From: Pirellulaceae bacterium
GTDB taxonomy: Bacteria > Planctomycetota > Planctomycetia > Pirellulales > Pirellulaceae
Assembly (NCBI GenBank): GCA_026004795.1
Contig: BPJV01000002.1
Coordinates: forward strand, 310,001 to 374,000
Reading direction: 5' to 3'
DNA: 64,000 nt
Shown here: in pieces, positions 1 through 64,000 of the stretch
Layout: every line of letters starts with the position of its first letter
Position numbering within the stretch: the first letter of the stretch is position 1
Notes under the pieces: model-generated
Database searches by the model: none
Seen by the model: the letters and a program-made list of their open reading frames with translations, nothing else
Told to the model about the DNA's origin: nothing
Made by a program: the position numbers and the translations under genes

Positions 1-440
1 GATGGCTTTTTTTGCTCGGCGCTATCGCCGTCTTGTACTCGACGCTGTTTGCCGCCTTGGCAGCATGGACACGGATGTTTGCGGACGCCTTCGGGCGCAT
101 TGGTTTGTACGATTTTACAGAGCCACGTGCCAGAGGACGAGCGATTGCGGTCGCAGCTTGGGTGATCCCCGCCATCTGGGCGCTGCTGTACATGATCATG
201 GAAGACGCCGCCTTGATGGTCATCATCGGCGGTCTAGCGACGGTGGTGATTCTCTTGATCGTCGTCTTCGCGGCGCTTTACTTTCGCTACTTTCGCGCCG
301 ATCCTCGCCTGCTGCCGCCCAGATGGTATGACGCTTGGTTGTGGCTCAGTTCACTCTCCATCATGTTAGTAGCCGGCATGGTACTGTATAACAGTGTGGT
401 AGTAACCGCCTGGCAGATGCTCCGCGGGTCGACCGATTAA
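1..440 (+). CDS. Nramp-like transporter, C-terminal part (5' end outside window)
   Basis: The reading frame is open from the window edge, with its first full codon at base 3, so this is the 3' end of a longer gene. The visible ~145 residues hold about four hydrophobic segments: AIAVLYSTLFAALAAW, a stretch around AAWVIPAIWALLYMI, one around LMVIIGGLATVVILLIVVF, and one around LSIMLVAGMVLYNS. The LYST motif, the R..ADA..R segment and the C-terminal PPRWYDAWLWLS stretch look like the last helices of planctomycete Nramp-type divalent metal transporters. Such proteins sit in the inner membrane and take up Mn2+/Fe2+ with protons. The family call rests on the C-terminus alone; the metal-binding helices 1 and 6 are not in view. 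It ends 69 bases before pckA. Confidence 0.6.
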   Translation, partial: WLFLLGAIAVLYSTLFAALAAWTRMFADAFGRIGLYDFTEPRARGRAIAVAAWVIPAIWALLYMIMEDAALMVIIGGLATVVILLIVVFAALYFRYFRADPRLLPPRWYDAWLWLSSLSIMLVAGMVLYNSVVVTAWQMLRGSTD

Positions 441-509
441 ACGCCCCCATCGCGGCGCAGGGCTGACGTCGTACAACCTTTTCGGCATCAGGGAAGAGAG
501 CAATACTCG

Positions 510-2135
510 ATGAGCTTTGAACCGATTCTCGAGCGGCACGGCATTCAAGTAGTTCCCTCGCGCATGCTGCGCAACGCAACTCCGGCAGTGCTCTATGAAC
601 AGAGCATTCTGCAGCAGGATGGCGCCATTACGGCCGATGGTGCGCTGGCCGCAACCAGCGGGGAGAAGACGGGACGAAGTCCCAAAGACAAGCGCATCGT
701 CCGACATGCCGATAGTGCGGAGGACATCTGGTGGGGCCCGATCAACATTCCCTTGGAAGAGCGCTCATTCATGGCCGTACGCCAGCGGGCGATTGACTTT
801 CTGGAAGTCTCTGATGCGCTCTACGTGGTCGATGGGTACGCGGGGTGGGATCCAGATCATCAACTCAAAGTTCGCGTCATCTGTGCTCGGCCCTATCATG
901 CTTTGTTCATGCGGAACATGCTCATTCGCCCGATTCACGAGGAGTTGGCTCACTTTGGCAAACCGGACTATGTCATCTACAACGCCGGCCACTTCCCCGC
1001 CAGCCCCTACACGCCGGGAGTTGAGTCCTCTACTTGCGTGGCCCTCAGTTTCGAACGAGGCGAGATGGTAATCCTGGGTACCGAGTATGCCGGTGAGATG
1101 AAGAAAGGCATCTTCACCGTCATGAACTATTTGATGCCCAAACAGGGTATCTTATCCATGCATTGCTCGGCCAATGAAGGAGATGGCGGCGACGTCTCGC
1201 TGTTCTTCGGCCTATCCGGAACTGGCAAGACCACCCTTTCTTCAGATCCTCACCGACGCTTGATTGGAGACGATGAGCATTGTTGGTCCGATGCCGGCAT
1301 CTTCAACATTGAAGGAGGATGCTACGCCAAGTGCCTCAACTTGAGCGAAGAGAGCGAGCCCCTCATCTACCACGCTATCCGCTTCGGTGCGGTACTGGAA
1401 AACGTCGTCTACGATCCTCATCTACGCGTCGTCGATTATTCCAACGCGTCGATCACGCAGAACACTCGCGCCAGCTACCCGATCGAATACATACCACATG
1501 CCAAAATACCGTGCGTTGGCGACCATCCTTCGAACATCTTCCTGTTGACCTGTGATGCCTTCGGCGTGCTGCCGCCAGTAGCGAGGTTGACCCCGGAGCA
1601 AACGATGTATCATTTCATCAGTGGATACACTGCCAAGGTCGCGGGTACAGAAATGGGCATTCGCGAGCCCACCGCCGACTTCTCGGCCTGTTTCGGCGCC
1701 CCATTCCTCGTCTGGCATCCGATGAAATACGCGGAAATGCTCGCCGAACGGATGAAACAGCACAAAGCACGCGCGTGGCTGATCAACACCGGATGGATTG
1801 GCGGTGGATATGGAGTGGGAAAGCGCATTGACCTGAAGTTCACACGAGCCATGATCGATGCCATCCACGAAGGCAAGTTGAACAATGCGAAGTACGACAA
1901 AGAGCCGGTATTCGGGTTGCAGATTCCCAAGAGCGTGCCCGGCGTACCAGCGAGAGTTTTGACCCCTTGGACCACATGGGCCAGTGCGGAAGCCTACGCG
2001 CGGAGTGCTCGCGATTTGGCGCAGCGGTTTCTGCAGAATTTTACCAAGTACCAGGATCTGGCTACGCCTGAGGTCCTGCAGGCTGGTCCCAATCCGGAGG
2101 CGGCCTCGGTGTTGACCGAGCTGAACGAAGATTGA
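510..2135 (+). CDS. pckA: Phosphoenolpyruvate carboxykinase (ATP)
   Basis: This 541-residue protein has the usual length of ATP-type PEP carboxykinases, cytosolic enzymes that convert oxaloacetate and ATP to PEP, CO2 and ADP in gluconeogenesis. The phosphate-binding loop GLSGTGKTT lies at residues 234-242 and is followed by the metal-binding segment around LIGDDEHCW. Also visible are the N-terminal substrate-binding TGRSPKDK stretch and, later, the NTGWIGGGYGVGKR motif typical of the family. The ATG start is preceded by GGGAAGAGAG. No operon partner is obvious; the macro-domain gene begins 38 bases downstream. Confidence 0.97.
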   Translation: MSFEPILERHGIQVVPSRMLRNATPAVLYEQSILQQDGAITADGALAATSGEKTGRSPKDKRIVRHADSAEDIWWGPINIPLEERSFMAVRQRAIDFLEVSDALYVVDGYAGWDPDHQLKVRVICARPYHALFMRNMLIRPIHEELAHFGKPDYVIYNAGHFPASPYTPGVESSTCVALSFERGEMVILGTEYAGEMKKGIFTVMNYLMPKQGILSMHCSANEGDGGDVSLFFGLSGTGKTTLSSDPHRRLIGDDEHCWSDAGIFNIEGGCYAKCLNLSEESEPLIYHAIRFGAVLENVVYDPHLRVVDYSNASITQNTRASYPIEYIPHAKIPCVGDHPSNIFLLTCDAFGVLPPVARLTPEQTMYHFISGYTAKVAGTEMGIREPTADFSACFGAPFLVWHPMKYAEMLAERMKQHKARAWLINTGWIGGGYGVGKRIDLKFTRAMIDAIHEGKLNNAKYDKEPVFGLQIPKSVPGVPARVLTPWTTWASAEAYARSARDLAQRFLQNFTKYQDLATPEVLQAGPNPEAASVLTELNED

Positions 2136-2173
2136 GGTAAGGTCATCGTTGCGACTCCATGGGAGAATGCCTC

Positions 2174-2719
2174 ATGCGTGACATCGTGATTGAACAGGGT
2201 GACATCACGAAAATGCAGGTGGATGCGATTGTCAACGCCGCCAACTCCAAATTGCTCGGAGGTGGAGGTGTCGACGGGGCGATCCATCGCGCTGCCGGCC
2301 CCGAATTGTTGGAGGCTTGCCGATCCATTCCCGAAGTGCGCTCCGGGGTGCGATGCCCGACCGGCAGTGTACGGTGGACGCCAGGTTTTCAGCTACCGGC
2401 CCGCCATGTCATTCATGCCGTGGGTCCCGTTTGGCGGGGTGGAACACATGGCGAATCGGAATTGCTGGCATCGTGCTATCGCCGGGCCATCGAACTGGCC
2501 GTCTACCTCGGCGTGCGCACGCTGGCTTTTCCCGCCATCAGTTGCGGCGTCTACGGCTATCCGATCGACCAGGCCGCCGTGGTGTCGGTCGACGCCGTTG
2601 CAGCCTCGCTTACCGAAGAAGCTCCCATCGAGAGGGTGGTACTGGTAGCTTATGACCGATCGATGTACGAAGCATGGATGGCCGCTTTAGAATCCGTCGA
2701 ACGTCAGCACCAATCATGA
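2174..2719 (+). CDS. Macro-domain ADP-ribose/O-acetyl-ADP-ribose hydrolase
   Basis: About 181 residues make up a single macro domain. The ligand-binding signatures are visible: GDIT near the N-terminus, [20 protein letters not shown] with the catalytic-type NAAN and Gly-rich loop, HAVGPVW in the middle, and [12 protein letters not shown] forming the second binding loop. This pattern is that of the YmdB/MacroD class, which removes acetyl or ADP-ribose groups in the cytosol. The start at 2174 was preferred over the in-frame ATG at 2159 because GGGAG lies upstream of it and the domain begins there. The stop codon overlaps the start of the next gene (ATGA at 2716-2719), implying translational coupling to the amidohydrolase. 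Confidence 0.93.
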
Positions 2720-3948
2720 AGTGTCCCTTACCATCGCCCGTGCGACGTTTCTTGAACGTCGTCGTGTTCTGGATATCGATCACTGCTTCAGTCTGTTGGG
2801 TAGCTGCCCAGCAGCCGGAAAGTGCTGTGCCCGACCTCCCCTTGTCGGAGTTTCGCCCCATTCCGAAGGTGCGTGGCCGTCACACGGAGCTACCACACGC
2901 ACGATTTCCTGTGGTGGACATCCATACGCATTTTCGCTACCGCTTGCGCCACGATCCGCAACAGCTCGATGCATTCGTGGAATTGATGGATCGCCATCGC
3001 ATCGCCGTGTGCACCAGTCTCGACGGGCGTCTCGGGCAAGAGTTAGAGGAGCACATGCGCTACTTGTGGACGCGATATCGAGAACGATTCTGCATCTTCG
3101 CCAACATCGATTGGCGAGGCGATGCACCGGAGGATGTGCCCGCTCAGTGGGCCTGCCATCAACCTGGATTCGTCAGGCATACCGTCGAGCAACTGCGCGC
3201 TGCCCAGCGGCGGGGCATCAGTGGCGTGAAGGTGTTCAAACAGTTCGGGCTGCACTATCGCAATCCCGATGGCAGCTTGATTGCCATCGATGATCCGCGT
3301 TTCGCCCCGATCTGGGACGCTTGCGGGAAGCTGGGGTTGCCGGTCATCCTACACACCGCCGACCCCAGTGCCTTCTTCGATCCCATCGATGCCACCAACG
3401 AACGGTACGAAGAGTTGCGACGGCATCCAGAATGGCACTATCCCGCGGGCCGGTTTCCCTCGCGCGACGAGCTTCACGCGGCGCGCGACCGACTGTTCGC
3501 CCGGCACCCGCACACGTTGTTCATCGCCGCGCATTTAGGCAACGACGGCGAGGACCTGCAGCAGACGGCTCGCCTGCTCGACACCTTCCCCAACGTCGTG
3601 GTGGAGTTCGCATCGCGGATCAGCGAATTGGGGCGGCAACCCTACTCGGCACGCGAATTCCTGATCCGCTATCAAGATCGCGTGCTCTTCGGAACCGATG
3701 GTCCGTGGCCCGAACAGCGATACCGATACTATTGGCGGTTCTTGGAAACCGACGACGAATATTTTCCGTACTCGGAGAAACCGTTCCCGCCGCAAGGATT
3801 CTGGCGGATCTACGGAGTGCATCTCCCGGACGAGGTGCTGCGCAAAATCTATTATGCTAACGCTGCACGACTGATTCCGGGAATCAGCGAACGGCTTGAG
3901 CGGTTCGAGCAACACTTCGAGGCATCATCGGCTGCCCCCAAGAAATAA
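2716..3948 (+). CDS. Exported amidohydrolase (amidohydrolase_2 family)
   Basis: The 410-residue protein starts at the ATGA overlap with the macro-domain gene. The first ~35 residues form a basic then hydrophobic segment ending VCWVAAQQ, a likely signal peptide. Metal-binding signatures follow: HTH within VVDIHTHF, a lysine in VKVFKQFG, the histidine of VILHTADP, the histidine of FIAAHLGND and the aspartate of [10 protein letters not shown]. These fit the TIM-barrel amidohydrolase_2 family, whose members hydrolyse or decarboxylate small substrates with one metal. The substrate cannot be told from sequence. The pairing with a macro-domain protein is by overlap only; one is probably cytosolic and the other exported, so a shared reaction is not implied. 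Confidence 0.88.
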
Positions 3949-4013
3949 CTGGCGTGTTGTAGCGCCGTGCGTTTCTAACCCACAATCGCCTGCGGCAAGA
4001 GCCTACGTAGCGA

Positions 4014-5087
4014 TTAGAATTCGTGCCCCGCCAGCCAATCGAGTAACAAGGGAAGACGCGCCCCTGGTCCGGTCAAGAACACTCGCGACAGGGCCACGGT
4101 CCCTACGGCCGATTCCGCGGCTCGCAACGTCAGGGCAATCTCACGCCGGGGGACAACGCACGCCGCTTGCATGGCTCGCAACGCTGGTCCCATCCGTTCG
4201 TGGTGCAGCGGATCGATTACGGCCCGATAGGCAGTGTCGATCGTCGTCCGTAGTTCTTTGCTGACCGCTCTGGCCAGGGCATCGGTCCCCCAATCCAAGG
4301 TACGTGTCCACATGGCGCAGCGAGTGGAAAGAAGCAGTGTGGTTTGTTGCCCACCGACATGAAGCCACAAATCGCCGCGAGGAAGGTGGTCACCCTCCGG
4401 CGCGACGCCTTTGGCAGCCGTATCCACCAGCGGCATGATCTGCCGGCATGCCATCCACAGGCAAAATGGATCGGGGATCATGCCGGCGACCTTCAGTCCT
4501 GCGCGTCGTAACAACTCGATACGGCTTTCCACATACTCACGCCTGGCACCCAAGATGATCGCATGAAAGCCTCCGCCGGCTGCGGGAACATCGCTGACCC
4601 ACCAGGCAAGATCGAGTTGATCAAGCGGCGTGGGAATGTTGGCCTTGGCCTCCTGTAGGATGAATTCCCCCTGCCGTTTTGGAGTTGTATCCGGAGGCAG
4701 AATCACCGAGCGGACGAACAGGCCAGCAGAGGGATAATTTACCCAGACGGGTGCGTTGCCGATCGGTGCTAATTCTCGTAGACGGCTGATCGCTTGCAGC
4801 AGCGCCGGACTGTCGTTTCCCGAACCACCGGAGCGGAAGGGAATCGACACACTCTGAGCATCTTCGATCACCAACCGATCACCACTGGTCCGTGAAAGGA
4901 GCACGGCACTGACCAAGCGCTCTCCCACCTCGATGCCCCATCCGGCACGATGAGGCTTCGGACGAGAGCCTCCTAGAATGGCTCGACGTCGATGGTGCCC
5001 CAACCCTCCCGCCGGTAGGGTCGCATCGACCATTTGCCGCGCTGCGCCCAGGGCAAGGAAGAATTGTGGGTCCCAGGCGGGCAGCAA
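4014..5087 (-). CDS. PilM-like ATPase-fold protein, probable 3' part of a frameshifted gene
   Basis: This frame encodes ~357 residues. From residue ~50 it resembles type IV pilus PilM/actin-like ATPase-fold proteins: GWGIEVGERLVSAVLL as a beta-hairpin phosphate-binding-like start, GEFILQEAKANIP, RIELLRRAGLKVAGMIPDPF, and a C-terminal segment ending in FLTGPGARLPLLLDWLAG. PilM binds PilN at the cytoplasmic face of the pilus machine. The only start available in this frame is TTG with no ribosome-binding site, and the first residues (LLPAWDPQFFLALGAARQ) read as a natural continuation of the upstream zinc-ribbon frame. I therefore think the two frames are one gene broken by a single-base indel near 5087-5095. 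Confidence 0.7.
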   Translation of the reverse strand: MLPAWDPQFFLALGAARQMVDATLPAGGLGHHRRRAILGGSRPKPHRAGWGIEVGERLVSAVLLSRTSGDRLVIEDAQSVSIPFRSGGSGNDSPALLQAISRLRELAPIGNAPVWVNYPSAGLFVRSVILPPDTTPKRQGEFILQEAKANIPTPLDQLDLAWWVSDVPAAGGGFHAIILGARREYVESRIELLRRAGLKVAGMIPDPFCLWMACRQIMPLVDTAAKGVAPEGDHLPRGDLWLHVGGQQTTLLLSTRCAMWTRTLDWGTDALARAVSKELRTTIDTAYRAVIDPLHHERMGPALRAMQAACVVPRREIALTLRAAESAVGTVALSRVFLTGPGARLPLLLDWLAGHEF

Positions 5088-6141
5088 CGTTGCCGTCGAT
5101 CGCCACCCCTGCCGGGATGTTCAGCGGATAGATCGGTACATTGGTTTCGGCCAAGCGGACCGCACGACGTAAGGGATAGACGAACGGCGCTTTCGTCTCG
5201 CGATGACGTCGCTGGGCACGAGCAATCGCCTGGGACAACTTGGTCCTTAGTGGGTTCGACGGCGCGTCCGTGAAGCAACGGTCCAACAGCTTCACGACCA
5301 AGGGAGTCACCTGAGCCGCATGACGAACTACTGCCCCCGCGAGTACCGTTTCATCGCAGTCTCGTAAAAGTTCTTGATCTTCATGGTGCTGCATTTCCGC
5401 GGGCATGCAGCGCAACAGTTCGAGGCACTTATCGTGCCGTCCGGCACGAGCGTACTGTTTGGCACGCTGGCGAACGATCGCCATCAGCTTTTCCACTTGC
5501 CGACGGCGCGACGACGACTGCGGCTTCAATTCGAGCAATGCTACGGCGGCGGCCAAGGCATCGGCGTAATCGCTGCGGTCGAGCGATTCCTGCAAACGGC
5601 TGCGGGCACTCTCTTCAGCAGCCACATGCCGCTGGGCGGCAGCGAGCCAATCTTGCAAACGGGATGGACGGGCCCGCGGCGGAATCGCTTCCACCAGTTC
5701 GATCAGTTGCCGATGCCGCTGCTCGCCCGCCAGACTTTCTGCCGTCTCCAACGCCTTGTGGATTCGTCCCTCCCACGTTTTGGCCTCCCGCTCGATCGCA
5801 TCGATAGCCTCATCGATGCGCTGTCGCAGATCGTGAAATCGAAAGTCTTGCGGCACCCTGGCGCCTTGCAGTAGCTTTACCGCTCCCGACCAGTCGCCTT
5901 CTCCGCGGCTGGCCTCGGCCAGGCAGAGACGCTTTTCGATTTCATCACGGCGGTGGTTCAGTTTCTGCTGTAGATCGCAGCCGCAGTGATTGCAGAACGC
6001 TTGATTCAACAACACCTCGGCGCCACACGAGCACGCCTCGTACAACGGTTGCCCGCATCCGAGGCAAAAGCGACTGCCAGGAGAAATCTGTGTTTGACAG
6101 TTTCCGCAGACGAAATCGACCGACTGCAAGTGGCTGGTCAT
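4879..6141 (-). CDS. Double zinc-ribbon helical protein, probable 5' part of a frameshifted gene
   Basis: The N-terminus has paired zinc ribbons: CGNC, then CLGCG, CSCG and CNHCGC within residues ~13-57. A long Arg/Glu/Ala-rich helical region follows (residues ~58-310), with repeated segments such as SRLQESLDRSDYADALAAAVALL. The last ~70 residues of the frame (Ser/Arg/Gly-rich, after GVAIDGNVA) look like a shadow of the PilM-like frame that overlaps from 5087. The convincing part therefore ends near 5095. It may be a scaffold or chaperone-like domain attached to the PilM-like domain; I do not recognise a published architecture. The gene starts 72 bases downstream of the DUF1573 stop on the same strand. 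Confidence 0.7.
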   Translation of the reverse strand: MTSHLQSVDFVCGNCQTQISPGSRFCLGCGQPLYEACSCGAEVLLNQAFCNHCGCDLQQKLNHRRDEIEKRLCLAEASRGEGDWSGAVKLLQGARVPQDFRFHDLRQRIDEAIDAIEREAKTWEGRIHKALETAESLAGEQRHRQLIELVEAIPPRARPSRLQDWLAAAQRHVAAEESARSRLQESLDRSDYADALAAAVALLELKPQSSSRRRQVEKLMAIVRQRAKQYARAGRHDKCLELLRCMPAEMQHHEDQELLRDCDETVLAGAVVRHAAQVTPLVVKLLDRCFTDAPSNPLRTKLSQAIARAQRRHRETKAPFVYPLRRAVRLAETNVPIYPLNIPAGVAIDGNVAARLGPTILPCPGRSAANGRCDPTGGRVGAPSTSSHSRRLSSEASSCRMGHRGGRALGQCRAPFTDQW

Positions 6142-6213
6142 GGTAACTCGCTTACCTGTTTAACATCCAATCGCGCAACAAAACACTCTGGCCGCTTCTC
6201 CGGGCGAGGACTG

Positions 6214-7455
6214 TCAAGCGTCGTCTGCGAGGACCGTCAGGCGTATCGGCAGCTCCAACGTCTCGTGCAGCCCCTCTCCACGAGCCACCAGACGCAACAG
6301 CCCGGCGTGAAATCGATCATAGATCGCCGGATGCACCTCATCGGTAAACTTCAAACGAATCACGGCAGTCTGACCTGCGCGTTCCAGCCCCTCCTTCAGG
6401 GATACTTCCGCCGTCAAACCGACGATGCCCTGCACCGTGCACTCCACCTGCTCGGCCACATGTGTCCCCCGGATACGAGCGTACAATACCCATTGCTTGC
6501 TCGACGTGTCACTCATGCGAACGCGGCCCAGTGCCAGATGCGGTGGATACGATTCCACCGGTTCCCCATAGAGGCTCAATCGACGTAACGTACGATAGGA
6601 CCATGGCACCTCGATCAGAATCGTGTCGTCCGCCTGCAGCGATAATCCACCGCTATGACGCAGCTGGTCCTGACGATATTCGTCCATCCACTGCTGCGGA
6701 GGACGAACGAAAAGGCGCAACCTCCCCTGGCCCTGCTGGCCTTGCGGCTGAACACGAACTTCCACTTCTGCCGCCGAACGGAGACCATGGCGCAATTCAG
6801 CGACATCAAGGAGCCGAGCGCTGATCGACACGGCAGCGTCCGTACTATCGACGCGGACAATCTGGAACGTCTCCCACACCTCGGATCCCACCAAGAAGTT
6901 GATCGTTGTACTGGAATCCGGAGCGATATCCTCCAACAAGATGCGTTCGATGTTCGGTGCTACCAGAACGCGGACCTGTCCACGCAGCTCCAGAGCAATC
7001 GACGGATTCGCAGGGTCGTTGGTATGGATCGTCGCCCGCTGATGGAACGTTCGCCCACTTCCTCCTGTCCGCCACGTCAACTTAACCGGATACGATTCTC
7101 CAGGAGCTACCTTCACCACACCGATGTCGGCAACGGTGCACGTACAGGTCGTCTCCCCACGACGCAGGATCAAATCGGCGTTACCCGTGTTGCGAATAAG
7201 AAACTCATGGCTCGCTTCCGTGTACGGAGCCATGTCGCCGAAGTCGTAAAACGGCTCGTCACACTGCGCGCGAGGCACGGCAGACCCCGCACTCTCCAAT
7301 GTTTGTTGCTGCTCCTCCAGCAGTTGCCTGACCTGCTGATAGGCAACCTCTTGCCCGGGACGAACCATTGGCTTTTCCTCGATCGATGTCACCCACACTC
7401 CGAACACGAGTGCCGAGCTGAACGAGGCTGCCAAAATCCATAGAAAGTATTTCAT
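6214..7455 (-). CDS. DUF1573-domain exported protein
   Basis: The 413-residue protein starts at 7455, where residues 1-22 form one hydrophobic segment (a signal peptide or anchor). The longer in-frame ORF upstream reads through a hairpin and is rejected. A DUF1573 domain (ASH/PapD-like beta sandwich) begins around residue 70: YDFGDMAPYTEASHEFLIRNTGN, with the paired cysteines CTCTV and a later KLTWRT and ATIHTNDPANPSI. The C-terminal half looks like a further beta-rich region with no name I recognise. DUF1573 proteins are common in planctomycetes and Bacteroidetes and are probably extracytoplasmic. A second DUF1573 protein lies at 11354-12400. Confidence 0.85.
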   Translation of the reverse strand: MKYFLWILAASFSSALVFGVWVTSIEEKPMVRPGQEVAYQQVRQLLEEQQQTLESAGSAVPRAQCDEPFYDFGDMAPYTEASHEFLIRNTGNADLILRRGETTCTCTVADIGVVKVAPGESYPVKLTWRTGGSGRTFHQRATIHTNDPANPSIALELRGQVRVLVAPNIERILLEDIAPDSSTTINFLVGSEVWETFQIVRVDSTDAAVSISARLLDVAELRHGLRSAAEVEVRVQPQGQQGQGRLRLFVRPPQQWMDEYRQDQLRHSGGLSLQADDTILIEVPWSYRTLRRLSLYGEPVESYPPHLALGRVRMSDTSSKQWVLYARIRGTHVAEQVECTVQGIVGLTAEVSLKEGLERAGQTAVIRLKFTDEVHPAIYDRFHAGLLRLVARGEGLHETLELPIRLTVLADDA

Positions 7456-7520
7456 TGCGCTGTGGCCAATGTCGTAAAGTTGATTCAGGATCCAATGATG
7501 CACCGCGTCCATGCGCCGAA

Positions 7521-7548
7521 AGTGGCCCGCGCCGAGGCGCGGGCCACT
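7521..7548. repeat. Strong hairpin between DUF1559 and DUF1573 genes
   Basis: A perfect 12-bp stem (AGTGGCCCGCGC with its complement) closes a CGAG tetraloop. No T-tract follows in either direction, so it is not a standard intrinsic terminator. It lies between two minus-strand genes and could act as an RNA processing or stability element. Confidence 0.7.
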
Positions 7549-7632
7549 GTGGCTGCGCGGGGACATGAGACGGGATTGGGCCTGTCGCGAAGCCCCTCGC
7601 CGCGATGCTTCATCCCCACTTATTAGGATCGG

Positions 7633-8958
7633 CTAGAGCTCCAAAGCCCCCTTGCCGACGCGGAACAGGAACATGCCGCCGAAAAACTGCGCGGGCGAGA
7701 TTTCCACATTGCCCCCTTGGTATCCCGCCGTCCCGACGGACGTTCCATTGGGGATGACGAACCCGGGATTGATAAAGCTGTCCCCGTTCTCATCGATGAA
7801 AGAACGGACGGACGTGTCGGCGAACACGACGTTACACGACTTCTTGCTGCCCGCCCCGTGCACGGCATACCAGTCCCGAGTGTCCTGCAAATAGTAGTGG
7901 GCAGGATGGGCCACACCGGCTGCCGGCGGCGTGAACGGCGGATCCGTGGAAGGAGACTGCGGCGTCGCCCCTGATTGCACCAACGCCACCAGCAGCCCCT
8001 CTTGCTCGGCAGCAATCTGCGCCTCGAAGGACACAGCGCCACCGTTACCCGGATCATCCTGCATCAAAGCGACCTTACCCGATCCCGGGTCGAAAGCGGC
8101 TGGGCCATCGTTCATCGTCTCTCCCAACAGCTCTCCCTGCTCCAAGAACGTTTTCCGCTTGCCCGACGCGTCGGTATAACCCAAGGTCCAGCTCAGGAAA
8201 CCGTCTTTCGCATCCCCTGGGGCCGTATCACCAATGAAGGCGATACGATCGAGCGACACGCTTCCCGATTCGGCCATGCGTTGCCGCAAGCCACCGTAGG
8301 TACCGTTCAATCCCTTCTGCGTCAGATTGTTGGCGGGATCCCAGCCGTAGAACTTCCCACCGCTGGCGGTCACCGGCTGAAGCTTGAGCATCGTGCGAGC
8401 CAAGTGCCAGCTACTGGCGTAGTTGGTGCTGTAGCCGGCATCGATGAAAAATTCCGCCACAAAGGCGGCCCGAGCATTGTTGGCACTGGGATCGCTAGCC
8501 GTAGGATTGACCGGCGTCAGCGGTCCTGCCGGTGCGAACTGACTGCACTTGCCTTCCAACAGTCGCGCTGGGTCGACTCCCTCCTTGGGCGCATCCGTCC
8601 CTTTGCCCAGCAGGTCGTTTAGTTTTTCTAAGCCTTTGATCGGAGTGGACGGGCACAACATCTGGGAAACGCTACCGCCTCCCGAGTTGACGATGTCCGC
8701 CACCCAACCGTAGGTGTCGGGGCAACCGTCACGACTGTAATCGTAGGTGCCAGTGCAATAGCGTCCCTGAGGATCGTTGTCCGCAAAGACATGCAGCGCC
8801 GTAGCGATCTGCCGCAAGTTATTCTTGCATTGCGCGTTGCGCGCTGATTCGCGAGCTCGATTGACGGCCGGCAACAACAACGCCGCCAAAATGCCGATGA
8901 TGGAAATCACCACCAGCAATTCAATCAGCGTGAAGCCTGATTTTACAAAACGTTTCAT
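7633..8958 (-). CDS. DUF1559 protein with prepilin-type N-terminal signal
   Basis: The 441-residue protein starts at [17 protein letters not shown], a class III (prepilin) signal: cleavage is expected before the F of GFTLIE and the next ~20 residues form the hydrophobic pilin helix. The segment [17 protein letters not shown] is the hallmark junction of the DUF1559 family. This family is greatly expanded in planctomycetes, and its members are presumed to be exported by type II secretion or type IV pilus-like machinery. Near the C-terminus [13 protein letters not shown] is the family's conserved H/N-x-x-F-x-D-G-S-V region, here with ADTSV. The upstream frame to 9045 adds non-homologous residues and was dropped. 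Confidence 0.93.
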
Positions 8959-9367
8959 AGTCACAATATCCTTTGTTTTTTTCTCGATTTCGAACGCGAT
9001 CGCACCGCTTTCCGGGAGGCGTAACACCAATAGAACGCTTCCCACACGACGATACGCCTACCTCAGTTTCCGTTGGATCTATCGATCCGGCTCATCCCGT
9101 ACCATGCCCTACTCGACACGGAGACAAGATCCCCGCGTGGCAACCGGTCGAAGGCCCCCAGACAAGGCAGTTGGCCGGACTGCAAGGACGCCTCTACACG
9201 GAGCCTCGAGCCACAGTCGCGGGGGACAAGCCCAGGGACGGCACGGCGCCCCCTGAATGCCTGCATTATCCATCTTGCTAGTCAAAAACTGTCGACTCAC
9301 CTCCTTTCCGCCCCTGCCGGCGACTTTGCACTTGGAGACAACAACGTGTCGCCATCACTGCACACTT
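8959..9367. other. Intergenic, no gene seen
   Basis: About 410 bases separate two minus-strand DUF1559 genes. Short open frames on both strands overlap one another and look random. The upstream signals of the 7633-8958 gene must lie at its right end... specifically in the part adjoining 8958; I see no clear -35/-10 pair. Confidence 0.6.
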
Positions 9368-10549
9368 CTATTCACCGCGGTACTTCATGATGCTGAAGAA
9401 GCTGTGCATATCGGTGGGAGCAATTTCGGGCTCATCGCTCCCGAATGGCGACCCACTACCAAGAACGTATTTGGGATTGTTGCTGAAGTTGTTCAAGCGA
9501 CCATCGCCGTTACGATCGTAGAACTGTCGCACGGAACCGTCTGCCATCGCCACGTTGCAGTTCTTGCCATGGCGAGGGGCCAGCGCCAGATAGTTCTGCA
9601 TCGTTTCCTCGTACCACAGCACGGCACTAAAAGAACCTGATGGACTATTGCCTACCGTGGCACTGTCCGGATAGAAGATGGCGCCGGTCGCTGGATTCCA
9701 AGTGGCCGGACCACCGAAACGATGCGACGCTAGGGGCATTCCTGCCTCGAAGTCGCCCAGCGGCAGAGAGAGCACAGCCGGCGCTTCGTATACGTCGCCG
9801 AGCAATGGTATGCTTGAACTAGCCGCGCGTGAATTGTCGATCAAACGTTGACGTAATGGCCCCACCGTGGCACCACGACTCCACACGTCGGCCGCGCATC
9901 CGGACCGATGACTCGTCAGTTGATAATTCGATGCACCGTTGAATTTCAAATCACTGCGGGTGAGAAACCAGCTGGCACCATAGTTGGTGTTGAACCCTTT
10001 TTCGATCAATTCCACTTCGACCAATTCGCGGCGGTCGGTGTAGGTTCGATGGGTGACGGCCGCATCCCCGACTCCACCATAATCGGTGATGATCCGACAG
10101 GGCCCAACGATCCACTTGCCCGTAGGCAGACGCTCTCCTTTGCTGCCCTTCGGGTCGACGCAGGTCCATGAACTCCAATCGCTGGCGGTCAATACTTGCT
10201 CGACAGTCTGCGATACGCTGGCCGGACTCGATGGGCATAGCATCGTTCCCGGGAGGATGCCATTGTTCACCAGATCGGCCACCCATCCGACTTCGGTTAC
10301 CGCCCCATCGTTCTGCCAGTCGAAGTTCCCCGTGCACAATTGACCATTGGTGATAGTAGCAAACCCTTGTAAACCCAGCGCCATTTGACGCAAGTTGTTC
10401 TGACACTGCGCCGATCGCGCCGACGCACGAGCCAGATTGATCGCCGGTAGTAGCAGGCCAACCACGATGGCGATTACCGCCATGACTACCAGGAGCTCCA
10501 CCAAAGTAAACGCGCGAAACTGATGGTTGGGGCAGGGGCGTTTTTTCAT
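9368..10549 (-). CDS. DUF1559 protein with prepilin-type N-terminal signal
   Basis: A 393-residue paralogue of the neighbouring DUF1559 gene. The N-terminus has the prepilin signal [20 protein letters not shown], followed by the RARSAQC-type junction ([14 protein letters not shown]) that defines the family. Near the C-terminus [21 protein letters not shown] keeps the canonical ADGSVR motif, plus a DxNxDG calcium-binding-like loop. The protein is expected to be exported and surface- or pseudopilus-associated. Both DUF1559 genes are read on the minus strand and sit between two DUF1573 genes, so the block is probably one functional neighbourhood of envelope proteins, although gaps of 400-800 bases suggest separate promoters. 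Confidence 0.93.
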
Positions 10550-11310
10550 CGTTTAGTCTCCCGTCGAAGCATCCGTACTCAATCGCCGATCGATTACTGC
10601 GTAACTGTCGGCGATTCTACCCGTTGAGCGGCGGTCTTCAAGGCAGTGGATGGTGGAAGCCCGGCGAGTTCATCAAAGCTTAAACCCCCCTTAACCATTT
10701 CTTCGCTTTATTGGATCGCGGTGTTCGGCAAAGGGACCGCACGCGGTAGAAGCGCGCCCACGGAATTCGCCGCTGGTCGGGCCCCCTGCCGCTCCGGCTC
10801 CGAGCAGGTGGCCTTGTTCACCGCCGCCAGCATGATCGCCGTCCACCCGCGGCGGTGGTTCTCTCCGCGACACCACCGTGTGGACGTTATGGTGTCGCAG
10901 AAAGCTACGCATCAGCGTGGAGGTGACGGGGGGCCGCAGCGGATTGCTGGCGGCAAGATGGCGCCGCGCTTGCTTGGTGAGACAGAATGCGCCGGAAGAG
11001 ACGAACGCGGGGAGGCAGCGAGGGGAAAGCCTAGACAGCGACGGGACGGTGACGCGCCTGGGCAACCATTCCTTGGCCATCCCACCCACGAACAACGGCT
11101 CGACGCTCCCCCACTATCCCACGTCTCCCAGGATCTGCCGATGGATACATGGCGTCGTCCGGCAATCCGGAAAAAAATTCAAACCGACGACGGCCAACCT
11201 CGCCCGTGAGCTCAGCGACGATGCAAGAAGGCTGCAGCACCGCGGTTTAGCAACCGTGGCGCGCCAGCACTCGCCCCCGTACTGGAGGAGGCCGGCCGCC
11301 CGTTGATCTT
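10550..11310. other. Intergenic, no gene seen
   Basis: About 760 bases between minus-strand genes. Open frames of 130-190 codons exist on both strands here, but they are Arg/Gly/Pro/His-rich, lack ribosome-binding sites and overlap one another antisense, as expected from GC-rich non-coding DNA. Confidence 0.6.
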
Positions 11311-11341
11311 CCCAAAAGAAAGAACGCCCCGCGGGACGCTC
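11311..11341 (-). terminator. Rho-independent terminator of the DUF1573 gene
   Basis: Read on the minus strand, GAGCGTCCC pairs with GGGGCGTTC around a short GC loop, allowing G-U pairs, and is followed by TTTCTTTT. It begins 13 bases past the stop of the DUF1573 gene at 11354. Confidence 0.65.
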
Positions 11342-11353
11342 GTATCGATCGAG

Positions 11354-12400
11354 TTACCGATCGTCGGCGGCAATTTCCGTACTGGCGACTTCCCATTCGA
11401 ACACAACATCGACTTTCACTGGATCGTCGAGGGCGTCGGTGTGAATGAGCAATTCGCCGCGCGGTCCGTCTTCATGAACAACATGCGGATCCGGACGCAG
11501 TTCGACGCGCAGCAAATGCACTTTTTTCGCTACCTCCGTGACCGGGCACTCGACCTTGACGTTACGCCCTTCGACGGACAACACTCGGAAGTCCGTTCGC
11601 CCCTTCAACACCAAGCGCTGGGACACCGTCTCGCCCGGCTTGATCTTTCCCAAGGTTAGCAGTTTAGGACTGATTTCGATGGGGGCTTCGACCCGCGCGA
11701 TCACGCGGAGAGGAATGGTTTTCAGATTGCGATCGTTCGTATGCAACAGCAGGTGAAGTTGGTGCAGTCCCGCGGGAGCGGTGCTGAGCAATTCAATATG
11801 CAGGCGATACTTGATCCGGCCGTTGGTCCGTTGTACCTCTTCGAAACCCGTGCGAATGAACTCCACCGGCGACTGGAAATCGACCACTTCCCAATCGTTG
11901 CGGCCGGCATAATCGAGCTGCACGTGCAGCGTCCTCGCCTCGCCCTCCGGAATCGTTCCAAAGTTGGCCTCTCCCGGAAAGAGCACCACGTCGCTGCGAA
12001 TATAACCGCTGACGCGCAGTTGCAACTCAGCATAAGAGGGCTGATCGAACACGACGGTCAGCGTCGCACCGCGTTTCCCCGTAAAGGTACCGGTATTGAA
12101 CCGAGCCAAAATGGACCCCACTTCTCCCGGCTGAATCCACTCCGTCTCGACAATAGGAGTGGTACAACCGCAACTGGCACGCACCGATCGAATATGCAAT
12201 GGTCGATCTAGCGGATTCTTGATCAAGAATCGATGCTCCGTATTCGCGGCTCGCGCGACGGTGCCAAAGTCGTGGACTCGCTCTGAAGGGGCAATCGCTT
12301 GGTCCAGCCAACCTTGGGCTGCAACTGGAGTCGGACACACCATTCCGCAGGCGATTAAGAAAAAAACGATTGAATAAACCGGAAAACTGGGGCAACGCAT
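11354..12400 (-). CDS. DUF1573-domain exported protein
   Basis: The 348-residue protein starts at 12400 with a classical signal peptide (MRCPSFPVYSIVFFLIACGM... ending TPVAAQG). The body begins with VHDFGTVARAANTEHRFLIKNP and SVRASCGCTTPIV, the two hallmark strands and CGC(T) motif of DUF1573, followed by FNTGTFTGKRGATLTVVFD. The remainder looks like two more beta-sandwich repeats (FGTIPEGEA, LGKIKPGETVSQRLVLKG). It is thus likely an extracytoplasmic protein of three immunoglobulin-like domains. The longer upstream frame to 12655 has no homology signal and was excluded. Confidence 0.9.
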   Translation of the reverse strand: MRCPSFPVYSIVFFLIACGMVCPTPVAAQGWLDQAIAPSERVHDFGTVARAANTEHRFLIKNPLDRPLHIRSVRASCGCTTPIVETEWIQPGEVGSILARFNTGTFTGKRGATLTVVFDQPSYAELQLRVSGYIRSDVVLFPGEANFGTIPEGEARTLHVQLDYAGRNDWEVVDFQSPVEFIRTGFEEVQRTNGRIKYRLHIELLSTAPAGLHQLHLLLHTNDRNLKTIPLRVIARVEAPIEISPKLLTLGKIKPGETVSQRLVLKGRTDFRVLSVEGRNVKVECPVTEVAKKVHLLRVELRPDPHVVHEDGPRGELLIHTDALDDPVKVDVVFEWEVASTEIAADDR

Positions 12401-13120
12401 GGTGGACACCTCCAAGGCAGATGGAGCATGGCCGCAACAGGATCTGCGAGGTGAGGTCGCACGATCGCGAGTGGTGGTTAAGCAGATCAACGGTTCGCAT
12501 GCAAACAGGTTTAGCGGAGCTGAAATCACCTCATTCCATTGTAACAGCGCGCCGGCCGTCACTCGGACCAGGCGAGATCTTTTTCGACTCAAATTCGGCT
12601 CACCTGGCCCGATAGGAATGACGCACCAGTTATTCCGCGCCGCACCGATAGGCAACCTGTTTCGATTACACGACTGGAAAGGCCACTGCCGGTGGCACGT
12701 CGATCCGTCCCAGGCGAACAGCAGCGCTGCGGTACGCCGCCCTCACCCATACGCCGCGCAGCAGTCACACCACTGAGAGAAAACAACCGTTTACGGCTCG
12801 GTCGAAAGAACGAGGCTGCTCCCGATCCGGTTCCGCAGCGCACTCGTCCTGTGCGGCTCAACCGGAGCTTCGCCCTCCCACAATCGCCACCCGTTGCGTA
12901 AGCCGTGAACGACGATGTGTAAGCAGTGCACTACGACGCTTGCTTACCAGCACGACGCGTCAGCGAGTGAGATACCAGCGCGGCGCCAGCGAGTGTGTCT
13001 CCCTGAAACCGCCTCGATTCACTCGGTGGCGCTTCGTGGTGGTATTGAATCACGGAATTCTGGTACTCAATAACGGAATCACCTCGCCCAAAAAACCTAA
13101 CTCGGGGCATGAACCGTTAC
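12401..13120. other. Intergenic with a dispersed-repeat copy
   Basis: Around 720 bases with no convincing gene. It probably contains the promoter of the DUF1573 gene at its left edge and the repeat at 12947-13044 described separately. Confidence 0.55.
12947..13044. repeat. Tandem plus inverted interspersed repeat
   Basis: A ~26-bp unit starting TACCAGC and containing CAGCGAGTG occurs twice in tandem (12947 and 12973). It reappears inverted at 13020-13044 as CACTCGGTGGCGCTTCGTGG. The arrangement can fold into an imperfect stem-loop and resembles the interspersed palindromic elements common in planctomycete intergenic DNA. Confidence 0.6.
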
Positions 13121-13121
13121 G

Positions 13122-13171
13122 AAAGAAAAAAAGCGATCGAGGGATGGCAACAGTCCACCTCTCGACCGCTT
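13122..13171 (-). terminator. Rho-independent terminator of the YTV protein gene
   Basis: Read on the minus strand, a 17-bp imperfect stem (AAGCGGTCGAGAGGTGG against CCATCCCTCGATCGCTT, with G-U pairs) closes a seven-base loop and is followed by a run of seven T, C and TTTC. It lies 79 bases past the stop of the gene at 13250. Confidence 0.8.
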
Positions 13172-13249
13172 CGTGCTTAACTCCACCGGATGATCATCCG
13201 GACTGGGGATGGCATTAGCCATCGTGGAGATTCATGGTGATGACGAGGC

Positions 13250-14878
13250 TTAGCAACCGCAGCCGCTGTCGCAACCTGCATCGCAGCCGCTGTCACAGCC
13301 GCTGTCGCAGCCGTTATCGCAGCCGTTATCGCAGCCGCAAGCAGCCGATGCTGCACAGCAGCCTCCGCGACCGTGCAGGGCGCTGATCAAGCGGCCCAGC
13401 ACGCCGCGCCCACGTCCGCTGCAGCAGGGTACTTCGACACATACCTGCTCGCATACGACGCGAGGTACACAAACGGTAACCTCATAGGGAACGCAAACCG
13501 GTACGCGTTTGCAAACCTTGATCGTCTTCTGCTCACACTTCGGTACGCATACCGTGTAGGGCACTTCCTTGCACACCTTTTCGCAGGTCCACTTGCAAAC
13601 CGTGTAGGTGCAGGTCTTGCATTCCGGAACCAGCTTGCAGGTGCGGTAGCAAACCGTCTTGGTGCGCGGTTCGCAAACCCACTTGCAGGTGCGGTAGCAA
13701 ACCGTCTTCGTGCGGCACTCGGGAACCATCTTGCAGGTGGTGTAGGTGCAGGTCTTCTGACGGCACTCGGGAACCATCTTGCAGGTGCGGTAGCAAACCG
13801 TCTTGGTGCGCGGCTCGCAAACGATGCGGCATACGCGGTAGGTGCAGGTCTTCTGACGGCACTCAGGAACCAGCTTGCAGGTGGTGTAGGTGCAGGTCTT
13901 CTGACGGCACTCGGGAACCATCTTGCATACGGTGTACGGCACGCATTCCTTCACGCACTCGCGCTCGTAGCGAACGCACTTGACTTCCTTGGTTTCGCAC
14001 GTGGGAACCCAAACACGCTTGCAAACCTTCCGCGGTGGGCATTGAACACATTCCACGCGACGCTCACCAGGGCACCAGACGCATCGGCAACGTGAGGGAT
14101 CCCATACCCATTTGCCGGGTTCACGCACCACACGGCGAACAACCGGACCGGCAACTTCCTCTTCATGGGTCTCCCAGTGGCCGCCGCGAACGGTCACCGT
14201 CTTGGTGTACTCTACCGGCTTGGTTACCACGCGCACGACTTCTCGCGTTCGCGTTTCTTGCTTGGGAACCATCACCGTGTAGTTCACAACACGGCTGTGC
14301 GTTTCATAGACGGGCTTCATCACCGTGTAATTGATAACCCGCTGGCGAGTCTCCCACACCGGCTTGCGCACGGTGTAGTTGATCTGCTTGCTGTGCGTCT
14401 CGTACACCGGCTTCATCACCGTATAGTTGATGACGCGATTGTGCGTTTCGTACACCGGCTTCATCACCGTGTACTTCACCTCACGCGTGTGCGTCTCGTA
14501 GACCGGACGCCGAACGTTGTAGGTGATCTCGCGCGTGTGCGTCTCGTAGACCGGCTTCATGACCGTGTACTGCCGCGTACGCGTCTCGTACACCGGTTTG
14601 CGCACGATCTGCTGCACCGTGCGGTACCGCGTCTCGGGAACCATCCGTGTAACGTTGACGACGCGGTCCTCGGTAACCGTCTGATACTCAACCCGCTGCC
14701 GCTGTTCGGTACGCTTCTCATACACGACGCGGCGCACCGTCTTCATCACCGTGCGCGTGGCAGGACAGCACCCGCCAGCATTCTGATAGCTGACCGCCCC
14801 ATTGTAGGCGGCGTCGGTCCGTCCGGATAACGCAGCCAGTACGGCTACGAACACCGGCACTAACATGAACCTTCTCAT
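13250..14878 (-). CDS. Cysteine-rich YTV-repeat cell-wall protein
   Basis: The 542-residue protein starts with a signal peptide (MRRFMLVPVFVAVLAALSGRTDA). Residues ~60-235 contain about ten repeats of the form (I/V)xYTVMKPVYETHxR, the YTV motif known from planctomycete wall proteins. Residues ~270-490 carry a second repeat series (TCTYTTCKMVPECRQK and TVCYRTCKWVCEPRTK variants) with two or three cysteines per ~18 residues, suited to disulphide cross-linking. The C-terminus ends in seven CDxGC-type repeats. Such proteins are thought to form the insoluble proteinaceous wall outside the membrane. Near-identical repeats produce long false ORFs on the opposite strand. A terminator follows the gene. 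Confidence 0.9.
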   Translation of the reverse strand: MRRFMLVPVFVAVLAALSGRTDAAYNGAVSYQNAGGCCPATRTVMKTVRRVVYEKRTEQRQRVEYQTVTEDRVVNVTRMVPETRYRTVQQIVRKPVYETRTRQYTVMKPVYETHTREITYNVRRPVYETHTREVKYTVMKPVYETHNRVINYTVMKPVYETHSKQINYTVRKPVWETRQRVINYTVMKPVYETHSRVVNYTVMVPKQETRTREVVRVVTKPVEYTKTVTVRGGHWETHEEEVAGPVVRRVVREPGKWVWDPSRCRCVWCPGERRVECVQCPPRKVCKRVWVPTCETKEVKCVRYERECVKECVPYTVCKMVPECRQKTCTYTTCKLVPECRQKTCTYRVCRIVCEPRTKTVCYRTCKMVPECRQKTCTYTTCKMVPECRTKTVCYRTCKWVCEPRTKTVCYRTCKLVPECKTCTYTVCKWTCEKVCKEVPYTVCVPKCEQKTIKVCKRVPVCVPYEVTVCVPRVVCEQVCVEVPCCSGRGRGVLGRLISALHGRGGCCAASAACGCDNGCDNGCDSGCDSGCDAGCDSGCGC

Positions 14879-15659
14879 CTCCCGTTCTCCTTGTACAACT
14901 CGTTATTGGTACCGGATGATCAACAAGCGGGCCGCCAGGACCCTTGAGTTAAGCTGATTAGCCTCTTGCTCACCTGCGCGTGATGCATCGCAGCCGCTAC
15001 AAATGAGGACCAGTTACGATGGCCAGCCTGAAGAGGCCACCAGATCGACTCTCCTCGCTGCGTCGATTGGGCAAGCAAGTGAAACTAGGCGCTAAGCATT
15101 AAGTTGATCGGATGCCAAGAAAGTCTGGAACAAGAAAAATGCACCGCATGGGAAAGGTAGGAAGCGCGGGACAACTTCTTGAGGCGAACGTAGCGGCGGT
15201 ATCGATTTTGCCACTTACACCGCACCTTGCCGCGGCCAGTGACGGTCCGCAGACCGCCCTCGCCACAAAGGAACACCTGTCGCTCACCGGTCGACCTTGG
15301 CTGGCACTATCGCTGCGTCTGGGATCCGAGAGAAAAGACGCTTTGTCCGCTGCCCGGCGAAGATTGGCAACGCGAAGATTGGCAAACTGGCACGCGGACG
15401 CCATGCAGCCACAGAAGAAAGGCAACACAACCCCGCGCGTCGTCGCACTCACTTCCTTACCGTACGACGTGGGCATCCGTGCCAAACACACGGAGTTGTG
15501 TTGCTAGGGTGCTAGAGGCCGCCCATGATGGCAAATCCGTGCCGCGGCGAAAACGACTTCTTGTCGCAGCCTCCATGCGTTCTGACGGAGAAAAAAAGGA
15601 TATTCAACCAACCACACGTTTCGACGGTTTACCCAACGGCCCGCCGACGCGTCGACACC
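14879..15659. other. Intergenic, no gene seen
   Basis: About 780 bases between two minus-strand genes. The largest frames (130 codons on each strand, antisense to one another) lack start signals and recognisable content. The promoter of the highly repetitive wall-protein gene should lie at the left edge. Confidence 0.55.
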
Positions 15660-16418
15660 TTAAGCGGCCATCGATGCCGAAGGTATGGCCATGGGGCTTT
15701 GCTGAATTCGCTCGATGGCTTCGATGAACTCTTCGAAAAACCGAATATCCAACGCACATGCGGCCATCGATTCTGGATGGAATTGCGTCCCCACGGCAAA
15801 CCAGTCAATCATCTCGCTCTCGATCGCCTCGATAACTCCATCGTGGCATCGAGCGGTGACACGAAAACCAGGAGCGACTTCGTCGACCGCCATGTGGTGG
15901 CGGCTGGTCACGCGGATTTCACCTTCTCCATAGACCCGGCCGACCAGCGAATCGGACTCGATGATCAGCGAATGACGATGGTAGGGATCTTGAGGATCAC
16001 GATGCGCCAAGCATCCAGGAACATCTTCCGGCAGATGCAGGAACAGGTTGCCACCACAGGTGATGTTCAGCAACTGCATGCCCGCCCCAATCGCCAACAC
16101 AGGGATGCGTCGCTCGGCAATTTCTGCCGCCAACCGCCGGTCAAACTCCTCGCGCCGCGGATCCATTGGTCGAGTCGACGGATGCAACATGAAACCATCA
16201 TTGCGAGGATCAAGATCTCCGCCACCAATCAACACGCAGCCATCAACCGTCTCTAGGATTTGCCGCAGCGACTCATCATCCATCGGAGGAAGAACGATAG
16301 GGATGCCGCCGGCACGAGAAATGCCGTCAAAGTATCCAGCGGCCAGATACGAGAAGGCAGGATTCATTCCCACCGACGGTCGGTAATCCGTGTTGATTGC
16401 AATCACTGGCTTTTTCAT
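15660..16418 (-). CDS. Peptidase C26/class I glutamine amidotransferase-like protein lacking the nucleophile Cys
   Basis: The 252 residues match gamma-glutamyl-gamma-aminobutyrate hydrolase (PuuD/peptidase C26) proteins along their length: an N-terminal PVIAINTDYR strand, CVLIGGGDLDP, the nucleophile elbow at residues 107-118, RVTSRHHMAVDEVAPGFRV, and FAVGTQFHPES carrying the catalytic His and Glu. The elbow reads VLAIGAGMQLLN where active enzymes have GICRGMQ: Gly occupies the Cys position (residue 111) and Ala the following Arg. The protein is therefore expected to be unable to use the family's cysteine chemistry and may bind a ligand or serve another role. It stands alone, with large gaps on both sides. 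Confidence 0.85.
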   Translation of the reverse strand: MKKPVIAINTDYRPSVGMNPAFSYLAAGYFDGISRAGGIPIVLPPMDDESLRQILETVDGCVLIGGGDLDPRNDGFMLHPSTRPMDPRREEFDRRLAAEIAERRIPVLAIGAGMQLLNITCGGNLFLHLPEDVPGCLAHRDPQDPYHRHSLIIESDSLVGRVYGEGEIRVTSRHHMAVDEVAPGFRVTARCHDGVIEAIESEMIDWFAVGTQFHPESMAACALDIRFFEEFIEAIERIQQSPMAIPSASMAA

Positions 16419-17153
16419 GTGAAGATCCTCTTCTAGACCAGTAGCCCCTTACACTCGAACCGTTAACCTCCTGGCGAGCGGATGCTGCATTAGAAATCGC
16501 TGCCACCAGCTCCTCGATCCCATCCTGGTGGAGGAATCATCAGCGTTCCACCGGTCGTCGATAAGCAACGGCCTGCTCCTTGCCATTCCGTGAGAACTAG
16601 AAAAGTGGAGGACACTGATAGGGTGCATCGCGAAGTCCATGCGAACAGCAGCCCGGTGCGGACGAGCGTAATGAAGGAGATTTGATGTGACCGACAACGG
16701 CGCCGATCGAACGTGCGAAAAAGGTAAACCATTTTCCACTTCATGCAATTGTCACACGACAAGTTGTGCCACCCCACATTGCTAGCACGACCACCTGTGC
16801 TAGCATTCTTTATTCGAGGGTGAATCTGGTTGGCCGGCGTCCAGTTCGGCCAGCACTTCTGGGCACTGTCATATTTGCGCAAGTTACCGTATGACAAGAA
16901 GATGAGACAATCGGATGGCGATTTGCAGAACGAGCTACCGAGGCCTGACGAGTCTCTTTCCAGACAGTGCGTTCTTAAACGGCGACCACGAAAGCGGTGA
17001 TAGGCATGCTCTGCCCAACCTTGACGGATGACCTGTGGGCAATCCTGGCGCAGCGATGAGTATTACGTCCTCCGCGGATCGGTCGTGCTCCGTCCATCGT
17101 TTCATTGCCAGTAATACCTGTTCCTATTTTCAACAAAGCGCCGCGAGTACCGT
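16419..17153. other. Intergenic, no gene seen
   Basis: About 735 bases. A 135-codon frame on the minus strand (16490-16897) overlaps others and has no start signal or recognisable features. The region is less GC-rich than its neighbours. Confidence 0.5.
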
Positions 17154-17154
17154 T

Positions 17155-17203
17155 AAAATAAACAAAAACCGCATGCATCTTCATGCATGCGGCCTGTGTT
17201 TTT
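17155..17203 (-). terminator. Terminator of the BBP7 gene, possibly bidirectional
   Basis: A perfect 10-bp stem (CCGCATGCAT with ATGCATGCGG, 17169-17192) closes a four-base loop. On the minus strand it is followed by TTTTTGTTTATTTT, giving a strong terminator ~70 bases past the BBP7 stop. A weaker GTGTTTTT follows on the plus strand. Confidence 0.9.
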
Positions 17204-17263
17204 GACTGTTAAAAGCGCCTTTTGCTTTAACAAAGAACGCTTCTTGAACATGCAATATGCTGG

Positions 17264-19123
17264 TCAATAATTGATCGCACCTCCGATGTTAAATCCGTGC
17301 AAGATCAACGTGCCACGATTGTCGAAGTCGCGGATGGCAGCATAATTCGCAAAGGTCTCACGGAAATTGTCTGGCGCCGTAGCAACCCCCGAAGCGATCA
17401 CCGCTCGGTAGCCGAAGATCGCGCTGATGGCAGGAGTGATGCGATAGGTAATGCCAGAGCTCAATTCGGAGAGAAAGGCTACATCGTTCTTGGTAACATC
17501 GAACCGATAGGCTGTTCCATTATCGGGATTCGCTGGCATACGGGTATCGTTCAGGTAGGCGTCATAATAGTCCGTTCCCATCCAGGAAAACATGCGGGAG
17601 CGGTTACCATAAACGCCTGCTTTGACGCCACCATAAACGCTCCATCGATAATTGATGCAGTAGTTTAATTGGCTGCCGAGTTGAAATCCGTACAAGTCGT
17701 TGGTCGTATCCACTTCGTAATACAGGTCGTCATTGGATCGAGTAATAACCGGGTCTATGAGACTGGCCGCGTAGAGAATGTTGTCGCGGAATCGGAAGTA
17801 GCGAAAACCTGCCAGCCAGGTAACATTCAGGCGGCTACCGCAGGCCGGGGCGACCAACGAACACGGACCGGTAACGGCGCGGTGGTGATGCCCTCCCCAG
17901 CCCAGCGGCGCTCGGCAGGTCGCACAACCAGCGCCGCCACAAGACGTGCACCCCGCCAGACCACGAAACATGGTGCCTCCGGTATACGGGGAACTGAAGG
18001 AGCGTGCCGCCCCTCCCATGGCAAACCCGAGGAGATTGATCTCCACGTTATGATACTCGAAGGACCGATGCACCATATGCGTGTAGGAGTTGTTGAACCA
18101 GTCAATTACGGGTTCGGGCATGTTGGGATCGCCGGGGGTGCCTGGCATGTCCAGGTAACCAAATGGGATTCTGGTACGAAAGTCACCCGCCATGCCACTG
18201 GCGGCCAATGATGTTTCATCGCCGGGAAAAATGCCCCAATAGGTCAGCGCCACGGCATGGCGTCCGCAATGGAAGTACCGCCCTACCGTCGTTTCCACTC
18301 CTCCCGCTACGCGTTGGCGCGCCGACTCGGTGCCGAACAGGTCCGGTGCGTAGGCATCCGCGCTAAACGTGAGCGGCTGGTTGTGGTTATCGATGCGTTG
18401 GAACACCAGCGCCCCGGCACTGGCGAACCAATTTTTCGCTCCGCTGCCTGCCAATCCCAAGTGCCGTCCATAGGCCCCTTGGCCCCATGGAGCAGCAGTA
18501 CACGACACGGATTCACCGTAATAGCCACCGCTGACCGGCGCCGGACCGCAGGTAGAGCAATTGGGGGCTGGACCGTAATCGGCCGGGGCGGATTGCACTT
18601 GCTGCTGAGGAACATGGGCATAGTTTGCCTCGGCAGGCACTTGGGCACCGTGGTATGGCGGCGGCGCAACAACTTGTTCTGCCGGTGCGGCCTGAGGAGC
18701 CGGTGGTGGCACGGTAGCCGGTGGTGCAGTGACCTGCGGGGAGGCGTAGGCGGCCGGACTGAACGTGTTCCCATACGCGCCACCGGAGACCATCTGCATC
18801 GGCGGACTCGCCTGTGGCGTATAGCTACCTGCCCCAGGCGGGTAATTGTGGGGCGCCCCGGCGGCCCCCCCTTGGCCGGTCGACGTGGTGTAGTAACTGG
18901 TGCTGCTACCTGGTTGTCCATTCGCAGCTATCTGCGGCGGAGCGGTCGGCGTCTGCGACGCGAAGTAACTGGGAGGAACTTGCGGCAAATTGGTGGGGAA
19001 CGATGCCGGTGGCGGATAGCTGCTGGGTCCGAATCCACCTGGATAGGATGGCATTTGCGCCATTGCCGTCCCGCTGAGTGCGGCTGCCAAAACGGCCACT
19101 GAATTTCGCCAAGTCGTTTTCAC
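17264..19123 (-). CDS. BBP7-family outer-membrane beta-barrel protein
   Basis: The 619-residue protein has a signal peptide (MKTTWRNSVAVLAAALSGTAMA), a long Pro/Ala/Gln/Tyr-rich disordered stretch (residues ~23-205), then a barrel-like domain beginning NWFASAGALVFQRID. The segments VGRYFHCGRHAVALTYWGIFP, FEYHNVEINLLGF, RLNVTWLAGFRYFRFRDN and LYGFQLGSQLNYCINYRWSV match the planctomycete BBP7 family. The chain ends in alternating residues with a terminal Tyr, typical of outer-membrane barrels. A Gly/Cys/His-rich insertion (CTSCGGAGCATC) lies mid-barrel and could bind metal. It is probably a surface or porin-like protein, monocistronic, with its own terminator. Confidence 0.9.
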   Translation of the reverse strand: MKTTWRNSVAVLAAALSGTAMAQMPSYPGGFGPSSYPPPASFPTNLPQVPPSYFASQTPTAPPQIAANGQPGSSTSYYTTSTGQGGAAGAPHNYPPGAGSYTPQASPPMQMVSGGAYGNTFSPAAYASPQVTAPPATVPPPAPQAAPAEQVVAPPPYHGAQVPAEANYAHVPQQQVQSAPADYGPAPNCSTCGPAPVSGGYYGESVSCTAAPWGQGAYGRHLGLAGSGAKNWFASAGALVFQRIDNHNQPLTFSADAYAPDLFGTESARQRVAGGVETTVGRYFHCGRHAVALTYWGIFPGDETSLAASGMAGDFRTRIPFGYLDMPGTPGDPNMPEPVIDWFNNSYTHMVHRSFEYHNVEINLLGFAMGGAARSFSSPYTGGTMFRGLAGCTSCGGAGCATCRAPLGWGGHHHRAVTGPCSLVAPACGSRLNVTWLAGFRYFRFRDNILYAASLIDPVITRSNDDLYYEVDTTNDLYGFQLGSQLNYCINYRWSVYGGVKAGVYGNRSRMFSWMGTDYYDAYLNDTRMPANPDNGTAYRFDVTKNDVAFLSELSSGITYRITPAISAIFGYRAVIASGVATAPDNFRETFANYAAIRDFDNRGTLILHGFNIGGAINY

Positions 19124-19495
19124 GGTATTCCTCCCTGAATCATTGAAGCTCGGGCGGGGTCACTGGGGCAAAAAAGGGCCACCCGAAGACCGCGCTGCAT
19201 TGGGTGTTTTGTCGAGCGAACAAAGTGGCACAAGCAGAGTTTGCTCGCCGAGAATGCACCTCCTGTGCACACTCCTCCTGCAGGGGAGGAATCGGCGCAA
19301 GCGGAGCGCCCCTCTCAGTGGGATCCTTGAATTTCCCCCTCCCATCCCGAACTGAATCGATGCAATCGTCACGGCAAGCAGGTTCCGCACCATCGCTACA
19401 GTTTGACGTCGGTGATGATACCTCCGCACCGCTTCAGCGGCTGGCGCCCGAAAACCAATCGGCAGTCTCTCCCCCGGGCGGCGAGGCCTGAAGAG
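19124..19495. other. Intergenic, no gene seen
   Basis: About 370 bases between the response-regulator gene's stop and the BBP7 start, both on the minus strand. Its left part should carry the BBP7 promoter and leader; no clear hairpin or operator is visible. Confidence 0.5.
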
Positions 19496-20383
19496 TTACT
19501 CCTGCGGGCGAAATTTGATCAGGGTCACCTCGTTCCCTTTTTCATTGAACCGCACCACATCCATAAAAGTGCGGGCCAGCATGATGCCTCGTCCGCTGGG
19601 CTGCAAAAGACAATCGGGATCGGTAGGATCGGGGAGCTTCTGCGGATCGAAGCCGGGCCCCTCGTCACGCACGCGGACTTCCAAGCGTTGTGGGTCGAGC
19701 GATATCGTCACCTGGACCCGTCGCTCCCGGTAGGGCAACTCCTGCATCCGTTGGTCGGCCAGGTTGCGGTAGGGGTTACCCGGTTGGTCTCGAAGTGAAG
19801 AATCGAGCTCCAGGTTTCCGTGTTCCAGCGCATTGGTGATCGCTTCGCTAATGGCGATGCCGATCTGCATGATGAGCGTTTGATTCCCGAAACTAACACT
19901 CTCCAACAACGATTGAACGAAGGTAACCAGCGCCTGAGTAGCGTCCGGCTCATAACCTAGTTCGAACTGAAACGACGACGAACGGAGCAGTTGACGCGCT
20001 TGGTCTCGCAGTTGCTTGGCTTCGATACGCGTGCGGACGCGATACAAGGTCTCTTCCAGATCGCGCAACAAGCATGCTTTGGATACGTAGCTCGTCGCAC
20101 CGCGGCGAAGAGCCTCGATGGCCACCTCCTCGGACCCCTTACCCGTGATGACAATGATCGGTATGGCGGCGTTGCGGCTGCGGATCTCGGAGATCAAATC
20201 GAGCCCGCTCATGCCGGGCATCACCAGATCGGTAACCACCACATCCGGTTCGTCATCCTGCAAAACGTCCAACGCTTCCTCCGCCGATGCGGCGAACAAC
20301 ACTTCGTCTCCGGCTCGCCGCGCACATTCTCCGGCAATGCGGCGGTCCACCGGCGAATCGTCAACAACTAATACCAATGGCAT
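19496..20383 (-). CDS. Response regulator fused to an HATPase (RsbW-like) domain
   Basis: The 295-residue protein begins at MPLVLVVDDS. Residues 1-120 form a receiver domain with acidic pocket D8/D9, phosphoacceptor D52 in VVVTDLVMPGMSG, the Thr of VITGKG, and the Lys of SYVSKA. After a coiled linker (RTRIEAKQLRDQARQLL), residues ~155-290 form a GHKL ATPase domain with the N-box ISEAITNALEHGN, G1 box VRDEGPGFDP and G2 box PSGRGIMLARTFMD. This order is that of cytosolic regulators in which phosphorylation of the receiver controls an anti-sigma-type serine kinase. The start is 22 bases after the upstream gene's stop, so the two form an operon. Confidence 0.92.
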   Translation of the reverse strand: MPLVLVVDDSPVDRRIAGECARRAGDEVLFAASAEEALDVLQDDEPDVVVTDLVMPGMSGLDLISEIRSRNAAIPIIVITGKGSEEVAIEALRRGATSYVSKACLLRDLEETLYRVRTRIEAKQLRDQARQLLRSSSFQFELGYEPDATQALVTFVQSLLESVSFGNQTLIMQIGIAISEAITNALEHGNLELDSSLRDQPGNPYRNLADQRMQELPYRERRVQVTISLDPQRLEVRVRDEGPGFDPQKLPDPTDPDCLLQPSGRGIMLARTFMDVVRFNEKGNEVTLIKFRPQE

Positions 20384-20405
20384 GCCAGAACCGTGCGTGG
20401 AAAGT

Positions 20406-21488
20406 TTAAGGACGGCGATCGGGAAGTGGGATGAGGTGTACGGCACGGATATCCATCAGCGCATTCCGCTTAATATTTACCGGGCGAAGGAGCAAACGAG
20501 CGGGGCCGGCGGCCAACTCTACCTCCCCCACATGCCGCCAGCGAAAGTCTTGAAAATGCCCGGTTTCCTCCACCTCGAATCGCAACCTTGCGGTCGTCTC
20601 CCCCGAGGACTCCCATGCCGACGGCCCTTGCCCGGAGGGCGACACTTTCTGTCCTGCCGGCAAGACGTGTAGGAGTATCTCGGCAGTACTTCCCCCTTGC
20701 CCCGCACCACACCCCTGAAGAATCGCTACGGTGAATCGCCCACCGCGGGACAACGTTAGCTGCCACTGAACCGAGTCAGTCGGTACGACCCAGTAGCCGA
20801 TCGTATTCTTGTGTGGCTGAGGCTCGTAACGAATCTTTTCACCATAAGTCCTTCCATAATGCGCCGGTAGCCATACCGAACCATCGGCAGCCGCGATGAC
20901 CGGCTCGACTTCGTCGATCAACTTTGGTGGCGCATCGAATCGCAATTCTACATACGCCCCCCATGCCGGCCGCTGGTCCCAGCTGAGCAACCAATAATCG
21001 GGTTCCGGCTTAAGCTGCAGTCCCTTGTCTGCTTTACTTCCATCGGCTGCCAGTCCCGCCGCGTCACCGTTCGCTGGCGCCGTCGCATGATCGCTCCCTT
21101 GCCCTTGTTTCCAATGCATGCTGCGCAGCGGCGCCGCAATTCGTGGCAATCGCACCGGAGACTTCGTATCGGCGCTCAACTCCAGGTACAACACGTGACC
21201 GTGGCGAAACGCTCTTGTTCCTTCTCCATCAGCCTCCGGAAAACGCACCGCATGCGGTGGAGCAGCGTAGCCGCAGGAACTGCTGCTCCCTCCCATCCAC
21301 AAGGCCAGAATCACTCCCCCTGTCGCCAGCCAGTTCCCGCAGCGGTGCGGGGCACTGCGAAGCGATTCCGATCGAGTACCAGAAGATTGCCAGAGTTTGT
21401 TCCCCAGTAATAGCCAGATCGCCGAATACACGTTCAATCCTTCAGGAGAGGATGCGGTCGGTAGGTGCTGCCAGATCGGTCGCGCCAT
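20406..21488 (-). CDS. Exported protein with carbohydrate-binding-like beta domain, function unknown
   Basis: The frame encodes 360 residues but the true start is uncertain: no ribosome-binding site precedes the ATG at 21488, and the only export-like hydrophobic segment (NWLATGGVILALWMGGSSSSC) lies at residues ~52-72. A Cys after SSSS could be a lipoprotein site if translation starts shortly before. The C-terminal third (VVPTDSVQWQLTLSRGGRFTV, then GHFQDFRWRHVGEVELAAGP and LRPVNIKRNALMDIRAVHLIP) resembles the beta-sandwich modules attached to planctomycete alpha-L-fucosidases and sulfatases. I cannot name a function. It is the first gene of an operon with the response-regulator/ATPase. Confidence 0.7.
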   Translation of the reverse strand: MARPIWQHLPTASSPEGLNVYSAIWLLLGNKLWQSSGTRSESLRSAPHRCGNWLATGGVILALWMGGSSSSCGYAAPPHAVRFPEADGEGTRAFRHGHVLYLELSADTKSPVRLPRIAAPLRSMHWKQGQGSDHATAPANGDAAGLAADGSKADKGLQLKPEPDYWLLSWDQRPAWGAYVELRFDAPPKLIDEVEPVIAAADGSVWLPAHYGRTYGEKIRYEPQPHKNTIGYWVVPTDSVQWQLTLSRGGRFTVAILQGCGAGQGGSTAEILLHVLPAGQKVSPSGQGPSAWESSGETTARLRFEVEETGHFQDFRWRHVGEVELAAGPARLLLRPVNIKRNALMDIRAVHLIPLPDRRP

Positions 21489-21764
21489 GAATTATATCGC
21501 GCCGTGTGGCACCTGCAGCCCGCACCGTAATGGCATCGACGAATTCTTCTGCCAGGACGCGTGCACGATGAGGAGCAATCGGCTACAATCCGCAACAGCC
21601 ATGGATCGACCGCGCACCGTCGCCCCCTTGCGCGGCTCCGTTCAATCCGCAGCCTTTGGCCTTGCCAATCAATGCCACGGATCGAAGTCGACGCGGTTCT
21701 TCGATCAAGCAACGTAGAAATCCGTATTCGTGAACCTTGTTTAGCAAAATCGGTAGTACCCACC

Positions 21765-23936
21765 ATGCACGCCTCGACTCGCATTGCCTTACTTTGGGTC
21801 TGGATATTACTGACGACGTGGACTGCCCTCCCCGCACGACTGCCCGCCCAGGAGGCGGCGGAGCAAACGTCGCTGACTCTAGTTTCTCAGGACGCGGGGT
21901 TCTATTTTTCCAGTTTGCATCTGGACCGTCAGTGGCACGAGCTGTGGAACAGTCGCGTGGTGCAGCGACTGCGCGCGGTGCCGTACGTCCAGGAGGTGGA
22001 GCGGATCGTTGTCCAGCAATGGGAGTCGGGTCAGGGCCAAGTGGGCCAAGCGAAAGCCATGCTGCAGAACCCCAACGTCCGCAACGCCATCCAATCGGTG
22101 CGCGAGATGCTGGGCCAGGAAGTATTTCTTATCGGAGGCGAGGATTGGCCCGCCGCGCTCACTGCTGCCGTCGAGTTTCAGTATCGCTTGAACAACGCCA
22201 TGGCCGAAGGTCCTGATGCCGTCGCCGCCTTCTGGCAACAGTTGACCCCCGAGGATACGGCGAACATCGTCATTCCCACGACCATCATCGGTTTTCGCGT
22301 ACAGAGCACCGAGCTTTTTCAAACGCAACTAGATGCACTCGAAGCGATTGTTCGTTTAGGATTGCGCGAGGTCCCCGAAGCGCAGCCCGTGCTGCAAGCA
22401 TTGCGTCGCACCGACTTCGTCAACGGCCAGTCGCTGACGCTCCCCCTCGACCTGTCGATGATTCCTGATGAACAGCTCGACGAGGAAGCGCGTCAGGCGC
22501 TGGAGCGGGCCCGCACGCTGTTCGCCGGTCGTCAAGTGGTCGTCGAACTGGGATTGAAGGACGATCTTTTTTTGATCGCTCTCAGCGGTCAAGGCGGACA
22601 GATCGAAGCGTTTGGCCACGCGCTGCCCACCTTGATCGATCATCCGGCCATGGCGCCGATCAAGGAAGCGGACTACAACGCCCTTCGCTCGATCGGTTTC
22701 GTCAGCGCTGACCTGCGCGAGGCTTACTGGGACGCCGACGTGCGCTCACGCATTCAACAAGCGATTTCCCAGTTCTCGTTGGCCGCTTCCACGCAATTCG
22801 ATGATCAGGACGATTTCGAGCAGTGGAAGGAAGAGTTGCAAAACGATGCGCAGTGGCTCGACGAGAAACTGCAGGAGTTGAAACCGCGTTTCGGCCCCCT
22901 CGTGTCCTGGGCGGAACGCATCGACGGTGGAATTCAGTTTTTCGCGCATGATGGCACCGAACAGGGCACCCTGCAGAACGCGGCTCCCTTGCACATCCTC
23001 AACCACGCGGGGCAGTCTCCGGTAGGGCTCTATGCCCTGAAATCCCGAACGCATCCAGTCGTAGCCGACCTGCTCGATCGACTGGTCGAACGGTTGCCGC
23101 GCCACATCATCCGCTTCGTACGCATCGCCGAAGACGATCCTGCCGCCCGCCGCCAGGCGATCCAAGCCGTGCGGCTATCGACACCCGTCATTGGCGAATT
23201 GATGGACGTCTTCCGCCACTCCATTGCCCCTCACCTCGCTCCTCAAGAAACCCTATTGGCGTTCGATACCGACTGGCATGTAACGCAGCTTGGTCCCAAT
23301 CAACCCGCCATGCCGCGCCCCATGCCACTGCCCGAATTGGCCGTCGCTTGCGGGGTGAGCGCCCCGCAGGGATTGTTGCGAGGAATCGACCAATTGTTCC
23401 ACACTCTCGACAAACTGGTCGAGGTGATTCGTCAAGTCTCCCCCGATACGATACCTCCCGCCTACCAGATCCCACGTCCAGAGCGTGAGGAGGGTGATGG
23501 CGTGGTGAAACTTTCTTATCCCCAATTGGCATCCGCCATTCCGGTCCCGGGGTTTTCGCCCCAGTTGACGATTGCCAGTGACGTCGCCATTCTCGGCTAT
23601 TCCAATCGGCAAGTTCGCGACATGATTCGCGAACAGGAGCTGATTAACCGGCCCGGTTGGTTACAGGGCGAGACACCGGTTGCCGTGGTCTGTTTTTTCG
23701 ACTGGTCGGCGACCATCAGCAGCATCCATCCCTGGATCCAGATGGGGCTGATGATCGCCTCCGAGGGAGAGTTGAACGAACCGCTTTTTCCTGCTGGAGG
23801 TCCAATTCCGGCACCTAGCGCCAATGACGTCTTGCAGTTGTGGGACTGCCTCACCTCGCTGGGCAAATACGCCTTCACTTCCACACTCCGCGACGACGCC
23901 ACCCTCTTCACCCGCGGTGTATGGATCGAGGAGTAG
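21765..23936 (+). CDS. Large exported protein of unknown function
   Basis: The 723-residue protein starts at MHASTRIALLWVWILLTTWTAL, a signal peptide ending near ARLPAQEA; the in-frame extension upstream to 21561 is not hydrophobic or conserved in character and was dropped. The mature chain is acidic and shows no catalytic motif. Segments such as YALKSRTHPVVADLLDRLVER, KFGPLVSWAERIDGG-type helices and LTIASDVAILGYSNRQVRDMI suggest repeated mixed alpha/beta units like those of DUF3352-type planctomycete and cyanobacterial exported proteins, but this is a weak resemblance. It is transcribed divergently from the 20406-21488 operon, so the ~276-base gap holds two promoters. Confidence 0.8.
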   Translation: MHASTRIALLWVWILLTTWTALPARLPAQEAAEQTSLTLVSQDAGFYFSSLHLDRQWHELWNSRVVQRLRAVPYVQEVERIVVQQWESGQGQVGQAKAMLQNPNVRNAIQSVREMLGQEVFLIGGEDWPAALTAAVEFQYRLNNAMAEGPDAVAAFWQQLTPEDTANIVIPTTIIGFRVQSTELFQTQLDALEAIVRLGLREVPEAQPVLQALRRTDFVNGQSLTLPLDLSMIPDEQLDEEARQALERARTLFAGRQVVVELGLKDDLFLIALSGQGGQIEAFGHALPTLIDHPAMAPIKEADYNALRSIGFVSADLREAYWDADVRSRIQQAISQFSLAASTQFDDQDDFEQWKEELQNDAQWLDEKLQELKPRFGPLVSWAERIDGGIQFFAHDGTEQGTLQNAAPLHILNHAGQSPVGLYALKSRTHPVVADLLDRLVERLPRHIIRFVRIAEDDPAARRQAIQAVRLSTPVIGELMDVFRHSIAPHLAPQETLLAFDTDWHVTQLGPNQPAMPRPMPLPELAVACGVSAPQGLLRGIDQLFHTLDKLVEVIRQVSPDTIPPAYQIPRPEREEGDGVVKLSYPQLASAIPVPGFSPQLTIASDVAILGYSNRQVRDMIREQELINRPGWLQGETPVAVVCFFDWSATISSIHPWIQMGLMIASEGELNEPLFPAGGPIPAPSANDVLQLWDCLTSLGKYAFTSTLRDDATLFTRGVWIEE

Positions 23937-24093
23937 GTAGAAGCAAGCTACCGTCTGCTGACAATCAAGGGAAGCCCTTTTGTCAGCCTATACCGATGCT
24001 CACTTCCCGCCTACCGAATCCTCGTTTTTTTCGCAGCGCGCTGACCGTCAACAATGCAGCCGCCAAGTGAAGAAACGTTCCACGGCGCAGACA

Positions 24094-24438
24094 TCAATCC
24101 GACTGTACCCAAGTACGATAGCAGTTCGTGCATTGGTACATCGTCTTGTTACCACGGTGACCGGTGGGCTGGGCAGTACTGCCGCACCGCAAGCAAGTCG
24201 ATGTTTTACCAACCAAACTCCCCAGAACACCACCGACTATGGCACCAGGAATGCCTCCCATGAGTCCTCCGATAATAGCACCGGTCAGTATCGCTCCTCC
24301 AGAAGGAGTGTGGCATCCGTAATAAGCAGTAGTGCTCCAACGCCGACCACAGGAACAGCGAAAGAACGCTCGATTCCCCTCGATATCCATCGATTCAACG
24401 TAGGCTCCGCAACGGTGGCAGGTGCTTTTCTGCGTCAT
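24094..24438 (-). CDS. Small protein with two zinc ribbons around a glycine zipper
   Basis: The 114 residues start at MTQKSTCHRCGAYVESMD. The first zinc ribbon has CxxC and CSCG (residues ~7-33). A Gly/Ala/Ile-rich segment follows (GGAILTGAIIGGLMGGIPGA and on to GSLVGK), of the glycine-zipper type that packs into membranes or forms oligomers. The second ribbon is CLRCG...CTNC (residues ~84-106). Two ribbons either side of a membrane-inserting hairpin would place both on the same face. The function is unknown. It is preceded by a small C-tail-anchored protein gene 14 bases upstream, and the two form a likely operon. Confidence 0.75.
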   Translation of the reverse strand: MTQKSTCHRCGAYVESMDIEGNRAFFRCSCGRRWSTTAYYGCHTPSGGAILTGAIIGGLMGGIPGAIVGGVLGSLVGKTSTCLRCGSTAQPTGHRGNKTMYQCTNCYRTWVQSD

Positions 24439-24452
24439 CAATGCGCTCCTAT

Positions 24453-24740
24453 CTAATTGTTTGCAATAAACAACACCATCGCAGTTGTTAGGAGGATCGA
24501 CAGCACCGCTGTCCACGGGATGTTCCGCTGGGTGATCCGTTGTGCGGCTCGCAGGAAGCTGACACGGAGGTCGGAGTCGCAACTGGGCTCACCGCCCCTC
24601 CGGCAATCGCGAAGGAGTGGTCGATCAAGCGAGGGCCGTCGCATGGGGGCGAGCTCCCTAGTCGAGTTTGGCCCGCAGTCGTCCAGCAGGTACGATTCGA
24701 TCCGGTATCGGCAGGGTGCGACTGGGTGATGACGCATCAT
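24453..24740 (-). CDS. Small C-tail membrane-anchored protein
   Basis: The start at 24740 is supported by a strong ribosome-binding site, AGGAGG six bases before the ATG-ATG. The 95-residue protein is basic and polar until a single C-terminal hydrophobic helix (WTAVLSILLTTAMVLFIANN), suggesting a tail-anchored inner-membrane protein with its body in the cytosol. I recognise no family. Its stop lies 14 bases before the start of the zinc-ribbon/glycine-zipper gene, so they are probably co-translated. Confidence 0.6.
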   Translation of the reverse strand: MMRHHPVAPCRYRIESYLLDDCGPNSTRELAPMRRPSLDRPLLRDCRRGGEPSCDSDLRVSFLRAAQRITQRNIPWTAVLSILLTTAMVLFIANN

Positions 24741-24907
24741 GGTCAGCCTCCTGGAAATCATGTTTCCTCTAGCAAGTTCAACGCTCGGCGTGCGGACGTG
24801 ATGACACGCTCTGAACTCGTACTACGAGAAACGGCGATCCCACGGAAGACATTGCCCCTCAAGGACCACCTCGTGGTTTGCCGTTGGCGCTGACCGGCAA
24901 TTAGTTT

Positions 24908-25726
24908 TCAAGCGGTTCTCAAGCGACTTGCGAGCCGGCGATACTCCCGCTGGACCACCTCCGCGCCATACAACCGTTCCAGTCGGCGGACGGTGAAGTG
25001 GCCTTTGGCCATGTTCTCGAAATGGCTGATAAACGCAGTGTTGATCAGCGCTCCTGCTGCCCCACCAATGATGGGTACGGCCTGTGCGGCGACTTTCTGC
25101 GTCACGGGAATACTGAACCGTGCCGACAATTCGGTAATCAGACTGACGATGGCCGGTGCATTGCTACTACCGAGGCCATTCTTGGCAATGAACTGAGCCG
25201 CTTGAGTGACCTCATGAGCCAGCGCAGCACGCACTGCGAAATAGGCAGACTCCGAGGCGTCATCCGACGAGGTTCGGCCCCCCAAAGCGAAGACCTGCAG
25301 GCAATTCATGCACGCTTCGAGACTGCTAAGATCTTCTCCTTCGGACTCCGCAATCGTGGCCACCGAGCGCAGAATGAAGGTGGTCGAGACGGGCAATTCA
25401 ATCGCCAACGCGGGTAATCCGAAGGCTCCACCGACGGCACCACTGGCACCGGCCAAAACCTTGTTCACCACCGGCGCCTTGGCCCACCCCGGGGCAAACT
25501 CGTTGCTTTTGACCGCTGTTTCTAAGGCAGTCCCCAGAGCCACTTGCGTCAGACCGAGAACCTTGGTTCGGGCCCACGCGGGTAGTCGGGCCACGGCCGA
25601 TTCGATGGGCATCCCCACGTAGCCGCTAAACTGGGCCAACAGCCCCGGATTCTCCAGCAGGCTGACGGCGGTGTGCAGTGACTTTGCATCTCGCAACGCA
25701 TTAAAATGCCTCCTGGGAACAAACAT
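24908..25726 (-). CDS. EcsC-family protein
   Basis: The 272 residues match the EcsC family. The core contains LAIELPVSTTFILRSVATIAESEGEDLSSLEACMNCLQVFALGG, the family's signature in which a hydrophobic stretch is followed by a conserved Glu/Leu-rich helix and the VFALGG motif. A second hydrophobic segment, AVPIIGGAAGALINTAFISHF, is the other conserved element. EcsC proteins are membrane-associated; in Bacillus the ecsC gene sits beside an ABC transporter, but their biochemical role is unresolved. Here there is no transporter nearby. The gene is divergent from the CRISPR-associated island that starts ~290 bases away. Confidence 0.88.
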   Translation of the reverse strand: MFVPRRHFNALRDAKSLHTAVSLLENPGLLAQFSGYVGMPIESAVARLPAWARTKVLGLTQVALGTALETAVKSNEFAPGWAKAPVVNKVLAGASGAVGGAFGLPALAIELPVSTTFILRSVATIAESEGEDLSSLEACMNCLQVFALGGRTSSDDASESAYFAVRAALAHEVTQAAQFIAKNGLGSSNAPAIVSLITELSARFSIPVTQKVAAQAVPIIGGAAGALINTAFISHFENMAKGHFTVRRLERLYGAEVVQREYRRLASRLRTA

Positions 25727-26018
25727 TAGATGGAGCCTGTTGAATTGCGTCGAATCGCTCGCCCCACTTGTTCTTTTATTAAACTCGCATTAGTGCGCCC
25801 TATGACACTCCATCAGGCATACTCGTACCGCGAATGCGGCGCGCACGATGAGAGAATCTTGTTTTGGCGTATTGGCGATCGCGCTGTGACCGCGTACGAC
25901 CGTGATGTTAATTGGAGTCGAGGGGGGCGTGTGCTGAGGAAAGGAGGGGACCACATATATCCTAAGATCTCATCAAGTTGTGACGTGACGATACGGGGAT
26001 GTGCCAAGGGAAGAAGCG

Positions 26019-27310
26019 ATGCAGAATCATCCTAAAGATCCGTGGTACGAAATCGAAGAGGGTGACGAACGGATAACGCTCCGATTTTGCAAGCCGGAGT
26101 GTGGTTTCTGGACACCGGCGATTCTCAATGCATTTCCGCTTCCGGACTTCCCCGCCGAGAAACCCGTCGCGATCGAGGGACGGGCGGCGGTGTGGATGTA
26201 CGCGCACGCTGGCGCGCATCTGGCCCACCAGGGCGTCGAACTATGCCGTTTGCAAAACGCCACCTCAACGAGCACCGGTGGAGACCTGTCCCGGTGCATT
26301 AACGAGTTCAAGGTCGCGGAGAATGACCGCATCGCTTTGATCACAATGGACTGGGATACGCCGGCCACCCTAAGCGACGAAGATCAGGAAACGTTGGTCG
26401 ACCAACTGGCCCAACGTGCGGCAGATCATCCCACCAGGCCGGTCCTCTTAATCACTGGAAAAGCCGAGTGTCACCGCGTATGCGCGTCTAGCTTATCTGC
26501 TCGTGCGGCGCGGATATCGATCCTTGGTTCTCGTCACTCCTCGTACAGGGCCTATCGTGATTTGGCGATCGGCTGAGGACGCGGACACGCTGGGGGCGAT
26601 GGTCGATCTGGAAGTTGGGCCAGGCACAATCGGCTCATTGCGACTTGGGAAACCAGGAATTCTGCTGGGAATCGTCGGTGATCCGAACTGCGGAAAATCG
26701 GTCCTCTCCCGGCTTCTTGACACGTACCGTGCGATTCGCCGAGAACGCGGTTGGCTGCTGGATTGCGACGCCGCTGCGCCGACGCCGCGATGGTATTTCG
26801 ATCCTCGGCACCCGGAAGTCGCCGACGTGCTGCGGCAGGAGGCCAAGGACGCCTTGGACGGCTGAGCTGGAAAGGCAAGTCGGCCAGCAGATGCAGTGGT
26901 GCAGGCGGTTCCTTCCGATCACGATCACGGACATGCCCGGAGGCGATCACCGCGTCGATCCTCCGCAGCGGATCCCACCTGGCCGCGAGTGCATGTTCGA
27001 GCCGCTAGACCGGATCATCCTGGTGCAACGCCACGGGAGTCCCTCCGCGCACCTGTGGTTGGAGGAACTGCAGCGGGCGAGCATCCGCGCGCCGATCGCG
27101 GCGATCGTCTCCAGTCGCGATCCCACCGCGCCGCCTCGGATCGAACTCGCGACGGATCAACTCGCTGGGCGGACCTGTTGGCGCGCGGTCATCGATGGCT
27201 TGGACCGCAAGAACGATCTGCTGGCGTTTGCCCAGGCGGTGGAACCGGAGCTGAAGACGCTATGGAATGCGGTTCTGCGGGCCTCCGGCGATCAGGCCAA
27301 CCATAAGTAG
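26019..27310 (+). pseudogene. csx3: Frameshifted Csx3-like ring nuclease / P-loop ATPase fusion
   Basis: Three reading frames join into one ~429-residue protein if two single-base insertions are removed: one A in the AAAA run at 26459-26462 and one T in GCCTTGG near 26851-26856. The repaired chain opens with a Csx3-like segment (PVAIEGRAAVWMYAHAGAHL). It continues with a second, similar half (ITGKPSVTAYARLAYLLVRR, then TPRTGPIVIW), and ends in a P-loop domain with Walker A GDPNCGKS and a later IILVQRH strand. Csx3 (Crn3) degrades cyclic tetra-adenylate made by Cas10, and Csx3-ATPase fusions are known. The start at 26019 follows AAGGGA. As the sequence stands only the first ~148 residues would be made correctly, so the gene is either inactivated or carries two homopolymer sequencing errors. 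Confidence 0.75.
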
Positions 27311-27513
27311 CCGCAGTACCAGAACCGACAGCGGAGTTGGTGATTTCTAGAATTACTCATTGCGCCGCAAAGAAATAGTGACAGTATCGCAAACCCAATG
27401 CAAAGGACGATTCGATCTGCTAAGCTAGTGATTTTCAGCCCGATGGCTCTCGATGTCCCGGGCCCACGCGTGCCGTGTCCAGCGTGCACGCGCTGTAGGC
27501 CGCAGAGAGATTC

Positions 27514-28953
27514 ATGATTCCGGAGTGCACCACGATGGCGTTGACGGACATGTTCAATGCGGAGCAGGTAGAAGCGGCCATTAAGGCGGCGCGCACCTAT
27601 CACCAACTCCAGATTGCTCCAACCGATTCAACCGCTTGTTCCAGCGCCTCAGTGTCGCAACTCCACGACGCCAAAAACAATTACGATGCTTTGTTCAACG
27701 AATTGGACCCATCTCTCCGGTCGATTGCCCGTCTCGCGACGCGCGAGTGGAAAGGTTCGCGGGACGAATCCCTGGAAGACGAGGTCGCCGCGCTGGTCTC
27801 CGAAAGAGTTTACTTCAAATTGCATCGATTCGAGGGGGACTCTCGAAAGCTGGTAGCGTGGGTGATGAGGATCGCGCGAAACTGTTGTGTGGATATCGCG
27901 CGATCCGGCGCACGGTCTCCAGTAACATTTACGGACCTGGTAGCTACCTATGAGGACCACGGTTGTAGTGGAGAGGTGCCGGATTCCGATCGACTCACCG
28001 CTGGAAATGCCCAAGGCGGCAAAGCAGGAATTGACATCCATAACGAAACAGCCCCCGCTGGTTTGCCGTTCCTCGCCTCGTCCGATCCTCATGCCCACTG
28101 GCAATCCTCGGTTTACACCTCACCGGTAGGCCGTACGATTCAGGTGCGCGAACTTGAAACGCAGGTGAATGCGTTTCTCGCTGGTTCCATGCCCCAAGAA
28201 TTTGCGACGCGAGCCGTCTTCATTTATGCTCTGGGCCTATGGCCCTTGGCGTCCGCAGTACACCAACAGCGGTGGGGAGACACGTGCAGTCAATGGCCGC
28301 TCTTGGTGCACGATTCCGGAGACGCACTCAGCCGACTGAGCCACGCTCTCCACCTGCTGCAAGAAGCCCAGCTGGCTGGGGCTTGGAAGGAAGAAGACTG
28401 TGAGGGGCTGGATAGGCAGCAATCAGCCGTGAACACGATCGACTGGGACTGGGAACTCGAGGTGCTCGAACAAACCCAGAACCGCCTGCGGCAGCGCATC
28501 AGCCACGCCCTGCGCCGCAACCTATGGAGTTGTCTCCTCGCGTCAGAAATCTGGAATTGGATCTTGCGGTTCGTCCCCGCAGTCCCGGACGAATCGTTCG
28601 GCAATGCCGTCCCCGATCAGCAGCAGATGCAGCAGATTCTCTTGCTCGATGGATGGGTCGGTCTAGCCAGCGCCGAACGATGGCAAAAGTGGATGGAATG
28701 CCACGGTCTCGAGAATTCGGCCCGCGCCAACTTTATCGATTTGTTCTCCGTCTCGCCGCTCGAGGGGAAAGGTCATGTGAACAAGCGAAAACTTGACAAG
28801 ATCCAGAAGTGGTTTCGAGCTTCCACGCCGTTGGCGACCGACTCCGATTCAGAAGCGTCGCGCGAAGGACTTCCCACAGATGCTTTTCGCCAGCTTTTGC
28901 AAACCGGCCTCAAGAATCGAAGCAACGTCGACATCCCCGTCCCGTTTCGTTAA
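27514..28953 (+). CDS. Sigma-70 region 2-like protein, CRISPR-associated
   Basis: The 479-residue protein has, at residues ~58-132, a segment with the sigma-70/ECF region 2 pattern: ALFNELDPSLRSIARLA, then SLEDEVAALVSERVYFKLHR, FEGDSRKLVAWVMRIARNCC and VDIARSG. The last part corresponds to the core-RNA-polymerase and -10 recognition helix, in the form W-x-x-x-I-A-x-N-x-x-x-D-x-x-R. The rest is longer than normal ECF factors. VRELETQVNAFL..FATRAVFIYALGLWPLASAV could be a diverged region 4, and the C-terminal ~200 residues match nothing I know. The ATG start follows GAGAGATTC. It is the first gene of a plus-strand run that includes the Lon-CARF protease and cas6, pointing to a transcription factor released by CRISPR signalling. 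Confidence 0.72.
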   Translation: MIPECTTMALTDMFNAEQVEAAIKAARTYHQLQIAPTDSTACSSASVSQLHDAKNNYDALFNELDPSLRSIARLATREWKGSRDESLEDEVAALVSERVYFKLHRFEGDSRKLVAWVMRIARNCCVDIARSGARSPVTFTDLVATYEDHGCSGEVPDSDRLTAGNAQGGKAGIDIHNETAPAGLPFLASSDPHAHWQSSVYTSPVGRTIQVRELETQVNAFLAGSMPQEFATRAVFIYALGLWPLASAVHQQRWGDTCSQWPLLVHDSGDALSRLSHALHLLQEAQLAGAWKEEDCEGLDRQQSAVNTIDWDWELEVLEQTQNRLRQRISHALRRNLWSCLLASEIWNWILRFVPAVPDESFGNAVPDQQQMQQILLLDGWVGLASAERWQKWMECHGLENSARANFIDLFSVSPLEGKGHVNKRKLDKIQKWFRASTPLATDSDSEASREGLPTDAFRQLLQTGLKNRSNVDIPVPFR

Positions 28954-28970
28954 TCGCAAGTGAAAGGCCA

Positions 28971-29762
28971 ATGGAACCACATATCCCTGATCATGTGCTG
29001 ATCCATATCGTAGCGAGGCACGCCTGTAAAGAAAACGAACCATGGGAGCGGATTGTCCCCAAGGAGTGTGTGAGAGTATATCGCGAAGCCGATTGCGAAT
29101 GGCAGAATGAAATCGAGCGTTCCCATGGTTGCAGCGACTACGAGGCATGGTGTCGTCTGGTGCCTCGAGCATTTCGCCAACCTTTAAAGGCCGCACTGAT
29201 CGAGCAGGTTCGAATGGGTCAGGATCGGCCTATGTACATCGAGAGCACGGAGCCCAGCCGATGCCGACGGTCACGATCCCGTTCTATAATAGGACCTGCA
29301 GGACTTCTGTTGTTCACTAAGGTTTTTTACAGAAAGACCCATGCAAAACAGCCCTCGCAACGCTTATCCACCGCGTATTTTGTTGTTCATAAGTACCAGC
29401 GTGCAACTTGGAGGACGGCGGCGCGAAGACTATTGAACCGCTATTGTCGATGTAAAGTTACCAAAGGTTTCGTAGTACCGAGCCCCGACGACATCAAAGG
29501 GTATACGGGCGACATTAAAGGAGAAAAACGTCGCGTTGAAGCTTACGAGATCGAAGTTAACACGCCGGAAACCTTCGGAATTTCGCGGGAGCGTGTCATC
29601 AGGCCCAGTCGACATACGTTCCCTAATTGGCCGGAAGCCCGAAAGTGGGAAACGGTTTTAAACGGGCTCTCGCAGATTTTGCTCTGCTGCCATCGTGTCG
29701 TCGCAGCAGCACCAACTCCACACCTCCCCCACGATTGGGTATCGCTTGTTTCAGGAAGCTGA
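28971..29762 (+). CDS. Unknown protein in the sigma/Lon-CARF cluster
   Basis: The start lies 17 bases after the sigma-like gene. The N-terminal ~95 residues are charged and helical with spaced cysteines (HACKEN, KECVRV, EADCEWQ, HGCSDYEAWCRL). After residue ~100 the composition changes to Arg/Ser-rich and the DNA becomes less GC-rich, so the C-terminal two thirds (RCRRSRSRSIIGPAG and onward) may not be real coding sequence, although no stop interrupts it until 29762. No domain is recognised. By position it is one candidate for the protein that holds the sigma-like factor inactive. Confidence 0.5.
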   Translation: MEPHIPDHVLIHIVARHACKENEPWERIVPKECVRVYREADCEWQNEIERSHGCSDYEAWCRLVPRAFRQPLKAALIEQVRMGQDRPMYIESTEPSRCRRSRSRSIIGPAGLLLFTKVFYRKTHAKQPSQRLSTAYFVVHKYQRATWRTAARRLLNRYCRCKVTKGFVVPSPDDIKGYTGDIKGEKRRVEAYEIEVNTPETFGISRERVIRPSRHTFPNWPEARKWETVLNGLSQILLCCHRVVAAAPTPHLPHDWVSLVSGS

Positions 29763-29790
29763 TAGTTCACTGCAAGTGCGAGACTGAGCC

Positions 29791-30807
29791 ATGATGACGG
29801 AACGACTGACGATCGACGAGCGATGGGGGCTGCTGGAGCGTCTTACGACCGCTGCAGAGATTCTCCAGGGTACCGACATCGCTCAACACGACGAGCTAGC
29901 GGTCGAAGCCGCGCTTGAATGGATCGTCGTTCGTAGCCTGGCAGACTTGTTTCAGTACCATCGACCGGAGGAATTCCGAGAATTGGAAGAACGGCTGGAC
30001 CATGCTGATCCAAACAGGCGCAGGGAGTGGCACCGCTGGGCCCTCCTCGAAGCCATGCGCGGCGCGCGTGTGGCGCTTCGCAACTGCCAAAATCTTGACC
30101 GGGCCATCGATGGCGCGGTGATCGACGAGGAAGCTGAAGACATTGCAGTTTCCCTTCTAGAGCTGCGGCTCGAACTGTTTGCGATCGAAAACCAGTTACG
30201 ATCCGAGCGCGATCGCATGGATTCCCCTGCCGATTGGCAGGAACTCTTCCCGTTGCTTCAAGACCTCATCGGTTGGCTCGATGAGGAAATCGACCGGTGG
30301 GCCAATGACCTGTGCGTGGCGGACGATACTTTTTGGATTACGAACCTGCGGAGCGACTTGAAAGCGGACGCGTGGCAACCGCGGCCATGGTGGCTGACCG
30401 ACGAAATCGAATCGCTACGCATCGAACGGCGGGTGTGGCAGCAAACCATTGATGAACGGCTCAATCGCATCACGGGTCAGTGGCGCGTCGTGGAAGAGAG
30501 ATTTGACTTGCTGCCCGATGTGAGCGTTGAAGAATTCCAGCCTGTCGAAGGCCATGCCGAATTGGCACTGGCCGCCGATACAGGCGAAGCACTGCCGGAA
30601 ACTCCGATCCTCGTGCTGGAACGCGAGATGCCGACGGCACCTTGGCGGCAAACAACGGCGGGGAAGTTGGACCAAGGTACTTTTACCCAGCGATTGTATT
30701 TCGAGACGTCGAATCCGGACGGTGTGACTGAACAACGGCTTGACATCGTCGTCGAGGTCTTCATGCCTCGAGATGCTTTCCCCCGATTCAGCTTCCGCCG
30801 CCGATGA
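29791..30807 (+). CDS. Unknown helical protein in the sigma/Lon-CARF cluster
   Basis: The 338 residues are acidic and strongly helical in residues 1-235, rich in Glu, Leu, Arg and Trp (for example LERLTTAAEILQG, EEDIAVSLLELRLELFAIE and LLQDLIGWLDEEIDRW). A shorter beta-rich tail follows (TQRLYFETSNPDGVTEQRLD, ending in basic FSFRRR). There is no signal peptide or membrane segment, and no family I recognise. It lies between the sigma-like gene and the Lon-CARF gene with spacings of 28 and 22 bases, which suggests one transcript. Size, acidity and position make it my preferred candidate for an anti-sigma or protease-substrate role, by analogy with CalpT; there is no sequence evidence for that. 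Confidence 0.7.
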   Translation: MMTERLTIDERWGLLERLTTAAEILQGTDIAQHDELAVEAALEWIVVRSLADLFQYHRPEEFRELEERLDHADPNRRREWHRWALLEAMRGARVALRNCQNLDRAIDGAVIDEEAEDIAVSLLELRLELFAIENQLRSERDRMDSPADWQELFPLLQDLIGWLDEEIDRWANDLCVADDTFWITNLRSDLKADAWQPRPWWLTDEIESLRIERRVWQQTIDERLNRITGQWRVVEERFDLLPDVSVEEFQPVEGHAELALAADTGEALPETPILVLEREMPTAPWRQTTAGKLDQGTFTQRLYFETSNPDGVTEQRLDIVVEVFMPRDAFPRFSFRRR

Positions 30808-30829
30808 AACCAATAATCGAGAGGTAGAG

Positions 30830-31030
30830 ATGTCGTTCCTTGTTCGGTGTGGGCGGGCGGCCACCGAAATAACCGTGCTTGGTAGGCTGGAGGCCCTACC
30901 AGGTCCCATTCGGTTGATCGGCCGCAAACGGCAAGTTCTTGATCCGACCCGCATCCTTGCATTGCGGGACGCGTACCGCGAGACTGGGAATGAAGCGTGG
31001 AATCTGGTTCGTCTGACGCGGCTGCGATGA
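30830..31030 (+). CDS. Small basic protein, unknown
   Basis: The 66 residues start at MSFLVRCGRAATEITV. The start is preceded by GAGAGGTAG, a fair ribosome-binding site, and lies 22 bases past the preceding stop. The protein is basic, with LGRLEALPGPIRLIGRKRQV followed by a helix RILALRDAYRETGNEAW. No family is recognised. It ends 163 bases before the Lon-CARF gene. Confidence 0.55.
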   Translation: MSFLVRCGRAATEITVLGRLEALPGPIRLIGRKRQVLDPTRILALRDAYRETGNEAWNLVRLTRLR

Positions 31031-31193
31031 ATCGGTCGGGCACCGACGAATAGGATCACGTCGGACGCATGTGAAAACTGCTGATGCTTCTCCGGCGAAG
31101 CATCTGGAACGGGCGAAAATGGAACAACAGCCCGCTCGCAAAGCAACATGTTTCCGGAAATCCGCTGCCTCCTGCTAATCTACCGTCATAGCC

Positions 31194-32792
31194 ATGCCGC
31201 ATAACGCTCAAACTTTGGTCGACCAGTTGGAGGAAATCACCACCTGGATCAGCTCTTCCACGCTGCCGAACCGGAGCAGCAGGCAACGATTGGCCCGCAC
31301 CTTTGACGTGCTGGCCTGGTTTCTTCTTCCCGAAGTGCGGCAGCGCGTGCAACACTGGATTCGTGAAGATTACCCCCAATGCTCGGCCGCTGGCGACTTT
31401 CATTTACCAAGCGCAACGGGAGCCTGCGCAGTGCCCGTTACATGGCGGCACCGTTTTGCCACTGCGGCAGCACCAGCAGGGGTTCTGCCACTGCGCTGGG
31501 CTGCAACCAGTCCTCCTGAAGGCAGTATTCCCGACGCGCTTCTGCAATTCTCTCACGTCGTGCGCGATGCGTTGGCCAAGTCGCATGCGTTGAAAGAACG
31601 AGCGGGCGGGAGCATGAAACTCGACCAGTGGCATTTGAATTGGACGGTCGATGCCTGGAGCAATTGGCAACTCGGCGACCTTGCCGTTTCCCCCGAGTCC
31701 GCTTTTGCTCCCTTAGCGATCGGTCTGATCTGCGCCGCGCTGAATATCACACCAGCCGTGGACTTCATCGCTACCGGTCAATGGGACCTTGAAAAGAATC
31801 GGTGGGCGGTAAAGCCCGCGACATTGGAATCCAAACTGAAAGCGGCCTTCGCTCTCGGCTTCCGCAGATTCGTCGTCCCTCCAACGGAAAAGAGTCTGGC
31901 CGAAGACATTTTCCGCGAACTCGAGGAAGACAGTGGAGAACAATCTCAGTGGCTGAGTCTACCCACGCCGCAGACGAAAACCGATCTTGGCGCAGCGCTG
32001 CTGCCCATTCTTCCCATGGCCGGTAGCCAGCCCTCCATGCACGATCGCTTGGAAGATCGAGCCACTTGGTACGACTCGCTCGTGTCCCACGATCAAGCCC
32101 GCGTGTACTTCGAATCCCATATCCTTCCTGACATATCCCATCGAGGGCGTCGCCAGATCGCTGCCGTCGATTCCTGTATTTTGAATCCGGACTCGCTCCT
32201 ATCAATCTACAGCGGCAGCGAAGACCTGTTGTGGCTGACCGCCGTCACATGGACGCCGCGGCGGTTGGTCTACCTCTGCACCGAGGACTTCGCCCCGCGG
32301 TGTGTGCACTTTGTCCAGCGGCTCATGGATCGTTGGCAAGATGTCGTCGCCCGGTGCCGCCACAACTCATCGATCGACGATCAGGAGCAGCGTTGGGCAA
32401 TATCAGTGGCCGCCGGCGAACCATCCTCGGATCCGCCCGAAATCGTCATTAAAAAAGTCGCCAAGGATTCCACCTGTTTGACACAACTGGCTACCCTCCG
32501 CGCATCGTGCCCCGTCCCCAGCGGTCGTTCCTGCGTGATCGATGCCACCCCTGGGCGTCGCGCCATGCAGATCGCGTTGACGGCCAGCACAGAACCGGGG
32601 GACGTAATCTTTTGCTGGTGGCACAGCACCAGTCAGGCGACTCGCCGGCCCGTCCCGTTGGATCTGGAGCCAAACCTGTGGGTCGTCGAACAGGACCGAA
32701 GGCTGCGGCAGCTGAATCCCCCTTCGGCCGTCACGAAATCGTCTCTCTGCCTAGACACGAACTTCCCAGTGTACCATCCGTTTGAACCGTAA
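31194..32792 (+). CDS. Lon-type protease domain fused to a CARF domain
   Basis: In this 532-residue protein, residues ~145-235 show the Lon (S16) proteolytic core without an AAA+ module. VSPESAFAPLAIGLICAAL gives a serine at 169 in the place of Lon's catalytic Ser, and LESKLKAAFALGFRRFVVPP gives lysine 214 in the place of the catalytic Lys. The 45-residue spacing is close to the 43 of E. coli Lon (S679/K722). Residues ~320-500 look like a CARF domain: RLVYLCTEDF, EIVIKKVAKD, then VIDATPGRRAMQIALTAST in the place of the D-x-T-G-G-T-K-x-M motif. CARF domains bind cyclic oligoadenylate, so the protease would be switched on by Cas10 signalling. CalpL has the same logic with a SAVED sensor. It is followed 21 bases later by cas6. 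Confidence 0.78.
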   Translation: MPHNAQTLVDQLEEITTWISSSTLPNRSSRQRLARTFDVLAWFLLPEVRQRVQHWIREDYPQCSAAGDFHLPSATGACAVPVTWRHRFATAAAPAGVLPLRWAATSPPEGSIPDALLQFSHVVRDALAKSHALKERAGGSMKLDQWHLNWTVDAWSNWQLGDLAVSPESAFAPLAIGLICAALNITPAVDFIATGQWDLEKNRWAVKPATLESKLKAAFALGFRRFVVPPTEKSLAEDIFRELEEDSGEQSQWLSLPTPQTKTDLGAALLPILPMAGSQPSMHDRLEDRATWYDSLVSHDQARVYFESHILPDISHRGRRQIAAVDSCILNPDSLLSIYSGSEDLLWLTAVTWTPRRLVYLCTEDFAPRCVHFVQRLMDRWQDVVARCRHNSSIDDQEQRWAISVAAGEPSSDPPEIVIKKVAKDSTCLTQLATLRASCPVPSGRSCVIDATPGRRAMQIALTASTEPGDVIFCWWHSTSQATRRPVPLDLEPNLWVVEQDRRLRQLNPPSAVTKSSLCLDTNFPVYHPFEP

Positions 32793-32813
32793 TCACGTTC
32801 GTCCTGCGAGCCG

Positions 32814-33938
32814 ATGATGGACCCGACCCGATCGATTACAAAACGTTTCACCGACCCGCGTTCGCCAGCCTCGTCCGCTCTGCCGATGCGGATCGTCGTG
32901 GACCGCCTGACCATTCGCGACAACTCGGCACCGCTATCCCCTTGGCTGGGACCATCGCTGCGCGGGCTGTTTTTGCGCGAGCTGCGTGAGACGCTCTGCC
33001 GTTTGCCAATCGAGCGCCGACCGTGGTTGACATCGACCGAACGGCGGTGGTCCGGCGCGGCGGCTCGCTTCGCCGCCAAGAAAGCTGATTCCACCAAAGC
33101 TTACTGTCGCGGCTGTGAGCACATGCTCGATTGCCTGTACGGACGCACCCTGGAACCGGACTTGATTCAACTGGGTCGACCTGTGCACCGCGGTGCACGC
33201 GACGGGCTGCGCGCGCTGTCGGTAGCCGTCGAAGTCGTCGATCCCGCTCGCCGCGGTCACCAACGACTGGTTCGCTGGTTGGCCATCGGTGCCGACGCGC
33301 TGGCCATCCTCGACGCGGCTCGCCAGGCGGCTCGGCAGCAACTGCAAACCGCCGGAATCGGACAGGCGGGAATCGTAGCCAGCCTGTCCGAGCGCCCCTG
33401 TGTCGAACAAGAATTGCGCCTCGAACCGAGCAACCTGACCACCGAATTCGGCCGCGCCGGACAGACAGTGCCCGTGCGCATCGTATTGCAATCGCCGCTA
33501 TTCCTGAAGCGAAAAACCGGCCCGCGTCGTCCACCCGCTGATGTCCGGTTGCCGGGCCAACCGAAGCGGCGTTTCGATACCCAAGCCCGCCGGCCTCCCA
33601 CACCCGGCGAATTGGTGCGGGAAAGCGTCCGGACGGTTCGCCGTGCCATCCAGGAGTACCTCGATCCGCACTGGACGGCGGACCGTGACCTGAGCGATTT
33701 CGTCGCTCGAGCCGATCGAATCGAGCCGTCCCGACAGGATTGGACTCCGTTCCAACACGCCCGCAGCAGCAACCGGCAGCAACGACGATGGGATATGGCC
33801 GGGTGGATGGGTGAAGTGACCGTGGTCGACATGCCCGAATGCTACCTGCCGTGGCTGCACTGGGGTGGCCTGCTGGGCGTCGGCGACAGTCGCAATTGCG
33901 GCGCCGGCCTATGGGGAATCGAACGCCTCGACCGCTGA
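32814..33938 (+). CDS. cas6: Cas6-type CRISPR RNA endoribonuclease
   Basis: The 374 residues fit the Cas6 family of type III systems. The first RAMP fold starts at RIVVDRLTIRDNSAPL and GPSLRGLFLRELRETLCR. A CRGCEHMLDCLYG cysteine cluster follows, then VPVRIVLQSPLFLKRK. The end has SSNRQQRRWDMAGWMGEVTV and the glycine-rich loop HWGGLLGVGDSRNCGAGLWG. Cas6 cuts the array transcript within each repeat, leaving an 8-nt 5' tag. Translation could start at 32814 (ATG-ATG) or at 32886, just before the first RAMP strand. Its opposite strand has a false ORF of almost equal length. The gene ends the plus-strand run 21 bases after the Lon-CARF gene. Confidence 0.85.
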   Translation: MMDPTRSITKRFTDPRSPASSALPMRIVVDRLTIRDNSAPLSPWLGPSLRGLFLRELRETLCRLPIERRPWLTSTERRWSGAAARFAAKKADSTKAYCRGCEHMLDCLYGRTLEPDLIQLGRPVHRGARDGLRALSVAVEVVDPARRGHQRLVRWLAIGADALAILDAARQAARQQLQTAGIGQAGIVASLSERPCVEQELRLEPSNLTTEFGRAGQTVPVRIVLQSPLFLKRKTGPRRPPADVRLPGQPKRRFDTQARRPPTPGELVRESVRTVRRAIQEYLDPHWTADRDLSDFVARADRIEPSRQDWTPFQHARSSNRQQRRWDMAGWMGEVTVVDMPECYLPWLHWGGLLGVGDSRNCGAGLWGIERLDR

Positions 33939-34022
33939 CCCACAGTACCACTGCAGTCCCTGCAGCTCCCCGACAGTACCACTGCGGTCCTTGCAGTCAC
34001 AATCACCCGTCGGACTTTGCGG
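33939..34022 (+). repeat. Short tandem repeat after cas6
   Basis: A ~31-base unit containing ACAGTACCACTGC occurs twice in tandem immediately after the cas6 stop (about 33943-34000). No hairpin or T-tract is evident. Confidence 0.5.
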
Positions 34023-34247
34023 TCATCGAATGATTCTGGATACCGAGCAGAACCAGAGTGCGATGCCGCCGAAGATAAAGTACCCCCACCAACTCGAGGT
34101 CAACACGCCACCGAAGATTCCGACGATGAAGCAAAACCAGAACGCGGCCTCATTGATCGTTTCTCTCGGTCCCGCTCGGCCCGTGCTGCGCATGGCGCAA
34201 TCACGTAGGAATACCCGAAAAGGATCCGAGGGTCGTCGACGTGCCAT
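34023..34247 (-). CDS. Small two-helix membrane protein, uncertain
   Basis: From the ATG at 34247 the frame gives 74 residues: a basic N-terminus (MARRRPSDPFRVFLRDC) and two hydrophobic helices (AAFWFCFIVGIFGGVL and WGYFIFGGIALWFC) ending SRIIR. The hydrophobic pattern is unlike the Arg-rich random frames nearby, so it may be real. GGAG lies only two bases before the ATG, which is too close for a good ribosome-binding site. The gene is alone in a 1.25-kb gap between cas6 and the array. Confidence 0.4.
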   Translation of the reverse strand: MARRRPSDPFRVFLRDCAMRSTGRAGPRETINEAAFWFCFIVGIFGGVLTSSWWGYFIFGGIALWFCSVSRIIR

Positions 34248-34894
34248 AGCTCCACTACCTCCTTCTGCGTTCTTCGAATGAAATCTCGTGTTCCCGAAAT
34301 AGAACGAAACTCCATCGCCGCTCGTGACACACCACACACCCACCCTACCCTAATCCCGTTGGACCATCTCAAAGATCATCGATTCTCGTCCGATCTCTCC
34401 GGGGTTTCCCGATTCTTCTGGGGCCTCATGGTGACTTTTGGCACCTTCTTCAGTCCCCAATCGAAGACCGGTGGCTTCGGTGGCCGAAACCACCGGCTCA
34501 TCAGCCGGCTTGCAAACCGCTTCAACCAGGCAGACCAGGACGCATCAGGTCTCTCGTTCATTCCGAACCCCCGTCAACGAGCATCGACATTCACCGCCCC
34601 CGCATGCGGCTACTGCATTCTACTCTTCATTGGCGGATCGACGAATGATCCGGGATTTGATCGGTATCAATTGCCGGACGCTGCATGCTAATCTGCATTG
34701 GAGGGCGACCGACACCCCACCGTCGTGAGAGAGATGTTCCCGCGTTGGGTAACCGTGATCGCGGCGTCGCGAGCACGCCCGGGTTCTGATTCACCGCGTC
34801 GCTACGCGACGCAACATTTGTTGATGCCGCCGCGATCCCCGGCCATGAATGACCGGGCTACCATCACACCGTCGCTACGCGGCGGAACGATGGC

Positions 34895-34962
34895 TTCCGC
34901 CGCGTAGCGGCTCGATGAGGGTATCGCAGCGTTTTCCGCCGCGTAGCGGCTCGATGAGGGTA
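34895..34962. repeat. 29-bp direct repeat with internal palindrome
   Basis: An identical 29-base unit (starting TTCCGCCGCGTAGCGG and ending GAGGGTA) occurs at 34895-34923 and 34934-34962, 39 bases apart. Each contains the palindrome GCCGCGTAGCGGC. Confidence 0.8.
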
Positions 34963-35030
34963 GCCCGGCGTTTCAACGCCGGGTCAAACGGTTACCAGCC
35001 GTCCCCAGCGTCGCGTAGCGACGCCATGAT
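34960..35030. repeat. Left arm of a 71-bp inverted repeat flanking the array/cas1-cas2/IS66 segment
   Basis: This 71-base sequence starts GTAGCCCGGCGTTTCAACGC and matches the reverse complement of 41671-41741 at 66 of 71 positions. It contains its own palindrome CCCGGCGTT(T)CAACGCCGGG. Confidence 0.85.
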
Positions 35031-35191
35031 CCCGCCCCTACGCGATGCAATCGAGCCGTGCGCGACCGTCATCGCACCGGCGTGCGCGACACGCTTCCGC
35101 ACCTCGAGACAAGACATCCGATTCATGAATTATTCACAGTCCGAGTAAATGGACGGCCTGCTCATGAATTGAGAATGGTATCCGATACCCA

Positions 35192-36789
35192 GTTTCAATG
35201 GCCTGTTAATGGCCGAGTGAATTGAGGCTTGTCAGGGACCGCCAAGACGGTTGGGTCCTCGTGTGGGAGTTTCAATGGCCTGTCAATGGCCGAGTGAATT
35301 GAGGCTCTTTGAGCTCGCCGAGGCAGAAGTCCGCTTCCACTTGGGTTTCAATGGCCTGTTAATGGCCGAGTGAATTGAGGCTGGCTCCGCAGGGGGGAGT
35401 GATCTCCCCTGCGGAGCTGCGTTTCAATGGCCTGTTAATGGCCGAGTGAATTGAGGCGAAGACGTTGACACCTGATTAGCGCCGTATTTTGGTTTCAATG
35501 GCCTGTTAATGGCCGAGTGAATTGAGGCTCGTCTGACTGGTCCTTGGTCTGGGACAAGGAGAAAAACAGTTTCAATGGCCTGTTAATGGCCGAGTGAATT
35601 GAGGCGGCTTTTACGCAGAGCCGGTAACCTGGGCCGACGGTCGTTTCAATGGCCTGTTAATGGCCGAGTGAATTGAGGCGAGCTCCTGGAAATCCAGGAG
35701 CGAATGGCCCACATGGTTTCAATGGCCTGTTAATGGCCGAGTGAATTGAGGCCTGGCTTCTCAAACGAGCCGGGTGCAGCGCGATTGTTTCAATGGCCTG
35801 TTAATGGCCGAGTGAATTGAGGCGTACCGCGGAGACTGGGAACATCGGTATCTGTGGGAGTTTCAATGGCCTGTTAATGGCCGAGTGAATTGAGGCGTAC
35901 CGCGGAGACTGGGAACATCGGTATCTGTGGGAGTTTCAATGGCCTGTTAATGGCCGAGTGAATTGAGGCCTACAAAAGGAGATCTATGATGGAGAAGTTT
36001 GTCGAGGTTTCAATGGCCTGTTAATGGCCGAGTGAATTGAGGCTCATTATCTGGGACCAGTCGGCGCGGACGGTCAGGTTTCAATGGCCTGTTAATGGCC
36101 GAGTGAATTGAGGCGCGTCTGACTGGGTCATGGTGTGGGACCAGTCGGGTTTCAATGGCCTGTTAATGGCCGAGTGAATTGAGGCCCGGGTTTTAGACCC
36201 GGACTTTGGCGAGCGTGAAGTTTCAATGGCCTGTTAATGGCCGAGTGAATTGAGGCACGACTTCACGGTCGTCGAGTTCGACCTCACAGGCGTCGTTTCA
36301 ATGGCCTGTTAATGGCCGAGTGAATTGAGGCGCCGGGCTCACCCGGATGATTTCCTCTCCTGCTGCCTGTTTCAATGGCCTGTTAATGGCCGAGTGAATT
36401 GAGGCTCGGTTTCGCCGCCCGTGGTGGGTGGCGGCCGAGCCCGGTTTCAATGGCCTGTTAATGGCCGAGTGAATTGAGGCAGAGGGGGTTAAAGATGTCA
36501 AATATGGCTGAGTTCGTGGCAAAGGGTTTCAATGGCCTGTTAATGGCCGAGTGAATTGAGGCCAGCCGATTGGCTGGACGATTATTTCGGGCCGCATAAG
36601 TATGTTTCAATGGCCTGTTAATGGCCGAGTGAATTGAGGCCTTGCTCCGCCCCAAAAACTTATCGAATCCAAGGCCGCACAGTTTCAATGGCCTGTTAAT
36701 GGCCGAGTGAATTGAGGCGCCGCTCGCCGGTGTTTCCCCTCCCGTTTCGGGAGTTTCAATGGCCTGTTAATGGCCGAGTGAATTGAGGC
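35192..36789 (-). CRISPR. CRISPR array, 22 repeats of 37 bp and 21 spacers
   Basis: On the plus strand each repeat begins GTTTCAATGG and ends GAATTGAGGC. Repeats start at 35192, 35269, 35345, 35421, 35492, 35569, 35643, 35716, 35787, 35860, 35933, 36007, 36078, 36149, 36220, 36295, 36369, 36444, 36526, 36604, 36682 and 36753. Spacers are 34-45 bp. All repeats look identical except that at 35269, with one T-to-C change (CTGTCAATGG). The minus-strand form ends in ATTGAAAC, the usual 8-nt crRNA 5' tag, so transcription is inferred to run leftward from a leader at 36790-36993. The variant repeat is at the leader-distal end, as expected. Two adjacent spacers (35824-35859 and 35897-35932) are identical. 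Confidence 0.97.
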
Positions 36790-36993
36790 TCCGCCTCGCA
36801 TAAGTCCATGAAGGCGTTGGAGATAGTATACCCGTTTGCCTACCCCCATGCAAATCGGGGAGATCCGTTCGCTGGCATCGTTCCCATGGAATGCTGTCGT
36901 GCATCGTAAGTCTGTTTCTGATAAGCGGTTATGGCTTTGCCTGCCCCCCTGGGGGAATCGGAAGCGGAGTTAGCGACGTCCACGAGGACCAGG
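36790..36993 (-). promoter_or_regulatory. Probable CRISPR leader
   Basis: The ~204 bases between the cas1 stop and the first repeat on the minus strand are the only candidate leader, given the inferred leftward transcription. No definite promoter boxes can be assigned. Confidence 0.6.
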
Positions 36994-38082
36994 TCACTCG
37001 TCATCCCGTTCGCGGGCCTGTGCCAGGGCGGCACGCACCCAACGCTTGTGCAGGTAGCTCGCCGCCCGACTGGTCTGATAGGTTACCGACTCTTCGGTCG
37101 AGCGTGCCCACTCCCGAATCAACTCCTCGACCACCAGATCAAAGTTGCCCTGGTGCCAGTGTTGTTCCAGCCACGATGCGACGTGTGGCAACCGCTCGCG
37201 CTGCAAATATACTCCGTCACCGCTCTCGTCAAAATCGGATGGCGCAAGGCGGCCTTGATTGCAGATCGCCAAAACCCAACGGTCGACGACCGGGATTCGC
37301 AGCGGCTCCATCAGGTCGCATGCCATGCCCGCGCGGCCAGGGCGAAACTCGTGCAAAGCCCCCAGGTTTGGCTCGAATCCCGCCGCCTCGATGCGGGCGG
37401 CTACCCGGCGGTAGACGAAGGTGTATCCGAAACTGAGCAACGCATTTACCGGATCGCGGGGCGGACGGCGGTTGCGTCCAGGGAAATGCCACGGATCACG
37501 AAACAGGGCGCCCCATTCCTGGAACCATACGGCGGTGGCCGATCCCTCGATTCCTCGCAAAGCGTCCATCTCGCTCGTGTTCTTCACCGTCTCGGCCCGG
37601 TCGGCCAGGTCTCGCAGCACGCCTTTGGTCAGGCGGTAGCCCTGCCGTTGGTAGTGCCGCAGCGCAGAGATCATCGACTCGATCTTCGATCGGACGACCT
37701 TGCGCGCGACGACCACCTGCCAGCTTCGATCCTCCCACGCCTTGGTCTGGAGCAAGCGGGTGAGCGTCCGTCGAGCGCCGTCGTGAACCAGGCGACCGAG
37801 GATCATGGTCCCTTGTGGCGACAACCAGGTGAGATGGATCCTCAATTCGCTCAACGCGTACAACGCGGCCGCCGATACTTGGACGTCCCCGTAGGCGACG
37901 ATCTCATCGAGCTCCTCGGCGTCGAGCTGAAGTTTACGATTGGCGGCGTTCTCGAAGTGCAACCGGCCTTTCCGTACCGACAGAGATCCGGGACCGACCA
38001 GGTGGGCCGTCCGAACGCGGATTTGCGGAATGAACTCCCCCTGCCTTTCCGGCGACGTGAACATACGGCGAAACAGTTTCAT
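36994..38082 (-). CDS. cas1: CRISPR integrase Cas1
   Basis: The 362-residue protein starts at MKLFRRMFTSPERQGEF; the in-frame extension to 38169 overlaps cas2 and lacks homology. The catalytic metal-binding residues of Cas1 are visible: Glu in LRGIEGSATAVWF, His in PNLGALHEFRPGR and Glu in ACDLMEPLRIPVVD. Cas1 works with Cas2 to insert new spacers at the leader end of the array. The Tyr/Arg-rich PVNALLSFGYTFVYRRV helix is also typical. It lies 49 bases downstream of cas2 on the same strand, directly beside the leader. Confidence 0.97.
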   Translation of the reverse strand: MKLFRRMFTSPERQGEFIPQIRVRTAHLVGPGSLSVRKGRLHFENAANRKLQLDAEELDEIVAYGDVQVSAAALYALSELRIHLTWLSPQGTMILGRLVHDGARRTLTRLLQTKAWEDRSWQVVVARKVVRSKIESMISALRHYQRQGYRLTKGVLRDLADRAETVKNTSEMDALRGIEGSATAVWFQEWGALFRDPWHFPGRNRRPPRDPVNALLSFGYTFVYRRVAARIEAAGFEPNLGALHEFRPGRAGMACDLMEPLRIPVVDRWVLAICNQGRLAPSDFDESGDGVYLQRERLPHVASWLEQHWHQGNFDLVVEELIREWARSTEESVTYQTSRAASYLHKRWVRAALAQARERDDE

Positions 38083-38131
38083 CGATTCGGTTCTCCTGTG
38101 TCTGGGACAGTCGTGTTTTTCAACGGTCGGT

Positions 38132-38473
38132 TCACTCGAGCAACCAGGGTGGATCGGCCAGGTCGTCATCGCGGGCTTCGATCATCGTCCACTCCTGGTC
38201 GGTGAAGACCAGAGCCAGTCCGGTATCGGGCATCGTGTCCCCCGCATCGGCGCGACACGATCGCGTCGACGTACGGATCGGCCAGGCCTGAACGCGATCG
38301 CAGCTCGGATCGATGATCTGCATGACGCCGCGTATGACGCCCTCGAGTTGACGTCGCGTGCCGGTGAACATGAAGACCGATTTCTGGACTCGGCGAGCAT
38401 CGCGTTCCAGTTGTTGGGCCACGCGTTTGAGCCGCTTGGGTTCGCAGATATCGTAGGCAATGATGAAGTTCAT
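38132..38473 (-). CDS. cas2: CRISPR adaptation protein Cas2
   Basis: The 113 residues start at MNFIIAYDICEPKRLKRVAQ with the conserved Asp after the first beta strand, followed by RRVQKSVFMFTGTRRQLEGV, the family's Q-x-S-V-F core. Cas2 forms the dimer that bridges two Cas1 dimers during spacer capture. The C-terminal tail (ARDDDLADPPWLLE) is longer than in minimal Cas2 proteins. The in-frame extension upstream to 38584 is Pro/Arg-rich and rejected. The start lies 147 bases from the end of the IS66 insertion, so the original upstream promoter or operon link may have been cut. Confidence 0.95.
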   Translation of the reverse strand: MNFIIAYDICEPKRLKRVAQQLERDARRVQKSVFMFTGTRRQLEGVIRGVMQIIDPSCDRVQAWPIRTSTRSCRADAGDTMPDTGLALVFTDQEWTMIEARDDDLADPPWLLE

Positions 38474-38711
38474 GGTCGGGTCGGGCCATCGTGCGGGTCG
38501 TCGCAAGGGCAACGGCTCCAGCGGATCCTCCGGTAGGTCGGCCGGCGAGTCCGCTTCGGCGCTGGAATGCGTGGTATCGTGCATCGCGGGTCGATGTTGG
38601 ATCGTTGGAGTTGCAAGTTGGTGAGTTTGCGGTAAGCGTGTGTGAGGGATTTTGGGGGAACGGGTAGGCTGGAGGTGGGTTTGATCCTCTAGCCGAAAGG
38701 AGCTCCGTTCT

Positions 38712-39218
38712 ATGGAACAATTGACTGCACATGACGAGCGTCTTGCTGCAACTAATGATTCTACTGCAAGTAGCGATTCGCTTACTGCAACGTACGAGCG
38801 TCTTACTGCAACGAACGATCGGCTTTTCGAGCAGGCTGTGGAAGCGTTCAGGCAGTGGAGGGGGGCGAAGTCGGGACGCGGGCGGATTCCAGATGAACTG
38901 TGGGATTTGGCGTGCCAGGTCGCTCAAAGGCATGGCGTCGCGAAGACCGCCGGGTCGCTGAAGCTCGATTACTATACCCTGCAAAGACGGATGGACGGTC
39001 GCGGTGGGGCACGGGGTAAGGCCGCTGACGCTCGGAAAAAGCGTCGTCGTGGCGGTGCTGGGGCATTCGTGGACCTGGCGCCGATAACGAATGTCAGTCC
39101 GCAGGCGGAATGCGAATTGGAATTCGAAAACGGCCGCGGGACCAAGCTGACCCTGCGTTGGAAGGGAAACATGCCGCCCGACCTGGCCACGCTCAGCCAA
39201 CTGGTCCGCCAGGAGTAG
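38712..39218 (+). CDS. tnpA: IS66 accessory protein TnpA
   Basis: The 168-residue protein is the first gene of the IS66 element. Residues 4-38 contain a near-tandem repeat (LTAHDERLAATND, LTATYERLTATND) encoded by ~30-base DNA repeats. The middle contains a helix-turn-helix-like segment (ELWDLACQVAQRHGVAKTAGSLKLDYYTLQRRM), followed by a basic Arg/Lys-rich linker and a C-terminal ELEFENGRGTKLTLRW strand pair. TnpA is needed for IS66 transposition but its activity is not defined. It ends five bases before tnpB. Confidence 0.88.
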   Translation: MEQLTAHDERLAATNDSTASSDSLTATYERLTATNDRLFEQAVEAFRQWRGAKSGRGRIPDELWDLACQVAQRHGVAKTAGSLKLDYYTLQRRMDGRGGARGKAADARKKRRRGGAGAFVDLAPITNVSPQAECELEFENGRGTKLTLRWKGNMPPDLATLSQLVRQE

Positions 39219-39223
39219 CGGCC

Positions 39224-39589
39224 ATGCTGCAGATTACCCCGCACATGCGCATTTTGGTGGCGGTCGAGCCGGCCGATTTTCGCAAGGGCATCGATGGGTT
39301 GGCGCGTCTGTGCAAGGACGTGCTCGATGAAGATCCCTGGGAAGGCGCCGTGTTCGTGTTCCGCAACCGCCGGGGCACGGCCATCAAGGTGCTGATGTAC
39401 GACGGCCAGGGGTTTTGGCTGTGCCAGAAACGACTGTCGGCCGGACGCTTCCGGCACTGGCCCGTCGGCAGCAACGACGCGGCAGCCGCATCGCTGGCCG
39501 CCCATCAATTGTTGGTCCTGTTGGCTGCGGGTAATCCCGAGCAAACCGAAGCTCCGGAGGACTGGCGCCCGGTGCGGCGCGGCACCTAG
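39224..39589 (+). CDS. tnpB: IS66 accessory protein TnpB (Orf2)
   Basis: The 121-residue protein starts at ATG 39224 and has the full TnpB (Orf2) pattern: MRILVAVEPADFRKGIDGLA, GAVFVFRNRRGTAIKVLMYD, then GFWLCQKRLSAGRFRHWP. This short protein is essential in well-studied IS66 elements and is usually translation-coupled to tnpA, as here with a five-base gap. A 200-base gap before tnpC is longer than typical. Confidence 0.95.
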   Translation: MLQITPHMRILVAVEPADFRKGIDGLARLCKDVLDEDPWEGAVFVFRNRRGTAIKVLMYDGQGFWLCQKRLSAGRFRHWPVGSNDAAAASLAAHQLLVLLAAGNPEQTEAPEDWRPVRRGT

Positions 39590-39791
39590 CGGCCAGTGGC
39601 AGTCCGCGGCGACGGCAATTTTTTCGAAAATTGACGTTCTACCTTTTGGCCGAAATGGGATAAAACGATGGCGGCTTTGGCGGCTGCCCAGTTTGCTGTG
39701 CGGCTCAGTGGCCCGTGCGGCTCCGTAGCTGCAGCAAGAAGCGGTTTTCAACGATTCGCGTGCTCCGACTTGCAAATCGGTGGACGTCCCG

Positions 39792-41510
39792 ATGGCTGGC
39801 TCGGCAAAACGGAAACGATCATCGAAGCCTGACGTGCAAGTGGTCGACATCACGATCGACGACTTGAACCGCCTGCTGGACCGGATCGAGCAGCGGAAGT
39901 TGGAAGAGACGGACTACGACCTGCTACTGCAGGTGCTCCGGTCGTACGACTACGTAATGGGTCTGTTGCGCGACGACCACATCCGGCTGAATCGACTCAA
40001 GCGCCTGCTGTTCGGCGGCACCGAGACGCTGAAGAAAGTGGTCGGGGGCGGCAAGTCGGACGACCAGGCGGCGGCCGAGGGGGCTGAGTCGGACGGCGAT
40101 GCCCCGTCGGAACCAACGCCGCCGGAGGCGCCCGATCAGGCCGCTCAGGCCGGACATGGACGCAACGGGGCCGACCAATACAAGGCGGCGCGCGAGGTTC
40201 TGGTCGAGCACGATCGATTGCGGCCCGACGACATCTGCCCGGAGTGCGGTGGCGGCAAGCTCTACGAGATCGGTCCGCGGGTGATCGTGCGGGTCAGCGG
40301 CCAACCGCCGTTGGAAGCGACGGTTTATCGGCTGCAGCGCCTGCGGTGCAAGGTGTGCGGGCAGTTGTTCCACGCCGAGACGCCGCCGGATGCCCAGGGA
40401 CGCAAGTACGACGAGACGGCCGCAGCGATGATTGCCCTGTTGAAATATGGGTCGGGGATGCCTTTCAACCGACTGGCACGGCTGGAGGAGGCGTTGGGCA
40501 CGCCCCTCCCGCCGTCGACGCAGTGGCAAATCGTTTCCACCTACCTGCCCATCCCCAAGCTGGTTTACCACGCCTTGATCCATGAGGTATCGCACTGGGA
40601 TCTGTATCACAACGACGACACGACGATCAAGATCCTGAATAAGCTGGGCTTGGAAAAACCGGATTGCGGCTCAGGTCGAACTCGCACCGGCACGTTCACT
40701 TCGACGGTGGTCGCCCGCCGAGATGGGGTCGATGCTGCGCTCTTTTTCAGCGGGCATCGGCATGCGGGCGAGAACCTGGCGGCGGTGCTACGCGATCGAC
40801 CGGAAGAACTGGCTGCGCCGATCCAGATGTGCGATGCGTTGTCGCGGAACATGACCGATGAGTTGCGAACGATCGTGGCCCACTGTCTGGCCCACGCGCG
40901 GCGGAACTTCGTGGACCTGGTCGACGTGTTCCCCGAAGAGACGGAGTATGTGCTGAGGCAGCTCAGTCACGTCTACCGCGTGGATGCCGAGGCGCGGCGC
41001 AAGGGACTGTCTCCCCATAAGCGGCTGGCGTTGCACCGTGCCAAGAGCCAGCGGGTGATGGACGGGCTGCACAAATGGCTGATTCGGCAATTGGACGACC
41101 GGCGGGTGGAGCCGAATTCAGCGCTAGGGCAAGCGATCAACTACATGCTCAAGCACTGGGAGCGGCTGACCCAGTTCTTGCGAGTTCCCGGCGCACCGCT
41201 GGACAACAACGTGGCCGAGCGCGCCCTGAAGAAGTCGATTCTGCACCGCAAGAACTCGCTCTACTATCGCTCAGCCAGCGGAGCGGAGGCGGGGGACGTC
41301 TACATGACGCTGATCCATACGTGCGAATTGAACCGCATCAATCCTTATCAGTATCTGGTAGCGCTCCTTCGCCACGCCGACGACGTCGCAACACGGCCTG
41401 AAGCCTGGCTCCCTTGGAACTACGCTCGGCGTCAAACCGAGCTTGCCCAGGCGGGTCCATCTTCTGAAGCGTCTGAACCGAGCCCTGAGCAAGCCCCAGC
41501 ACGGCGCTAG
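39792..41510 (+). CDS. tnpC: IS66 transposase TnpC (DDE)
   Basis: The 572-residue transposase has the expected layout. There is an N-terminal Leu-rich region (residues ~15-70), a zinc-ribbon-like segment ICPECGGGKL and RCKVCGQLFH, then the DDE catalytic core: the first Asp in YHNDDTTIKIL, the second in QMCDALSRN and the Glu in LDNNVAERALKKSILHRKN. A GTG codon at 39780 is also in frame, but ATG 39792 is a reasonable start. All catalytic positions are present and the frame is intact. Confidence 0.96.
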   Translation: MAGSAKRKRSSKPDVQVVDITIDDLNRLLDRIEQRKLEETDYDLLLQVLRSYDYVMGLLRDDHIRLNRLKRLLFGGTETLKKVVGGGKSDDQAAAEGAESDGDAPSEPTPPEAPDQAAQAGHGRNGADQYKAAREVLVEHDRLRPDDICPECGGGKLYEIGPRVIVRVSGQPPLEATVYRLQRLRCKVCGQLFHAETPPDAQGRKYDETAAAMIALLKYGSGMPFNRLARLEEALGTPLPPSTQWQIVSTYLPIPKLVYHALIHEVSHWDLYHNDDTTIKILNKLGLEKPDCGSGRTRTGTFTSTVVARRDGVDAALFFSGHRHAGENLAAVLRDRPEELAAPIQMCDALSRNMTDELRTIVAHCLAHARRNFVDLVDVFPEETEYVLRQLSHVYRVDAEARRKGLSPHKRLALHRAKSQRVMDGLHKWLIRQLDDRRVEPNSALGQAINYMLKHWERLTQFLRVPGAPLDNNVAERALKKSILHRKNSLYYRSASGAEAGDVYMTLIHTCELNRINPYQYLVALLRHADDVATRPEAWLPWNYARRQTELAQAGPSSEASEPSPEQAPARR

Positions 41511-41670
41511 CTCCCTCCATCATCTACCCCACTCAGCCGCCCCCCGCATTCGATCCCAAATTTTTTTCAGCCCGCACGCTTACCGCAAACTCACGCAAGT
41601 TGCAAGGTTCGTCCCTGCATATAGACGTCCTACGCGTACGGCCTTGACACACGAATCAACCTCTGGGCCG

Positions 41671-41741
41671 ATCATGGTGTCGCTACGCGACGCCGGGGAC
41701 GTTTGGTAACCATTTGACCCGGCGTTGAAACGCCGGGCTAC
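41671..41741. repeat. Right arm of the 71-bp inverted repeat
   Basis: The reverse complement matches 34960-35030 at 66 of 71 positions. It starts ATCATGGTGTCGCTACGCGA and ends in the palindrome around GGCGTTGAAACGCC. Confidence 0.85.
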
Positions 41742-41786
41742 CTTCATTGGGCCGCTACGCGGCAATGGCCAACATTCCGTCGCGCC

Positions 41787-42010
41787 AGTGCGATGCCGGT
41801 CACCCATCGCCGAAACGGGTCGCGCCGGTGCGATGATGGTCGCCCACCGCGCAAACGCCTCGCGCACGCCGGTGCGGTGTCGGTCGCCCATCGCCGAAAC
41901 GCGTCGCGCACGCCGGTGCGATGCCGGTCGCCCACCGCGCAAACGCCTCGCGCACGCCGGTGCGGTGTCGGTCGCCCATCGCGCAAACGCCTCGCGCACG
42001 CCGGTGCGAT
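41787..42010. repeat. 44-bp tandem repeat array
   Basis: Four complete 44-base units start at GGTGCG at 41827, 41871, 41915 and 41959, with a partial unit before (from ~41787) and after (from 42003). Units alternate between ..ATGCCGGTCGCCCACCGC and ..GTGTCGGTCGCCCATCGC types. A degenerate inverted unit lies near 35070-35095. Because 44 is not a multiple of three, open frames through it shift register and are not genes. Confidence 0.9.
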
Positions 42011-42048
42011 GGTAGCCCGGCCATTCATGGCCCGGGATTGCAGCGGCA

Positions 42049-42732
42049 TCAACCCCCTTCGCGTCGCATCGATCGCGGCGTCTCCTGTTGGACCGATGCC
42101 GTGCCCGAGGTGGCGGCATCGACGGTGGGACACCGTCGCCACCGTAACGGCAGCGAATCGGCACTGCCCACAACTTCGGAATGTTTGAACCGGCGTTTGG
42201 CGAAGGCGGTGATTTTTTCCGACGGTAAAACGTCGAAGTACACGTACAGCGTGACGACATAGAGCTTGACGAAGACCCGGCGATCTCCGCACCTTTCACG
42301 CACCACTCGCGGCGGTTCGTGATCGTCCCAATTCATGTCGAGCTGCAGGTCTCCACCGAAAATTTGCCGCCCCAGTTGCTGAGCCCACTGGCGAATATCG
42401 GATTGGCCGGAAAGGTAGGCGTGTTCAACTCGGGCAATCTCAATGTTGTCCCTGGCATTGACAAAGGAAACGGTCAGCCGTTTTTCCAGGCTGTTTTCCC
42501 ACCGCTCTCGGGCCTGGTTGTACAAGACGACCAGGGAGATGAAGAAGGCCGTGATGCCGGACACTGGGTCGATCCAGTTCCAGAGGGCGTCGGCCGTTTG
42601 CGTTCGTAGCGGCGCATAGTAAGCAAGCGCCAGGAAAACGATCACCACGATGATCAATGCCGCCTGCCACCGCGAATGCCACAGCGGCGAGATCAACCAT
42701 TTTCTTGCCGTATCCAAAACCGAGTTCGACAT
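42049..42732 (-). CDS. Two-helix membrane protein at the end of the type III operon
   Basis: The 227 residues begin with a short basic N-terminus and two membrane helices: WQAALIIVVIVFLALAYYAP (residues ~23-42) and SGITAFFISLVVLYNQA (~58-74). A soluble cytosolic region follows (RERWENSLEKRLTVSFVNAR, then a beta-rich segment RRVFVKLYVVTLYVYFDVLP). The last ~35 residues run towards the tandem-repeat DNA and may be unreliable. I recognise no family. It is on the effector operon's strand but 371 bases from it, so co-transcription is uncertain; a membrane-acting effector is possible but unproven. Confidence 0.7.
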   Translation of the reverse strand: MSNSVLDTARKWLISPLWHSRWQAALIIVVIVFLALAYYAPLRTQTADALWNWIDPVSGITAFFISLVVLYNQARERWENSLEKRLTVSFVNARDNIEIARVEHAYLSGQSDIRQWAQQLGRQIFGGDLQLDMNWDDHEPPRVVRERCGDRRVFVKLYVVTLYVYFDVLPSEKITAFAKRRFKHSEVVGSADSLPLRWRRCPTVDAATSGTASVQQETPRSMRREGG

Positions 42733-43103
42733 GGGCCTTTGGTTACTTGCGTTGTCAAAGGAGTTTTAATCAGACTTTGCTTCCGGTTTCGGGGTGAGTC
42801 AGTTCCGGTAGCGATTGTAGTCGGCGACGTTGCGTAAACTTGTCATTTCGCTATCAAGTCGCCGTCAGATCATCGACTCGCCGGCTGACGATTAACTCGG
42901 CGTCACCCTATTGCCGCCGGCACAAGTTGTTCACCATTTGCTGGTGCGATCTTCATCACGCATGTTGCCAACCCGAAAAACGCGCGCACTCACTCCGAGT
43001 TTATCGTCGGTGCGATGCGTCGCTACGCTGATGGGCAGTTTGTAAGAGAACAGCCTTTCGAGTTGGTTCTCATCCGAGGAACTCATTATTCCGAGCGACC
43101 AGT
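42733..43103. other. Intergenic, no gene seen
   Basis: About 370 bases between the membrane-protein gene and the last RAMP gene. No frame or hairpin terminator is convincing. Confidence 0.5.
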
Positions 43104-44213
43104 TCAAAGAGTTGGTTTTAATTGGCGTTTTTCATGAACGGGAAGTTGTTTGTCGTCCTGAAACCACTGATAAGTCGGGTAATTAACCGGACGGCGGGGG
43201 TCATCGGGCGTGTAGATCATCATCGCTCGGACCTGTTGCATGGTTCTGTCGTTCCGAGCGGCGAACGATGCGATGCGCCGTTTCAGTTCATCCGCGAGGG
43301 TATCACCTTCGAGGCTGGTAGCTGAATCTCGGCCGCGGTAGCGGTCGGCGGGATTGGTGCGGATCGTCATTTTTTCAATGGCGATGTGGGCACTTCCGCC
43401 CCCATGTGGCTTGCAACCGCCCACCTTGTGCCGCATGGGCCCCGAGATCGTCATTGGCTCGCGAGCGTTCGGGCCGAGAGCGTCCTTGCTGAGCGTGACG
43501 GTGACGTTGTCCTCCAGGGCCAGGCAATACAGCAGAAGGTTCAGCTCATCGTCTCGCAGATTGCGAAAATCGACGGTGAAGGTGAATCGTGTGCCGGGTG
43601 GCGCCGGGCGGTTCTTCGTCGTTTGCGTGATGCCCGCATGGGGGCCGGTCAGGCGATCCGTTTCCGGCACGTGGTGGTAGGCCTTACGCCGCCTCGTGTC
43701 GGGATAAAACGGCGTATGAGACGGCTTAGGTTGGCCTACGGCCACTACCTGCTGAGGCCATTGATTGGGATTGGCCTCCCCGACGAGTTCGGCGTCGCCG
43801 AATTGAACCAGTCCGGCAAATACGTCGCCTTTATTGAGGTAGCCGAACGTGCGAGATGTGATATCGAGCTGCGCCCTGCCGTTGTTTTCTAAGCGTGCAT
43901 GGCGGAGTTGATGATTCGGATCGACGTCCACTTTGGGGAACGGAACGGCCGTGTTGCCGACAATCTCTGCTAACGATCGAATGACGCCTTTCAGCGATGT
44001 GGCGGGTATATATGGTCTCTTGTTCTTCGCGTGCGTGACGAAGTTGCCGCGCCCGTCACCGATGATCAGTGGCGTCAACGCCGTCAGCGTGCAGTGAATC
44101 CGGCCGGACAGGCCTGCCATGCAGTGATGATAGAGCGGCTCGGCGTGCGTCGGGGGCTGGTCAGGAACTTGGATCCAGCGGTAAGGATTCCAAAAATTTT
44201 CACCTTGGGGCAT
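43104..44213 (-). CDS. Type III RAMP-superfamily protein (TIGR03986-like)
   Basis: The 369 residues open with FWNPYRWIQVP, the N-terminal signature of this large RAMP family, followed by the RAMP fold: GRIHCTLTALTPLIIGDG, then the G-rich loop context IPATSLKGVIRSLAEIVGNT. TFGYLNKGDVFAGLVQFGDAEL and GTRFTFTVDFRNLRDDELNLLLYCLAL continue the fold. The family belongs to type III effector complexes, where RAMP subunits build the backbone around the crRNA. It overlaps the csx19-like stop by one base (TAATG), so the two are co-translated. It is the last gene of the tightly packed effector operon. Confidence 0.85.
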   Translation of the reverse strand: MPQGENFWNPYRWIQVPDQPPTHAEPLYHHCMAGLSGRIHCTLTALTPLIIGDGRGNFVTHAKNKRPYIPATSLKGVIRSLAEIVGNTAVPFPKVDVDPNHQLRHARLENNGRAQLDITSRTFGYLNKGDVFAGLVQFGDAELVGEANPNQWPQQVVAVGQPKPSHTPFYPDTRRRKAYHHVPETDRLTGPHAGITQTTKNRPAPPGTRFTFTVDFRNLRDDELNLLLYCLALEDNVTVTLSKDALGPNAREPMTISGPMRHKVGGCKPHGGGSAHIAIEKMTIRTNPADRYRGRDSATSLEGDTLADELKRRIASFAARNDRTMQQVRAMMIYTPDDPRRPVNYPTYQWFQDDKQLPVHEKRQLKPTL

Positions 44214-44821
44214 TATTGGTTCTCCTGATATGGGTGCAGGTCACAATAGCGGATGAATTGGGGGCGACGAGCAGGGTCCTTCCAGTATTCGACTTCCAGC
44301 ACGACGCGCGACGGGTTACCATCGATCGGGTAGCGAAAGCGATGGGGGATCCGCAATTCGATCCACTCGCCTGGCGTTCGCTCCGATTGCTGGCCCCAAA
44401 CCAAATAACGGTCACGGTCCGGTTTAAGGTTCGACAGTTCGTTGGACGCGTCATTCAAACGAGATCCGACCCAATCGACAGAACCGAGAAAAACGCAGCG
44501 GTAGGTTGCATCTCCGCCGGTAGGAAACCGTCGCCAGCGCAGTTCGGCGCTAGGGGCGAAAATGCGTCCGGCGGTGCTACGGGACACAATGGGTTTCGCG
44601 TCGACACGTTGGGCGAGACGACCCGCAGTGTAGAAATGAAGTTGTTCGTTGAGTCCCGGCCACCAATCGAACGACCAGCCATCGGGACACTCGACGAAAC
44701 ACCGCGTCCTTCCGCCGCTGCGCGAACCGGAATCAGACTCCGAGCAGGAAATGGTTTCCTCGGATAAGAGGTTGAGCAATTCGTCGAGAGACAGATCATC
44801 GGATTTGAGGATTCCACTCAT
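44213..44821 (-). CDS. csx19: Csx19-like type III-D protein
   Basis: The 202 residues start at MSGILKSDD, in the ATGA overlap with the preceding RAMP gene. The features are those of the TIGR03984/Csx19 family found with type III-D loci: an LRWRRF segment in the middle, RDRYLVWGQQ, then WIELRIPHRFRYPIDG and a C-terminal VVLEVEYWKDP...FIRYCDL. The role in the complex is not known. It overlaps both neighbours, so its amounts are probably tied to theirs. The presence of this gene plus Csx10 is the main basis for the III-D assignment. Confidence 0.72.
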   Translation of the reverse strand: MSGILKSDDLSLDELLNLLSEETISCSESDSGSRSGGRTRCFVECPDGWSFDWWPGLNEQLHFYTAGRLAQRVDAKPIVSRSTAGRIFAPSAELRWRRFPTGGDATYRCVFLGSVDWVGSRLNDASNELSNLKPDRDRYLVWGQQSERTPGEWIELRIPHRFRYPIDGNPSRVVLEVEYWKDPARRPQFIRYCDLHPYQENQ

Positions 44822-45780
44822 GCGTTCGCCTCCTCGCGATTGCGGTTGGAGACGTCTCCCTTCGGTCCGCCATGCCAATTGAGGAATTGTTCGAACGATG
44901 GGGCTAGCGGCGACAGGCGTTCGGTCCAATCGGACGTCAGATCGAAGACCGAGCGCAGGCCTCGGCGCGATCCGCCGGCAAGTTGGATCGGCGAATCCGG
45001 TGACCAGTCGTGCAACTGGTATTGCGTCTTTTCCTCGTCGGTGGCGAAATCGAACAGTCCCGCGACATGTTCGGTTCTTGGGACGTAACTGAGGTTGTAT
45101 TTAGTAACCGAACCCTTAACCCGTCCAAGTCCGCGGCTGCGTCCGGAACCGACGGAGATCAACTCGTCCTGCAGGTCGAGCAGCAGAATATTGAGAGCGG
45201 CAAGCTGCCAGAGTTCGAAGTTCAAGACTCGCACATGCGTTCGGAACTTTCCACCGGTGAGGGCCTGCAAGTCGAAAAGCACTCCTGAGACGGTTCCACC
45301 AGTGAAACGATCGATGCCGACGCCGTTGCGTTGCTCCAACGTGGGTGAGTGGCCTGGCACGGGATACGCATCGCCAATGCTGAACCGACCCCCGAATTTC
45401 AATGATCCGAACATGCGACAGGCCGCGCAGGAGTCGGCATAGGACTCTGAGGACGAATCATTATCGCCTCGTGCGCGGTAACTGCAGCCGTCCGAATTTC
45501 GCTCTGAGTCGACCGGAACTTTGATGTCTCGCCGGCGATCGTAATAGGGAATGCATACACTGGCGGGCTTGAGCGTTCGTGCGATACGTTCCAAATGGCT
45601 ACGCAGCACGCCTTTGAGTGAAGATCCGGGGAAATAGTATTCCCTGTCGCCAGAGCGATAAGTGACGACAGGGACCATATCGGGACCGTCGATGGTCGAA
45701 TAGCCACTTTTGATCAGAATTGGATCGACTGGTTCGAGTTCCAATTCCACGTCGGCTTGGCAAATGGTTCGGCGTAACAT
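44818..45780 (-). CDS. Cas7-like RAMP subunit (Csm3/Csx7 type)
   Basis: The 320 residues follow the Csm3/Csx7 pattern. They start with ADVELELEPVDPILIKSG, then REYYFPGSSLKGVLRSHLER (the RAMP glycine loop context), a Cys-rich thumb CAACRMFGSLKFGGRFSIGD, GIDRFTGGTVSGVLFDLQAL, and the terminal glycine-rich ISVGSGRSRGLGRVKGS. Cas7 subunits polymerise along the crRNA and, in type III, cut target RNA with a conserved Asp in the first loop. Which Asp would serve here is not clear. The ribosome-binding site AAGGAG precedes the ATG. Confidence 0.9.
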   Translation of the reverse strand: MLRRTICQADVELELEPVDPILIKSGYSTIDGPDMVPVVTYRSGDREYYFPGSSLKGVLRSHLERIARTLKPASVCIPYYDRRRDIKVPVDSERNSDGCSYRARGDNDSSSESYADSCAACRMFGSLKFGGRFSIGDAYPVPGHSPTLEQRNGVGIDRFTGGTVSGVLFDLQALTGGKFRTHVRVLNFELWQLAALNILLLDLQDELISVGSGRSRGLGRVKGSVTKYNLSYVPRTEHVAGLFDFATDEEKTQYQLHDWSPDSPIQLAGGSRRGLRSVFDLTSDWTERLSPLAPSFEQFLNWHGGPKGDVSNRNREEANA

Positions 45781-45824
45781 CGGGTTTTTCTCCTTCCTAA
45801 AGGGCGTGAGTTGTTTTGTGGCGA

Positions 45825-46664
45825 TCAGGTAGATTGCGTGCTGACGGCGGATTCGATCTTGGAGGAGAAGAACTCTTCCCAGTTGCCGAGGTCTGTCAGG
45901 CGATCTTCAGCGGTGCGATTGGTTAGAAACTGGATCCGCTGATTAGGATCGGAAAGATCGACGCCGCGGATGCAAACGTCTTCAAGATGGAACCGACCGA
46001 GTCCACGACTGGTAAAACCGCCGACCGTGCTGCCGCTGGACCATTCAAAAATCGCCGCACCCAGCAGCGCGAGGTCCGCGTCCGAGTAGTTCTCGACATC
46101 GATCGTCACGCGGAATCGACTTCCCGGCGGTACAACCTCGTAGTCGTATTTCAAGCCGTCCACAGCGGTTTGGCTGTCGCGATCGATTACGACGCCGTCG
46201 CGTACTTGTATTACCTCGGCCCAATCTTCGATTGTTCCGTCGCTGATACGAAGGCGACCGGCCATTACCGGCGAGCCATACAGCTTGCAGACGTCACACG
46301 TGTGCTTTTCGATCCACTCCAAACGTTCCGCGACGCCCGCTTGTGATGCTTTCCGATAATCTTCGCGCACCCTGCGGTAATACTGCACATCGGAGGAACA
46401 TTCGCAGTTTGACACGGCGCTATCGAGCATGCACGCCGAGAGGCCCAGTGCGTGGGCGAGCGTCTCGCAGGTGCTTCGGAGACGCCCCTTCAACGAGGAA
46501 CCGGGAAGCACGGGTTGGCCGGAGGGATCGAGGACGACACCGAGGTCACTCAGCGTTTCGCCCTCTTTTCCGGATCCGATCCGCCACGCGGTATCGAAAT
46601 GAAGTGAAAACTGAATCTGCAGCTTACGCTGCAACTTCGTGTGCCAGTTAATTGCTGAGGTCAT
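45825..46664 (-). CDS. Cas7-like RAMP subunit
   Basis: The 279 residues form another Cas7/Csm3-type subunit: QIQFSLHFDTAWRIGSGKEG, LPGSSLKGRLRSTCETLAH, a long insertion with paired cysteines (NCECSSDVQYY, HTCDVCKLYGSP), GRLRISDG, VVIDRDSQTAVDGLKYDYEV, and GSTVGGFTSRGLGRFHLED at the end. DSQTA occupies the place where related subunits have D-x-x-T-x-x-A. The start has GGAGC upstream and lies 12 bases past the preceding stop. It is one of three Cas7-like subunits in the operon. Confidence 0.9.
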   Translation of the reverse strand: MTSAINWHTKLQRKLQIQFSLHFDTAWRIGSGKEGETLSDLGVVLDPSGQPVLPGSSLKGRLRSTCETLAHALGLSACMLDSAVSNCECSSDVQYYRRVREDYRKASQAGVAERLEWIEKHTCDVCKLYGSPVMAGRLRISDGTIEDWAEVIQVRDGVVIDRDSQTAVDGLKYDYEVVPPGSRFRVTIDVENYSDADLALLGAAIFEWSSGSTVGGFTSRGLGRFHLEDVCIRGVDLSDPNQRIQFLTNRTAEDRLTDLGNWEEFFSSKIESAVSTQST

Positions 46665-46676
46665 CGTTATTGCTCC

Positions 46677-47204
46677 TTAATCGCGGCGGGTCGCTTCTTG
46701 TTTGCCCAGGTGATATAGATAGTGAGTGCAAAAGCGCTGAAAGAAGGTGGGTACGTGTTCCGCGTTCCACGCATCGAGCCACTGCTTTTGTTCGGCCTTG
46801 AGTTTCTTACGCTGTCCACGCTCTTCATTTGTTTTGCAGTCCGCCTTGGCCGGGATATTCGATTCGCGAAGATGCGATGGCATCTGGGCGTCAGCTTCGG
46901 AAGCCGGCGACCAAGGCAACTTGTTTGGTTCACACAAATCGGCCACCAGTTTCCAGAAGGCAGCCTGGGATTCGAGCTTCTGCCGTGAATTACCACCGGC
47001 GGTTTCCATTTTCTTTTCAATTCGCTCGCGCTGGTGATCCGCGAACGACTTAATCGCACCCGGTTGTTGGATCGCGATTTGCCGTAGTCCGTGGATCTGG
47101 CTACGCGTTATTAGTACGCCATGTTCCTCGACATACTCGTCGACAAGCTCGGCGGCCTTCTCCCGATAGGTCATGTCAGACAACTGTTCCAGGATGGTGT
47201 TCAT
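46677..47204 (-). CDS. Cas11-like small subunit, longer paralogue
   Basis: The 175 residues start at MNTILEQLSDMTYREK, in an ATGA overlap with the preceding gene. The helical content and the motifs SQIHGLRQIA near the N-terminus and FCTHYLYHLGKQ near the C-terminus parallel TQIRNLQQMA and VSEYLYQVAQTQ in the upstream gene. Both look like members of the Csm2/Cas11 helical family, whose copies line the belly of type III complexes. The middle holds a charged insertion rich in Lys/Glu/Gln (residues ~65-140). Assignment rests on size, helicity, position and this internal similarity. Confidence 0.65.
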   Translation of the reverse strand: MNTILEQLSDMTYREKAAELVDEYVEEHGVLITRSQIHGLRQIAIQQPGAIKSFADHQRERIEKKMETAGGNSRQKLESQAAFWKLVADLCEPNKLPWSPASEADAQMPSHLRESNIPAKADCKTNEERGQRKKLKAEQKQWLDAWNAEHVPTFFQRFCTHYLYHLGKQEATRRD

Positions 47205-47620
47205 GCTGAGGCCCTCATTTGTGTCTGAGCCACCTGATATAGATACTCGCTTACGACGGTCCGCACCCAACCACGTGCTAACCGCAAGCGAACCGCCATC
47301 TGATCTGCCGTATCGTCGGCCAGCGTGTTCGACGTCTCGCGTAATTCTCGCAGGGCAGATAGGACTTCGTCCCCGACGTCCTTCCATTCCCTATTGCCGG
47401 TCTTGCCCATCTGGTTCTTGACAAAATCTTCGATGTCGGCGAAGCGCGTCGCAGAACAGGCCATTTGTTGCAAATTGCGAATCTGGGTCGCAATCCGCCC
47501 TTTTTTCTCGTCATATTTGAAAACAAGGAACAGTTTCTGCCCAAGCTGGGCCCACCGATCGTGGTTCTCGTCGATGAATTGGTCCACTTTCCTAGCTATT
47601 TCTGGTTTCAAGACACTCAT
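47201..47620 (-). CDS. Cas11-like small subunit (Csm2-like)
   Basis: The 139 residues are all-helical in appearance. They begin MSVLKPEIARKVDQFIDENH and carry KGRIATQIRNLQQMACSATR, which resembles the conserved helix of Csm2/Cas11, and end with ARGWVRTVVSEYLYQVAQTQ. Cas11 subunits form a helical filament opposite Cas7 and stabilise target RNA binding. It overlaps both csx10 (47617-47620) and the longer paralogue (47201-47204) by four bases, so all three are coupled. Confidence 0.72.
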   Translation of the reverse strand: MSVLKPEIARKVDQFIDENHDRWAQLGQKLFLVFKYDEKKGRIATQIRNLQQMACSATRFADIEDFVKNQMGKTGNREWKDVGDEVLSALRELRETSNTLADDTADQMAVRLRLARGWVRTVVSEYLYQVAQTQMRASA

Positions 47621-48882
47621 GACACTTTCTCCCTTCTTAATGCGTCCAGGTGAAATGGATCGCTGACCTTGACTACGCCGAAGCCCTCGTTCCGACGTAG
47701 TCCCATCCCATTCTGTGATAGTTGCTCGAGTCGATTTATCACTTCCTCACGAGAAGACGCGTCACCGTGGAAGAGATAGGCGTAAACGGCTCCTCGCGCC
47801 ACTGCATGTTCATCCTGCTTGGGTAAACCGTGAGCGGAGTTCCAGCCGCGGAGCAATTCCGGTCGCGTTACGGCGCACAGGCAGCGGAGTTGGCCGCCGC
47901 CGATGGTCGTCGCGGGGCGCTCCTCAAACGGAAACAACTTTGACGGATCTGGCAGACGTGGTAGCCAATCGATCGACGACGCGGGGTCGAGTGAATTGCG
48001 GAGCACGCGATCGACCAGCACCGCGCCGGTTGGAAAGGACAGCGTGAAAATGAAGTCGTTTTCGGAAGAGAGTGTTGCTGCGCTGCCGTTTGAATGCTGC
48101 AGGTCAGGTTGCAGTGCTTCGATTGCTCGATCACTCCATTGTTGCCATCGGTCGTGTGAGCTGGCGTCGTCACCGTCGGGGCCGGCGATATCGAGTTTGA
48201 CGCGGCCGTAGCCGCGCGTGCGATGGTGGCCCAAGTAGATCACACCGGCTTCCTCCTCGAGCAATCCAGTGATCGCTTCTCGGGCATCATCATCAGCTTC
48301 CATCCAACCGACCAGGTGGGGACCTTGCATGCCGCGCTGCGGAGAAAGCGACTTCAACGTGTAGAAGACGCCGTCTGCCGCCGTGGCTGTAGTCCTGTCG
48401 ATGCCGACGTGCGCGGAGACTTGCGTGTCCAATTGGTGGCCGGCTTTGGCATCCGCCTCGGTATCAGAATGAAAACCCGTACAGGATTTCATGTCGGCAC
48501 CACATCCGGGTTGCTGGCAGACGCGAAAACGACCGTGGATTTCACCCGGAGCCAGGCCACCGAGCAAATGTTGAATGATGCGGTAGATCAAATGATCCGA
48601 TTTCGGATGATCCACGGGGTGGCGTTTGCACTGTACTGCGGTTAACGGATACACGGACGGCGCCGGATCGAGTGGACCGAATCGGCATCGCGATTCGTCG
48701 AGGAACAACGTTTGAAATGTGTGGTCAACCGCACCGTGAATCTGCAGGTACGACGTGGCCAATGCCCCCCGAAGCGTGGTGCCGGGTACGAAGGAAAGAG
48801 TCTCCGACCTCTCGGATTGCCGGCTTTGCTTTAGAGCGAGTGGAGCTTCGAGCGTTGCTTGAACTGCATAGCGATTCATCAT
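47617..48882 (-). CDS. csx10: Csx10-like RAMP (Cas5 group, type III-D)
   Basis: The 421 residues start in a TAATGATG overlap with the preceding Cas7 gene, seven bases after GGAGG. The opening NRYAVQATLEAPLALKQSR and SETLSFVPGTTLRGALATSY form the Csx10 glycine-loop signature. A four-cysteine region with CQQPGCGADMKSC follows, then GVFYTLKSL and the terminal GVIYLGHHRTRGYGRVKL. A second RAMP-like half begins around LSFPTGAVLVDRVL. Csx10 is the Cas5-type subunit of III-D complexes, holding the crRNA 5' tag next to Cas10. Confidence 0.82.
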   Translation of the reverse strand: MMNRYAVQATLEAPLALKQSRQSERSETLSFVPGTTLRGALATSYLQIHGAVDHTFQTLFLDESRCRFGPLDPAPSVYPLTAVQCKRHPVDHPKSDHLIYRIIQHLLGGLAPGEIHGRFRVCQQPGCGADMKSCTGFHSDTEADAKAGHQLDTQVSAHVGIDRTTATAADGVFYTLKSLSPQRGMQGPHLVGWMEADDDAREAITGLLEEEAGVIYLGHHRTRGYGRVKLDIAGPDGDDASSHDRWQQWSDRAIEALQPDLQHSNGSAATLSSENDFIFTLSFPTGAVLVDRVLRNSLDPASSIDWLPRLPDPSKLFPFEERPATTIGGGQLRCLCAVTRPELLRGWNSAHGLPKQDEHAVARGAVYAYLFHGDASSREEVINRLEQLSQNGMGLRRNEGFGVVKVSDPFHLDALRREKVS

Positions 48883-49637
48883 TACCCTTCCTCCCGCAGC
48901 ACTTTGACCCATTGATCCCATTCATCGTACTCCTGAAACGACTGAAGACATTGTTCGGTTGGGATGTCATTTCCGTTCCAACGAATTCGAGTTGCGTTCA
49001 CCTCGCAGCTTCCCAGACCGGAACTCTTGTCGCCGCCGAGTTTGTCGATGGTGAGCAGGCCGGCGACCAACAGACTGTACTCAAAGGGGAGCGAGTCGCT
49101 GTACTGAGTCAGCACACCATCCAGATGACGTGCCCGGATCCGCCCGGTCAGCACGACGTCACCCCGCGCATGCTCGGTGGAAAATAAGTGCCTCTCCTTG
49201 ACGGTCCGCGTCAGCCGGTCCATGGCGGTCCGTGTCCGAACGTCGGTTCCAATGGTTGGCTCGTCCGGTACTTCTGCCTCTTCATGCGACGGCACGGCGT
49301 TGTCTACAAACAGACATTCTCCTTGGTACCGCGTGCCAAAAAGGCGATCGATGATCAGCTCAGAGCGTGTGAGGGGCTGAAACGCTTCGATAAGCCGCTG
49401 CTGTTGTTCCCTGCTGGTGGCGTGGGGATCGACGCTGTCAAGATTGAAGGCGGAGGCCAGCCGTTCGCAGGTATGCCGAAGCACACCTTTGATCTGAGAA
49501 CCAGGAACGAAGGGCAATCCATCGCGACCGCCCAGACGCTGGATCAGTCGGTCGGTGGCCGTCGTGCGGAAACCACTTCCGACATGCCAGTTCCCGTCGA
49601 AGTTTAGTGTGTATTCGATATCAAGTCGCTGTTGCAT
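48882..49637 (-). CDS. Cas7-like RAMP subunit
   Basis: From 49637 the protein has 251 residues: QQRLDIEYTLNFDGNWHVGS, LPFVPGSQIKGVLRHTCERL, a long helical insertion, then IIDRLFGTRYQGECLFVDNA and RTRTAMDRLTRTVKERHLFS, and the end GGDKSSGLGSCEVN. This is the Csm3-type layout with a shorter thumb. A TTG at 49664 is an alternative start; neither has a strong ribosome-binding site. It follows cas10 by about 33 bases and overlaps csx10 by one base. Confidence 0.88.
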   Translation of the reverse strand: MQQRLDIEYTLNFDGNWHVGSGFRTTATDRLIQRLGGRDGLPFVPGSQIKGVLRHTCERLASAFNLDSVDPHATSREQQQRLIEAFQPLTRSELIIDRLFGTRYQGECLFVDNAVPSHEEAEVPDEPTIGTDVRTRTAMDRLTRTVKERHLFSTEHARGDVVLTGRIRARHLDGVLTQYSDSLPFEYSLLVAGLLTIDKLGGDKSSGLGSCEVNATRIRWNGNDIPTEQCLQSFQEYDEWDQWVKVLREEG

Positions 49638-49670
49638 GGCTTTAGCTCTGATAGAAATGTTCAAGGAAAA

Positions 49671-51287
49671 TCAAACGATTATGTCCATTGCCTCGACGAT
49701 GTCGGCCACGGCAAGAACCTGCTTTTCGCCGATTAAAAAAGAAGGGAAATCGAAAGATGCTCCTTCTGGCAGAAGAGACTCGATCGCCTTCCACAATGCA
49801 AGCCGTTCGTTGCGATCTTTGGAGGCCTTGCATCGTCCGAAAATATTGCGAATCGCCCGGCGCGCCTGCACGTCGCTTCCTCCCACAGCGGCTTCATGCA
49901 ACGCGTGCAATTTGCTTCGTGGAAAGTTGACTTCACGCAGGATGCGAACGCTGGTCTTCAGCTTTTCCAGTTGGGCAAGCGTCAATGGACGCAGGGTTCG
50001 GCGGATCTCTCGCCCCTTGCGGCTCGCCCCGTCGTAGACGGCATAGTCATCCCGGCGTGTTTGTCCGAGCGAAAAACTGTTGGCTCCGGCGACGACATGA
50101 AAGTCGATTCGCGCCGGAGCGGGATCGTTGGCGGGAATAAGCACATCGCCCCGTTTAGCGTTCTTGAGTAATTCATCCACCAAGTCCAGCAGCAAGAAAA
50201 ACGGATAGGTCGATCGCGCGACTGCCACGCCGCATGAAATCGTCATCCGCGAAATTCCTCGTCCTGCAAAGAATTCGCGAACGTCCTCGTCAGCGTTTGC
50301 GATTCGCTCCGCGGTCAGATCTTGAAAGTATTGCGCCGCCGATTTAGCGAACTCTAGCGAACGGTCTGCAGGCACGGCTACCAATAAATCGTCACCGCCG
50401 AGTAGAAGAATATCGGCGGGAATTTTCTTCGTTTCTTCAGCGCGGATACTTTCGATTTCTCGCGAGCATGTTTCGGCGAGCGCTCGGAAGCAAGCGTCGC
50501 GAACGGACGAATCGACGATTTCGCTGAACGCCTTGTAAACTGTTGGGCTATCGAGTTGTTGGACGATTTGTCCCATGGCATTGCCATCGGCATAGACGAG
50601 CCCCACGTAGCCATCAAGTGTCCTGGCGGATTGGCCAATCTCTCCAATCGACTCGCAACGCACTCTGTCCCAATCATCTTCCCCTGGCCAATGCCCAGAC
50701 GTGGCTAGATAACGCATCCATTCCGCCCAAACTCCATGGTCCCTCGCCAATCTGCCGCGCCGTTCCTTGGCCGCACTTGAAGACGAAAGCGGGCGAGCGT
50801 AATCTCCACCGATCGTCACCAGCCGCGATGCGGGCAGATGCGATGAGGACGCGCATTCGGTCAGCAACGGCGAGCTGGCCCTGCAACTGATTGGCACACC
50901 GAATTCACGCCGTGCACGCAATTCGAAATGAGCTTTCTCCACCGCATTTCGGTAGCCATCCCGAGAGTCGTCATTCCAAGTTGCAACGCCGTACACTGGG
51001 AAAACATCGGCGACGGTGTCGCGCGCGAACAACTCGATGACTCGCTCGCACGCCGCACGGACGTCGCTTTCCGACTCTTGATCCACGATGAACTGAGCGG
51101 AACCGCCGTTTGCGTACACTACTTCCGTACAAGACTGTCCGTTTAGAGCACGGTTCAGCACTTTGTGCATTTCGGTTCGATTCAGCCGGTCGAGATTTGC
51201 ACTTGCGCCGCGAATCTCACGCAATGGATCGGTCCCGAAGACGTATTGTTTGATCGATGGTGTATCGAAGACCACGACGTGCTTCAT
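49671..51287 (-). CDS. cas10: Cas10 without HD domain, GGDD intact
   Basis: The 538 residues start directly with KHVVVFDTPSIKQYVFGTDP, the first palm-like region, so the N-terminal HD nuclease of classical Cas10 is absent. The first palm carries YADGNAMGQ (residues ~232-240). The second has ADILLLGGDDLLVAVPA with GGDD at residues 297-300, the motif that synthesises cyclic oligoadenylate on target RNA binding. Cysteines 135 and 145 may belong to a zinc site. The C-terminal helical region resembles the D4 domain. The loss of HD means the complex probably does not cut DNA, so output depends on cyclic-nucleotide effectors. Confidence 0.94.
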   Translation of the reverse strand: MKHVVVFDTPSIKQYVFGTDPLREIRGASANLDRLNRTEMHKVLNRALNGQSCTEVVYANGGSAQFIVDQESESDVRAACERVIELFARDTVADVFPVYGVATWNDDSRDGYRNAVEKAHFELRARREFGVPISCRASSPLLTECASSSHLPASRLVTIGGDYARPLSSSSAAKERRGRLARDHGVWAEWMRYLATSGHWPGEDDWDRVRCESIGEIGQSARTLDGYVGLVYADGNAMGQIVQQLDSPTVYKAFSEIVDSSVRDACFRALAETCSREIESIRAEETKKIPADILLLGGDDLLVAVPADRSLEFAKSAAQYFQDLTAERIANADEDVREFFAGRGISRMTISCGVAVARSTYPFFLLLDLVDELLKNAKRGDVLIPANDPAPARIDFHVVAGANSFSLGQTRRDDYAVYDGASRKGREIRRTLRPLTLAQLEKLKTSVRILREVNFPRSKLHALHEAAVGGSDVQARRAIRNIFGRCKASKDRNERLALWKAIESLLPEGASFDFPSFLIGEKQVLAVADIVEAMDIIV

Positions 51288-51294
51288 AATTCGT

Positions 51295-52578
51295 TTACTC
51301 CGTTTTCGTGTCCAATGAAACGGTGAATTCTGTCGGCAATTGGCTGGGTGGTTTTTTGATGCCGCTGGTGCGGGCTTGGGCCTGGAGGAAGGGGAGGAAG
51401 GTGTCGTCCAGCCAGGTTTGCCAAGCGGACCACTGGGTCTGGGTAATGGGCTGGAAGCCGTGGGCGAGGATGGAATGGTTGCGGATGGCTAGGAGGTTCA
51501 GCATCTCTTTGGTTCTCTCGCGAGCAAAGGTGCGGACTGTGTCGGTTCCGCCGAGGGTTTCCAATAGCGCCCAGGCGTTGCGGAGGCCGGCGGTGTGGTG
51601 GCCTTTGTCGTTTTGAGGCAACTCGATGCCGGCGGGGATACGGTCCGATGGGACATTGCTGGTGTCGATTCCCGCGTCGCGCGACAACAACCATTGAGCT
51701 GTCCATTCGAGCAGTCGGTACGCGCGGGCGACGGCGTCGTCGTACTGGCCGCGAGCGGCTCGACGCTGCATGTTCAAGCTGAGATCAAGCAGCCGCGCCG
51801 GTGTTTGTACTTCCGATTCTGAATTCAAACGGGAAAGCATGGCAAGATAGGAACCGAACGTGCGGCCGAGAGGTTGCAGCAGGTCGTGAGCTCGGTGGTG
51901 GTCGAATCGATCCCAGGCAGCGAACGCGCGGCTGGCGGCCAAGGCGTCCAGGTAAACCTGGCGATCGCCTGCGTCGCGCGGGGCGAGCATCGATTTCAGC
52001 GCAATGGCTGCTTCGGCATAGCCGTAATGCTGCCAAGGGGCCATCGCGACGCGGAACTTGTGCCGGAATCGAATGCGATCGACGTTGGCGGGAAGGCGGG
52101 TTTCCGTGCCGTCTTTTACCTGAACCAAGTCGGCGCGCTGTCCGACGACGATCGACAACTCGACGTCTTCGTCGTATTCCAGCCCCGCTAAAAGTAAAGC
52201 CGCAGTCATGCTCTTCGTCCCACCTGTGTAATCGGCGATGATCCGCGGGCGCGGTTCCGTCGAAAGTATGTTCTCGATCAGCGCCCGAATGCGAACGTGA
52301 ATCTCGTCTGGGTCGTCCGGAGGAACGGTGAGGACGTCATATTGATCTTCGCGCAGGCCGACTTGAGTGGGGATGTTGGGAAGCGTGGGTTTTTCGTCGC
52401 GGGGGTGGGCTTTGATGCAGTTGCCCGGGCCGCGGATTTGGGTGATCGAGCCGTGCGGGCCGTCGGTGCAGATGAACCACACGAAGTCGGGACGGCTATC
52501 CCGGATGGCACGGACGATGGGCGCGTGGCTGCCGCCGACGGTGCACAGCATTGTTATGGGTGTCGTACTCGGGCGCAT
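51295..52578 (-). CDS. CARF-HEPN CRISPR ribonuclease (TIGR02710/Csm6-like)
   Basis: The 427-residue protein opens with a CARF domain: TMLCTVGGSHAPIVRAIRDS, FVWFICTDGP, and the ligand-binding motif IIADYTGGTKSMTAALLLAG (D116 to M124). The C-terminal half is helical and has RNHSILAHGF around residue 377, an R-x6-H motif of HEPN ribonucleases. Csm6/Csx1-type enzymes are activated by cyclic oligoadenylate to cut RNA nonspecifically. The gene is the first of the effector operon and precedes cas10 by seven bases. The intact GGDD of Cas10 agrees with its being a working effector. Confidence 0.9.
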   Translation of the reverse strand: MRPSTTPITMLCTVGGSHAPIVRAIRDSRPDFVWFICTDGPHGSITQIRGPGNCIKAHPRDEKPTLPNIPTQVGLREDQYDVLTVPPDDPDEIHVRIRALIENILSTEPRPRIIADYTGGTKSMTAALLLAGLEYDEDVELSIVVGQRADLVQVKDGTETRLPANVDRIRFRHKFRVAMAPWQHYGYAEAAIALKSMLAPRDAGDRQVYLDALAASRAFAAWDRFDHHRAHDLLQPLGRTFGSYLAMLSRLNSESEVQTPARLLDLSLNMQRRAARGQYDDAVARAYRLLEWTAQWLLSRDAGIDTSNVPSDRIPAGIELPQNDKGHHTAGLRNAWALLETLGGTDTVRTFARERTKEMLNLLAIRNHSILAHGFQPITQTQWSAWQTWLDDTFLPFLQAQARTSGIKKPPSQLPTEFTVSLDTKTE

Positions 52579-53983
52579 GGGCTACTCTCGGGCTGCTGCT
52601 CTAGTGCTAGGAGGCCTCAATCAACAAGGGGACTAAGAGTCGACGTGAGATGCCTGTAGAACTGGCCAGTCGACGACGGCCGCATGGCGGCTCGTAGCGA
52701 TTGCTGCCCCCAACAGCATGAGGGCGACACGGAAGAACATGTACGTGCACCAGCGGGTGAGCGACACGGCAGTATTCGATGGCGCAGCGACCAAGTCGTC
52801 GCCGGGCTTGACTTCAGCATTTCTGGCCAATCCACACCTCCTTCCGGCACAACGCAATTCCCCAGTCGGAGCAGTGTTATACCAAATCTGGCGTGTGAAT
52901 TGGGTAACACTGCGGCTACTGGGAATCGATTTTCGCTGCCCAGGGCCCTACGAACTGCGGAATTGGCATGCCTCATCGACTTTCTCTCGCGGTTCTCACA
53001 CCGGCGCCCCTTACGGCACAAACAACCGTGCTGGCCGTGTGGTGGAGGTGACGGTTTCCGTCTAACAGCAAACGACGGCGATCGGCGAAGTTGAGCGTGT
53101 GCAGGCCAGTGGGGGCATGCGGATGGCATGTCGATGGTCTCCTCAATTCCTGTAGTCACGACGAAGGTTCGCGATGCGGTTCGTGGTGACGCGGCTAGGC
53201 CCTGGTACCGAGCGGTCAGAGGCCTGGTCGCGGCGCCCTCATCTACTTACCAAACGTCGCACATCGTCAGTGATGACACATCGGACACGAATTCGAGGGC
53301 AAGCTGTAGAAACAGGAAAAGCAGGAAGAAGAAGAAGAAGAAGAAGGCGACAGTTGCGTCCTCGGGGCGCCCAGGTATCAGATCACGTCGAGGTGTCGAT
53401 TGCTGGGTTGCCGATGGGGGATATCGAGGTGGCATCGCGCCACATGGCGGTGGTCATGCGTGGTACGAAGAAACCGAGTTGCAAAACAACGCGTGCCCCA
53501 CCGCGGATCGTGCTGAAGCCAATGGCGATCACGCCGCAATGCGTCTACCGCGTGGAGGACGGGGTGGCGATCATTGTTCGACCAGGTCCACCGGTCGGCT
53601 GCTATGCGGCAAAACGCGGCGAATAGTCAGGCGGCTGAGCCGATCGCTACGAACACCGTGGCTGGCCCGACGCCACGGCAGCGAAAACATTGCTTCGTTT
53701 TACTTCGCCATTCCCCGCCATACCTCGCCACGACACTTCACCCCGGACGGTTGCTCCGGTTCAACTTGCTACGGCATGCTCAGCCCTCGGCCCCGTCGCT
53801 TCGCGACACGTTCGGTCCTGGCCATGTTCGACCGATGTCGAGGAGACGAGCACATGCGGCTGCCGTCCCATCGCGGTGCGAAATGGCGGCGCGAGAACCT
53901 GTGGAGTCATGGCAGCCCCGCAGAGGGACCGCAGGCCTTGCTGGAGCGTCGGAGAGACCGCCCCTCCGACCGGCGATGAACGT
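52579..53983. other. Intergenic, no gene seen
   Basis: About 1.4 kb upstream of the effector operon. It should hold the operon promoter, but no clear boxes are seen. Frames of up to 280 codons overlap on several phases and are Arg/Pro/Ser-rich. A (GAA)8 microsatellite lies at about 53323-53347. The region could be eroded remains of an older gene. Confidence 0.5.
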
Positions 53984-55237
53984 TCACGAGCGATCGGCTT
54001 CCTCGTTGCGCCGTTGGGCAGCTTGACGAATGAGTCGCTGCGCGTGCTGCAAGCGTTCGGGCCAGCGGAACTTGGGAGCGGCAGCGGGATCGTAACCCTC
54101 CAGGTGTCCATGCAACCGAGTGACGGGCTTCGTATAACGCAACTCCGTATCGCCAAACACCTCATGGCACAGAGCGGCCAGCCCTGGGTCGTATTCTTTC
54201 AGCTCCTCACGCGTGTTCACGTGATTATGATCATGATCGTGCTCACGGTTGTTATCGAACCAGGACTGAACTCCCTCGGCAAAGTACTCATGGTGATTGA
54301 CACTGGCATATTTCCCCTTCCACAACCCTGCCTCCATGGCGGCTTCGTAGGTTTCACGAAGGCGACGGTCGAAGGATGGATCGACATTGCACAGGCCGCG
54401 CAAGTGGATGTTATGCGCCAGCTCGTGTATCAAAATGCACTCGGCAGCGTACGGATCCCCAGGATACCCCAGCAGGTTCTCCTCGGCGGAGGAGCAGAAC
54501 GGATCCCGCTGGCTGCCCCCCAATCCACGCGCGCGAGCATCCCAATAATCCTTGCCATCGAGTTGTTCAAAGCCACGTGGAGGCCGCCTACCCAACCACA
54601 CGAATTCCGGTTGGTCGGTGGTGAATTCGTTGTGCGCCAAGATGCACATCCGGGCACCGCTCTTGACCATTGCCTCCAGGACATCCGATCGCTTGGCCAA
54701 CATCAACCGTACCAAGTAAGCAGCTTCCTGCAGGGCGTACGGGTTCACTTGCGGGGAGGCCACAATGGGGAACCCATCGACAAACACGCGTTGCGTGTAA
54801 AAGGCGGGGATGCCACGCGGGTCCGGAGGATCGAAGCGAACGGCCTGAATAGGAACTTCGACAGTCACGGGCATTTCGAACCCGTCTTCCTCGCCTACTA
54901 GAACAAAACGATGCCCCAACGTCGTATTGATGAACGTTTGATCCCCAGGAGCGATCTGGCCGCGTGGAAGACGTCGGTCGGACGATTCCAACCAGAAGAT
55001 CTGCAGCCTCTGAGGGCTGCCGTTGATGATTTGCAGCACGGGACGCGGGGGCATGTCCTGCCGCTCAACGTCTGGCCGGTTCGCGTCTTGTTCCTGACCG
55101 GCCGGGGCGGCCGAGGACGAGCGCCGCTGCTCGTCGGTGTTTTCCGCTGGCTCAGCCTGTCCCCACGACGCCGGGGCATGCACGACGTTTGTCAAAATCG
55201 CCATCAGGGCGATACACAGCGTCCATCGAGTGATCAT
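53984..55237 (-). CDS. Exported zincin with a VHL-like beta domain
   Basis: The 417-residue protein starts at MITRWTLCIALMAILTNVV, a signal peptide, followed by a Glu/Gln-rich linker. Residues ~65-135 (VLQIINGSPQRLQIFWLESS, GQIAPGDQTFINTTLGHRFV) resemble the beta domain of the von Hippel-Lindau protein family, which also occurs in planctomycetes. The C-terminal part has the zinc-binding HELAHNIH at residues 271-278 and a downstream HHEYFAEGVQSWFDNN whose Glu could be the third ligand, as in gluzincins. A His/Asp-rich stretch (HDHDHNH) follows. The substrate is unknown. The enzyme would act outside the cytoplasm. Confidence 0.78.
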   Translation of the reverse strand: MITRWTLCIALMAILTNVVHAPASWGQAEPAENTDEQRRSSSAAPAGQEQDANRPDVERQDMPPRPVLQIINGSPQRLQIFWLESSDRRLPRGQIAPGDQTFINTTLGHRFVLVGEEDGFEMPVTVEVPIQAVRFDPPDPRGIPAFYTQRVFVDGFPIVASPQVNPYALQEAAYLVRLMLAKRSDVLEAMVKSGARMCILAHNEFTTDQPEFVWLGRRPPRGFEQLDGKDYWDARARGLGGSQRDPFCSSAEENLLGYPGDPYAAECILIHELAHNIHLRGLCNVDPSFDRRLRETYEAAMEAGLWKGKYASVNHHEYFAEGVQSWFDNNREHDHDHNHVNTREELKEYDPGLAALCHEVFGDTELRYTKPVTRLHGHLEGYDPAAAPKFRWPERLQHAQRLIRQAAQRRNEEADRS

Positions 55238-55370
55238 TTGCAAATCTGCTTCCTGTGAAGAGCAACCGTTTGTAGAACTACCGTGCCGATGACTATGGGA
55301 GAAACGCTGGTGCCTGGCCCCAGCCCTCCCTCCATGATACCAACGGCCAGCCGTCGTTGTAGAGTGCGGC

Positions 55371-56309
55371 TCAGTGTGCGAGGGACGCCAGGCGCAACAA
55401 CAGGAGCGCGGCGATGAGATCTGCGGTGGTGCCGGGATTGAGCCTACCACCGCCGCGACGCAGTTCTTGGTCCAGTTGGCAGTAAGCGGTGTCGGCCAAA
55501 AGCTGTTCGACGCTGTTCGGTTTCTCCACTTTGATACACTGCGCATCGTGTCGGTGAACAGTATCCGAGTGCCAGGCAGACCACAGTCGACTGGCGGCTT
55601 GGCGCACCTGCCCCGCCGCCTCCGCTCCCGATTTGCGATGGATCAATCCATCGGGATCTGCGGCCAGCATGGCAACTTGCAACAAACAAACGGCGGTTTG
55701 GGCGTCCGCCGACCATCGCAACTGCGTCTCAAACGTCGGTAACCAGTGGTTGAACAACGCGGCGAAGCCTTCCACGTATTGGCGGGCCACGCCGTCGAAC
55801 GAAGCGACTTGGCGCATGGCGGCGCGTAGATCCGCTGCCGGTGGGCCGTGCACGTCATCGCGGGGGGCGTCGCCCAGGCCGCCAGGATCAGTCAATCGAA
55901 TCGCCGCATAGACATCGGCAGCATCGTGCGAATCCATTCGATCCAGGCAGTTGACCACGGCGCGTTGCCACTGCAAGAGCGACGATGGCCGCGCTATTTG
56001 AGCCGCGTGAACCAGCGGTGCCAACAGAAGGATGGTCCCCAGACTGGTATTGATCCCCACCGTGGTCTTCACGGCTTGTGCCGCCGCCAACACTTTCCGC
56101 CCAATCGTCGCGTGCCGCGGGTCGGTAAGCGTGGTGGCCAAGCAGTCGGCGGCCAACAGAAAATGGGCGTACTGCATGTCAGAGAAAGACCTGGTCGGAT
56201 GCACGTTGCCGAGTTTGGGAGCGGAGGCTTCCAGTTGGCACGCCAGGGAAACCGCTTGGGCAAGCGGCCAGCGTCGGTGGAAGGGAACGGGAACCCCCGG
56301 TTGATGCAT
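55371..56309 (-). CDS. Triphosphoribosyl-dephospho-CoA synthase family (CitG-like)
   Basis: The 312 residues match the CitG/MdcB family: AVSLACQLEASAPKLGNVHP with the conserved K-G/N-V-x-P motif, SFSDMQYAHFLLAA, VGINTSLGTILLLAPLV with the N-T-x-x-G nucleotide-binding loop, and GGGRLNPGTTADLIAALLLL near the end. CitG makes the prosthetic-group precursor of citrate lyase from ATP and dephospho-CoA. In planctomycetes and methylotrophs, a homologue belongs to the tetrahydromethanopterin C1 pathway gene set. No citrate lyase gene is near, so the latter role is more likely. It lies 24 bases after the hydrolase gene's stop, making an operon plausible. Confidence 0.85.
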   Translation of the reverse strand: MHQPGVPVPFHRRWPLAQAVSLACQLEASAPKLGNVHPTRSFSDMQYAHFLLAADCLATTLTDPRHATIGRKVLAAAQAVKTTVGINTSLGTILLLAPLVHAAQIARPSSLLQWQRAVVNCLDRMDSHDAADVYAAIRLTDPGGLGDAPRDDVHGPPAADLRAAMRQVASFDGVARQYVEGFAALFNHWLPTFETQLRWSADAQTAVCLLQVAMLAADPDGLIHRKSGAEAAGQVRQAASRLWSAWHSDTVHRHDAQCIKVEKPNSVEQLLADTAYCQLDQELRRGGGRLNPGTTADLIAALLLLRLASLAH

Positions 56310-56333
56310 GGTGGTGTTCCTGAGAACGTATCA

Positions 56334-57248
56334 TCAAGCGCGCCTGGCCACGGCAGGCTGAGCAAGCATCTTGTCGAGTTCCTCGAGCACCTCGTCGGGC
56401 GCTTCCTCCATGACGTAGTGCCCCACGTCCTCTAGTTGCCGTACGCGTGCTTGGGGGAACAACCGCTGCAGCCGCTCCAAGCACTCCGGGCGGAAGCACC
56501 AGTCCTTCATGCCCCACAGCAACGTCACCGGATGATGGACTAACATCGAACAATTGCTCTCGATCGACTCGAGCAACTGCCAAGTCGTTTGCGTCCTGCG
56601 CGTGGGGATATCGCGCACAAATCGATCGATGGCAATGCGATTGGCCCAGTTGTCGTAGGGAGCCAACAAGCCTGCGGCCACTGCTGGATCGAGCCGGGGT
56701 AGGCGGTGAATGGCCATCGTCAGCGCCGCCCGCGCGAACAGGTTCAATCCGCGAACCGCAAAGGTACCAAGTCCCGGGATCCGGCAGGCCCGAATCCGCC
56801 AGGGGATGTAGGGGGGAGGAAACACACCGGTGTTTAACAACAGGATCTTTTCGATGCGATCGAGATGACGTTGGGCCGCCCCCACGCCGATCGCCCCGCC
56901 CCAGTCGTGGGCCAACAAGGTGACATGGCGGAGATCCAAGTGCTCGATCAAGCGACTCAAGTTGCCGACGTGACGCTGCAGCGTGTATTCGTAATCCTGC
57001 GGCTTTTCACTACGCCCGCACCCGACATGGTCCACCGCGATCACTCGGTATCGATCGCCGAACCCCTGCAGCACCCGACGGTAGGTAAACGACCACGTGG
57101 GGTTTCCGTGCACGCAGAGGATGGTCTGCGTGGCATCGCGTGGTCCACACTCGACATAATGCATGCCCACAGTGTCCACCGAAGTCTCGGATTTCGGCAC
57201 TGCGATGTAGCGAGCTTCGAACGGATAGAGATCTTGCCAACTTCCCAT
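56334..57248 (-). CDS. Alpha/beta hydrolase, haloalkane dehalogenase/epoxide hydrolase type
   Basis: The 304 residues start at MGSWQDLYPFEARYIAVPKS; the in-frame extension to 57617 is non-homologous. Visible are the oxyanion-hole HGNPTW, IAVDHVGCGRSEKP, the nucleophile elbow LLAHDWGGAIG with Asp (not Ser) as nucleophile, and the catalytic His in VGHYVMEEAPDEV. An Asp nucleophile followed by Trp is typical of haloalkane dehalogenases and related epoxide hydrolases; the halide-binding Trp and substrate cannot be settled from sequence. The gene is upstream of the CitG-like gene with a 24-base spacing. Confidence 0.85.
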   Translation of the reverse strand: MGSWQDLYPFEARYIAVPKSETSVDTVGMHYVECGPRDATQTILCVHGNPTWSFTYRRVLQGFGDRYRVIAVDHVGCGRSEKPQDYEYTLQRHVGNLSRLIEHLDLRHVTLLAHDWGGAIGVGAAQRHLDRIEKILLLNTGVFPPPYIPWRIRACRIPGLGTFAVRGLNLFARAALTMAIHRLPRLDPAVAAGLLAPYDNWANRIAIDRFVRDIPTRRTQTTWQLLESIESNCSMLVHHPVTLLWGMKDWCFRPECLERLQRLFPQARVRQLEDVGHYVMEEAPDEVLEELDKMLAQPAVARRA

Positions 57249-57934
57249 GCGTTTGGGCCATCCGACACAACAGGGTGGACACGTCCGCAACAGGGCCGGC
57301 GCAGCCCCAAGAGGAGACCACCCATCAGGCTCGACCGCGGACGAAAAAAGTTCGTTCAGCGCGAGTATATCGCCCCGGCAAATCATTGTCTCCCCCAAGT
57401 GGCGAACCTCCTCGAACGCGTTCAGCCTCGCCGCCACCGTCTCGCTGCCACCGCCTCGCCGCCACAACTTGAACACCACCGCTGCAGGTGCCAGCGCGAG
57501 TCGAACAGGCGACCGGCGAGGATTTCTCCACGGCGAGTAGGGCGAGCCTGAGGGATAACAGCGGCGCAGGCCGACATCCAAGCCAGCATCCATTTGGCAC
57601 GCTGGGGCAGCTATCATCCGCCGGACACTGCCCCACGATCAATCCCCAGCTTCGCCCACCAGTGCTATCGAGTGCACCGGTTACAACCTTTACCACGGTG
57701 AAGTTCATAGAAACTCGGCAACGGCGACCCCGCCTGATCGGATTGCTCAGCGCAACGCGACAGGAAAGGGGTAAAACGGTGGTGGCCAACACGGTCACTT
57801 GGCCTAAACTACGAACGGACTCCATGCCGGTTGCGGCACCAAGGCGCCCCCGGGCGGACGGTTCGCAGGGAACGGTTCCCGCTTCATCCTAAAGAAAGAT
57901 TGTTGGATTAAGAAAACTTTGCTGAGGTGATCGA
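57249..57934. other. Intergenic, no gene seen
   Basis: About 690 bases between divergent genes (the hydrolase on the minus strand, pyrE on the plus), so it holds two promoters. Frames inside overlap one another and are shadows or random. Confidence 0.5.
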
Positions 57935-58486
57935 GTGCAAACCTATGACGCGACCAAGCTGAAGACATTGATTCAGCAACACGCCTTACAGTTCGGCGAC
58001 TTTACGTTGGCCAGCGGGAAGAAGGCCTCCTTCTATCTAGACTGCCGCAAGGTTACGTTGCACCCGGAAGGAGCCGTACAGATCGCCGCCGGGATGTTGC
58101 AGTTATTGGAAAATGAGCTGCCCGATGCGATCGGTGGCATGGCCATCGGAGCCGACCCGATCACGGCGGCGACGATCACGTTGGCTGGTTGGCGCGGCCT
58201 CCCGTTGTTAGGCTTCATCGTCCGGAAGGAGGCAAAGCAGCATGGGACGGGGCGGCAGGTAGAAGGGCCGATCGCGGCGGGAATGCGCGGCGTGATCGTC
58301 GAAGACGTGGTTACCAGCGGCGGCAGCGCGCTGAAGGCTGTTGACGCCGCTCGAGCGGCTGGGCTAAAGATAGAGCGTGTGTTGGCGATCGTGGACCGCT
58401 TGGAAGGGGGTCGCGAAACGATCGAGTCGGCGGGTCTGCGATTGGATACCTTGCTGACCATTGATGACTTAGGTGTCACGAGTTGA
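57935..58486 (+). CDS. pyrE: Orotate phosphoribosyltransferase
   Basis: The 183 residues have the usual length. The start is GTG at 57935, five bases after GAGGTGA. The N-terminal FGDFTLASGKKASFYLDCRK is the orotate/PRPP-binding start, LGFIVRKEAKQHGTG is the flexible catalytic loop with its lysines, and GVIVEDVVTSGGSALKAV is the PRPP-binding motif. It makes OMP from orotate and PRPP in pyrimidine synthesis. The protein is cytosolic. A conserved nuclease-like gene starts 51 bases downstream. Confidence 0.96.
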   Translation: MQTYDATKLKTLIQQHALQFGDFTLASGKKASFYLDCRKVTLHPEGAVQIAAGMLQLLENELPDAIGGMAIGADPITAATITLAGWRGLPLLGFIVRKEAKQHGTGRQVEGPIAAGMRGVIVEDVVTSGGSALKAVDAARAAGLKIERVLAIVDRLEGGRETIESAGLRLDTLLTIDDLGVTS

Positions 58487-58537
58487 GGGCTGCAGCCCTT
58501 TGCATTGCCGTCCCGCAGGGAAAGGAAGCCCGCAGGT

Positions 58538-59245
58538 ATGGAAACATCACTCCATCGCGACTTGAAACGGCATTATGCGGCCGACGCGGGTGCCGTCGAG
58601 GTAGTGGTGGAGGGATATCGCATCGATGCCGTCACCGCAGACGGCGAACTGGTCGAGATTCAGCATGCCTCGCTGGGGGCGCTGCGCACCAAAACGATCC
58701 GTCTATTGCAAGGGCACGGCCACCGGGTGCGAATCGTCAAACCGATCGTCCTGCGCAAACGGGTAACCACGGTCTCACGAGCGGGAGGTCCCGCGCTGCG
58801 CAGTCGCATGAGTCCGGTGCGGGGAGAGCCGACCGATCTGTTCCTTGAACTGGTCCACTTCTGCACGGTCTTTCCCCGAGAGCGATTGACCCTCGAGGCG
58901 ATCCTGGTGGAAGCCGAGGAGGTGCGGGTAGATCGCCAGCGCCCTACTCGTCGTGGAAAACGCTTTCGGTTGGTAGACCAGCGGTTGGTGCGTATCGATA
59001 CCACGCTCAGCCTCGCGACTCGGCGCGACTTGATCGGGCTGCTGCCGTGGCAAAACTTGCCACCACGTTTCGATACGGCCGAGCTGGCGTCAGCGATGGA
59101 AAAACCGCGCTGGTTCGCGCAGAAAGTCGCCTACTGCCTGCGCCATTGCGGAGCAGCCCGTGCGGTCGGCAAGCGGGGGAACAGTCGGATCTACTCCCTC
59201 GACGAAAACGCCCTCGCCAGGCCCCGCTCCCCAGCCAACCTTTGA
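58538..59245 (+). CDS. Conserved protein, possible nuclease-like N-terminal domain
   Basis: The 235 residues start at METSLHRDLKRHYAADAGAV. The N-terminal part (YRIDAVTADGELVEIQHASL, then LRTKTIRLLQGHGHRVRIVK) has the D...(E)xQ pattern and alpha-beta order of the PD-(D/E)XK nuclease-like fold. The central VHFCTVFPRERLTLEAILVE and C-terminal FDTAELASAMEKPRWFAQKV (a winged-helix-like segment) suggest DNA or nucleic-acid binding. It is a conserved planctomycete protein type without a proven function. It follows pyrE by 51 bases on the same strand. Confidence 0.72.
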   Translation: METSLHRDLKRHYAADAGAVEVVVEGYRIDAVTADGELVEIQHASLGALRTKTIRLLQGHGHRVRIVKPIVLRKRVTTVSRAGGPALRSRMSPVRGEPTDLFLELVHFCTVFPRERLTLEAILVEAEEVRVDRQRPTRRGKRFRLVDQRLVRIDTTLSLATRRDLIGLLPWQNLPPRFDTAELASAMEKPRWFAQKVAYCLRHCGAARAVGKRGNSRIYSLDENALARPRSPANL

Positions 59246-59370
59246 CCTGTGCCTCCTGGTTGCTGGCCCGTTGTTACCGCCTCAGGATCGCCTACCAATC
59301 TGTGGCGGAACCGTAGCGGATCGAAACCTACCCGACAACTGCCGATTAGATACTGGCGTCAAAGCCCCCT

Positions 59371-59433
59371 AAAAACCAACAGTCGCTGGCAGTTGCCTCC
59401 CTCGGCTGAAGCCTGCCAGCGACTGGTTGTTGG
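59371..59433 (-). terminator. Terminator of katG
   Basis: On the minus strand an interrupted stem of ~17 bp (CTGCCAGCGACTG core) closes a 20-base loop and is followed by TTTTTAGGGGG. It starts about 60 bases past the katG stop. Confidence 0.75.
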
Positions 59434-59491
59434 CTACCGATCCGCGGCACGGCAGTGAGGAGCTGATGCCCCCAACCGCCGTACCGGTCGC

Positions 59492-62006
<2,515 letters not shown>

Positions 62007-62921
62007 ATGGAACTCGACCAACTACGTTACTTTTTGAAGATCGCCGAGCTGGAAAACATTACCCGTGCGGCCGAAGCGCTAGGGGTCTCGCAATCAGCGC
62101 TCAGCCGATCGGTGCAACGCTTGGAAGAGGAACTAGGACGACCGCTGCTTGAACGCAAGACTCGGCGCGTCGTGGTTACCGAGGCGGGAAACCTGTTGCG
62201 ACGACGTGCCAAGGAGATTTTGGCGCTGTTGGACGACACCAAGACGGAGATCATGGACGACGGCAGCCATGGTCGTTTGCGCATCGGTGCCATCCCCACC
62301 ATCGCCCCCTACTTCCTGCCACCCGTTTTACAAGACTTTGCGGCCGACCATCCCGAGGCAACGCTCATGGTGCAGGAGATGACGACCGATGCCTTGATCA
62401 AGCAATGCAAGGAAGGAGACATCGATGTGGCCGTCGTCTCTTTACCCATCGACGTGCGGTACCTGGACGTCGAGCCCCTGTTCGAGGAAGAATTGTTGCT
62501 GGCCGTGTCTCCGCAGCATCCATTGGCAAAAAAGCGACGCATCGAGCCGACGGACTTGATGGACCAGCCCTTCATCCTGCTGGATGAATTGCATTGCTTG
62601 TCCGATCAAGTGTTGACCTACTGCCATCAACAGTTGTTGCAACCGGTGGTCGTGGAGCGCACCAGTCAGTTGGCCATGGTGCAAGAGCTTGTCGCCATGG
62701 GCCATGGAGTTTCCTTGGTCCCGGCCATGGCGGTGCGTTGCGATGCATCGAAACGCCGACTGTACCGCCGCATCGTCAATCCCACGCCGCGGCGCACCAT
62801 TGCTGCCATGTGGAACCCCTATCGCTTCGTCAGTCGGTTGCAGACGCAGTTTCGACAAACACTGATGCGTTATGGAAAACAGGCGGCTGCCGACACGGCG
62901 GAAGGCAGCCCCCCTGGCTGA
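62007..62921 (+). CDS. oxyR: LysR-type regulator, OxyR class
   Basis: The 304 residues start at MELDQLRYFLKIAELENITR, a LysR winged helix (ALGVSQSALSRSVQRLEEEL). The effector domain contains LDELHCLSDQVLTYC, with Cys197 and Cys206 separated by eight residues. This corresponds to the redox pair C199/C208 of E. coli OxyR and to its HCLRDQAMGFC context. The protein is therefore expected to sense peroxide by disulphide formation and control the divergent katG. It is cytosolic and its gene lies 172 bases from katG. Confidence 0.9.
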   Translation: MELDQLRYFLKIAELENITRAAEALGVSQSALSRSVQRLEEELGRPLLERKTRRVVVTEAGNLLRRRAKEILALLDDTKTEIMDDGSHGRLRIGAIPTIAPYFLPPVLQDFAADHPEATLMVQEMTTDALIKQCKEGDIDVAVVSLPIDVRYLDVEPLFEEELLLAVSPQHPLAKKRRIEPTDLMDQPFILLDELHCLSDQVLTYCHQQLLQPVVVERTSQLAMVQELVAMGHGVSLVPAMAVRCDASKRRLYRRIVNPTPRRTIAAMWNPYRFVSRLQTQFRQTLMRYGKQAAADTAEGSPPG

Positions 62922-63406
62922 TGGCTGGCGTGCCGCCACCGCGTTTCAGGAAGTTTCCTGCTAAGCCAACGGTGACCGGATGAGAGGCCGGCAGGTCATC
63001 GATCGGCGCACGGACCTGGCTTGTCTTACCGGTCGCGTGCTAGGCAAATGGTCGAGACGCCGCAGCCCAGGCTGCCACTCATTCTGTTTCCCGCAACCAT
63101 CCTCCATTTTTCCGTACCCATCATCCTTCCGTGGACCGCGCACCGCCATGGACAGCGGCACTGCACCGGGGGAAGACGGAGCAAGGAAACGACCACGGAA
63201 AACGACGGATGACTTGAATAATACGCATCCGCCACCTACCATAAACATTCTGGACAGGTCTTGCGGACGACCGCGTAGTGGAGCCAGTCAGTGGTCGGCG
63301 CCGGTACGTTCTCGCACGAACTTGTTCAGAACGCCCCAGATCTGGACGGAGTCGACTTGGCGTGCCCCGGCTTTTCCCAGACGCTCTTTTGAGACTTATT
63401 CACGAC
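62922..63406. other. Intergenic, no gene seen
   Basis: About 485 bases. Frames here continue into the ECF gene's upstream extension but contain only Arg/Pro/Ser-rich residues. No terminator is obvious for oxyR. Confidence 0.5.
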
Positions 63407-63982
63407 ATGGCTCTATCCGAAGCGGATCAGCTGTTGATCGACCGATGCCTGTCCGGCGCCGAGGGTGCATGGAACGCCTTCGTCGATCGCTATCTCCCTC
63501 TGCTGACTCATGTCGTAGTGGCCACGGCGGATATGAAATCTGTCGCCTTGCCTGCCGAGTTGCGTGACGACATGGTGGCCGAAATCTTGATGACGCTGGT
63601 CGACGATGACTTCGCCATCTTGCGTCGTTTCAAAGGCGAAAGCTCCTTGGGAACCTACTTGGTCGTCGTCGCTCGTCGGATAGCCGCGCGGAGGTTAACG
63701 AAGCTCAGTCGAATACCGCACACCACCTTGTCACCGCAGGCGGCTGAAGCGCTGGCAGGTTCGGCGCCTGCCAGCGACGCCGAGGCGGTGGAAAGCGAAG
63801 AGGAGGTGGTGGAACTATTGGCCAAGTTACCCAGCGATGAGGCCACAGCGATTCGCATGTTTCATCTCGAACACCGAAGTTACGACGACATCGGGATCCA
63901 CATCGGCATCCCGAAGAACTCGGTCGGTCCTCTTCTCTCGCGTGCGCGCAAGCGAATGCGCGAGCTGAAGCAAGAGCAATAG
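63407..63982 (+). CDS. ECF sigma factor
   Basis: The 191 residues start at MALSEADQLLIDRCLSG. Region 2 spans AWNAFVDRYLPLLTHVVV, RDDMVAEILMTLVDDDFAIL and RFKGESSLGTYLVVVARRIA. Region 4 includes LAKLPSDEATAIRMFHLEHR and SYDDIGIHIGIPKNSVGPLLSRARKRM, a helix-turn-helix that reads the -35 element. It is a small alternative sigma factor of the RpoE-like/planctomycete ECF type. No anti-sigma gene is visible before the window ends 18 bases later. Although it shows the same region 2 pattern as the CRISPR-cluster sigma-like protein, the two are otherwise different in length and sequence. Confidence 0.93.
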   Translation: MALSEADQLLIDRCLSGAEGAWNAFVDRYLPLLTHVVVATADMKSVALPAELRDDMVAEILMTLVDDDFAILRRFKGESSLGTYLVVVARRIAARRLTKLSRIPHTTLSPQAAEALAGSAPASDAEAVESEEEVVELLAKLPSDEATAIRMFHLEHRSYDDIGIHIGIPKNSVGPLLSRARKRMRELKQEQ

Positions 63983-64000
63983 TGCTGGTGGGGAAAGGTC

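Follow-up and report, generated by a model that had tools for sequence, protein, structure and literature searches.

We read a plus-strand gene cluster of a Pirellulaceae bacterium as a switch in which cyclic oligoadenylate (cOA) would trigger the release of a sigma factor, and we give this reading, in which the cleavage, the response to cOA and the release itself are predicted, a probability of roughly 0.6. The cluster lies in a window of 64,000 nucleotides (assembly GCA_026004795.1, contig BPJV01000002.1, positions 310,001-374,000 of the forward strand) and encodes a sigma-like protein, two proteins here called p263 and p338, and a Lon-CARF fusion. At the level of sequence, the support consists of the protease and sensor domains with their Ser-Lys dyad, a sigma region 2 recognised in the family, the recurrent gene set, a two-part p338 whose halves differ in their associations, and the association with Cas10. 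The set of Lon-CARF, sigma-like protein, p263 and p338 is larger than first noted, and p338 looks like its leash. The gene positions given in the initial annotation for 27514-33938 proved correct when the reading frames were re-examined (Table 1).

Table 1. Features of the window; positions are counted from its first nucleotide.
Feature	Positions	Strand	Basis
Csx3 ring-nuclease region with P-loop region, three different frames	26001-27310	+	Weak matches
Sigma-70 region 2-like protein, 479 aa, probable switch output	27514-28953	+	Sigma70_r2 and family profile
p263, third conserved protein of the sigma module	28971-29762	+	Family profile
p338, candidate leash and protease substrate	29791-30807	+	Place in conserved set; weak sequence match
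66-aa reading frame between p338 and Lon-CARF	30830-31030	+	Frame only
Lon-CARF protease, 532 aa	31194-32792	+	PADLOC, alignment, PDB profile
Lon-CARF codon, Ser169	31698-31700	+	
Lon-CARF codon, Lys214	31833-31835	+	
Lon-CARF codon, CARF Asp450	32541-32543	+	
Cas6	32814-33938	+	PF10040 E=5.7e-6; PADLOC Cas6 E=7.5e-16
CRISPR array, 37-base repeat, 22 copies	35192-36789		Repeat count
Cas1	36994-38169	-	PF01867 E=3.1e-72
Type III-D effector genes	43104-51287	-	Csm3-like, Csx19, Csm3, Csm3, one further gene, Csm2, Csx10, Csm3-like, Cas10
Cas10 with GGDD	49671-51287	-	Profile and motif
Csx1/Csm6-type CARF-HEPN effector	51295-52578	-	TIGR02710 E=1.8e-52; Csm6 HEPN E=4e-26

The Csx3 region matched PADLOC at E=5e-5 and Pfam at 0.004, the latter below the cut-off, and the P-loop region beside it gave weak matches in a separate frame. 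The 66-aa frame was considered as a remainder of the p338 beta module and rejected as unsupported, its match to the p338 profile being at chance level. No Rfam match at the gathering score and no tRNA were found in the window.

By profile, the window Lon-CARF is a member of the CARF-Lon family (PADLOC CARF_m2--CARF_LON, PDLC01981, E=4e-65 over residues 42-496), with cOA-dependent proteolysis predicted, and the fusion proposed in the initial annotation is thereby confirmed. Ser169 and Lys214, singled out there for a spacing close to that of Lon, are exactly the invariant dyad of 37 aligned Lon-CARFs out of 44 (L040, L042, L044, L078, L083, L101 and L105 were omitted as partial, CARF-only or irregular). 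The two residues are 45 positions apart in the window protein, 41-52 apart (median 43) across Lon-CARFs, and 43 apart in E. coli Lon. In the same alignment, D450 and G454 of the CARF part hardly vary, and no AAA+ domain was matched, as had been claimed. When compared with the PDB, the Lon-CARF profile matched the CARF domain of Csm6 (5fsh, E=1.7e-15, profile positions 275-454) and Lon (8e-11). The Csm6 match was the single CARF match, and neither SAVED nor CalpL occurred as a chain name among the 60 PDB matches, a few of which carry general names, which points to a CARF sensor and not a SAVED one. The first search of the phylum gave matches in 55 of 392 genomes, most rows covering the Lon part or the CARF part alone, and 7 genomes were kept.

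The nearby operon is of type III-D, as initially suggested, by the models for Csx10/Cas5_IIId (E=1.3e-43), Csx19 (E=4.8e-6), Csm2 and other Csm-like subunits, and Cas10 (E=2.4e-68), and the cas6 of the plus-strand run matches PF10040. Cas10 exceeds its curated cut-off in all 27 genomes with a full-length Lon-CARF versus 44 of the 369 others (p=6e-23, a value uncorrected for relatedness). The window Cas10 has GGDD, and an HD domain gave no Pfam match in it, in agreement with the earlier description. The Cas10 of G465 stands barely at the curated cut-off.

The sigma region 2-like identity of the first gene in the run holds at the family level, where the profile (built without L040) matched the ECF sigma factor 2q1z at E=4e-10 and 14 of the 30 members examined gave a Pfam Sigma70 region 2 match at E<=0.01, the best at 2.3e-9; the window copy itself is below the Pfam cut-off (Sigma70_r2 at residues 78-134, E=3.9e-4, 20.6 bits against a cut-off of 24). 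The window protein alone had no PDB match, and it matched the family profile from which it had been excluded at E=7.7e-5 with a probability of 62. Sigma-70 region 4 was not found at E<=0.01 in any of the 30 members. The long C-terminus of this protein had been put forward as a cleavage target, a proposal that we reject because the additional length is confined to the window copy, the proteins at other loci having 227-439 aa.

The window genes cluster by more than chance, since the set recurs in related planctomycete genomes on one strand and in a mostly conserved order (sigma-like, p263, p338, Lon-CARF). Among 39 assessable Lon-CARF loci, p338 was present at 33, a same-strand sigma-like gene at 33 and p263 at 25, which bears out the coupling to a sigma-like gene and the co-occurrence in related genomes that had been anticipated. 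These counts omit L042 and L044 (weak, CARF part) and L074, L083 and L105 (contig ends), and L070 was dropped because it shares 17,386 identical bases with the window. By genome, p338 is present in 26 of the 27 that have a full-length Lon-CARF; G521 lacks p338 and has a Lon-CARF that is overlapped by a sigma-like gene (L101), and G745 has two p338 copies. At four loci (L087, L090, L096 and L097) Lon-CARF has neither an adjacent p338 nor a same-strand sigma-like gene, and these genomes carry p338 with the beta module elsewhere. Lon-CARF may act there on the unlinked p338 in trans, which stays a candidate reading for any given pair because L097 has a sigma-like gene about 1 kb away on the opposite strand (E=1.5e-9) and because three of the four genomes also contain other Lon-CARFs.

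In the family, p338 is composed of a helical domain, a linker that is predicted to be disordered and contains a conserved tract of small residues, and a C-terminal beta module. In the model of the L036 homologue, helices extend from residue 2 to 222, pLDDT is under 50 at 240-262, and the beta domain occupies 265-360. In 19 of 28 linkers the tract [AS]A[AS] lies 11-18 residues ahead of a conserved Trp; the shuffle mean is 4.8, and 0 of 5000 shuffles reached 19 (L080 was omitted, its Trp not being placeable, and L092 was kept despite a linker cut to two residues). The beta-module profile was built from 29 of 32 rows; the window, L041 and L099 were omitted from it and likewise from the distance test. 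In p338 proteins outside the profile-building set, the module was found at 10 of 10 loci of Lon-CARF genomes versus 1 of 6 others (p=0.0014), and by genome, training rows included, in 24 of 25 with Lon-CARF versus 1 of 6 without (p=2e-4), the six being p338 genomes with no full-length Lon-CARF match (G653 has CARF-only matches and G688 is 65% complete). G600 has the module and no Lon-CARF. Distances of the p338 helical half correlate with those of the sigma-like protein at r=0.67-0.69, of p263 at 0.72 and of its own beta module at 0.15-0.18, and those of the beta module correlate weakly with CARF (0.28-0.31), hardly above the sigma-like protein (0.19-0.22). Because the C-terminal module goes with Lon-CARF even where the two are unlinked, we favour p338 among the three targets initially proposed and regard it as the likely Lon-CARF substrate; p263, the remaining candidate, is encoded in genomes with no detected Lon-CARF as well and is disfavoured.

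The window p338 matched its family at E=0.0044 with a probability of 7.9 over residues 100-205 in hhalign and at 11.6 bits with a bias of 24.8 in HMMER, and the beta module is not recognisable in it, nor in L041 (E=1.9). The L040 variant, with a marginal beta-module match (E=0.003), appears ZAS-like by eye and had no anti-sigma match in the PDB. The initial annotation had seen no recognisable CalpT, a statement to be revised, as p338 fills that place in the family and the window copy is divergent. The p338 profile found nothing in the PDB below E=0.1, and Foldseek returned nothing at E<=0.001. The window p263 is closer to its family (E=1.5e-7, probability 94, with that copy excluded from the profile); the L036 homologue (model pLDDT 83) had no significant PDB match, and the p263 profile found nothing below E=0.1 among PDB profiles. 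The only Pfam and PADLOC matches of p263 and p338 were weak ones, confined to one member apiece. Since neither protein has a significant PDB match, the label "anti-sigma" rests on context.

p263 travels with the sigma module, also in genomes without a detected Lon-CARF, and its closest co-variation is with the helical half of p338. It could be the real effector, a toxin or another enzyme kept inactive with that domain, so that cOA-driven cleavage of p338 would free p263 and the sigma-like protein would mainly control expression of the set. The conservation of His33, His37, Gly114 and Trp212 (L036 numbering) in at least 90% of 25 p263 proteins agrees with this, as does the presence of the RelE-family toxins YoeB and YafQ among very weak Foldseek matches. 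However, those two matches have E about 1 and superpose poorly, and p263 was not detected at six loci where sigma, p338 and Lon-CARF are all retained (L072, L081, L084, L095, L100 and L104). Of 33 p338 genes, by contrast, only two (L094 and L102) lack a neighbouring sigma-like gene, and each of these lies at the end of a contig. We therefore consider p263 as the effector unlikely. Its identification as a RelE-like toxin is not supported, Foldseek against the PDB and viral models having returned nothing at E<=0.001.

A Cas10 of such a type detects viral RNA and then synthesises cOA. In the sigma-release switch that we prefer, the window Cas10, with its GGDD, would do so; cOA would bind the CARF domain and activate the Lon Ser-Lys protease, which would use the C-terminal beta module of p338 as its docking site and cut the flexible small-residue linker before that module. 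The helical N-terminal half, presumed to hold the sigma-like protein together with p263, would be detached, and the freed sigma factor would redirect transcription.

The helical half of p338 follows sigma and p263, and in three genomes where Lon-CARF was undetected (L106-L108) it is fused in frame, behind these two genes, to other defence enzymes: an MrfA-type helicase, a DrmD-like helicase and an HmaB-like methylase. The case seems evenly balanced for a portable transcription-control module, made of the sigma-like protein, p263 and the helical domain, that planctomycetes add to unrelated anti-phage systems. In type III CRISPR genomes the beta module would turn the helical domain into a substrate of Lon-CARF, whose gene sometimes lies at another place in the genome, and in other genomes the direct fusions would let the action of the enzyme free the sigma factor. 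The fusions to DNA-acting enzymes could also be explained without a protease if the helical domain were a connector, not an inhibitor, and recruited a defence enzyme or a protease to RNA polymerase that carries sigma, with defence taking place at transcription sites and Lon-CARF cleavage ending or redirecting the contact. This seems quite unlikely to us, as the flexible linker and the link between beta module and Lon-CARF are left unexplained.

The sigma-release switch resembles Calp, a type III CRISPR system of CalpL (Lon-SAVED), CalpT (anti-sigma) and CalpS (ECF sigma); according to the available parts of its descriptions (PMC11417357, PMC12751052), both have a cOA sensor fused to a Lon protease, a two-part partner, a sigma factor and a type III locus. 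This common logic would suit a Calp family member with SAVED swapped for CARF, a very improbable origin, and we reject Calp membership because the sensor is a CARF domain matching that of Csm6. In addition, the comparison of p338, which covered PDB chains, gave no significant match, p263 is a third conserved protein, and some of the set is also encoded away from Lon-CARF. The Ser-Lys Lon domain of Calp is present and SAVED is absent; sigma region 2 is seen at the family level and region 4 was not found. The relation appears parallel rather than one of family, which supports the first of the two options named in the initial annotation. An activated, unselective suicide protease with coincidental or merely regulatory neighbours, as speculated for the predicted CARF-Lon fusion in the available part of PMC9704534, is barely credible given the recurrent set in its mostly conserved order and the co-resident unlinked beta-module proteins.

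A similar plan is known from the type III-E Craspase/CASP set (Csx29, Csx30, Csx31 and CASP-sigma). As far as the accessible text of PMC10028731 goes, Csx30 has two domains joined by a flexible linker, the N-terminal part binding sigma and the C-terminal part being recognised by the protease, and csx31 is a further conserved gene; p338 has the two-part plan of Csx30, and p263 is an extra gene like csx31. There, however, target RNA activates Csx29 (TPR-CHAT) through Cas7-11, whereas a Lon protease is present here and the window has a type III-D locus, whose Csm3-like genes are separate and which also contains Csx10, Csx19 and Cas10. No sequence link between the two sets was found. By analogy, we infer that the Lon-CARF set works like Calp and Csx29/Csx30. 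CapK/CapS, an example of portable regulators encoded ahead of various immune operons (available part of PMC13373217), likewise combine one regulatory unit with several immune operons, but as a kinase and a transcriptional repressor instead of a sigma-like protein whose holding domain is either fused or cleavable.

The seen parts of PMC9704534 and of PMC12669027, which lists Lon proteases among effectors, describe no partner set for CARF-Lon, and the open literature searched describes neither such a set nor a sigma add-on to immune systems. CARF-Lon, a prediction without a known target in the former source as available, now has p338 as its candidate substrate, together with a region where the cut may fall and a sigma factor as the predicted output. 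Judging by the helicase and methylase fusions, the sigma part may be an accessory of general use in bacterial immunity; if so, each attached anti-phage system would gain its own transcriptional output, and it would be of interest to see which genes such systems switch on. If the switch is real, CRISPR systems would have, in addition to Calp and Csx29/Csx30, one more proteolytic path that leads from the detection of a virus to a sigma factor, and its different sensor and leash would argue for convergent evolution of one logic.

The genes from the sigma-like gene to cas6 form a single plus-strand run in the window (27514-33938), and a CRISPR array of 22 repeats and cas1 lie between this run and the type III-D operon, whose Cas10 has GGDD and gave no Pfam match to an HD domain.

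Features of the Lon-CARF (Lon protease and CARF sensor fusion) locus in the window
Feature	Position	Strand	Remarks
Sigma-like gene	27514-28953	+	
p263 (conserved 263-aa protein)	28971-29762	+	
p338 (conserved 338-aa protein)	29791-30807	+	
66-aa frame	30830-31030	+	reading frame
Lon-CARF, 532 aa	31194-32792	+	PADLOC CARF_m2--CARF_LON, E=4e-65
Cas6	32814-33938	+	
Type III-D effector operon	43104-52578	-	Cas10, Csx10, Csx19, Csm2, Csm3-like proteins, Csx1-type effector

Upstream of the set, Csx3 ring-nuclease and P-loop sequence (26001-27310) is spread over three frames (26001-26576, 26503-26865 and 26615-27310), and it looks as if the csx3 gene is broken or the sequence carries indels. Two successive repeat-spacer units of the array, of 73 bases each, are identical (35787-35932); three frames at 38712-41510, which separate cas1/cas2 from the type III-D operon, resemble an IS66-type insertion by eye; and a repeat of ~44 bases occurs in five tandem copies overlapping reading frames at 41783-42042. 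Positions 23936-41321 are 100% identical, over all 17,386 bases compared, to L070, a stretch whose contig is binned in a genome of a different family (G536), pointing to misbinning or a very recent transfer. The genome of the window itself (G000) has a further type III locus, with Cas10 and Cas1 (C1 ~806-819 kb; L046, L001), where the Lon-CARF model matches with its CARF part at 813.5 kb.

Of 397 genomes of the class, 32 had a match to the Lon-CARF profile (A1), 27 of them with a full-length protein once G667, G565, G420 and G621 (partial or CARF-only) and G536 (identical to the window) were omitted; carriers include the Thermoguttaceae and Gemmataceae, two families of the Planctomycetia. Matches were present in 45 of 48 stretches (47 and the window), which gave 42 distinct loci, several from some genomes, after removal of L070 (a duplicate), L042 and L044, and 39 assessable ones after setting aside L074, L083 and L105, which end too close. 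With profiles iterated on the very loci counted, p338 and a same-strand sigma-like gene were each found in 33 of the 39 and p263 in 25 (32, 32 and 25 before inclusion of L095, where p338 scores E=1.2e-40 and sigma 5.8e-14). Seed profiles from 6-7 loci, applied at E<=1e-3, added 15 loci for p263 (best 1.5e-19), 16 for p338 (best 1.7e-34) and 11 for sigma (best 1e-14). The commonest order, on one strand, is sigma, p263, p338, Lon-CARF, with p263 first in L088, L089 and L098 and Lon-CARF first in L095. The co-occurrence that the initial annotation had proposed to survey is borne out. In a variant, L040 (G096), Lon-CARF is preceded by a sigma-like gene and by a protein in which an HxxxCxxC motif of zinc type was seen by eye; the C-terminus of this second protein matches the p338 beta module marginally (E=0.003), PDB searches confirmed neither reading, and the variant is a mere hint.

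In the alignment of 37 of the 44 listed Lon-CARFs, Met1, Trp102, Ser169 and Lys214 (window numbering) are invariant, and the Ser-Lys spacing is 41-52 (median 43; window 45), the E. coli Lon spacing being 43. The profile of these 37 proteins matched LonB 1z0e at positions 157-255 (E=8e-11) and Csm6 5fsh at 275-454 (E=1.7e-15), with no chain named SAVED or CalpL among its 60 matches. The window protein had no Pfam match at E<=1, AAA+ included, and a loose P-loop pattern in 2 of the 37 is taken as chance. The earlier reading of a Lon domain without AAA+, followed by a C-terminal CARF sensor, withstands its refuting conditions as checked by profile comparison; the structure models made were those of p338 and p263.

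Cas10 palm-domain matches above the curated cut-off were found in 72 of 397 genomes, among them 27 of 27 with Lon-CARF, against 44 of 369 others (Fisher p=6e-23, kinship ignored); at E<1e-8 they remained in 25 of the 27, and the match in G465 is short and barely at the cut-off. Cas10 lies on the same contig within 20 kb of Lon-CARF in 10 of the 27 genomes, but close linkage is not required, since the two are ~60 kb apart in the complete genome G167.

The sigma-like family profile, minus the L040 member, matches the ECF sigma factor 2q1z (E=4e-10), and Pfam detects sigma r2 in 14 of 30 members and r4 in none of the 30; the window protein alone had no phmmer match in the PDB. Against profiles excluding them, the window copies of p263 and sigma score E=1.5e-7 (probability 94) and E=7.7e-5 (probability 62), and that of p338 weakly, at E=0.0044 (probability 7.9), with 11.6 bits and a bias of 24.8 against a HMMER profile built without it and no beta module detected. 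The copy in the window may have decayed or diverged, or may suffer from sequence errors, and the claim of a switch rests on the family rather than on this copy.

The model of the p338 homologue in L036 (mean pLDDT 87) predicts helices between residues 2 and 222 and a beta domain at 265-360, pLDDT falling below 50 at 240-262, with no Foldseek match in the PDB at E<=0.001. In 19 of 28 sequences the linker contains [AS]A[AS], 11-18 residues ahead of a conserved Trp, as against a mean of 4.8 in shuffled linkers (0 of 5000 reached 19), the pattern having been picked after viewing the alignment of related sequences; this tract is a candidate cut region.

The two halves of p338 appear to keep different company. 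The protein was found in 32 of 387 genomes, namely G536, 25 with Lon-CARF and six without any full-length Lon-CARF match; with G745, checked later, it is present in 26 of 27 Lon-CARF genomes, none being found in G521. A linker and beta-module profile of 29 p338 proteins matched in 24 of 25 Lon-CARF genomes versus 1 of 6 others (p=2e-4), although most of the 24 had supplied sequences to it. In the fairer test, with proteins outside the profile, the module was present in 10 of 10 loci of five Lon-CARF genomes (L095, L109-L117) versus 1 of 6 (L118, but not L106-L108, L119 or L120; p=0.0014), the p338 of G600 (L118) being the sole one with a beta module found in a genome without Lon-CARF. Over 21-26 loci, the distances of the helical half correlate with those of sigma (0.67-0.69) and p263 (0.72), versus 0.15-0.18 with its own beta module, which gives 0.28-0.31 with CARF, 0.22-0.26 with the protease and 0.19-0.22 with sigma; whole p338 gives 0.69 with p263, 0.63 with sigma and 0.41 with Lon-CARF.

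Four Lon-CARFs, in L087, L090, L096 and L097 (G465, G526, G569 and G394, respectively), have no adjoining p338 or same-strand sigma, and p338 with a beta module lies elsewhere in G465 (L109, L110), G526 (L117), G569 (L111, L112) and G394 (L113-L115). Against a simple reading of these unlinked genes, G465, G569 and G394 have further Lon-CARFs, and a sigma-like gene (L097, 7304-7957; E=1.5e-9) lies on the opposite strand ~1 kb from the Lon-CARF of L097. In L113 (4109-8819), the unlinked p338 is followed on the same strand by genes that by eye are reverse-transcriptase-like, Cas1-like and Cas2-like, and in L118 p338 is followed by a 477-aa protein (6112-7545) in which LNGL motifs recur. A 627-aa protein without a PADLOC match follows the p263-p338 pair of G718, a genome without Lon-CARF (L119, 5030-6910), and may be yet another partner.

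The listings of the literature searches showed no description of the sigma, p263, p338 and Lon-CARF set. In the excerpts consulted, CARF-Lon is a predicted fusion with a suggested suicide role (PMC9704534), Calp comprises cyclic oligoadenylate, Lon-SAVED, CalpT and CalpS (PMC11229360, PMC11417357, PMC12751052), Csx30 is a sigma inhibitor of two domains and a linker cleaved by Csx29 (PMC10028731), and the Lon-like BrxL of BREX has a sigma-HTH-like domain (PMC12839542), in an arrangement unlike that of the Lon-CARF set. The set would function like Calp and Csx29/Csx30, and no claim is made of membership in either. The proposal of a Lon-CARF protease coupled to a sigma-like factor stands strengthened, its functional steps being predicted from sequence; among the targets first suggested, p338 is now the most likely, and p263 and the sigma C-terminus are less favoured.

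The sigma half of the set looks portable. In L106-L108 (G399, G402 and G688), the p338 helical domain opens long frames of 1031, 1258 and 1418-1451 aa (the start of the last is uncertain), immediately downstream of sigma and p263 genes. The remainder is an MrfA-type DEAD helicase in L106 (DEAD 3e-25, MZB 2.5e-9), a DrmD-like SNF2 helicase in L107 (7e-109), where a sacsin/TmtA-like gene (2e-55) comes next, and a DUF1156/HmaB-like methylase in L108 (1e-46). Neighbours of the methylase are a protein resembling HmaC (5.5e-81) and a helicase with matches to both DrmD (4e-63) and HmaA (1e-54). Seed profiles excluding these loci recover sigma at 8.5e-6 to 1.1e-8, p263 at 3e-8 to 1e-9 and p338 at 1.6e-12 to 6e-18, and the reversed sequences of the stretches gave no match with the iterated profiles. 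Lon-CARF had no match in G399 (99% complete), G402 (97%) or G688, where the absence is weak since the genome is 65% complete. An internal Met near the enzyme's probable own start in each fusion means that the enzyme may be made in a free as well as a fused form. The fusions without Lon-CARF thus point to a portable sigma module, of sigma, p263 and the p338 helical domain, kept apart from its putative CRISPR-specific release.
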